A stretch of 33,754 bases of DNA from Candidatus Eiseniibacteriota bacterium (lineage in GTDB: Bacteria; Joyebacterota; Joyebacteria; Joyebacterales; Joyebacteraceae): NCBI GenBank assembly GCA_030600655.1, contig JAUVLP010000013.1, positions 1 through 33,754 of the forward strand, written 5' to 3'. The notes beneath the pieces are model-generated. The model had not been told where the DNA came from and made no database searches. It worked only from the letters and a program-made list of their open reading frames with translations. This document shows, in pieces, positions 1-33,754 of the stretch (position 1 is its first letter; the number at the start of each line of letters is the position of its first letter). The position numbers and the translations under genes were made by a program.

Positions 1-66
1 CGTTGGCCGTCCGGAAGGAACGGCGCATGGCGTTGTCTTCAGAAAGATGTACGTAGCACAGAGATT

Positions 67-2076
67 CTAGGGAGTCTGAGGGACAGAGTCAATGCTCCTT
101 CCAGCCGCAGCACCGAGATCCTCCACCTCATCAACGAGAACACCGCTCGTGGCGTAGACGCTGAATCCTACTCGTTTTCCATCAACGCGGAAGATGCAGT
201 AGTGGTTGACGGGAGAGAAGGCTTTCACATGATCCGTCCATGGGACTGTAGTGTCCTGTGCGTAGAATGGCGCTCCTGCCCCGCCGCTGACGAAGTGCCA
301 GATCGGAGCTCTGTAAGTCGGGTGGATGTCGGAGTCTATGAGCGTCCGGCTGTAGTTATGCTCGTCCCCACACATGAAGGCCAGAACCTTGTTGTGACTC
401 GAGAGGATATTCCAGAACCTGTTCCGCATGTCGATCACGTCGCCTCGCGGAACACTCGCGTCATTGAGTCCGTCGCTGCCGGTCCGCTCCTCGTCTCTCC
501 AGAACATCGCATCGTAGGCATGTCCTCCGGTCGGAAAAGCCGGCTCGTGGGTAAAGACGAATATCCAGTCTATGTCGGGATCGGACTGGGCGACATCGAG
601 GTCGATCTTGAGCCACTTGAGCTGTTCGGGCAGGAGATAGCCTTCTCTGTTGCCCCCGAAAGCGCCGAGCGCGTACGCGACACCGTCGTGATCACTCGGC
701 CAGCGCGCGGTGTTGTGGGAGTAGTAGAGTCCGGTCACCCAGTAGTTGGAGTTGATAGATACAAAGTGGCAGTTATCGTAATTGAAGGAATAGACGGTCT
801 CACCGTAACCGGGGCCTCTGTGCTCCACGCCCCTGAAGTCTGAACGCTCTACACCGGGTATGGCATTGCCATAGCAGCTCCCCGGGGGATTCACGAACCG
901 CGCTGAGAAAAGCGCCTCTACGCTCTCCTCGCCCTGCCGGTCGCGATACATGAGGATCTTCTTCCCACTATGCTCAGGATCCGTCACCTCGAAGTAGTCG
1001 CCTACCTGCTCGTGATTGCCCATCCCTTCATATATCGGCATCGAGAACGCCACCTGATCGCTTGCCCTTCGCCAGGAATCAAGCTCGGTCAGGAAGCGCT
1101 CTCCCGAACTCGTGTATCCATCGACGAGATCACCACCGAAGAGGAAGAAGTCGGCTCCCTGCGCCTTCGCCCCAGCGAGAACCGCCTTCAGCCCGGCGTA
1201 GTTGACACCTTCGATGCTCTCCTCTCCCCCACCCACTCCGGATCGGGAGTCGGAAGCAAATGCGAAGGTGAACGGTTGCCTGCTGCCGTGGTCCGGCGCG
1301 GTCTGCACATCGTACCAACGCGTACGCACCTTGGTGTTGCCGTACTGAACCCGGTACGCATAAGCGGTGTCCGCCTCGAGGCCGGCCACAAGCACTTCAT
1401 GGCGCACATCGGCACGGTTGTCGGAGACCACCCGCTCGCTCTCCCCGTCCCTGATGATGACTCCTCCGAATGACGGAGTGTCCGTCTCCCACGACACGGT
1501 GAAGTACCCGGGACCGACACCGTCCAGGCAAGGACCGAACACGATGGTCTCTGCCCGCGCATACTCGCCGTCCCCGCGCGGACCCGACCGCGAGTAACGG
1601 AAACTACGGTCCACCGTCCTAACAACGTTGAACGCGGGATCGAACACCTCGAGCCGATACGCCACTATGCCGCCACCGTTGTCCATGTAGCTTGAGCCGT
1701 ATGCCGACGATTCAAGACTGGAAATATTTACCAGGATCGTGTGTTCGCGCGTCCACTCCTCGCTCTTCTCTGATGCGATCTTGCGGTATGCCGCCCGCTC
1801 AACACCACCGACTTCGTGTAATGGACCGAACCGGATGATACCCGGCGGTGTTTCCTCTACGGTTGTGAACTCGATGATCGCGCTTGAACCGGAGAAACCA
1901 GTGATGGTCGGCGCTCGCTCAAATAGCTCCGTCGCGTGACACTCGACCGGCACCGGGTCATCGCCGATCAGTGGCGCGAGATCGGTCGCGGCCGCAGGCG
2001 CCGGAAACATCGCGACTCCAGCCAGAAACAGAATGGAGATGGCCACGACAAAAACTCTGATGGAAATCGTATTCAT
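67..2076 (-). CDS. secreted purple-acid-phosphatase-like metallophosphoesterase
   Basis: Calcineurin-like metallophosphoesterase, 669 aa, probably acting outside the cytoplasmic membrane on phosphate esters. The metal-binding motifs occur in order: ASDSRSG (about residue 274), GGDLVDG (about 314), GNHE (about 353), a late THEP and finally GDEHNYS. An N-terminal hydrophobic stretch ending in APAAA looks like a signal peptide. The region before the catalytic domain contains beta-rich, FN3/PAP-N-like sequence such as TDTPSFGGVIIRDGE. The start was moved from the track's 2187 to the ATG at 2076 because AAGGAG lies just upstream and the signal peptide begins there; the longer version would overlap the permease gene. 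It lies 49 bp downstream of the NupQ-like permease gene and may release nucleosides for that importer (inference). The substrate cannot be read from the sequence. Confidence 0.85.
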   Translation of the reverse strand: MNTISIRVFVVAISILFLAGVAMFPAPAAATDLAPLIGDDPVPVECHATELFERAPTITGFSGSSAIIEFTTVEETPPGIIRFGPLHEVGGVERAAYRKIASEKSEEWTREHTILVNISSLESSAYGSSYMDNGGGIVAYRLEVFDPAFNVVRTVDRSFRYSRSGPRGDGEYARAETIVFGPCLDGVGPGYFTVSWETDTPSFGGVIIRDGESERVVSDNRADVRHEVLVAGLEADTAYAYRVQYGNTKVRTRWYDVQTAPDHGSRQPFTFAFASDSRSGVGGGEESIEGVNYAGLKAVLAGAKAQGADFFLFGGDLVDGYTSSGERFLTELDSWRRASDQVAFSMPIYEGMGNHEQVGDYFEVTDPEHSGKKILMYRDRQGEESVEALFSARFVNPPGSCYGNAIPGVERSDFRGVEHRGPGYGETVYSFNYDNCHFVSINSNYWVTGLYYSHNTARWPSDHDGVAYALGAFGGNREGYLLPEQLKWLKIDLDVAQSDPDIDWIFVFTHEPAFPTGGHAYDAMFWRDEERTGSDGLNDASVPRGDVIDMRNRFWNILSSHNKVLAFMCGDEHNYSRTLIDSDIHPTYRAPIWHFVSGGAGAPFYAQDTTVPWTDHVKAFSPVNHYCIFRVDGKRVGFSVYATSGVLVDEVEDLGAAAGRSIDSVPQTP

Positions 2077-2125
2077 GTTCCGCTCCTTGGAGTACCGGTA
2101 CGGATTCCCGGCCAACCTGCCCGTC

Positions 2126-3028
2126 CTAGTATGGCTTCCCCAGCGCCGCCGGCGGCCGGGCTCTTCCAATGACACCCACGAGTGCAATCATCGTCAGCAC
2201 GTACGGAATCATCTGCACGAACTGGCTCGGCACCTGCTGTCCCTGCAGGCCCATCTGGACCGCCTCCGCGTAGCCGAAAAGCAGACACGCCAGAGCGGCT
2301 CCGACGGGATTCCACTTGCCGAAGATCATGGCCGCGAGGGCAATGTACCCGCGACCGGCCGACATGTTCTTCACAAACTGATGCGTGTTGAGTGCGAGGA
2401 AGGCGCCGCCGAGCCCCGCGAGCGCTCCGCTCAAGAGCACGCCCGCGAAACGCATCTTCCTTACACTTACTCCGAGCGCATCGACGGCCGCGGGATGTTC
2501 ACCCGTAGCCCTCAATCTCAGACCGAACGGCGTGTGCCAGAGCACCACGTGGGCCACGGCCACGGCGACGAGCGCCACATAGACGAGAGGAGGATAGTGT
2601 CCGATGAAAACATTGACACCACGCGCAACCGGTCCCCAGCTTTCCGGAAGCGACCAACGCGCCATTCCGACCACGGGCGGTGAGTTCGACGAACTCCCCC
2701 ATGTGATCCATGTGAGGAACTGGGTAGCTCCGGCCGCCAGGAGATTGATGGCGACGCCGCTCACTATCTGGTCGGCCTTGAAGATGACTGTGACTGCCGC
2801 GTGTATGAGCGAGACGAGCATCCCCGCGAAAATGCCGGCGACAACCCCGACCCATGGATCGCCGGTGTAGTAGGTCGCCAGAATACTCGCAAAGGCCCCG
2901 GTGAGAAGGATGCCCTCGAGCGCGATGTTCACGACCCCGGAGCGTTCGGAGAATAGACCGCCGAGCGAAGCCAGTATGAGCGGCGTCGCCATCCTGAGAG
3001 CAGAGTCAAGCACTACAAGCTCAAACAA
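2126..3028 (-). CDS. nucleoside/nucleobase ABC transporter permease, NupQ/YufQ-like
   Basis: Second membrane subunit of a BMP-family ABC importer, 300 aa and polytopic. The N-terminus LGGLFSERSGVVNIALEGI is the hallmark of this permease family (GVVNIGLEGM type), and the later GLRLRATGEHPAAVDALG is the conserved cytoplasmic loop that contacts the ATPase. The start is TTG at 3028: AGGAGG lies about 9 nt upstream, and the nearby ATG at 3035 is in another frame and gives only a few codons. The gene follows the MurJ-like gene by 13 bp instead of following its partner permease directly, which is unusual for this transporter family. Translational coupling with the upstream gene is likely. Confidence 0.93.
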   Translation of the reverse strand: MFELVVLDSALRMATPLILASLGGLFSERSGVVNIALEGILLTGAFASILATYYTGDPWVGVVAGIFAGMLVSLIHAAVTVIFKADQIVSGVAINLLAAGATQFLTWITWGSSSNSPPVVGMARWSLPESWGPVARGVNVFIGHYPPLVYVALVAVAVAHVVLWHTPFGLRLRATGEHPAAVDALGVSVRKMRFAGVLLSGALAGLGGAFLALNTHQFVKNMSAGRGYIALAAMIFGKWNPVGAALACLLFGYAEAVQMGLQGQQVPSQFVQMIPYVLTMIALVGVIGRARPPAALGKPY

Positions 3029-3041
3029 TCTTCATGCCCTC

Positions 3042-4676
3042 CTACTTCCTTCCTCGTATCCGTGCGATGACGCCACGCGCACCGCTGGAGCTCGCCTCCA
3101 GCATCTCTTTGAGCTCATTGGGCGCCAAGAGCCGCGCTGCGCTCAGGTAGACACCCAGTCCCACAGCTCCCATTCCCACCAGTGCCGTTATCTGCCACGC
3201 GAGCGACCCGCGCAGTCCGACGCTGATTGCAGTGGGAGACAGAAAGTAGAGAACAACAGCCATTACTGCGGTCGTGAGAGCGGTTGCGAGGAACGACCGG
3301 AAAAGCGCCGGGTAGCGCCCACCTCTCAGCTGTTTCGGCAGCAGGATGAAAAAGAGCCCGAGCTTAAAGATATGCGAGACGGATGTGGAGAGCGCCACTC
3401 CCGCGCTATCGAACATCCGCATGAAGATGAAGACGAGTCCAACCTTCATTCCGAGCCGCAGGAACCCGGCGATCACCGGCCGCTTCGTATCTTTCATAGC
3501 AATGAAGGCCGACGTCATGATACTCGAGATGCCAAGTGCCCATATCGTGGGTGTGTAGAGCAGAAGCGCAGATACCGTGAACCTCATCGACTCGTCGTCG
3601 AAGGCCCCCCGGTGAAAAAGGAGCCTCACGAACGGCTCACCAAGCATTGCCATTCCAATGGATGCCGGGAGAAGTATGAAGAATGCGATTCTCATCGCGG
3701 CCATCAGTTTGTCTGCAAGTTCGTCAATCCGGCCACGTGCAGCCATGGTCGCGAAGAACGGGAACAGCACCGTCGAGAACCCGACGATGAGAATCTCCTT
3801 CGGGAGTTCGATCAGGCGGAGCGCGTACGACAGCCCGGAGATGCTTCCCTCCGCAAGCATGGAAGCAAAGATACGATCGACAACATCGTCCAGCTTCGCT
3901 CCCGCCATGCCTATGAAGAGAGGAAGTGCCAGGCGCATGACTCCGAGGAACATCGGGTGCCTGAAATCGATGCGGAGCGTGACCCCTTTGGCTCGGCGCA
4001 AGAGGGACGGCAGCTGCACGACTGCGTGCACGACGCTGCCCAGGAGAATACCGTAGGCGAGGCCGTGAATGCCGTGGGTTTTTGTGAGAAAGACGGCTGC
4101 CAGAATCATGATGACGTTGTTGAGAGGGCGTCCGAGCCCTGGAACGGCGAAGTTCCTATAGCAGTGGAGGGTGTTCGCAAACAGGCCCGCCATGGTCGAG
4201 AAAAGTATCGAGAAGGCCATCACGCGCGTCAGCGATGTTGCGAGCGCATGCCTGGATTCATCGAATCCGGGCGCCACAAGCGACACCAGAAGAGGCGCCA
4301 GAACCAGAATAATGACGGTGACAACAAGTATGAGAAGCAGAAAATCCGCCAGAAATACGCCGGTGTCACTCCATGCCCTGCGCTCCCCGTACCGCTCCAA
4401 TCGCTCCGTGAATAGAGGAACGAAGCCTGAGCGAATAGGCGAACGGAACCAGGCTATCACCAGAGCAGGGATCGTGAGGGCCACGAGATAGCTGTCCATT
4501 TCGCTACTCGTCCCGAAGCGCTCCGCCACGATGATATCTTTGACGAGCGCGAGAGCCTTGGCCATGACGGAAAGACCTATGACCCACACCGTCGAAATCA
4601 CGATGCCGGTCGTCCGCGACTCCTCATAGCGGCTCACGGACTTCCGTTCTCCTCCCGATCCCCCACCGTCACTCAT
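3042..4676 (-). CDS. MurJ/MviN-family lipid flippase-like membrane protein
   Basis: MOP-superfamily membrane protein of 544 aa with about 14 hydrophobic segments, the usual MurJ length. MurJ flips lipid II across the inner membrane. Seen here: the N-terminal signature LVKDIIVAERFG followed by a conserved Asp in SEMDSYL, GFVPLFTERL after TM2, and RLIELPKEIL in the seventh-helix region, matching MurJ DRLMEFPSGVLG. Compared with E. coli MurJ as I remember it, the positions of R18 and R24 are Lys, the R52 position is not Arg, and R270 and E273 are kept. The gene begins inside the preceding permease gene (ATGA overlap) with a strong GGAGGT ribosome site, so it is translated within this operon. It could be the cell's true MurJ or a paralogue exporting another polyprenyl-linked glycan. 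Confidence 0.88.
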   Translation of the reverse strand: MSDGGGSGGERKSVSRYEESRTTGIVISTVWVIGLSVMAKALALVKDIIVAERFGTSSEMDSYLVALTIPALVIAWFRSPIRSGFVPLFTERLERYGERRAWSDTGVFLADFLLLILVVTVIILVLAPLLVSLVAPGFDESRHALATSLTRVMAFSILFSTMAGLFANTLHCYRNFAVPGLGRPLNNVIMILAAVFLTKTHGIHGLAYGILLGSVVHAVVQLPSLLRRAKGVTLRIDFRHPMFLGVMRLALPLFIGMAGAKLDDVVDRIFASMLAEGSISGLSYALRLIELPKEILIVGFSTVLFPFFATMAARGRIDELADKLMAAMRIAFFILLPASIGMAMLGEPFVRLLFHRGAFDDESMRFTVSALLLYTPTIWALGISSIMTSAFIAMKDTKRPVIAGFLRLGMKVGLVFIFMRMFDSAGVALSTSVSHIFKLGLFFILLPKQLRGGRYPALFRSFLATALTTAVMAVVLYFLSPTAISVGLRGSLAWQITALVGMGAVGLGVYLSAARLLAPNELKEMLEASSSGARGVIARIRGRK

Positions 4677-5845
4677 GAGACCTCCGCACTTCCGTCCTGA
4701 TCGATCGGCGCGGCCTCCGAACGATGCGCCAACGTCGCACCGCGCCCGCGCCGGCGCTGCACGATCTCGTTTCCGACCACCACGAGGATGATCGTCACAG
4801 CCTGAACAACCAGAATGAGTTCCCTCGGCACATTGGTGAAAAGATCAACCTCGAGCGCACCGGTGTTGAGAACCCCAAAGAGAAGCGCGGCAAACAGAAC
4901 GCCCAGGGGAGAGTTTCTTCCCAAGAGCGCAACCGCGATTCCCATGAATCCGATACCGCTTGAGAAATTGTCGAGGAACCTGTGACGAAATCCCATCACC
5001 TCGTTCGTTGCCACAAGCCCTGCGAAGGCCCCGCTCAGGAGCATCGCCAGGATGAGCGTGCGGCGCACGTTGATACCGGCGTACTCTGCTGCAGAAGCAT
5101 TATGACCGACGGCCCGGATCTCGTATCCGAGTGTGGTCCTGCGCAGAATAAACCAGGCGAGCCAGACGGCAGCCAGGGCTATCAGAAACGAAGCATTCAG
5201 CGGGTTCGCAGCCGGGAGGGGAACACCGAGCGACTGAAAGAAGTAGGCCAGCCGCGGCAGCTCTCCCGCAATCGGGATCGTTGCCGTCTGGGGCGTCATC
5301 TGCCCGGCCTCTTTGAAGACGGCCACGACGAGGTAGCTTGTGAGTCCCACCGCGATGAAGTTCATCATGATCGTGTTGATGACTTCGTGGACTCCGAAGC
5401 GTGCCTTGAGATACCCGGGGATCGCCGCCCACAGACCTCCGCCCGCGGCGGAGGCGAGAATGAGCACCGGAATCAGCAGCACCCTCGGCGCGCCCGGCAT
5501 CTGCAGGGCCACCCATGTGCAGACAAACGAACCTATGTAGAGCTGACCCTCGCCTCCGATATTGAACAGACCGGCCCGAAACGCGAAGGCCACTGCCAAA
5601 CCGGCAAAGATGAGGGGTGTAGCATTGAAAAGCACAAGTCCAATGCTATCGGCGTTTGCAAAAGCTCCCCGGAAGAGAGTTAGATAGAACGTGAGAGGAT
5701 TCTCGCCGATGGCGGCAACCACCAGACCACCTACGAGGAAAGCCGCCAGCACAGCGACCAGCGGCGCCACCACATCCGCGATCTTTCCAGCCCCGGCAAT
5801 TTCGCGAACGCGTGTGGCCATGCCGGGTATCCTTGGCGAGCTCAT
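4673..5845 (-). CDS. nucleoside/nucleobase ABC transporter permease, NupP/YufP-like
   Basis: First membrane subunit of the BMP-type importer, 390 aa. It has a longer N-terminal segment than NupQ and many hydrophobic helices. Diagnostic stretches are FRAGLFNIGGEGQLYIG near residue 89 and TTLGYEIRAVGHNASAAEYAGI in the coupling loop, both typical of the YufP/NupP family. The ATG at 5845 overlaps the ATPase stop by four bases (ATGA), and its own stop overlaps the MurJ-like start in the same way, so the three genes form a translationally coupled chain. The ligand class (nucleoside versus free base) cannot be decided from this subunit. Confidence 0.95.
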   Translation of the reverse strand: MSSPRIPGMATRVREIAGAGKIADVVAPLVAVLAAFLVGGLVVAAIGENPLTFYLTLFRGAFANADSIGLVLFNATPLIFAGLAVAFAFRAGLFNIGGEGQLYIGSFVCTWVALQMPGAPRVLLIPVLILASAAGGGLWAAIPGYLKARFGVHEVINTIMMNFIAVGLTSYLVVAVFKEAGQMTPQTATIPIAGELPRLAYFFQSLGVPLPAANPLNASFLIALAAVWLAWFILRRTTLGYEIRAVGHNASAAEYAGINVRRTLILAMLLSGAFAGLVATNEVMGFRHRFLDNFSSGIGFMGIAVALLGRNSPLGVLFAALLFGVLNTGALEVDLFTNVPRELILVVQAVTIILVVVGNEIVQRRRGRGATLAHRSEAAPIDQDGSAEVS

Positions 5846-7395
5846 GCCGCCCCTCCAGCCATGGTCTGCTCTCCGGAATCGTTCGCCGCACCTGTCATGT
5901 AGCGACCCAGATCTTCCTCCGTCACCGTCCCCGCCTCGAACTCCCCAACTATGCGTCCCCCGTACATGACCACTATCCGATCCGAGAGCGTCATTATCTC
6001 AGACAGCTCTGCCGACACAAGGAGTACTGCGGCGCCGGCATCCCGCATCTTGAGGATGCTTGTGTGAACAAACTCGATCGCTCCGATATCGACTCCGCGC
6101 GTCGGCTGAGATGCGATCAGGAGCGCCGGATCTTCGTCGAACTCCCGGGCAATGATGACCTTCTGCTGGTTGCCTCCGGAAAGATGGGAAGCACTGACCG
6201 ATGGATCGGCAGGCCTGAGGTCATGCTCCGCTATGAGTTCGCGCGCATGCTCTTCTATCTTCGCTACATTTATGAGACCGCGACGAGAGTACTCGGCACG
6301 GTGATGGTGCCCCAGTACAAGGTTCTCCGCCACCGTGAACTCCGGCACGAGTCCCCGCGCTTGTCTGTCCTCCGGAACGTGCGCCACACCCATGTCACGG
6401 ATGACGCGCGGTCTTCGATTTGTAATGTCCGATCCGCTCAATACAACATGCCCCGATGAAGCAGGACGAAGACCCGTGATGACGTCGACGAGCTCGGTCT
6501 GGCCGTTTCCCTGAACACCGGCTACTCCCAGGATCTCGCCTGATCGGATCTTGAGACTCACGTGGTCCAGGACGTGTGTTCCCTTTCTGCCGACCGCAGA
6601 CAGATCATTGACTTCGAGAACCGTTTCGCCGGGCGTTGTCTCTCCTCGCTCGACCCTCAGAAGCACATCCCGGCCGACCATCATTCTGGCCAGCTCTTCA
6701 GGAGTCGTTTCCGCTGCCGATATCACGCCGGTCACGCGCCCGTCACGCATTACGGTGACACGGTCGGCCAGTTCTATTACCTCTTTCAGCTTGTGTGTAA
6801 TGAAGATTATCGTGCGGCCGCTCTCGCGAAGCGATCTCAGGATGAGAAACAATTCGGAGACTTCCTGAGGCGTGAGGACACCAGTCGGTTCATCCAGGAT
6901 CAGGATATCGGCGCCCCGGTAAAGCACCTTCACTATCTCGGCGCGCTGCTCCAGTCCCACTGAGAGGTTCTCGATTTTCTCGTCCGGGTCCAGTGCAAGA
7001 CCGTACTCAGATGACAGGCGCTCGACTCTCTCCCTTGCCACCCTACCATCAATAAGGAGGCCCGCCCGAACCGGCTCTGTTCCCAGAACAACGTTCTCGG
7101 CCACCGTGAATGGATCTATGAGCATGAAATGCTGATGGACCATGCCGAGTCCGTGCTTGATCGAATCGCTCGCGCTGTGCCCGACAAGCGGCTTGCCGTT
7201 GAGCATTATGGAACCCTCGTCAGGCCGGACCATGCCGTAGAGGATCTTCATGAGCGTAGACTTGCCCGCTCCGTTCTCACCGATTATCGCGTGGATCTCA
7301 CCGCGGCGGACGTCAAAGTCAACGTCGTCACACGCCAGCACGCGCGGGTAGCGCTTGGTCACTCCTCGCATCTCGACGGCATTATGCTCGGGCAT
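5842..7395 (-). CDS. nucleoside/nucleobase ABC transporter ATPase with two ABC domains, NupO/YufO-like
   Basis: Tandem-domain ATPase of 517 aa that powers the BMP importer. Domain 1 (about residues 5-245) has a full Walker A GENGAGKST and Walker B/DEP LILDEPTGVLTPQE, with the family-typical degenerate signature LSVGLEQR. Domain 2 (about 260-500) has the weakened Walker A GVQGNGQTEL and a canonical LSGGNQQ signature followed by ASQPTRGVD. This split of features is normal for RbsA/YufO-like ATPases and is not a defect. The ATG at 7395 is preceded by GAGGGGG. The gene lies 42 bp after the binding-protein gene and overlaps the NupP-like permease by 4 bp. Confidence 0.96.
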   Translation of the reverse strand: MPEHNAVEMRGVTKRYPRVLACDDVDFDVRRGEIHAIIGENGAGKSTLMKILYGMVRPDEGSIMLNGKPLVGHSASDSIKHGLGMVHQHFMLIDPFTVAENVVLGTEPVRAGLLIDGRVARERVERLSSEYGLALDPDEKIENLSVGLEQRAEIVKVLYRGADILILDEPTGVLTPQEVSELFLILRSLRESGRTIIFITHKLKEVIELADRVTVMRDGRVTGVISAAETTPEELARMMVGRDVLLRVERGETTPGETVLEVNDLSAVGRKGTHVLDHVSLKIRSGEILGVAGVQGNGQTELVDVITGLRPASSGHVVLSGSDITNRRPRVIRDMGVAHVPEDRQARGLVPEFTVAENLVLGHHHRAEYSRRGLINVAKIEEHARELIAEHDLRPADPSVSASHLSGGNQQKVIIAREFDEDPALLIASQPTRGVDIGAIEFVHTSILKMRDAGAAVLLVSAELSEIMTLSDRIVVMYGGRIVGEFEAGTVTEEDLGRYMTGAANDSGEQTMAGGAA

Positions 7396-7437
7396 GAAGC
7401 GAGAACCCCCTCGTACAACTATTTGTGGCGGAATCGG

Positions 7438-8451
7438 CTAATCGCGCGGGACGTCGATCTCCCCGGCGATGATCTTCGCCCTCACAGTCTCGACCGTCTC
7501 GATCATAGCTTCCGTCATGAGCTCTGAATTGTAGTCGTCCACGGCGTAGCCAACACCATCCTCGGCGAGACCCAATTCCTGAACGCCCCCTTCGAACCTG
7601 TTCTCGAGGGCCGAGAGAATGACCGCGTATACGGCATTATCTACCCTCTTGACCATGCTGGTAAGCACATAGCCGGGCGCCATGTAGTTCTGATTCGAAT
7701 CGACGCCGATCGCAAGGTTGCCGGTCTCTCTCGCCGCCTCTATGACGCCTATGCCCGTGTTGCCGGAAGCGTGGTAGATAACATCCACACCTCGACCGTA
7801 CTGGAGCAGCGCCAGTTCCTTGCCCTTCGCGGGATCAGCGAACGCCTGCGGAGTTGAACCTGCATATCCAACGGTGACAGAGACGGCCGGGTTGGCATAC
7901 CTGGCCCCTGCAATGTAGCCGGCCTCGAACCGGTGGATGAGTGGCACGTCCATACCACCGATGAAACCGAGACGGCCCGTCGCGCTCTTGAGACCGGCGA
8001 TCACACCGACCAGGAACGACCCCTCTTCCTCCCGGAAGATGAGACCGGCAAGATTGTCCGGGAGCTGTTCATTCGGTCTTGCGTCGAAGTCGACACACGC
8101 GAACCGCGCATCCGGGTAGTCGACCGCCACACTCCTCATGGAATCGCTGAAGAGGAATCCTACACCGATAATGACGTCGAAGCCCGCCTGCGCCAGCTTC
8201 CTGAGACCGGTCTCCCTGTCAGCGTCCTGTCCGGGCTCGAACTCCGTGTGCTCAATCTCGAAATCGTCGGCAATTCTCAGAAGCCCGCGATATGCGGAAT
8301 CATTGAAAGATTTATCCCCCTTGCCGCCAACGTCAAAGACCATCCCGACCTTGAAAGCACCTGTGTCCTGCGACGGAGTGCTCTGCCGGCATCCCGTCAC
8401 AACGAGAGACAGAAGGACAAGCAGAAAAGCAAACAACGTGAGCTTCTTCAT
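7438..8451 (-). CDS. BMP-family (PnrA-like) purine nucleoside-binding lipoprotein
   Basis: Extracytoplasmic solute-binding lipoprotein, 337 aa. The N-terminus MKKLTLFAFLLVLLSLVV runs into a lipobox ending VTGC, so Cys21 should be lipidated. The mature start GMVFDVGGKGDKSFNDSA is the signature of the Bmp/PnrA family, whose SFN and Asp residues bind purine nucleosides. Another conserved ligand-side motif is GVDSNQNYMAPG near residue 245. The ATG at 8451 follows AAGGAGCACATC. It is the first gene of the transporter block. The natural ligand could be inosine/guanosine or a free base; linkage to adenine deaminase favours purines (inference). Confidence 0.94.
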   Translation of the reverse strand: MKKLTLFAFLLVLLSLVVTGCRQSTPSQDTGAFKVGMVFDVGGKGDKSFNDSAYRGLLRIADDFEIEHTEFEPGQDADRETGLRKLAQAGFDVIIGVGFLFSDSMRSVAVDYPDARFACVDFDARPNEQLPDNLAGLIFREEEGSFLVGVIAGLKSATGRLGFIGGMDVPLIHRFEAGYIAGARYANPAVSVTVGYAGSTPQAFADPAKGKELALLQYGRGVDVIYHASGNTGIGVIEAARETGNLAIGVDSNQNYMAPGYVLTSMVKRVDNAVYAVILSALENRFEGGVQELGLAEDGVGYAVDDYNSELMTEAMIETVETVRAKIIAGEIDVPRD

Positions 8452-8481
8452 GATGTGCTCCTTCCTGTGACCGGCGCACCC

Positions 8482-9684
8482 TCAGACGGGGACCGACTCG
8501 GGCGCCGGGTCGACACAGTCCATCGCGCCGATCTTCCGCGCCCATCTGATCAGCAACAAGAATCCTCCAAAACCACCGACGACCACCACCAGTGAACCCG
8601 CGAAAAAGACGAAGTCCAGTCCGAACCACTCTGCAACGAGTCCTCCGGCGAGAGGCGCTACGATCAACCCCACACTCATCCCTGTATTGAAAATGGCCAT
8701 CACCGTTCCCATACCGTTGTACCTGTCTCCGCACTTCGCCGCAAGAGCAAGTGCCGCCGGCAGCCCGAGTGCCAAGGATATGCCGGTCACGATCTGCAGG
8801 CCGAACAGCCACGCAACACTCGAACAGAAGGGAATCGCAGCGATAACGGCCGCACTGGCGACGATGCCCCATCCCATAAGAAGAGGCTTGGACACCCTGT
8901 CGGCGAGCTTGCCGAACGGTATCTGCATGAACCCGGCAAGCAGTATGTTTGTGGCGAGGAGCACACCGACGATCGAAAGCGAGGCCCCTAGCTCTTCCGC
9001 AACAAACGGCAGGAAGGGAATCACGAGCCCGCGGCCAAACGATATGACGGTACGAAAGAGCACGGCCGCAAGCACGACTGGGTCCTTCAGGACCGTCATG
9101 ACCGGCGCGCGGCTCTTCCAGCGTTCCTTGTGAAGCCCGAGTTCCGGGAGAAAGATGATCGCGTAGATGAGAGCGACTCCCGACAGGGCGCCCATCGCGT
9201 AGAACGGCGCACCCAGACCGAACCGGTCTGCCAAAGGTCCAGCCAGGAGCGGCCCTATTCCAAACGCAGTGAAGAGAAATACCATGAAGGTGCCCATCAC
9301 GCTGCCCTCGCGACCCTTGGGCGCGACGTCGCCGATATAGGCCTGGGCCACGGGAACGACCATTCCGCTTGCCGCGCCGTGCAGGAATCGGACTATAAGA
9401 AGACTGGCGATGGAATCAACTTTGAGATAGGCAAACGAGAAGAGCGTAAAGATGGCGAGCCCTGCCGTGATGAACCGCTTCCTCCCGAATCGATCCGACA
9501 GTCGCCCGATAAAAGGCATGAAGACAAAACGAGCGAGCGAGAACCCGGAGAATATGAGGCCGAGAGTGAGACCAGCCGCCCCGAAGCTTCTAGCGTAGAA
9601 CGGCAACAGGGGGCCAATGAATCCGACCCCCATGGTGGACGCGAAGATTGCGATGAAGAGAGCTATGTAGACCTGTCGCTTCAT
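8482..9684 (-). CDS. major facilitator superfamily transporter
   Basis: Twelve-helix MFS protein of 400 aa in two homologous halves. The loop 2-3 motif GRLSDRFGRKRF (about residues 60-71) is the classic DHA1-type motif A. A diverged copy, GKLADRVSKPL, occurs in the second half. The QAYIGDVAPKGREGSVMGT stretch in helix 4-5 is typical of TetA/MdtG-like drug and metabolite exporters. The ATG at 9684 has GAGGGGG upstream, and the gene lies 30 bp before the BMP lipoprotein gene. In this context it may move purines, a degradation product or an organic acid, but no substrate can be assigned. Confidence 0.9.
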   Translation of the reverse strand: MKRQVYIALFIAIFASTMGVGFIGPLLPFYARSFGAAGLTLGLIFSGFSLARFVFMPFIGRLSDRFGRKRFITAGLAIFTLFSFAYLKVDSIASLLIVRFLHGAASGMVVPVAQAYIGDVAPKGREGSVMGTFMVFLFTAFGIGPLLAGPLADRFGLGAPFYAMGALSGVALIYAIIFLPELGLHKERWKSRAPVMTVLKDPVVLAAVLFRTVISFGRGLVIPFLPFVAEELGASLSIVGVLLATNILLAGFMQIPFGKLADRVSKPLLMGWGIVASAAVIAAIPFCSSVAWLFGLQIVTGISLALGLPAALALAAKCGDRYNGMGTVMAIFNTGMSVGLIVAPLAGGLVAEWFGLDFVFFAGSLVVVVGGFGGFLLLIRWARKIGAMDCVDPAPESVPV

Positions 9685-9758
9685 GAACCCCCTCTGATGG
9701 TCGAACGGGCTGCTGCCGGACGGCGGGACCGGTTCCTACCTCCCCGGCAACTCACGGG

Positions 9759-11471
9759 TCAGACGAACAGGTCGGTGAACTGGAAGCTCTCGACGTCGAA
9801 AAGCCCCCTGTCGGTCAGCTTGAGCTCCGGGATAACAGGCAGAGCCAGGAACGACATGGCCATGAATGGATCGTCGACCTTGGAGCCGATCCGCTTCGAC
9901 GCCTTGACAACCTTCTCGAGTCCCTTCACTACATTCTCAAGTGCCTCTTCCGACATGAGTCCTGCAATAGGAAGCGGCAGGCCGGCCAACAGCTCTCCAT
10001 CACACACGACGGAGAGACCGCCGCGCATTTTCGAGATCTCGACCACGGCCGCCATCATGTCCTCGCTGCTCGTCCCAATGACGACAATGTTGTGCGAGTC
10101 GTGTGCGACAGAACTCGCAATGGCGCCCTTCTTCAGACCGAACCCCTTGACCAGGCACAACCCGATGTTGTCACTCGCGTGGTGCCGCTCGACGACCGCC
10201 ATCTTGAGGATATCTCTCTTCGTGTCTGCGACTACGAGACCATCCTTCACCTTTACTTTCTCGACCGTTCCGCGTGTGACGATCTGGTCGGGAACCAGAT
10301 TGATGACGCGCGCCTTCGTACCTTTCGCGGCGATGTCGAAATCCCCGGGCGCCAACCATTTGATGTTGATCGAGCTCCGAAGCTGAGGGAGAGGCACTCT
10401 CGGGGGCGGCACTATCATCTCGCCGTTCTCGGCAACCAACTTACCGTTCTTGAAGACCATCTTGATATTGAGTCGCTTCAAACCGTCGACGACAACAAGG
10501 TCCGCCCTATACCCTGGAGCAATTGCTCCGAGGTCCTTGAGACCGAAGTACTGGGCCGTGTTGATGGTGGCCATCCTGATGGCCGTGAGGGGATCGAGTC
10601 CTTCCTTCACAGCCATCTTGACCATGTGGTCTATGTGGCCCTTCTCGAGCAGATCCTTAGGATGCCTGTCGTCGGTAACGAAGAAACAGCGCGAGCTGTT
10701 CTCGCACGTCACGGCCGGGAGAAGATCCTTGAGGTTCTTCGTTACAGACCCTTCCCGGATCATGGCGTACATCCCGAGTCTGAGCTTCTCCGTCATCTCC
10801 TTGACGGTCGTGCTCTCGTGATCGGAGGCGACCCCCGTCGCGATGTAGGCATTGAGGTCTTTGCCGGAGAGACCTGGAGCGTGCCCATCGATCCGCTTGC
10901 GGTCGTGGGTCATTGTTATCTTGTCCAGAAGACCCTCGTCCTCCATCAGAACGCCGGGGAAATTCATTACCTCCCCGAGTCCCAGAACCCACTTCTCCCT
11001 GAGGAGCGGGTAGAGGTCGAATCCGCGCAGAACGGCTCCGCTTGTCTCAAATTCCGTGGCGGGAACGCAGGATGGAAGCATCATGAAGATGTTCACGGGA
11101 CTGTACTTGCTGGAATTCAGCATGTAGTAGATGCCCTCGATCCCGTGGACATTGGCTATCTCGTGAGGGTCGGCGACGACCGACGTGGTGCCCCGCGGCA
11201 CAACGGACCGCGCAAACTCCTGCACCGTCACCATCGTGCTCTCTATGTGCATGTGCCCGTCTATGAGACCGGGCAGCACGAACGCCTTCTTGAGATCGAT
11301 CTCTTTCTTGCCCTCGTAGTCACCGATCCCGACGATGCGCTCGCCCCAGATGGCGATGTCGCCGGCATAGACTTCCGACGAGAACACGTTGACGATCCTC
11401 GCGTTCTTGAGAACCAGATCCGCCGGCATCTTGCCGCGCGCTACCCTGATGATCTTCGCCAGATCCTTCAT
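9759..11471 (-). CDS. ade: adenine deaminase
   Basis: Amidohydrolase that converts adenine to hypoxanthine and ammonia, 570 aa, matching the bacterial Ade family length. The metal site begins with LPGLIDGHMHIEST (about residues 66-79), followed by the Ade-specific VADPHEIANVHGIEG and by VASDHESTTVKEM. The C-terminal domain with FGLKKGAIASSVAHDSHN is also characteristic of Ade and distinguishes it from other amidohydrolases. The ATG at 11471 is preceded by GGGGTG. It follows carbamate kinase by 67 bp. It would feed adenine into the hypoxanthine/xanthine branch of the pathway encoded upstream. Confidence 0.97.
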   Translation of the reverse strand: MKDLAKIIRVARGKMPADLVLKNARIVNVFSSEVYAGDIAIWGERIVGIGDYEGKKEIDLKKAFVLPGLIDGHMHIESTMVTVQEFARSVVPRGTTSVVADPHEIANVHGIEGIYYMLNSSKYSPVNIFMMLPSCVPATEFETSGAVLRGFDLYPLLREKWVLGLGEVMNFPGVLMEDEGLLDKITMTHDRKRIDGHAPGLSGKDLNAYIATGVASDHESTTVKEMTEKLRLGMYAMIREGSVTKNLKDLLPAVTCENSSRCFFVTDDRHPKDLLEKGHIDHMVKMAVKEGLDPLTAIRMATINTAQYFGLKDLGAIAPGYRADLVVVDGLKRLNIKMVFKNGKLVAENGEMIVPPPRVPLPQLRSSINIKWLAPGDFDIAAKGTKARVINLVPDQIVTRGTVEKVKVKDGLVVADTKRDILKMAVVERHHASDNIGLCLVKGFGLKKGAIASSVAHDSHNIVVIGTSSEDMMAAVVEISKMRGGLSVVCDGELLAGLPLPIAGLMSEEALENVVKGLEKVVKASKRIGSKVDDPFMAMSFLALPVIPELKLTDRGLFDVESFQFTDLFV

Positions 11472-11539
11472 TTGTCACCCCGACGTGTTGGCCCGCGCCC
11501 TCCGTGCGCTCTGGCTCCGACCGGAACTCAAGCAGCAAC

Positions 11540-12478
11540 CTATGCCACTATGCGTGTACCGGTCTTCTTGTCTAGCGCGCGCTCGATGGACTCCGGGTTG
11601 GTTATTATGACCTCTTTCCCTCCCCCTTCGATGAAAGCGATACCGGCTCTTACCTTTGGTCCCATGCTGCCGGCCGGGAAGTGACCTTCATCGAGATACC
11701 TGTTCGCTTCAGCAACGGTCATCATGTCCAGTGGGATCTCCTCAGTCGTACCGAAGTTGAGTACGACCTTCTCAATGTCGGTCGAGATAACAAGAAGTTC
11801 CGCACCTATGTCATTCGCCAGTAGTCGTGAAGCGTGGTCCTTGTCGATGACGGCTTCGACACCGCTGAGACCTGCTTCGTCCTCGACGACCGGAATGCCC
11901 CCACCTCCTACGGCGATAACAATGGATCCGACTTGAAGCAGTGCCTTGATCGAGCGCGCTTCTACGACACGATGCGGGATCGGCGATGCCACAACTCGTC
12001 GCCATCCACGATTGGCATCCTCCACGATATCCCACCCGTCATCTTCCCTGCGTCTTTCAGCTTCCTCCATCGTGTAGAACGGCCCGATCGGCTTGGCCGG
12101 CTTCCGGAATGCAGGATCGTCCCGGTCGACCACGACCTGTGTTACAACCGACACGACCTCCTTGTCGATTCCCCTCTTGCGAAGCTCCCTGCCGAGGACC
12201 TGTTGGATCATGTATCCCATGGCGCCCTGCGAATCCGCGCCACAGGTGTCCAGAGGAAGGTTGGGCAGAACGGAGGAAGCCATCTCGGCTCTCAGGAGAA
12301 TATTCCCGACCTGAGGGCCGTTGCCGTGCGTGATGACAACGTCCCACCCCTTCTCTATCATGCCGGCGATGTGACGACCGGTCTCCGCAGCATTCTCGAA
12401 CTGCTCGGAAATCGTGCCGCGTTGGCCGGCCTTGGTAATGGAGTTGCCGCCGATGGCGACAACAGCAAGTTTGCTCAT
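11540..12478 (-). CDS. arcC: carbamate kinase
   Basis: Amino-acid-kinase-fold enzyme, 312 aa, catalysing carbamoyl phosphate + ADP to carbamate + ATP. Typical sequence includes VVAIGGNSI at the N-terminus, THGNGPQVGN (about residues 50-59), AVGGGGIPVVED and VIDKDHASRLLA, with MGPKVRAGIAFIEGG near the C-terminus. A strong AGGAGG site precedes the ATG and overlaps the end of the upstream transcarbamylase gene (9-bp gap). In E. coli the counterpart in the purine cluster is yqeA. Here it is best read as the ATP-yielding last step for carbamoyl phosphate released by the two adjacent transcarbamylases; an arginine deiminase role is unlikely because arcA is not seen nearby. Confidence 0.97.
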   Translation of the reverse strand: MSKLAVVAIGGNSITKAGQRGTISEQFENAAETGRHIAGMIEKGWDVVITHGNGPQVGNILLRAEMASSVLPNLPLDTCGADSQGAMGYMIQQVLGRELRKRGIDKEVVSVVTQVVVDRDDPAFRKPAKPIGPFYTMEEAERRREDDGWDIVEDANRGWRRVVASPIPHRVVEARSIKALLQVGSIVIAVGGGGIPVVEDEAGLSGVEAVIDKDHASRLLANDIGAELLVISTDIEKVVLNFGTTEEIPLDMMTVAEANRYLDEGHFPAGSMGPKVRAGIAFIEGGGKEVIITNPESIERALDKKTGTRIVA

Positions 12479-12487
12479 TTACTCCTC

Positions 12488-13492
12488 CTACCCCATCGTC
12501 AAAGCCATGATGGCCTTCTGGGCATGCAGTCTGTTCTCAGCTACATCGTAAATGATCGAACGCTCTGCATCGCAGACAGCGTCGTCCGCCTCGTTTCCGC
12601 GATCGATCGGCATCGGATGAATGAAGGCGGCATCGTGTGTCCGAGCCATCCGCTCCGTGGTTGCACGCCAATCCTTGTGCTTGGCGGAGAGCTCCTGCTC
12701 GCCCTCGCGGCCAAGCTCGTAGCGCTTGGGGTGCATCCAGTGGCGCGAGTAGACGACATCAACGCCGTCGTATGCAGCATCCTGATCGTGCGTGACCTCG
12801 AACGTCGTACCCGCGGCCGCACAGTTGGCCTTCGTCGTTTCGATAACGTCGGGGTCGATCTCGAAGCCTTCCGGGTACGCCATGCGCACGTTCATACCGA
12901 GCCGCGAGTTGATCACGATGCTCTCCTGCACGGAGCTCCACGATCTGACCATCGGCGAGTAGCCCCAGATCTGGAGCAGTGTTTTCCCTCTCGTGTCTCC
13001 GATGCTCTCCCGCATCCCCATGACATCGGCTAGTCCCTGGCACGGGTGGAACATGTCGTGCGCCATGCTGATAATGGGAACGGTCGCCACGTCGGCGAAG
13101 TCCCGAAGGAACTTGTCACCATCACCGTACTTCTCGACCGAATCCTCGAGAATCCGGATGCCTATGCCGACACCGTAACGACTCATCACGCCGGCCGTGT
13201 CCTTCATGACCTCCCCACTCTGCGTCTTGCTCTTGAGCCGGAGGTTCTTGGTCTCGAGAAACTGCGCGTGCCCACCCAGCTCCGTCGCCGCCGCCTCAAA
13301 CGACTGGCGTGTCCTCAACGACGAGTTGTAGAACATGAGCATGAACGTCTTGTGCCGGAGGATTGCAGCGTGCTCTTCACTGTACCGCTCCTTCTTCATC
13401 TTCGCGCCAAGCTCAAGCGTCGCCTCCAGCTCCTCAACGCTCCAGTCCTGAGTACAGATGAGATCTCGGCCTTTGAGATTCACTGCCATCAT
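12488..13492 (-). CDS. knotted-type carbamoyltransferase, paralogue 1 (HPMP variant)
   Basis: Aspartate/ornithine carbamoyltransferase superfamily, 334 aa. The carbamoyl-phosphate site reads YNSSLRTRQSFEA (about residues 54-66) and the second motif is HPCQGLADVM. NSSLRTR resembles the NPSLRTR of knotted acetylornithine transcarbamylases, and the region GYSPMVRSWSSV matches the knot-side loop of YgeW/AOTCase. The usual HCLP substrate motif is changed to HPMPIDRG. Three starts are possible (TTG 13495, ATG 13492, ATG 13489); ATG 13492 is chosen because GAGGGG sits 5 nt upstream. It lies 14 bp after paralogue 2 and shares its last segment ENRLHxQKAIMALTM. Proposed role (inference): phosphorolysis of a ureido intermediate of purine breakdown. 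Confidence 0.88.
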   Translation of the reverse strand: MMAVNLKGRDLICTQDWSVEELEATLELGAKMKKERYSEEHAAILRHKTFMLMFYNSSLRTRQSFEAAATELGGHAQFLETKNLRLKSKTQSGEVMKDTAGVMSRYGVGIGIRILEDSVEKYGDGDKFLRDFADVATVPIISMAHDMFHPCQGLADVMGMRESIGDTRGKTLLQIWGYSPMVRSWSSVQESIVINSRLGMNVRMAYPEGFEIDPDVIETTKANCAAAGTTFEVTHDQDAAYDGVDVVYSRHWMHPKRYELGREGEQELSAKHKDWRATTERMARTHDAAFIHPMPIDRGNEADDAVCDAERSIIYDVAENRLHAQKAIMALTMG

Positions 13493-13506
13493 CAAAACCC
13501 CTCTAT

Positions 13507-14559
13507 CTAGACATCCATCGTCAGGGCCATGATGGCCTTCTGTACGTGAAGTCTGTTCTCAGCCTCGTCAAACACTACCGAATTCGGACCGTCGATGACC
13601 TCATCGGTCACCTCGAATCCCCGGTCACACGGCAGGCAGTGCATATATATCGCGTCAGGCTTTGCGAGCTTCATCTTCGCAGCGTCGCAGATCCAGTCCT
13701 TGTTGGCGTCGAAGAGCTCCTGCGTCTTCTCCATCATCGGCGCGTCGGCGATCGGCGGAATGAAGTGCTTCGAAGTCCACGCCTTCGGGTAAACGACATC
13801 GGCGTCCTTGAAAGCCTCTTCCATGTTGTTCGTTATCTCAAACGAACCGCCGGACTCCTCGGCGCGCTTGCGCGTCGCAGCGAGAACATCATCGTCAAGC
13901 TCGAGCCCCTTGGGATGCGCCAGAACCACATCACAACCGACGGTGGCGGCTGCGATCACTGCGCTGTGAGGAACCGACAGTGGCTTGTGAACGCTCGGGC
14001 TGTAGGCCCAGCTCATCACGAACTTCTTCCCCTTGAAACCGCCGCAGTGTTCTTTGACGGTAAGGATGTCGGCCATACCCTGGCAGGGATGGTAGATGTC
14101 ACACTCCATGTTGATGATGGGAACGCGCTCGGCCCAGTGTGCGAACTCACGCACTATGCGGTTGGCCTTGCCGTTGACCCAACCGACGGGATCCCCGTAT
14201 ATCCGGATGGCCATGCCGTGCCCCATGCGGTCGAGCACACGCGCCACATCCGAGATACGCTCGGTCGAGTAGGCGACCTCTTCGCCCTCGAGCACAGGCA
14301 TGTAGATCTTGTTGGGATCGAGGAAATGCGCGTGGCCACCCATCTGCGTCATCCCCGCCTCGAAACTGTTTCTCGTTCTCAGAGATGAGTTGTAGAAGAT
14401 CATGAAGAGTGTCTTGTCCTCAAGGTACTTGTGAGAACGCCCCGACTTAAACTTCTCCTTGAGCTCCGCCGAAAAATCGAGAATGAATTCTATCTCTTCC
14501 CTCGTGTAGTCCAGAAGTGTGATGAAATCTCTGCCCCTGAAGTCTTTCGTACTGAACAC
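13507..14559 (-). CDS. knotted-type carbamoyltransferase, paralogue 2 (YgeW-like, HCLP)
   Basis: Carbamoyltransferase of 350 aa with motifs YNSSLRTRNSFEA (about 56-68), HPCQGMADIL and MHCLPCDRG. The segment MSWAYSPSVHKPLSVP, followed by SGGSFEITNNMEEAFKDADV, closely resembles E. coli YgeW as I remember it, where the same region forms the trefoil knot. YgeW belongs to the anaerobic purine/urate gene set and its physiological substrate is not firmly established. The start is GTG at 14559 with GGAGG about 6 nt upstream. The two paralogues are in tandem, clearly from a duplication, but have diverged at the substrate-binding motif. An arginine-biosynthetic acetyl- or succinylornithine role remains possible but the neighbourhood argues against it. 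Confidence 0.9.
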   Translation of the reverse strand: MFSTKDFRGRDFITLLDYTREEIEFILDFSAELKEKFKSGRSHKYLEDKTLFMIFYNSSLRTRNSFEAGMTQMGGHAHFLDPNKIYMPVLEGEEVAYSTERISDVARVLDRMGHGMAIRIYGDPVGWVNGKANRIVREFAHWAERVPIINMECDIYHPCQGMADILTVKEHCGGFKGKKFVMSWAYSPSVHKPLSVPHSAVIAAATVGCDVVLAHPKGLELDDDVLAATRKRAEESGGSFEITNNMEEAFKDADVVYPKAWTSKHFIPPIADAPMMEKTQELFDANKDWICDAAKMKLAKPDAIYMHCLPCDRGFEVTDEVIDGPNSVVFDEAENRLHVQKAIMALTMDV

Positions 14560-14610
14560 CGCTGCCTCCGTTCTGTTCTGTCTTACCGGTGATGTCTCAA
14601 ATACCTCTCG

Positions 14611-14662
14611 TCAGACACATTTTGCCGTGCACAGCAAACCAGTCAGTCTCTCAGACACATTT
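14611..14662. promoter_or_regulatory. palindrome flanked by 12-bp direct repeats, operator-like
   Basis: In the gap between the FAD-subunit gene and the YgeW-like gene, positions 14621-14638 read TTTGCCGTGCACAGCAAA, a dyad with 9-bp arms and one mismatched pair. The 12-mer TCAGACACATTT occurs at 14611-14622 and again at 14651-14662 (inside the 3' end of the FAD-subunit gene), exactly 40 bp apart and bracketing the dyad. The arrangement looks like a regulator site for internal control of the transcarbamylase/carbamate kinase genes. No convincing -35/-10 pair was found next to it. Confidence 0.4.
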
Positions 14663-15503
14663 CCTCAAGCGACGACGCCGTCAGTGATTCCACGAGCATT
14701 GTTCTGTACTCGGCCGTCGCCCTCACATCGTCTATCGGACTCGCCACCTCGACAGCGAGTTGCGCCACTGCCTTCACAAGCTCCGGTTGGTCATTCGAAG
14801 TCACCCACTCCGACTCGAAGTGCTCCTCGGCCGCCCTCGCGCGCACCACTGTCGGAGCAACCGAACCGAAGGCTAATCGTACTGTTGCCGTCCCGGGATC
14901 GAACGTAGCCCCGATCGAGACTATTGCGATGGCAAGCGCGTTACGCTGCCCGACCTTACGATAGTAGCTGCGGGCTCCAGCGTCGGGCAGGTCGAACGAA
15001 ACCCCGGCAATGAGCTCATCTGCGGCCAGCGTCGTCGCTCCCGGCCCCTTGAAGAAACCCGCGATAGGAATGATGCGCTCCCCCCGCACCGACAGAACAC
15101 GCACATCGGCATCCAGAGCCGCGAGCGCCGTCACGCTGTCGGCCGCAGGCGAGGCGTTCGCTACATTCCCCCCGATCGTACCTAGAGACCGTGTCTGTGG
15201 GGAGCCAACCGCGGCGCACGCCGCAGCAAGCAATCCGACTCTCTCGCGCATAATCGGGTGCTCGGCGATCTCGGCATGTGTGGCAAGCCCACCGAGCTCA
15301 ACGCGTCCATCGGCGATGGTTATCTCCGCGTGTCCTGACACGGCGGAGAGATCTACAAGCACGTCCGGTCTCGATACGCGCTTTCGGATAAGCACGGCGA
15401 GATCCGTCCCTCCAGCTATCACCTTCCCGGATTCACCGGCGTCGGCGATGGCGATCACGGCCTCGTCCAGGCTTTTTGGATGTCTCCAGACCGGCTCGTA
15501 CAC
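14643..15503 (-). CDS. xdhB: xanthine dehydrogenase-type molybdenum hydroxylase, FAD-binding subunit
   Basis: Medium (FAD) subunit, 286 aa, of the xanthine dehydrogenase/CO dehydrogenase family; it passes electrons from the 2Fe-2S clusters to NAD or another acceptor. The two FAD-binding motifs are clear: IAGGTDLAV (about residues 30-38) and LGTIGGNVANASPAAD (about 107-122). The C-terminal CO-dehydrogenase flavoprotein-like domain with RKVGQRNALAIAIV is also present. The start is GTG at 15503 with GGGAG upstream, 4 bp after yqeB. Its Fe-S partner is about 6 kb away at 21.5-22.0 kb and no Mo-binding large subunit is present in the window, an unusual scattering of subunits. Confidence 0.95.
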   Translation of the reverse strand: MYEPVWRHPKSLDEAVIAIADAGESGKVIAGGTDLAVLIRKRVSRPDVLVDLSAVSGHAEITIADGRVELGGLATHAEIAEHPIMRERVGLLAAACAAVGSPQTRSLGTIGGNVANASPAADSVTALAALDADVRVLSVRGERIIPIAGFFKGPGATTLAADELIAGVSFDLPDAGARSYYRKVGQRNALAIAIVSIGATFDPGTATVRLAFGSVAPTVVRARAAEEHFESEWVTSNDQPELVKAVAQLAVEVASPIDDVRATAEYRTMLVESLTASSLEEMCLRD

Positions 15504-15507
15504 TGCA

Positions 15508-16338
15508 TCATCTCCCAGGCAGAAAACCCCGTGACAGGAGAGCCTCTAACACGCCTCCGCCGATGGCGAGAGCTTTATCGGAGACGGTGGCAGGATCTAT
15601 CCGGTCGCCACGCGGATCGATATCCCCACTCTTCTGGCCCTCACGGAGTTCCACACCGTCCGAGACGAGCCCGCGGATGAGCCCACCGGTCCGGGCGACC
15701 ACCGCCCTCCCCCCGACCTCACCGAGTCTGTCACCGGCCTCAACCAGGTCTCCTATCTGTCGCGTGGACTGAAAGGGACCGTTTGCCGGAGAACGCACTA
15801 TCCGCTCCTCGGTCACACCCAGCACCGCACCGGGAACACCGGTGTCGGGTTCAGCGCACCCGGATCGAATGACCCGGCCCAACCTGTGTCCACGGTTGGT
15901 CTCGATCACTAGATCCACATCCCGACCGGCTTCGAATCCCGGCCCCAGTCCAATCGTGAGAGGAGCGTCGCTGATATCGGCTCCAAGGTTTCGCTTCGCC
16001 ATCCTGGCGTCCACTACCACGTCGGGACTCAGAATGCTGAGCGAACGCCCTTCCGGATCAACGACGACGGATATCGGCTGACCCGCTGCGCTTTCCGGAT
16101 CCCAGAAACCGATGGAAGTGGTCTCAAGCTCTTCCAGTGTGATTGAAAGCGAGGGGATTTCTTCAACGGACGCACGCCCGTCGAACACGGCCTGGGCAAA
16201 AGAGACTTTCCTTCTGACGACCGTGGGGCGTTCTGCTTCGAGAACCACCACTCTGTAACCTGCGCTCACAAGCCTGAAAACGACCCCGCTCCCGAGATCT
16301 CCCCCGCCCCTCACGATAATCAGGCTGTCCTGCTTCAT
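15508..16338 (-). CDS. yqeB: YqeB/EF2563-family selenium-dependent molybdenum hydroxylase accessory protein
   Basis: 276 aa protein of the EF2563 family. It starts with a glycine-rich nucleotide-binding turn IIVRGGGDLGSGVVFRL and continues VVVLEAERPTVVRRKVSFAQAV, which is highly diagnostic. The family co-occurs with selenium-dependent molybdenum hydroxylases carrying a labile Se atom and is thought to mature that cofactor; the exact reaction is unknown. Its ATG overlaps the xdhC stop by one base (TGATG), so the two are coupled. Its presence suggests that the hydroxylase encoded around it may be Se-dependent (inference). The companion gene yqeC and selD are not in the window. Confidence 0.93.
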   Translation of the reverse strand: MKQDSLIIVRGGGDLGSGVVFRLVSAGYRVVVLEAERPTVVRRKVSFAQAVFDGRASVEEIPSLSITLEELETTSIGFWDPESAAGQPISVVVDPEGRSLSILSPDVVVDARMAKRNLGADISDAPLTIGLGPGFEAGRDVDLVIETNRGHRLGRVIRSGCAEPDTGVPGAVLGVTEERIVRSPANGPFQSTRQIGDLVEAGDRLGEVGGRAVVARTGGLIRGLVSDGVELREGQKSGDIDPRGDRIDPATVSDKALAIGGGVLEALLSRGFLPGR

Positions 16339-17165
16339 CAGTCTCTGTCCCGCCCCTTGAAGCCCATCTTGTCCATCAGTCTCGCCGTATCTCTAATGCC
16401 GTGCTTCACTGCAATTATCTCGGCGATGACACTGACCGCGATCTCATCGGGAGTCTCTGCTCCAATGTCGAGCCCGATAGGGGCATGCACAGTGTCGAGT
16501 TCGACACGCGATACTCCCTCTGCTTCGAGCTCGGTGAATGCCTCCGTGACCTTTTTCTCGCTTCCGAGCATTCCAAGGTAGGCAGGCTTCTTCACGATTA
16601 GCTTCCTGACCCACTCCTTGTCGAACCGGTGCCCCCTCGTTACTACGACCACGAAAGTCTCTCCACTCACCTTGAGATCACTCTCAAGGAGCTCCTCATT
16701 TCCCACGAGTCGCAACTCCGCGAAAGGGAATCGTTCCAGAGATACCATCTCCGCTCGGTCGTCAACCACAGCCACGCGAAACCCGGACTGTCTGGCCGCC
16801 CGCGCCACTGCCAGACCGACGTGTCCGGCGCCTATGACGACGAGCATCGGGCCGGAAGCGATGGGCTCGAGGAAGATCTCCATGCCACCACCGCAGGCCA
16901 TGCTCTGATCGCTACCGAGATCGAATGAGAAGAGTTTGCTCTCCTTCGACCCGATCATTCTTCCAGCTTCGTTGATGACCGTGCTTTCGATCGCACCACC
17001 ACCAACGGAACCGAGTATGCGTCCGCCCGCATAGACGATCATCTTGGCGCCTGCGCCTCTGGGCGTCGAGCCATCCGTGCGTACGACTGTCGCAACAACT
17101 CCCGAGACTCCCTCCCGGTGCATTCGCGCCAGCTCTTCGTAGATATCCGCAAGCCTGAGCGCCAT
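16338..17165 (-). CDS. xdhC: XdhC/CoxI-family molybdenum hydroxylase maturation factor
   Basis: 275 aa protein of the XdhC/CoxI family, which in characterised systems binds molybdopterin cofactor and promotes its sulfuration and insertion into xanthine dehydrogenase. The N-terminal XdhC domain shows VVRTDGSTPRGAGAKM and GGGAIESTV; a conserved Cys lies in MACGGGMEIFLEP. The C-terminal Rossmann domain begins LVVIGAGHVGLAVARAA and contains VTRGHRFDKEW and YLGMLGSEKK. The ATG at 17165 has a strong AGGAGG. It lies 35 bp after the MocA-type gene. Fusion of both domains at this length is normal. Confidence 0.95.
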   Translation of the reverse strand: MALRLADIYEELARMHREGVSGVVATVVRTDGSTPRGAGAKMIVYAGGRILGSVGGGAIESTVINEAGRMIGSKESKLFSFDLGSDQSMACGGGMEIFLEPIASGPMLVVIGAGHVGLAVARAARQSGFRVAVVDDRAEMVSLERFPFAELRLVGNEELLESDLKVSGETFVVVVTRGHRFDKEWVRKLIVKKPAYLGMLGSEKKVTEAFTELEAEGVSRVELDTVHAPIGLDIGAETPDEIAVSVIAEIIAVKHGIRDTARLMDKMGFKGRDRD

Positions 17166-17200
17166 GGCTAGAGCTCCCTCCTAACGTGCGACGTCGCCTA

Positions 17201-17800
17201 CTACCCGCCGATCCCGTTCTTCACGGCCTCGTAATCATCAGTTTCGTCAATGTCGACCAGGAAACCTTCATCGTCGATCGGGACCTCGACGATACGGTCG
17301 GCATCGCGCTCGAGGATGTGTCTTGCTCCTGCATCCCCGTCCAGCTCTTCGAGTTCATCTCTGTAGGATCCATCGATGAGGATTGGATGCCCACGGCGTC
17401 CCGCGCTCACAGGCACGACGATTGCCGCACCGTGCGAGTGGGAATCGACCAGTCTGTCCACATCCTCGACGCAGAAGAACGGGGCGTCACCCAAGACAAC
17501 AAAGATGCCGTCCGTCCCCCACGAGCAGGCGCTGGCGCCCTGCGCCAGAGATGTCCCCATCCCGTCGCTGAACCGCCTGTTTCCCACAAGCTCAAGCCGC
17601 TCGTCTATGATCCCGGAAAGCGCCAAGCCTACCTCATCGGCGTGAGCGCCGAGCACTACGATAACCTCGTCGATCTTGCTCGAAGCAAGGAGCTTGTCCA
17701 CAACAAGCCGGATCATCGGCGTTCCCTCGATCGGGAGCAGCTCCTTCTTCGTCCCCATCCTCCGGGACTCACCCGCAGCCAGTACGACCGCTGAAATCAT
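17201..17800 (-). CDS. MocA/YgfJ-like molybdenum cofactor nucleotidyltransferase
   Basis: Nucleotidyltransferase of 199 aa, the usual MocA length. MocA transfers CMP onto Mo-molybdopterin to make the cytosine dinucleotide form; YgfJ is the paralogue in the E. coli purine cluster. The NTP-binding N-terminus reads VVLAAGESRRMGTKKELL (residues 5-22), followed by VVLGDAPFF, which holds the metal-binding Asp, and GRRGHPILI. The ATG at 17800 follows GGAAGG. The product would supply the dinucleotide cofactor to the hydroxylase; CTP versus GTP specificity cannot be decided from the motifs. It is separated from the upstream aminotransferase by 114 bp holding a strong hairpin. Confidence 0.9.
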   Translation of the reverse strand: MISAVVLAAGESRRMGTKKELLPIEGTPMIRLVVDKLLASSKIDEVIVVLGAHADEVGLALSGIIDERLELVGNRRFSDGMGTSLAQGASACSWGTDGIFVVLGDAPFFCVEDVDRLVDSHSHGAAIVVPVSAGRRGHPILIDGSYRDELEELDGDAGARHILERDADRIVEVPIDDEGFLVDIDETDDYEAVKNGIGG

Positions 17801-17866
17801 GGGTACCTTCCACTCTGAGCGTGTGCACGATTCGCACTCTCGCCGTGTCTACGTCCGCGCTGCTGC

Positions 17867-17899
17867 CCATGGGAGCGGCCACCGTGGTCGCCCCCATGG
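17867..17899. repeat. long intercistronic inverted repeat (stem-loop)
   Basis: Arms of 16 bp (17867-17882 and 17884-17899), starting CCATGGG and ending CCCATGG, pair with one mismatch and one G-T wobble around a minimal centre. It sits after the aminotransferase stop and before the MocA-type start. No T-run follows on either strand, so it is not a standard intrinsic terminator; an mRNA-processing or stability element is more likely. Confidence 0.6.
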
Positions 17900-17914
17900 C
17901 ACAGAGGGTTACAT

Positions 17915-19069
17915 CTAGGCCATATTCTTACGGATGTTCTCGACCGCTTTCTCGATGTTCTCCAGGGAGTTGGCGTAGCTGAATCTGAGGTAGCCTTCTC
18001 CATTACTGCCGAAGCAGGTTCCAGACAGACAGGCCACACCCGCGTCATTGAGCATTCTGTCAGCGAGTTCCTGAGACGGTATGCCGGTCTCCGTAATATT
18101 CGGGAACACGTAGAACGCACCCTTCGGCTTGAGACACGAGAAGCCCTTGACGTCGTTGAGACCGTCCACGATCGCGTCTCTTCTCTGCCTGAAGATCCCC
18201 AGCATCTCACCGACCTTGTCCTGTGGACCCGTGAGCGCCTCAGCACCGGCGATCTGGACGAAAGTGGTCGCATGGGAGTAGACGTTCGTGTTGAGCTTGG
18301 TGAACTTCTCAGCGATCGCCTTAGGCATTGCGGCGTAGCCAAGACGCCACCCTGTCATTGCGTATGTCTTGGAGTGCGCGTCCATGAGGATGGTGCGCTC
18401 CTTCATCCCCGGATATGCAGCGATGGTGTGATGCTCCCCTTCATAGATCATCTTGCTGTAGACCTCATCGGAGAGAACGATAATATCGTTCTCAACCGCC
18501 AACTCGGCGATGCGCTTGAGATCGCTCTCCTCGAGCACTCCTCCCGTAGGATTCTGCGGCGAGTTGATGATCATCATCTTCGTCTGCGGGCCGACCTTCT
18601 CCTCAAGCTCAGCGATGTCGAAGCGGAAGTCACGGTCCTCCCTGTACATGAGCGGGATGGCTTTCCCGCCGGCGAAATTGATGGCCGACTCGTAGATCGG
18701 ATAACCTGGATTCGGATAGATCACCTCGTCACCATGGTCGACAAGCGCCAGGATCGGGAGGAAGATGATCGGCTTGCCGCCCGGGGTCAGGACGATCTCA
18801 TCCGGTGAATACTGAATGCCGCGATCCTTTGCGAAGTGCTCGCATATGACCTCGCGCACTTCCATGAGACCCGCGGAGGGACCGTAGTGCGTACGACCCG
18901 CCCAGATGGCGTCGACCGCCGACTGGCGGATGTTGTCCGGTGTATCGAAGTCCGGCTCGCCTATCTCCAGATGAACGATATCGCGTCCCTGTGCTTCGAG
19001 CGCCCTCGCTTTCGCCAGCACCTCAAAGGCGGTCTCCGTTCCCAGTCTGTTCATTCTTTCTGCGAACAT
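17915..19069 (-). CDS. class I/II PLP-dependent aminotransferase
   Basis: Fold-type I aminotransferase of 384 aa, close to bacterial aspartate/aromatic aminotransferases of subgroup I-gamma. Seen: EIGEPDFDTPDNI near the N-terminus, NSPQNPTGG (about 170), SDEVYSKMIYEG, and the Schiff-base lysine in AHSKTYAMTGWRLGY. The C-terminal Arg for the substrate carboxylate lies in GYLRFSYA. The track's start at 19084 lacks a ribosome site; the ATG at 19069 has AGGAG 7 nt upstream and the family-typical N-terminus. The amino donor is not determinable. It may move nitrogen from an amino-acid product of ring cleavage to pyruvate or 2-oxoglutarate (inference). Confidence 0.93.
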   Translation of the reverse strand: MFAERMNRLGTETAFEVLAKARALEAQGRDIVHLEIGEPDFDTPDNIRQSAVDAIWAGRTHYGPSAGLMEVREVICEHFAKDRGIQYSPDEIVLTPGGKPIIFLPILALVDHGDEVIYPNPGYPIYESAINFAGGKAIPLMYREDRDFRFDIAELEEKVGPQTKMMIINSPQNPTGGVLEESDLKRIAELAVENDIIVLSDEVYSKMIYEGEHHTIAAYPGMKERTILMDAHSKTYAMTGWRLGYAAMPKAIAEKFTKLNTNVYSHATTFVQIAGAEALTGPQDKVGEMLGIFRQRRDAIVDGLNDVKGFSCLKPKGAFYVFPNITETGIPSQELADRMLNDAGVACLSGTCFGSNGEGYLRFSYANSLENIEKAVENIRKNMA

Positions 19070-19137
19070 CGAATCTCTCCTCATTTACCACGGACTCTTG
19101 CCCGTGCGTGCCGAAGCCCGCCCACAACCGATTCCAG

Positions 19138-19153
19138 GCCGCGACCCCGCGGC
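19138..19153. repeat. GC-rich intercistronic stem-loop
   Basis: GCCGCG and CGCGGC arms (6 bp) flank an ACCC tetraloop in the 107-bp gap between the transketolase C-half stop and the aminotransferase start. No T-tract follows on the minus strand. It is one of three hairpins that separate the genes of this subregion. Confidence 0.45.
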
Positions 19154-19176
19154 ACTCCGCTGTGGGTAACAGCTGC

Positions 19177-20199
19177 CTACCTGCTCCTTGCTTCCTCTTC
19201 ATGTGCGCCGGCGGCGCCACCTTTTTTCATTGTCAGTACCTCGCGGATCGCCGTCGCGATCCCGCGGGACGTCAGGCCGAAATGCTGAAGGAGTTCCTCG
19301 TGCTCACCCGACTCACCAAATCGGTCTTCTATGCCGACTATCTTCATCGGGACCGGGCGACCCACTTGCGCAAGCGCCTCCGCGCAAGCGCCCCCGAGCC
19401 CGCCGATGGAGGCCCCCTCTTCGACCGTCACGATTGCGCCCGTCTCCACAGCCACCCTGCTCACCATCGCCCGGTCGAGTGGCTTGACCGTGTGACAGTT
19501 GATAACCCTCACACTGATTCCCTCATCTTCAAGCTTCCGCGCCGCCTTCATGGCCTCATAGACGACGACCCCACATGCCAGCACGGACACATCGTCGCCT
19601 TGCCTGTAGACTTCGGCCTGCCCCATCGTAAACGGGGTCAGATCCGTCGTCACGATAGGCACACGCGCCGACGCAAACCGCAGGTAGACTGGACCAGGGA
19701 TCCGCGAAGCGGCCATCGTGGCTTTCTTCGCCTCCATGGAGTCAGCCGGAACTACGACCGTCATACCTGTGAGCGTTCGCATAACGGCGACGTCCTCGAG
19801 TGACTGTCTCGAACCACCCGCCGCTCCAGCCGAGAGCCCGGCGTCCGCGCCACATATGTTCACGTTCAGCGTGCCGTAGCAGATCGTCGAACGAATGATA
19901 TCCCACGCCTTGCCTGCCGCCAGCATGCCGTGCGTCGTCACGAAGATGCACTTGCCGGCAAGCGCCATCCCGGCAGCCGTTCCTATCATATCCTGTTCAC
20001 ATAACCCGATGTCCATGAATCTGTCGGGGAAACGCTTCCTGAACTCGCCCGTTCCGCTGGACCCCGCGAGATCGGCATCCATGACAATAATGTCGGAACC
20101 CCGCTCGGCAAGTTCGATCAGTCCGCGCTCGTAACCCCGGCTCGTCGCCTCCAGCTTCACCGCGGTGTGATGTATGTCGGCAAGCCCCATCTCGGCCAT
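19177..20199 (-). CDS. split transketolase, C-terminal subunit
   Basis: C-terminal half of a split, thiamine-diphosphate-dependent transketolase, 340 aa, holding the PYR domain and the C-terminal domain. The catalytic Glu region reads FMDIGLCEQDMIGTAAGMA (about residues 62-80). SAGAAGGSRQSLEDVAVMR matches the GxTHQxxED-type loop of this family, and the C-terminal domain has VINCHTVKPLD. The track's start at 20358 is too early because it overlaps the N-half gene out of frame; ATG 20199 has AGGGG upstream. Two-gene transketolases are common in Archaea, Clostridia and candidate phyla. Role: pentose phosphate interconversion, or a dedicated ketol transfer in this pathway (inference). Confidence 0.93.
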   Translation of the reverse strand: MAEMGLADIHHTAVKLEATSRGYERGLIELAERGSDIIVMDADLAGSSGTGEFRKRFPDRFMDIGLCEQDMIGTAAGMALAGKCIFVTTHGMLAAGKAWDIIRSTICYGTLNVNICGADAGLSAGAAGGSRQSLEDVAVMRTLTGMTVVVPADSMEAKKATMAASRIPGPVYLRFASARVPIVTTDLTPFTMGQAEVYRQGDDVSVLACGVVVYEAMKAARKLEDEGISVRVINCHTVKPLDRAMVSRVAVETGAIVTVEEGASIGGLGGACAEALAQVGRPVPMKIVGIEDRFGESGEHEELLQHFGLTSRGIATAIREVLTMKKGGAAGAHEEEARSR

Positions 20200-20242
20200 A
20201 AGTGTTACCCCTGGTAAACGTCCAGTACTGCTCTGCCGCGTT

Positions 20243-20262
20243 CGCCGGTCCGTAATCCGGCG
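20243..20262. repeat. intercistronic stem-loop between split transketolase genes
   Basis: CGCCGG and CCGGCG arms (6 bp) flank an 8-nt loop in the 70-bp gap between the stop of the N-half gene and the start of the C-half gene. No T-run follows, so read-through is expected. Confidence 0.4.
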
Positions 20263-20269
20263 TCGGTTC

Positions 20270-21085
20270 CTACGAGAGCGCCTGCATGGCCTCCTCGTAC
20301 AGATCTTCAGTAACCTTCTTGTCGTGCCACTCCGGACTGTTCTCCATGAAGGGAACACCCTTACCCTTCACTGTGCGTGCGAGAACAAGCGATGGCTTCC
20401 CCTTCACTGACGCGGCCTCTCTGAACGCCGCGAGCAGCTGCTCCATATCGTGGCCGTCGGTCTCGATGACGTGCCAGTTGAAGGTGCGCCACTTGTCCCC
20501 CAGCGGCGCGAGCGCCGCGATCTTCTCCGTGTCCCCGTCACCCATCATATGATTCCGGTCTATGATGGCACAGACGTTGTCCAGGCCGTGATGCGCCGAC
20601 GTCATGGCGGCTTCCCAGACCTGTCCCTCCTGCGTCTCCCCGTCGCCAATCAGGCAGTAGACGCGGAAACTCTTCCCGTCGCGCTTAGCGGCAAGCGCAA
20701 GGCCGTTGGCTATCGAGAGCCCTTGACCCGGCGAGCCCACCGACGCATCTATGCCCAGCGTCTTATGCATGTCCGGAAACCCCTGGAGCTTCGACTTCAG
20801 CTTCCGGAAAGTCAGGAGTTCTGCCACGTCGAAGTAACCGCGCCGCGCTAGAGCGGCGTAGAGCGCCGGAGCCGCGTGCGCTTTGGAAAGGACGAAGCGA
20901 TCGCGCTCTTCCCACACCGGTCTGTCCGGTCTGATGTCCATCACTTCCCAGTACAAAGCGGTGATGATGTCGGTAGCTGAGAGCGATCCTCCCGGGTGAC
21001 CGGAGCCGGCCTCCAGCAACATCGTGAGAATGTCACGTCGAACAGCCTTGGCTACGCCCCTCAGTTCTGTCGGGGTGGGACTCAT
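20270..21085 (-). CDS. split transketolase, N-terminal (TPP-binding) subunit
   Basis: N-terminal half of the split transketolase, 271 aa, carrying the thiamine-diphosphate-binding PP domain. Characteristic sequence is AGSGHPGGSLSATDI (about 26-40), SKAHAAPALYAALA, and the Mg-diphosphate motif IGDGETQEGQVWEAA followed by IIDRNH. The ATG at 21085 has AGGAGAG upstream, and the gene begins 9 bp after the PPC-domain gene. Together with the downstream C-half it rebuilds a complete enzyme. Alternative specialised members of this family, such as apulose-phosphate transketolases, cannot be excluded. Confidence 0.94.
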   Translation of the reverse strand: MSPTPTELRGVAKAVRRDILTMLLEAGSGHPGGSLSATDIITALYWEVMDIRPDRPVWEERDRFVLSKAHAAPALYAALARRGYFDVAELLTFRKLKSKLQGFPDMHKTLGIDASVGSPGQGLSIANGLALAAKRDGKSFRVYCLIGDGETQEGQVWEAAMTSAHHGLDNVCAIIDRNHMMGDGDTEKIAALAPLGDKWRTFNWHVIETDGHDMEQLLAAFREAASVKGKPSLVLARTVKGKGVPFMENSPEWHDKKVTEDLYEEAMQALS

Positions 21086-21094
21086 CGTGCTCTC

Positions 21095-21517
21095 CTATTT
21101 GAGACTCAGGGACTTGAGGCCCGTTGCAGGATCAAGCTTTCGCCTCAAGGGTGCGTCGGATTTCAGAATGACGATCTCGTTCGTTACGTTTACCTTCCCC
21201 TTCGAGAGGTGCCCGCCGACCGCTTCCTTGTTTGGCCGCGCCAGGACGGCGTGCAGATGGAACATATGCTCTCCATCCTGGAAGATGATGTTCCCCGAGA
21301 GCGATACAAGCTCGAGCGGCTCAGGGAAGAGCACCTGCGAGTACTCGCCCCGCTTCTTGAAGAAGTTGAGCTCCGCCTGCTTCAGCATCCCGATTCCCGA
21401 CAGCACCACCCCAACCTTGACGTCACAGGCGACACATATTTCCTTCAGACAGTCGAACAGTTCTTCGTCCTGATGAAGCCTTATGAAGATCAGATCCTTA
21501 CTTTCGAGATACTCCAT
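21095..21517 (-). CDS. PPC/DUF296-domain protein
   Basis: Stand-alone PPC (plants and prokaryotes conserved, DUF296) domain, 140 aa. The family is homotrimeric and its molecular function in bacteria is unknown; in plants it is fused to AT-hook DNA-binding motifs. Seen: VGVVLSGIGML in the core, and FHLHAVLARPNKEAVGGHL, whose clustered His residues form a likely metal site in this fold. The ATG at 21517 has GGAGG, and the gene starts 3 bp after the Fe-S subunit gene. Genomic position suggests an accessory or small-molecule-binding role linked to the hydroxylase or transketolase, but no function is assigned. Confidence 0.87.
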   Translation of the reverse strand: MEYLESKDLIFIRLHQDEELFDCLKEICVACDVKVGVVLSGIGMLKQAELNFFKKRGEYSQVLFPEPLELVSLSGNIIFQDGEHMFHLHAVLARPNKEAVGGHLSKGKVNVTNEIVILKSDAPLRRKLDPATGLKSLSLK

Positions 21518-21520
21518 CCG

Positions 21521-21985
21521 TCAGTCCTCCGTCCGCGACGCGGCCTCGACCGCATCCACGATCTTCACATAGCCGGTGCATCTGCAGAGATTTCCCGACA
21601 GCGCCTCTGCGATCTCCTCGCGCGAGGGATGCGGTTTCTTCGAAAGAAGAGCTGCGGCTGACATTATCATGCCGGGCGTACAGTACCCGCACTGTACGGC
21701 CCCTGTTTCGATGAACGCCTGCTGAATGCGGTCGAGCTTTCCGTTCTCTCCACTCAGTCCTTCTATAGTTACCACTTCCCGGCCGTCGCATTGCGCCGCA
21801 AAGACAAGGCACGAAGTCACGGGTTCGCCGTCGAGAATAACAGTACAGGCGCCGCACTCGCCGTTCCCACAACCGCACTTGGTTCCTCTGAGACCGAGGT
21901 GCTCACGCAGAAGCTCGAGGAGCATCGTCGCAGGCGGAACTTCAGCCGTCCGCGTTTCGCCGTTCACTGTGAGAATGACCTTCAT
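21521..21985 (-). CDS. xanthine dehydrogenase-type molybdenum hydroxylase, 2Fe-2S subunit
   Basis: Small iron-sulfur subunit of 154 aa; in E. coli nomenclature the counterpart is the XdhC Fe-S protein, distinct from the XdhC/CoxI maturation factor above. The plant-ferredoxin-like cluster is bound by CGCGNGECGAC (37-47) plus a Cys near 59. The second cluster uses CGYCTPG (99-105) and CRC (134-136). It relays electrons from the Mo centre to FAD. The start was moved from 22018 to ATG 21985, because the longer form overlaps the upstream gene and the family begins with MKxxLxVNG. It lies 4 bp after the ThrC-like gene. Confidence 0.96.
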   Translation of the reverse strand: MKVILTVNGETRTAEVPPATMLLELLREHLGLRGTKCGCGNGECGACTVILDGEPVTSCLVFAAQCDGREVVTIEGLSGENGKLDRIQQAFIETGAVQCGYCTPGMIMSAAALLSKKPHPSREEIAEALSGNLCRCTGYVKIVDAVEAASRTED

Positions 21986-21989
21986 ACAT

Positions 21990-23231
21990 TCACTCTCCAA
22001 GAGCCCGCTCGACATCATTCAGCGACTGCCCTATCGCCAGCGGTTCACCAATCGACTTCATAGCCGCATCGGTGTCCTTGAGACCGCTTCCGGTCATCAG
22101 GACAGCGATCTTCTCGTCCGGCGCCACCATCCCTTCCCGAACGGCCTTGGTGAGACCTGCGAAGGCCGTCACACCCGCCGGCTCGCCGAAGATACCGGTC
22201 GCCTGCGCCAACTCGCGAATGGCCCCGATAATTTCATCGTCAGTAACGGTCATAACTGTTCCACCACTCGCCTTGATTCCCCGTACAGCTTTCCGCCAGT
22301 TCCTCGGGTGGCCGACCGCAATGCTGTCAGCAATCGTGCGAGCGCTGCACGGCACGAGTTCGCCCCCGCTCTCGAATACTCGCTTCACCGGACTCGCACC
22401 CTCGGCCTGAACGCCGATGAGCTCGGGCATCCTGTCGATGAACCCCAGCTTCAGGAACTCGGCAAATCCCTTGTATGTCCCGCTCATGATGCAACCGTCC
22501 CCGACAGGAACAAACACCCTGTCAGGAACCTGAAAGCCGAGCTGCTCGCATATCTCGAACGCCACGGTCTTCTTGCCCTCGACGAGATAGGGATTCACAG
22601 CGCAACAGCGGTTGTACCAGCCGTAGCGCTCAATCGCCTTGTTCGCAAGATCGAAGGCATCATCGTAGCTCCCGTCGACGGTGAAGACGGTCGCGCCGTA
22701 AACAAGAAGCTGTGCCACCTTCGGGCGGGGGGCCGTTTTGGGAACGAAGATGTAGCACGGAACCCTGTTTGCCGCAGCGAAGCCCGCCAGCGAGCATCCC
22801 GCGTTGCCGGTTGAGGCTGCGGCTACGGCTTTCACGCCCTCCTGAGTTGCTCTCGCCATGGCGACCGAGGTCGCCCGGTCCTTGAGAGACGCCGTCGGGG
22901 TGAAGCTGTCATCCTTGATGTGAAGGTCCGATAGTCCGAGCACACTCTCCACGTGATACAGGGGTGTCCAACCGACTCGGAGCGGCGGGGCGTGTTCAAG
23001 GGACTCGACCGGCATCAGCGGCAGATAGCGCCAGTGGGACAGCTCGGTCGAACGGGAGAGATCCTCCCTGGTGAAACGCGACGCGATCTCGTCGTAGTCG
23101 TAGAGGACATCGAGGATGCCTTCCACGCCACACTCGGGACACGTGAACCGAACCTCGTCGGGCGCATACTCACGCCCGCACTTCGCACACTCGAGCGCTC
23201 TGACTCTTGCTCCCCTCACACGTTCTCCCAT
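21990..23231 (-). CDS. threonine-synthase-like fold-type II PLP enzyme
   Basis: 413 aa PLP enzyme with an N-terminal zinc-ribbon-like stretch CAKCGREYA...CPECG (residues about 16-34), as in archaeal and actinobacterial threonine synthases. The PLP lysine lies in PTASLKDRATS (about 111-121). The Asn loop reads STGNAGCSLA where ThrC usually has STGNTSAS. The phosphate-binding loop is VPVGDGCIMSGTYKGF, unlike the GNAGNxTAxxKG of ThrC and the GGGGL of dehydratases. No homoserine kinase or dehydrogenase lies nearby. In known purine/urate clusters the fold-II enzyme is YgeX (diaminopropionate ammonia-lyase), so this protein may fill a similar amino-acid elimination step (inference). A true ThrC remains possible. 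Confidence 0.8.
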   Translation of the reverse strand: MGERVRGARVRALECAKCGREYAPDEVRFTCPECGVEGILDVLYDYDEIASRFTREDLSRSTELSHWRYLPLMPVESLEHAPPLRVGWTPLYHVESVLGLSDLHIKDDSFTPTASLKDRATSVAMARATQEGVKAVAAASTGNAGCSLAGFAAANRVPCYIFVPKTAPRPKVAQLLVYGATVFTVDGSYDDAFDLANKAIERYGWYNRCCAVNPYLVEGKKTVAFEICEQLGFQVPDRVFVPVGDGCIMSGTYKGFAEFLKLGFIDRMPELIGVQAEGASPVKRVFESGGELVPCSARTIADSIAVGHPRNWRKAVRGIKASGGTVMTVTDDEIIGAIRELAQATGIFGEPAGVTAFAGLTKAVREGMVAPDEKIAVLMTGSGLKDTDAAMKSIGEPLAIGQSLNDVERALGE

Positions 23232-23234
23232 CTG

Positions 23235-24644
23235 CTATATCCGGCTCCAGAGATCGCGCGCCAGCTCTCTCGCCCGCGCCGCCGTGCCTGATGCATCAAC
23301 CGTTGTGAACTCCCGGTCCCGCATGACATCCCGCCCACCGATGATCACCGTCTCGACCATCCATCCGGTCAGGCCGAATATCACATGTCCTGTGAAGTTC
23401 CTCGCCTCGAGCGGAGTCGGGGGATCGTAGTCGAGGACAATAATGTCCGCGAGCGATCCGACTGAGAGCTCGCCGACCGTACCGTTCACAAGGCGAGACC
23501 CGATCACCGCGTTGTTCCTCAGGCAGAGCCGCTCCGCGACATCGTGCCCCGCCCGGGGGTCACCTGCCTGGTGCCGGTGGATCAGGTTGGCAACCTTCAT
23601 CTCGTCGAACATGCTCCCTGTGAATCCATCCGTCCCCAACCCGACAAGGACTCCCGCCTCAAGCATCCCCGGGACATCAGCGCATCCGACTGCATTGTTC
23701 ATATTGGACTGCGGGTTGTGAACGACGATCGTCCCCGTGTCTATCAGGATATCCCGCTCGTGCTCACTGATGTGAATGCAATGCGCCGCGATCGTTTTCT
23801 TTCCCAGGATGCCGTGCTCGTGCAGTCGCTCGGCAACACGCTTCCCGCAGCGCTTGAGACTGTCCTCAACATCCGCCTGATCCTCCGCCACGTGTATATG
23901 ACAACCGACGCCGGCATCCCCGGCGATTCCCCCGGCCCGGTCCAATGTATCGTCATCAACGGTGAAACTCGCGTGGAGTCCGACGCTTGCCGTCAGGAGC
24001 CCCACACCGTCCTCAGCGCAGTCGTCGTCAGCACCACGGTCGCCAGTACTGCCGCCCGTGGATCCCGATGATTCCGCTGACGCCACCAGCTCCCGGATAA
24101 AGGCCTCGCTCTCCGCCAGCCCCTCTTCCCGCTTCGTCTCTCCGTTTCTGTCGGTGATCTCGAAGCAGAGATTCGCGCGTATCCCGATCTCCTCAAGGGC
24201 CTCCGCCACATTGGCCAGGCTGTCCGTGACGCTCACCTGGCTGGCATGGTGATCTATGATGGTCGTCGTGCCGCTCCGCACGAGATCGAGGGCGCCTGCA
24301 GCCGCCGAGTACCACGTATGCTCGTGCGTCAGGGCGCGATCGAGCTTCCACCAGAGGTGTTCAAGTATCTCGACAAAATTGGCCGACGGTGCAATGTCGG
24401 CCATAAGGCCACGCGCCAATGCACTGTAGAGGTGTGTGTGCGCATTTATGAACCCCGGCATGATCAGCTTGCCGCTCGTGTCGATCACTTCAGCGCCATG
24501 CTGCCCGGAGACAACCTCCGAGGCAGGACCAACTGCCACGATTCGATCACCATCAAAAGCGACCGCACCACCTTTTATGACCACCGGTTCAGGCCCGCCC
24601 GTAAATACGGTCCCTCCGCTCAGGATTCTCGTGACATCAGGCAA
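23235..24644 (-). CDS. ssnA: SsnA-family aminohydrolase
   Basis: Metal-dependent amidohydrolase of 469 aa closely resembling E. coli SsnA as I remember it. Shared stretches are LWWKLDRAL, IDHHAS, CFEITDRNG, SNMNNAVG, LGTDGFTGSMFDEMK and DYDPPTPL. Metal ligands begin with GFINAHTHLYSALARG (about 64-79), then HIHVAEDQ, AHCIHIS and the GTDG Asp. SsnA belongs to the conserved anaerobic purine/urate gene set, probably as a purine-ring deaminase or hydrolase. The start is TTG at 24644, with AGGAG about 9 nt upstream; the GTG at 24710 in the track has no such site. A Ser/Gly/Asp-rich insertion of about 25 residues near position 190-214 is absent from E. coli SsnA. It is the first gene of the long minus-strand unit. 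Confidence 0.93.
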   Translation of the reverse strand: MPDVTRILSGGTVFTGGPEPVVIKGGAVAFDGDRIVAVGPASEVVSGQHGAEVIDTSGKLIMPGFINAHTHLYSALARGLMADIAPSANFVEILEHLWWKLDRALTHEHTWYSAAAGALDLVRSGTTTIIDHHASQVSVTDSLANVAEALEEIGIRANLCFEITDRNGETKREEGLAESEAFIRELVASAESSGSTGGSTGDRGADDDCAEDGVGLLTASVGLHASFTVDDDTLDRAGGIAGDAGVGCHIHVAEDQADVEDSLKRCGKRVAERLHEHGILGKKTIAAHCIHISEHERDILIDTGTIVVHNPQSNMNNAVGCADVPGMLEAGVLVGLGTDGFTGSMFDEMKVANLIHRHQAGDPRAGHDVAERLCLRNNAVIGSRLVNGTVGELSVGSLADIIVLDYDPPTPLEARNFTGHVIFGLTGWMVETVIIGGRDVMRDREFTTVDASGTAARARELARDLWSRI

Positions 24645-24725
24645 TCTCGCACTCCTGGATAAACCAAGACAACGGTTCGACACGCTCCGCGCCGACACCC
24701 CGCATCGCACCTGAATCCCTAGAAT

Positions 24726-24744
24726 GTGCCCTACTGAAGGGCAC
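24726..24744. promoter_or_regulatory. GTGCCC-N7-GGGCAC inverted repeat, candidate operator or 5' hairpin
   Basis: Perfect 6-bp arms around a 7-nt centre, located about 8-26 nt downstream of the predicted transcription start of the ssnA operon. It could be a repressor site or a 5'-UTR stem-loop. Confidence 0.45.
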
Positions 24745-24758
24745 TTTCCGAACCTCCC

Positions 24759-24787
24759 AGTTTAGATGCAGCTCTCGTTAATGTCAA
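24759..24787 (-). promoter_or_regulatory. sigma70-type promoter of the ssnA-purine operon
   Basis: On the minus strand a perfect TTGACA (24782-24787) is followed after 17 bp by TAAACT (24759-24764), 4 of 6 to consensus. The predicted start near 24752 leaves a leader of about 108 nt before the TTG of ssnA. No other promoter of this quality was found further down the unit. Confidence 0.65.
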
Positions 24788-24839
24788 CGTGATTCGGGCC
24801 GGAAGGCACGCCTGAAGGCTCGCACCAGCCGATTCTGCC

Positions 24840-24848
24840 TGATATAGT
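24840..24848 (+). promoter_or_regulatory. extended -10 promoter for the YVTN protein gene
   Basis: TGATATAGT fits the extended -10 pattern TGnTATAAT with one change; no good -35 is visible 17 bp upstream, which extended -10 promoters tolerate. It lies about 93 bp before the ATG at 24941 and diverges from the ssnA promoter. Confidence 0.4.
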
Positions 24849-24940
24849 GATAATACTGTAGTCTCGACCTCGTGGGGCTGCTGCCGTCCACTCTTCCCCG
24901 ACGCCCCACTGACCCACCCATAGAGACCGGAGGTGCTCAA

Positions 24941-26260
24941 ATGAGATCACTGTGTCTTCTCGCTCTGGCTGCCGTGGCTCTCTCAGTCCCGGTCGTTGCA
25001 CTCTCCGGAGCCAACGACGGCTATGTGGCCTGTATGACATCCGAGACGTGCGTGCCGTTTGACGTAAACACCTACTCGCAAAGCGCCCCCATCGATCTCC
25101 TTCCTGACGGTGACTACGCCTATGACTGCACCATGAAGCCGGACGGCTCGGAGATCTGGATCGCCGGCGCCAGTGGCGACGCGGTTGTGGTCATAGAAAC
25201 GGCCACGAATCACGTAACACACAGCTTCGCAGTCGGGGAGTATCTCAACTCCATTGTCTTCTCGGATGACAGTTCGTTCGTCATGGCAGCCAGCCGCGAC
25301 GACGACGTCATCTACATCATCGACACCGCTACTTACGCCGTCACCGGCACACTTCCGTGCATTGCCGGCGCGGGCGGGTCCTCCGACGGCCCGGGGCAGC
25401 TCGCCCTCGACCCGGTGAGCAAGAACATATACGCGGTCGACTGGTACGGGGACTTTCTCTACGAGATCGCCGAGGATGGCTCGGAAGTACTGAGCAAGGT
25501 AGACATCGGCAACAGCCTCTGGCAGCTGGTTGTCGATCCGGATGGTCGATACATATATGTCACCGACAGGGAAACCGATCAGGTCCGCGTCATCGACCAG
25601 GCCACGCTCACAGAGGTCATGGCGATCGACGTCGGAAACGACCCGTGGGGCATAGATGTGACGCTTGACGGTTCCAGAATAGTCGTAGCTTGCGAAGATG
25701 ACTCCAATGTATACGTCATCGACACGAGCGACTGGTCGACAACAGCCGTGTTCCTGGAGGAGAATGCCGACCCGCGCGATGTCGACATCCTGGACTCGGA
25801 GGGATTCGCATTCATTGCGGGTGGAACTCTTCTCTCCGCTGTGACAAAGGTCTACATCATCCAGCTCCTTGACAACACGCTCAAGGACTCATTCGTGGTC
25901 TCCGGCGGCACGAACGCGAACTGCCTTGCCGTACAGCCGCAGGTAACGTCCGAGTCCACCGACGTGCCGGAGGAACCGTTTGAGCCGAGGGTCCGTCTCG
26001 ACTGTTACCCGAACCCGTTCAATCCGAAGACGACGGTCGTCTACAGCCTGCCGTCGCCTTCCGACGTCAGGTTATCGGTCCACGATGTGAATGGAAGACT
26101 GGTTGCGGTTCTGGAAGACGGTGAGTGTGCCGCCGGCGGCCACGAGGTCATCTGGCTGGGAACCGACGCTTCCGGGGATGATGTCGCTACCGGTGTCTAC
26201 TTCTTCAGACTGACAACGGCTGTCGGGAGCACAACGACAAAGGCCGTTCTTCTGAAGTAG
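24941..26260 (+). CDS. secreted YVTN beta-propeller protein with FlgD/T9SS-A-like C-terminus
   Basis: Exported protein of 439 aa. A signal peptide (MRSLCLLALAAVALSVPVVA) is followed by about 300 residues of YVTN/NHL-like repeats, each with a phrase such as DGRYIYVTDRETDQVRVID or DGSRIVVACEDDSNVYVID, forming a beta-propeller. From about residue 350 a C-terminal module has YPNPFNPKTTVVYSLP, VHDVNGRLVAVL and ATGVYFFRL, ending in KAVLLK, the FlgD-Ig/T9SS type A-like tail common in FCB-group surface proteins. The start is ATG 24941 with GGAGGT, not the track's 24872. It is the only plus-strand gene and splits ssnA from hydA. Function unknown; surface attachment or binding is plausible. Confidence 0.9.
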   Translation: MRSLCLLALAAVALSVPVVALSGANDGYVACMTSETCVPFDVNTYSQSAPIDLLPDGDYAYDCTMKPDGSEIWIAGASGDAVVVIETATNHVTHSFAVGEYLNSIVFSDDSSFVMAASRDDDVIYIIDTATYAVTGTLPCIAGAGGSSDGPGQLALDPVSKNIYAVDWYGDFLYEIAEDGSEVLSKVDIGNSLWQLVVDPDGRYIYVTDRETDQVRVIDQATLTEVMAIDVGNDPWGIDVTLDGSRIVVACEDDSNVYVIDTSDWSTTAVFLEENADPRDVDILDSEGFAFIAGGTLLSAVTKVYIIQLLDNTLKDSFVVSGGTNANCLAVQPQVTSESTDVPEEPFEPRVRLDCYPNPFNPKTTVVYSLPSPSDVRLSVHDVNGRLVAVLEDGECAAGGHEVIWLGTDASGDDVATGVYFFRLTTAVGSTTTKAVLLK

Positions 26261-26265
26261 TGCAA

Positions 26266-26282
26266 CTGCAGCAGTACTGCAG
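26266..26282. repeat. CTGCAG inverted repeat after a stop codon
   Basis: Two CTGCAG copies flank CAGTA, forming a hairpin 5 nt after the YVTN gene stop and enclosing the perfect palindrome GCAGTACTGC. No T-run follows, so terminator function is uncertain. Confidence 0.35.
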
Positions 26283-26302
26283 CTGTGGCCGCAAGCGTGG
26301 GT

Positions 26303-26357
26303 GCGACCACCGGCGTGGAGACCACCGGCGCGGAGACCACCGGCGCGGAGACCATCA
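26303..26357. repeat. 15-bp tandem repeat in convergent intergenic gap
   Basis: The unit GAGACCACCGGCGCG occurs twice exactly (26318-26347), with a diverged copy before it (26303-26317) and a partial copy after it. It lies between the convergent YVTN gene and hydA and codes for nothing recognisable. Confidence 0.7.
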
Positions 26358-26391
26358 GGGCCGCCATCGAGAACGCACCACGCGGATGACC

Positions 26392-27786
26392 CTACTCCAC
26401 CCGATGCCCCGGTCTCTGACAGACCTTGCCGCGTCTGATGAACGATCCGAGCTCGTGGCTTCCCACGAGCTCGCGGTCTCTTACGACCCAGTTGCCGCGA
26501 ACCATTGTACAGACGGGCCAGCCTGTGACCTGCAAGCCATCGTAGGGCGAGTAGTCGGTGTACCCGTGGAGAACGTCCGGAGAGATCGTTACCTTGAGAT
26601 CCGGATCGAAGATGACAATGTCAGCATCTGTTTCGACCGAGAGCGTTCCCTTCTCCGGACAGAGCCCGAAGATCTCAGCAGGATGCGTACTCAGAAGATC
26701 GACGAGCTGATTCTCCGTCAGCCTCCCCTCCCGGACTCCGTACTGCCACATGAGCGGAAGAAGCGTGCCTATACCGGGAACACCCATCGGAATCTTCCTG
26801 AAGTCCGCTGCCCCCTCATCCTTGGCTTCCGCCATGAACTCGGCGTGATCGGTTGCCACCACCTGGATCAGCTCCTCTTCGAGCGCGTCCCAGAGCTCCT
26901 CGCGATGAGCCTTGGAGCGGATGGGCGGACAGGTTGCGAAGCGCTGGCCGTCGGCGGTCGCGAGCTTCTCCTCGTCGAGAAGCAAGAAGTGCGGACAGGT
27001 CTCCGCGAAAACGTCGATCCCGGCATCCTTGGCCTCGGCTATCGTCTTGGCAGCCTCACCTGAGGAAACATGCACAATGTAGACAGGGGCACCGGCATCG
27101 CACGCCATTCTGATGACGGAGGCGACAGCTTCTCCTTCCACGTAACCGGGCCTGGTCTCGGCGTGATCGGCCGCTGACAACCTTCCCTGATTGGTCAGCC
27201 GGGCGATGCGGCTTTCGATCATCCATTCGTTCTCGCAGTGCACTTCGATCAACCCGCCGTGTTGACCGGCGAGGAGGAATGCCTGGTAGAGTTCATCCTC
27301 GCTGCTGGCCAGTCCCGCATCAGAGTAGACGGTGTACATCTTGAAGGATGGGATGCCTGCCTCGATCATCTGGGGGATCTCATCGTCCTCCCGGTCTTCC
27401 CACCGAACGAGCGACGCATGGAGGCCGTAGTCCACGTAGCATTGTCCGTTCGCCCGCGCCTGACGGGCGTTGACAGCTTCCATGAGCGACTCGCCGACGC
27501 GCGGTGTTACGTATGTAAGAAATGATGTCACGCCGCCGAACGCAGCCTCGCGTGTTGTTGCACGGAAATCGGAAGACGCGTGTCCTCGGAGTTCCAGACC
27601 GACGTGAACGTGCGCGTCTATGACACCGGGGAGAACAAGTTTGCCCGAAGCATCGTAGACGTCTGCGCCCGCCGGCGCAGCCAGGTCGATCCCGATCTCC
27701 ACGATCCTGCCATCTTCAACCAAGAGGTCGGCCGCGTAGGAATCGATCGCTGTGACGAGCTTTCCTCCCTTGATCATGACTGCCAT
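26392..27786 (-). CDS. hydA: dihydropyrimidinase/hydantoinase-family amidohydrolase
   Basis: Cyclic amidohydrolase of 464 aa, the normal length for D-hydantoinase/dihydropyrimidinase, which opens cyclic ureides to carbamoyl amino acids. Binuclear metal ligands: VIDAHVHVGLE (about 55-65), the lysine carboxylated in the family in PSFKMYTVYSD (about 146-156), EVHCEN, YIVHVSSGEA and the Asp in VATDHAEF. In the known anaerobic purine/urate gene set the matching gene is hyuA/hydA, acting on a hydantoin- or ureide-type intermediate. The ATG at 27786 has AAAGAGGA upstream. It is transcribed separately from ssnA, from its own promoter near 27.87-27.90 kb. Confidence 0.95.
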   Translation of the reverse strand: MAVMIKGGKLVTAIDSYAADLLVEDGRIVEIGIDLAAPAGADVYDASGKLVLPGVIDAHVHVGLELRGHASSDFRATTREAAFGGVTSFLTYVTPRVGESLMEAVNARQARANGQCYVDYGLHASLVRWEDREDDEIPQMIEAGIPSFKMYTVYSDAGLASSEDELYQAFLLAGQHGGLIEVHCENEWMIESRIARLTNQGRLSAADHAETRPGYVEGEAVASVIRMACDAGAPVYIVHVSSGEAAKTIAEAKDAGIDVFAETCPHFLLLDEEKLATADGQRFATCPPIRSKAHREELWDALEEELIQVVATDHAEFMAEAKDEGAADFRKIPMGVPGIGTLLPLMWQYGVREGRLTENQLVDLLSTHPAEIFGLCPEKGTLSVETDADIVIFDPDLKVTISPDVLHGYTDYSPYDGLQVTGWPVCTMVRGNWVVRDRELVGSHELGSFIRRGKVCQRPGHRVE

Positions 27787-27798
27787 TGTTTTCCTCTT

Positions 27799-27861
27799 TC
27801 ACTGGTCACGCGCCTGAGCGGGACTGGCCTGCACGCGGACGAGTTCACCTTTGATGCTCAT
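27799..27861 (-). CDS. possible leaderless 20-aa leader ORF upstream of hydA
   Basis: ATG at 27861 opens a 20-codon frame (MSIKGELVRVQASPAQARDQ) ending in TGA at 27799, 12 bp before the hydA ATG. The A of the ATG lies 7-8 nt after the -10 hexamer, where transcription would start, so it could be translated as a leaderless message and coupled to hydA, whose ribosome site follows directly after the leader stop. No homologue is recognised and it may be a chance ORF. Confidence 0.3.
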   Translation of the reverse strand: MSIKGELVRVQASPAQARDQ

Positions 27862-27868
27862 GGGGTTG

Positions 27869-27897
27869 ATTCTACCGGATGGACGGTTGTGGCTCAA
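27869..27897 (-). promoter_or_regulatory. sigma70-type promoter of hydA
   Basis: On the minus strand TTGAGC (27892-27897; 4 of 6) is followed after exactly 17 bp by TAGAAT (27869-27874; 5 of 6). The predicted start is at or near 27861, about 75 nt before hydA. Confidence 0.6.
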
Positions 27898-28049
27898 GCG
27901 TATGCGGGGACCTGGCGAAAATCGGCGTGCGGCTCAACCGGCTACCTGCGCGAGACCGGAAATCGGGGCGCCGACGGGCAAACAGCGCGCCGGAGCACGT
28001 TGCGAGGGAGAAATACCCTGGCGCCCCATGATCGGAGACCTCGCAGGAA

Positions 28050-29006
28050 CTATCTGTACATCAGCTTTATGTCTGTCCAGCTTGAGGCTTCAACTGGAGT
28101 GATCTCAATGATCACGACGGTACCATCGACAGCTGTAGCTGGTATGGGATTGTTCTCCAGATCTCTGAGGTCGACATCGTAGAAGCTCACCGGTGAGACC
28201 CCCTCCACAAGCGCCTGGAACGTGAGTATTGCGAGTTGCCCGGCGCCATCCACCCATCCCCCGAGTATGGCGCCGTTGATCAACACCATCTCAGACGGCG
28301 TGCCGTCATCTGTCCAGTAAAGGAACGTCTCGTAACCGCTGCCTGCAGGGAGCGCTCCTTCGGAGACGCCGACCAGATCCATGAGGGTCTCATCGTAGTC
28401 GATCCAGAAATCGTAACCAGTGAGTCCTATCAGCCCGTCGTTGATGGAGACAGATACATCGAAGAAGCCATTGACGCTGACAGTTGTCTCATACGGGTCG
28501 ATGTAAATGGTCGGTGGAGCGGTAATAACTTCACCATCTATGTGCGCTGCTGTTATCGTGTTGTTGTCGATATCCCTCAGATCGATGTCATGGAAAGCGA
28601 TTGGAGATGTTCCTCCCGCCAGCGCCACGAACGAGAGAACCAGAAGTTCACCGGGGCCATCCACGCATCCCCCGAGTACGGCGCCGTTGATCAGCGCCAT
28701 CTCAGACGTAGTACCGGCATCCGTCCAGTAGAGGAAGGTCTCGTGACTGCTCCCGGCAGGGAGTGCTCCTTCAGAGATGCCTGTAAGGTCTATCAGAGTC
28801 TCATCGTAGTCTATCAAGAGATCGTAGCCCGTGAGCCCCATGAGCTCACTATTGATCGAGACCGATATCTCGAAGGGATCACCTATCTCAACATACTTCT
28901 CAGGCGGATCAACGTAGATAGTCGGGGCGGCTGCCGCCTGCTCGCCGACCAGCAGGATCACGCACGCGATCCCCACAACGAAGAAGGCCGTTCTTGCAGT
29001 GTTCAC
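28050..29006 (-). CDS. secreted protein with two cohesin-like domains
   Basis: Exported 318 aa protein: a signal peptide ending in EQAAAA, then two tandem cohesin-like repeats (about residues 28-160 and 165-300). Both repeats carry GLTGYD...IDYDETL, GALPAGS and ETFLYWTD, and are mostly identical. The repeat offset is 411 bp in DNA, and stretches around 28246 and 28657 are nearly identical, pointing to a recent internal duplication. It lacks the FlgD-like tail of its neighbours and instead ends ASSWTDIKLMYR. The start is GTG at 29006 with GGAGGT. The ligand is unknown; cohesins bind dockerins, and a dockerin-like segment occurs in the large neighbour. Confidence 0.88.
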   Translation of the reverse strand: MNTARTAFFVVGIACVILLVGEQAAAAPTIYVDPPEKYVEIGDPFEISVSINSELMGLTGYDLLIDYDETLIDLTGISEGALPAGSSHETFLYWTDAGTTSEMALINGAVLGGCVDGPGELLVLSFVALAGGTSPIAFHDIDLRDIDNNTITAAHIDGEVITAPPTIYIDPYETTVSVNGFFDVSVSINDGLIGLTGYDFWIDYDETLMDLVGVSEGALPAGSGYETFLYWTDDGTPSEMVLINGAILGGWVDGAGQLAILTFQALVEGVSPVSFYDVDLRDLENNPIPATAVDGTVVIIEITPVEASSWTDIKLMYR

Positions 29007-29052
29007 GATTACCTCCGGTGGTCCTGATCAGAACATTGTCTTCTGCTGTCCC

Positions 29053-29856
29053 CTAGCGCGATATCACGATCTTGCGTCTGTCCACGATCTCTCTGCCACA
29101 TGTGAGGTCCGCGCCGAGTTCCACAAGATACACTCCGGATGGCACCGCCGCGCCGACGGCATCGCAACCCTTCCACATGACACTCTTCACATCCGCCGAT
29201 TCGATGAGACCGGATCTCCAGACCACTCTCCCTGCTACGTCGTAGATGCTCAGAGAAGCGGTTCGCGTGGAGTCTGGTAGTCGGAAACGGAGCTCTGTTT
29301 CATTGACGCTGGGATTGGGCATAATCGAAAGGCTCATGCTTCCTCCGCCATCGTTATCTGGAACACCGGTACCGGGTACGACCGCCACGAGCGCCGACTC
29401 GGCGAAGAGTGGAAGAATGGGTTCTCGACGAAGATCCCTGAGATCTGCATGGACAATCTCGATCCACGTCACACCTTCACCCACCGGTATGAACTCCAGA
29501 TTGACGAGTTCACCGGGGCAAAGCACGTGAGCATCGTGCCCGAGCGTCACATCATTGCAGGCGTGATCCCCGGAATCAGAGGCGTCCCAGTGGTACATTG
29601 TCCCGTACCCACACTCTGTGAACAGGCTGCCTTCTTCTGCAGAAACGAGTTCCAGCACAGAAGAGTCAAACTGAAACTCCACGAGGAAACAGGTCACCGT
29701 ATCGGCGCCGGCATCAACCCTGACGCTCATCGAGAACCCCATTCCTGGTTCAACAAGAAGCTCAGCGGGATGCACAAAGACCGTCGGCGCCGCATACGCA
29801 GACACCGCCGCCGTGAGAATGAGTGTAGTAGCCAATCGTGCAATCAACTTCGTCAT
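29053..29856 (-). CDS. secreted cohesin-like protein with FlgD-like C-terminus
   Basis: Exported 267 aa protein with signal peptide MTKLIARLATTLILTAAVSA, a single cohesin-like domain (about 24-160: VFVHPAELLVEPGMGFSM, FDSSVLELVSAEEGSLF), a linker with VVPGTGVPD, and a FlgD/T9SS-A-like module (MPNPSVNETELRFRLP, YDVAGRVVWRS, PSGVYLVEL). Domain order and the VVPxTGVP linker match the protein at 32492-33322, so these two are paralogues. The ATG at 29856 is preceded by GGGGAAGG. The 114-bp gap to the next upstream gene shows no clear promoter. No catalytic residues were recognised; a surface structural or binding role is likely. Confidence 0.87.
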   Translation of the reverse strand: MTKLIARLATTLILTAAVSAYAAPTVFVHPAELLVEPGMGFSMSVRVDAGADTVTCFLVEFQFDSSVLELVSAEEGSLFTECGYGTMYHWDASDSGDHACNDVTLGHDAHVLCPGELVNLEFIPVGEGVTWIEIVHADLRDLRREPILPLFAESALVAVVPGTGVPDNDGGGSMSLSIMPNPSVNETELRFRLPDSTRTASLSIYDVAGRVVWRSGLIESADVKSVMWKGCDAVGAAVPSGVYLVELGADLTCGREIVDRRKIVISR

Positions 29857-29970
29857 GGCACACCTTCCCCGTGATGTTCAGGGTCGGTCCGGACGAAACC
29901 GCGAGCCCAAACTTGAGGTTGCCGCCCGGACCTTCCCGCAAGCCATCCCTGAGAGCGGTCAGGAATGACC

Positions 29971-32424
29971 CTACCGCATCAGAACCATCTTCCTCTCTAG
30001 CCTCACGTCGCCGACCTCCAGCACATAGAAGTAAACGCCACTGCTCGCATCTACCCCGTTGTCGTCCTTGCCGTTCCATACGACCGTGTGCCGACCGGAA
30101 TCGCAGACACCGTCCTTGAGCCGTGCCAGACACCGTCCAGACACCGAGTAGACAGAGACTGACACTATCGCCTCCTCGGGAACGTCGAATGCGATCGTCG
30201 TCACCGGGTTGAATGGGTTCGGAACATTCTGAGCGAGAGATATCACAGCTCCCGTTGCTTCTTCCGAACCTGAGCCAATGCCGAGCAGGCGACACTCGAG
30301 TCGCTCGTTGTCTATTCCGCGGGCCTTCGCCCCAGCGAAACCAACTTCGATTCGATTGACCGCCACAGCACGGAACCGTAGCTCTGCCACCGGCCCCGAA
30401 CCTTCTATTGCTACGTCAGTACCGAGAGATGCCACATCGATTCGAAGCCCGCCGCTCTGTTTCTCTACCCAGTGGAAAAAGATCTCATCGTCCCAATCCG
30501 ACAGCGCATCGGACGCTGCAACACCGATGAGTTCGAGCGCTCCTGGATCGTATGTGAGCTCGGCAGATAACCCCTTCACCTCGGCGCAGTTACCCTTCAG
30601 TGTGAGGACTACGATCACTTCAGCTCCCGGCTCCGTATCCGAACTGATCGGAGTGAGAACCAGCGACAACGGACCAACAGGATCGCCTCCGACGAGACTG
30701 TGGGTTATCACCTTGCCTGAAGGATCCACCCGGCCATAGTTCATCGCGACGAGCATGAGGTCTTCGAAGTCGATCGCATCATCCGTCAGCGGTATGCCGA
30801 ACCGACTCCAGTCATCGGTCGGTCCGACGTCCAGCTCTGACTCGTAGTATATGTCCCCATCCTGAGTGCCGTAGGAATCCGACAGGATGATCTTGTCGGA
30901 CCAATCGACATAGCCATCGTACACGCCTGCTGTCCCTGTTACATCATCAACGTCAGCCAGCCAGTACGACGTCGAGCGATCCTGCGCACTTGCCACTGCG
31001 GCCGAATAGTTCCCTGCGGCATCTCGGGCAAATGCTGTGTAGTAGTAGATGTTTCTGGTCGCGTCCGTGAATGTCTCATCGTCGTACGTCTGTGTACCGG
31101 TTCCGGGAATAAATGCTACAACGGTCCCATCGGCCGGGTTGCCGGGGTAACCGGCAGCGGCGCCCCAATCGTCATACTCGGGATAGGCACCTGTACCCCA
31201 AGCCTTCTTCACGATGAGGGTTCCCTCAATGGGCGCATAGCGCATCGCCGGTACTGTCCAGGAGAGATGGATCCTGTTGTGCCCCGGCAGTGTTTCCATA
31301 TCGACCACAGCATCTGGAGGCGTAAGATCCACCTCGGTCGTGCAGTCGGGTAGCGCCGGGACCGCCTCGACATTCTCAACGTTGTCGGTCGCTCGAGTGT
31401 AGAAATCGTAGACGCCCTCCCCCGACGCAACGAAGTCTATCGGGCTTGCCGTGTACGTGCCGCCATGCTGAGTCCACATTCCCCCGTCCATGCGGTAGAA
31501 GAGCCTGACGAAGTCAACGCCGCTCGTGGCATCACCGCTGGTGTATGGGATGCTCAGAACCACCGTGTTGTAGTACGGATCCAGTGGCCCGGCCTCGCTG
31601 TACGGAGCAGAGTCATCCTGGGTGGAATACTCACTGTTGGACCAGTCGGAGGTGTTCCAGAGAGCGTCCCTGCACTTCACGCGGAAATAGTAGATCTGGC
31701 CATCATCGAGCCCCAGGAGATTGTGCCACGTGAAGGGCGTGCAACCACTTGTGCTCACGATGACTGCGAAATCGGATGTCTCCGAGGCCTCAATGCAATA
31801 GCCCATTGCTCCGGACGCGCTCTCGTTTGACCAGGAGACGCGGTTGATCGCGCCCGGAGTGAATTCCGGTTCCGGATCGATCACCGGGACATTCGGTGGC
31901 GTGTTGTCCAGCACGATGATCCCCACCACGCCGGTTGCACCGATCGGGAAGTTGTCCTGGTCGCGCAGCGTCATTTCAGTGAACTGAACGAGGCTGACAC
32001 CGTCTCCTGTAGGCTGCCCGGTGAACGTGATCGAGAAGAGGTCCCCCGCTCCATATGCTCCACCCGCATCCCCCAGAACGGCTCCATCAATCACAACTAC
32101 ACCTGGTGACACATCCACCGCGAAGAACGCGGTCGACCCAACGTTCGTGAGGAAGCTCCCCTCCACAATGTCGACACTCACATCATTCACGTAGACCAGT
32201 GCGGCATCGAAACTGATCTCGATGTGATAGCCCCTCAACCCCTCCGTCACATCGCTTCCATCGTAGATGATGTTGAAGGCCGCAGTCTGACCACCGGCGA
32301 TCTCCCGCACGGTTGGATCAGTGTATACGAGGGCGATCCCCCGGTCGTCTGCCTCCGCCGGCGACTCCATCCCGCACATCATGAGGAGCACGACCGCGCT
32401 CAGCAGAATCCGTCTCAGGCTCAT
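29971..32424 (-). CDS. large secreted multidomain protein: cohesin-like, FN3, dockerin-like, cohesin-like, FlgD-like
   Basis: Exported protein of 817 aa. After a signal peptide (RRILLSAVVLLMMCG) come a cohesin-like domain (about 28-160), an FN3 domain (about 178-275), an Ig-like segment with YDFYTRATDNVENVEA (about 285-370) and a second FN3-like domain (about 370-480). A dockerin-like region (about 485-575) has two EF-hand-like pieces, DGYVDWSDKIILSDSYG and DDAIDFEDLMLVAMNYG. A further cohesin-like domain (about 590-715) and a C-terminal module with NVPNPFNPVTTIAFDVP and SSGVYFYVL follow. The ATG at 32424 follows GGAGCG. Having cohesin and dockerin modules in one chain suggests self-assembly or calcium-stabilised architecture (inference). 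No catalytic domain was recognised. Confidence 0.88.
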   Translation of the reverse strand: MSLRRILLSAVVLLMMCGMESPAEADDRGIALVYTDPTVREIAGGQTAAFNIIYDGSDVTEGLRGYHIEISFDAALVYVNDVSVDIVEGSFLTNVGSTAFFAVDVSPGVVVIDGAVLGDAGGAYGAGDLFSITFTGQPTGDGVSLVQFTEMTLRDQDNFPIGATGVVGIIVLDNTPPNVPVIDPEPEFTPGAINRVSWSNESASGAMGYCIEASETSDFAVIVSTSGCTPFTWHNLLGLDDGQIYYFRVKCRDALWNTSDWSNSEYSTQDDSAPYSEAGPLDPYYNTVVLSIPYTSGDATSGVDFVRLFYRMDGGMWTQHGGTYTASPIDFVASGEGVYDFYTRATDNVENVEAVPALPDCTTEVDLTPPDAVVDMETLPGHNRIHLSWTVPAMRYAPIEGTLIVKKAWGTGAYPEYDDWGAAAGYPGNPADGTVVAFIPGTGTQTYDDETFTDATRNIYYYTAFARDAAGNYSAAVASAQDRSTSYWLADVDDVTGTAGVYDGYVDWSDKIILSDSYGTQDGDIYYESELDVGPTDDWSRFGIPLTDDAIDFEDLMLVAMNYGRVDPSGKVITHSLVGGDPVGPLSLVLTPISSDTEPGAEVIVVLTLKGNCAEVKGLSAELTYDPGALELIGVAASDALSDWDDEIFFHWVEKQSGGLRIDVASLGTDVAIEGSGPVAELRFRAVAVNRIEVGFAGAKARGIDNERLECRLLGIGSGSEEATGAVISLAQNVPNPFNPVTTIAFDVPEEAIVSVSVYSVSGRCLARLKDGVCDSGRHTVVWNGKDDNGVDASSGVYFYVLEVGDVRLERKMVLMR

Positions 32425-32491
32425 TGTCCACGCTCCGGTTCTTGCTCCACTTCCGTCTATCGATATCCCTGTAGAACAGGCACATTAGGCA

Positions 32492-33322
32492 TCACCGTAG
32501 TTTGACGACCCGCGAGAGCGACTCGCCGGCCTCGCCCGAAAGCCTCACATAGTAGACGGACGATGGAAGCTCATGCCCTTCCCTGGACCGTCCGTCCCAT
32601 TTGATCTCACCATCCAACACACCGGGAGGCAGATCGAACACGCTCACGCATCTGCCGGAAGCGCTGAAGATCTCTACCATCCATCCTGCGAGCGATGCCG
32701 GCACGCTGTACTGGATCCGGGTCTCCCCCGTGAAGGGGTTGGGCGCGATGCGCCTTATCCTGGGTTCCACCACATTTCCACCCGGCACACCCGTGGCAGG
32801 CACGACAAAGATCCACCCGTTCTCGAACGAGTCGACGGACAACGACTCGCGCCGGATATCCGACATCTTGATGGTGTCCATGAACGCCTCCGTCTGACCG
32901 TAATCGACTGCCCGAAAGGTCAGGTGTAGAAGCTCCCCGGGGGGGAGTACGCAGCTCCCCTCGCCGAACACTGTATCGAAAAAATGCCAGAACCCCGGGT
33001 ATTCCTCCTCCCCGGTGAAAAAGGTCGGGAAGCCGCTCTCCACGTAGAGGCTTCCTTCCTCCACCGAGACAAGTTCCACAACCCCCGGATCAAATGACAT
33101 ATATAGCTGATAGCCGGCAATGGAATCATCACAGGCGCCAACCCGGAGGCTGAGTTCGCACTCCTCTCCGGGCGCGAGCAGCATAGTCTGTGACGGTTCG
33201 AAGTAGACGTGCGTCCCGGCGGCCGCAACCACCGGGAGGGATGCTATGAGAACGTACGTGGCCCACACCCATACGGCTCGGGCACGAGTTCTCCTGCGTT
33301 GATGCTTCTGGGCTCGCTTCAC
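32492..33322 (-). CDS. secreted cohesin-like protein with FlgD-like C-terminus
   Basis: Exported 276 aa protein. A basic N-terminus (KRAQKHQRRRTRARA) precedes a hydrophobic signal core ending VVAAAG. A cohesin-like domain follows (about 38-175: VYFEPSQTMLLAPGEE, SFDPGVVELVSVEEGSLY), then the VVPATGVPG linker and a FlgD/T9SS-A-like module (IAPNPFTGETRIQYSVP, SSVYYVRLSGE, ending VVKLR). The start is GTG at 33322 with GGGGAGG. The paralogue at 29053 has the same layout. The long arginine-rich n-region is unusual for a signal peptide. Function is unknown. Confidence 0.86.
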   Translation of the reverse strand: MKRAQKHQRRRTRARAVWVWATYVLIASLPVVAAAGTHVYFEPSQTMLLAPGEECELSLRVGACDDSIAGYQLYMSFDPGVVELVSVEEGSLYVESGFPTFFTGEEEYPGFWHFFDTVFGEGSCVLPPGELLHLTFRAVDYGQTEAFMDTIKMSDIRRESLSVDSFENGWIFVVPATGVPGGNVVEPRIRRIAPNPFTGETRIQYSVPASLAGWMVEIFSASGRCVSVFDLPPGVLDGEIKWDGRSREGHELPSSVYYVRLSGEAGESLSRVVKLR

Positions 33323-33368
33323 TACAACCTCCCCGCTCGGCGGCCTCTCCCTCGGACCGCGTGAGGTC

Positions 33369-33399
33369 GCGGGGCCCAGGACTCAGTCCCGGGCCCCGC
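33369..33399 (+). terminator. strong hairpin with T-rich tail on the plus strand
   Basis: Two 15-bp arms (33369-33383 and 33385-33399), beginning GCGGGGCCC and ending GGGCCCCGC, pair with one mismatch. On the plus strand CCTTTTCTTCT follows, as in an intrinsic terminator; on the minus strand, the direction of the flanking genes, no T-run follows. It lies 10 bp past the stop of the rightmost gene and may work as a bidirectional or RNA-end-stabilising structure. Confidence 0.5.
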
Positions 33400-33409
33400 A
33401 CCTTTTCTT

Positions 33410-33754
33410 CTACTTCAGGAGCGTCATCTTGTGGCTACCGCGATAGTCGGGTGTCTCCATCACACAGAAGTACACACCACTACCGACGGACTCACCACAA
33501 TCGTTCCTGCCATCCCAGATCACACTGTGGCGACCCGGATCAACCGCACCATCCACGAGCGTCGTCACAAGACGACCCGAGACGTCGTACACAGTGATTG
33601 TCACTGCGGACGCCTGGGGTACCTCGTAGGCGATCGTCGTCAATGGATTGAACGGGTTCGGTGCATTCTGAACCAGACGGAACATCGCCGGGATCTCATC
33701 ACCCGAACCGAAGCCCGCAAGATCTGCATCCAGATCACCGTTCTCCGCGCCACG
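33410..33754 (-). CDS. C-terminal part of a secreted protein with FlgD/T9SS-A-like module (runs off the window)
   Basis: The frame is open to the right edge, so only the last 114 residues are visible. The track's ATG at 33685 is internal, and in-frame codons continue upstream as acidic linker sequence (NGDLDADLAGFGSGDE). The visible module reads NAPNPFNPLTTIAYEVP, YDVSGRLVTTLVDG, GSGVYFCVM and ends KMTLLK, like the tails of the neighbouring secreted proteins. The linker DLDADLAGFGSGD may be the end of a dockerin- or calcium-binding-type segment, but too little is seen to say. Confidence 0.85.
   Translation of the reverse strand, partial: RGAENGDLDADLAGFGSGDEIPAMFRLVQNAPNPFNPLTTIAYEVPQASAVTITVYDVSGRLVTTLVDGAVDPGRHSVIWDGRNDCGESVGSGVYFCVMETPDYRGSHKMTLLK

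Follow-up and report, generated by a model that had tools for sequence, protein, structure and literature searches.

A threonine synthase-like PLP enzyme in a reductive urate gene cluster of a Candidatus Eiseniibacteriota bacterium is a candidate replacement for YgeX

We identified a gene for a threonine synthase (ThrC)-like PLP enzyme of 413 aa (PF00291, 240.7 bits) at positions 21990..23231 on the minus strand of the window, the whole 33,754-nucleotide stretch of Candidatus Eiseniibacteriota DNA that we analyzed. Phylogeny, changes in the substrate pocket, co-localization with urate genes in about ten lineages, and the lack of YgeX together strongly support the placement of this protein's clade in the reductive urate pathway. 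We consider it fairly probable that the protein is a ThrC-related enzyme dedicated to the reductive (yanthine) urate pathway, where it would work on C-beta of 2,3-diaminopropionate (DAP), the final three-carbon remnant of the purine with its two amines, in place of YgeX, the enzyme of this step in E. coli. Both DAP as the substrate and the elimination chemistry are inferred from gene context. The first-pass annotation had proposed that the enzyme might do the work of YgeX. Membership in the pathway has stood, given the neighboring urate genes, the missing YgeX, a window family that lacks homoserine dehydrogenase, and the separate clade and altered pocket; beta-elimination is the predicted chemistry.

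The gene sits tightly packed in its operon, exactly where the first-pass annotation had put it, and the plus strand is closed there. Every window gene for which we give coordinates lies on the minus strand. Upstream, the frame of ssnA, of the dihydro-yanthine aminohydrolase family (23235..24710; NF005540, 530 bits against a cut-off of 444; TIGR03314, 514 against 455), ends at 23235, leaving 3 bp, and is probably overlong at its N-terminus. Downstream lies the gene for an XdhC-type molybdenum hydroxylase Fe-S subunit (21521..21985), whose second in-frame ATG at 21985 leaves 4 bp; its longest open reading frame starts at 22018 and would overlap the ThrC-like gene. The gaps of 3-4 bp claimed earlier between ssnA and the Xdh Fe-S gene are thus borne out.

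The surrounding cluster has much of what reductive urate breakdown is known to use. Curated cut-offs are passed by SsnA, by YqeB, a marker of selenium-dependent Mo hydroxylases (15508..16338; TIGR03309, 320.6 bits, cut-off 220), by carbamate kinase (11540..12478; TIGR00746, 389 bits, cut-off 358), by adenine deaminase (9759..11471; TIGR01178, 663 bits, cut-off 472), and by a HyuA-type hydantoinase (26392..27786; TIGR02033, 433 bits, cut-off 393). Two knotted carbamoyltransferases of AOTCase/YgeW-like type (13507..14559 and 12488..13495) both score under the YgeW equivalog cut-off. Also present are a molybdenum hydroxylase FAD subunit (14643..15503), an XdhC-family maturation factor (16338..17165), a MocA-like molybdenum cofactor cytidylyltransferase (17201..17800), a class I aminotransferase (17915..19084), an MFS transporter gene, and a BMP-type ABC importer with a binding protein, an ATPase, and two permeases (2126..8451, with a MurJ-like gene within), which probably carries nucleosides or purines. 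A PCC-domain gene (PF03479; 21095..21517) is kept inside the operon across Eisenbacteria loci. The position of a split transketolase-like pair (19177-21085) is likewise conserved in these loci. Its N-terminal half occupies 20270..21085 and its C-terminal half 19177..20358, with a true start probably later than that frame implies. Compared with TktA, the halves keep the ThDP motif, H26, H66, H261, and E411, while H100 is missing, as are D469 and H473 in the C-terminal half.

The window cluster has FAD and Fe-S subunits but no Mo subunit, for which there are candidates on three other contigs (C39, C135, and C212). The C39 candidate, 994 aa long, shares 35% identity with E. coli XdhD. That this XdhD-like subunit lies on another contig, and that no YgfK/UacX gene has so far been placed in the window's genome, weigh against the explanation that we favor. 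On C135, an AllG-type oxamate carbamoyltransferase subunit lies near Mo hydroxylase genes (L045:15044-16534), hinting at a second purine-related pathway. In a close relative whose ThrC-like protein is 90% identical, DHO_dh + Fer4 (UacX/PydA-like) and ygfT-like genes lie upstream of hyuA (L007:1731-4543); neither turned up at the corresponding position in the window.

The protein itself is recognizably built on the ThrC plan. Its AlphaFold2 model (pLDDT 91.7, pTM 0.91) finds ThrC structures as its best PDB matches, with 33-36% structural-alignment identity to bacterial ThrCs and TMt values of 0.83-0.90. Two N-terminal C-x2-C pairs (C15/C18 and C31/C34) stand ahead of the PALP fold, and the Schiff-base lysine is K117, aligned to K61 of Thermus thermophilus ThrC. 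Both PLP loops had been called atypical at first pass. This holds for the phosphate loop, GDGCIMSG (residues 244-251, 22479..22502), which stands where ThrC has GNAGNIT and reads GDGC for GNAGN, but not for STGNAGCS (residues 140-147, 22791..22814), an Asn loop of ThrC type whose STGN is normal in solved ThrCs. The alignment also revealed replaced active-site positions beyond these two loops, which had gone unmentioned before. Because about ten lineages, with 35 homologues between them, keep the loop and pocket pattern, it is not a product of chance.

These replacements lie in the substrate pocket. In our alignment, N154, S155, R160, N188, and N191 (T. thermophilus numbering) are invariant in five solved ThrCs, and the first four presumably contact the phosphate of the substrate. 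In the window protein these positions read C, A, L, D, and I, and its diagnostic residues are A211, L216, D245-G246-C247, and D302-S303. Across 35 clade members, 28 bacterial and seven haloarchaeal, R never occurs at position 160, which holds L, V, T, or Q instead, position 188 is Asp in all 35, and position 239 is always Asp; in the window protein's numbering, every member has D245 and D302. Judged from sequence, a pocket that has lost an Arg and gained an Asp would accommodate a positively charged beta-ammonium group more readily than a phosphate. The Asp of the YgeX Asn loop is also missing, its place being taken by T141, so the ThrC-like enzyme may not accept both DAP isomers.

Phylogeny sets the urate-associated proteins apart. 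Among the 49 proteins of the final tree, those from urate clusters share a single branch (support 93/99) that recurs in 100% of bootstraps, apart from a branch of canonical ThrCs (support 100/99), which comprises the solved ThrCs and the copies beside thrB/hom. Some carriers have both kinds: in Thermoanaerobacteraceae, Synergistaceae, and Bacteroidota, second, canonical ThrC copies adjoin thrB, hom, or lysC, and these group with the solved ThrCs. YgeX itself is absent from carriers of the ThrC-like gene, as no protein in any of 22 carrier genomes matched the YgeX model over its cut-off. The ThrC-like protein scores 51 bits against that model (NF006058), for which the cut-off is 276.

Genomic context follows the same division. 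One genome scan yielded 35 relatives, at 29 clade loci and six non-clade loci; within the stretch examined per locus, urate-pathway genes accompany all 29 of the bacterial clade loci and none of the six others. The gene orders vary, running thrC-ssnA-ygfK-xdhD-ygeW-PALP475-ygeY in Bacteroidota (L021), hyuA-ssnA-xdh-ade-thrC-PALP475-ygeY-OTC in Izimaplasma (L034), ygeY-ygeY-thrC in Synergistaceae (L020), and OTC-OTC-arcC-thrC in Caldisericota (L017), the last with the same trio of two carbamoyltransferases and a carbamate kinase as the window. Genes for removing ureido groups come as two carbamoyltransferases (window, L017), as two YgeY-like hydrolases (L020), or as one of each (L021, L022, L030, L034). 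Such pairing is what one would expect if each 2,3-diureidopropionate loses two ureido groups and all variants arrive at DAP.

Reductive-urate genes also stand at the clade member in six of seven haloarchaeal plasmids inspected. These clusters combine thrC with ssnA, hyuA, an LLM-class (F420-type) oxidoreductase, a D-aminoacylase, a Zn-dependent hydrolase, and a Mo hydroxylase, and that of Haloarcula marismortui has a nucleobase symporter in addition; the orthologue in Haloarcula hispanica is HISP_RS18845. An M20 gene is the only pathway-type neighbor in Haloprofundus, and no urate-type neighbor was seen at the clade member of Salinigranum. In five haloarchaeal plasmid clusters of urate type with the LLM-class oxidoreductase and D-aminoacylase (L088, L090, L094, L095, and L096), the clade member is annotated as threonine synthase.

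From this context, a route through the window operon can be proposed. SsnA and HyuA open the rings to give 2,3-diureidopropionate, whose two ureido groups would both be released in the form of carbamoyl phosphate by the two carbamoyltransferases, working with carbamate kinase. The tandem carbamoyltransferases (12488-14559) and the kinase may thereby replace YgeY. The ThrC-like enzyme would then bind DAP on PLP and eliminate its beta-amino group, and the resulting aminoacrylate would either break down to pyruvate and ammonia or take up water to give serine, much as ThrC adds water at C-beta.

The strongest competing explanation, which we nevertheless regard as unlikely, shares the labor between two PALP proteins that work one after the other or each on a different isomer: the ThrC-like enzyme would racemize DAP or act on albizziin, and a second protein, PALP475, would be the DAP ammonia-lyase. 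PALP475 is CysK-like, about 475 aa long with a C-terminal extension, and has neither an NCBIfam model over cut-off nor a close solved structure. It is present in 24 of the 25 genomes that carry the ThrC-like gene, and both genes are missing together from two genomes of the window's phylum (G005 and G019). The two lie adjacent or one gene apart in five loci (L016, L018, L020, L030, and L034) and share a cluster in a sixth (L021); on a Bosea plasmid, PALP475 is near a RidA-family gene, as would be expected of an aminoacrylate-forming lyase. Against this division of labor, the urate cluster of Eisenbacteria, Bipolaricaulota, and Caldisericota includes the ThrC-like gene but not PALP475, which is found elsewhere. 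The window's own genome is a case in point, with PALP475 on the minus strand of contig C248 (L046:3757-5223). Haloarchaeal clusters, considering the plasmids only, have the ThrC-like gene without PALP475, and one carrier genome (G006) has no full-length copy. The pairing was counted among carriers and could be partly background. PALP475 could be the DAP lyase, which would leave the ThrC-like enzyme another role. Either a two-enzyme DAP step or a serine intermediate may be at work.

Serine could also be the main product of the ThrC-like enzyme acting on DAP as we favor (DAP + H2O -> serine + NH3) and be passed on to SHMT or other reactions that use serine, a sub-case that we hold to be somewhat less likely still. 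The mechanism of ThrC includes water addition at C-beta. In three loci (L016, L018, and L020) an SHMT gene lies directly beside the ThrC-like gene or one gene away, which favors serine over pyruvate, and L020 also has a formate-THF ligase; however, no SHMT was seen in the remaining clusters. The aminotransferase and transketolase pair of Eisenbacteria is a loose fit, with key donor residues missing from the transketolase. A route from serine through hydroxypyruvate to transketolase in Eisenbacteria stays speculation, because the halves lack H100, D469, and H473 of TktA.

The ThrC-like protein does score 215.7 bits against the ThrC model TIGR00260 (cut-off 167.1) and 298.1 bits, just under the cut-off of 303, against PRK08197, the Zn-ribbon ThrC subtype. 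It is the only ThrC homologue and one of just two PALP proteins found in its genome, and most genomes of the window's family have a single orthologue. Had this been the sole ThrC of a threonine-prototrophic genome, the first-pass reading would have fallen, but homoserine dehydrogenase (PF00742), which a genome needs to make the ThrC substrate O-phosphohomoserine, was not found in this genome, which is 99.4% complete, and was absent from 20 of 20 genomes searched in the window's family while present in 14 of 14 control genomes. The alternative of an ordinary threonine synthase that happens to sit in the urate operon, to which the TIGR00260 score and the ThrC structural matches would lend themselves, is therefore very improbable, and we rejected it on the missing hom gene, the separate clade, and the altered pocket, with the separate canonical copies beside thrB, hom, or lysC in other carriers also speaking against it. 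Cysteate synthase was rejected as well (88 bits against a cut-off of 325), as was threonine dehydratase, which gave weaker models only and has a different phosphate loop.

If DAP is indeed the substrate of the ThrC-like enzyme, recognizing its family would supply the missing last step of urate breakdown for about ten lineages, among them Haloarcula, whose ygeX slot had been left empty (PMC2276186). It would also correct a systematic misannotation of this clade as "threonine synthase", and would widen the range of the reductive urate pathway to archaea and to deep-branching bacteria from the environment. The family may serve as a test case for how ThrC chemistry is redirected by a few pocket changes, with an Arg lost and an Asn turned to Asp. 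More broadly, and more tentatively, a ThrC relative usually paired with a CysK-like PALP may form an unrecognized terminal urate module that replaces YgeX from Eisenbacteria to haloarchaea, yielding serine in some lineages, with two carbamoyltransferases conserving both ureido groups as ATP in Eisenbacteria.

Set beside its known relatives, the ThrC-like enzyme has the fold, the K117-D-R motif, the STGN loop, and the N-terminal Cys pairs of ThrC, but differs in its separate clade, five replaced pocket residues, its urate-cluster setting, and the lack of homoserine dehydrogenase in the window's family. With YgeX it shares PLP fold type II and, by gene context, the same pathway position, but it belongs to another PALP branch (25% identity over 124 aa) and has no Asn-loop Asp. 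None of the papers searched mentions "diaminopropionate ammonia-lyase" together with "threonine synthase".

The reductive urate pathway was solved in 2025 (Li et al., PMC12507026) and ends with DAP and YgeX (PMC12507026; PMC12990295). The neighborhood survey in that study marked YgeX solely by a PF00291 gene near ssnA (PMC12507026), which makes the YgeX and ThrC-like families indistinguishable and would have kept the latter hidden. Like the clusters of E. coli and Clostridioides difficile (PMC12507026), the window has ssnA, hyuA, carbamoyltransferase, carbamate kinase, Mo hydroxylase subunits, and Mo cofactor maturation genes. Unlike them, it has neither ygeX nor ygeY, with the ThrC-like gene in ygeX's place and two carbamoyltransferases, and its split transketolase, aminotransferase, and PCC genes are extra. 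The haloarchaeal plasmid clusters match the F420 and UacY variants of Li et al. (PMC12507026). In 2008, Haft and Self described a selenium-dependent Mo hydroxylase locus in H. marismortui, with SsnA and hydantoinase on a plasmid and an empty ygeX column (PMC2276186); the neighboring "thrC", not listed by them as part of the system, belongs to the ThrC-like clade.
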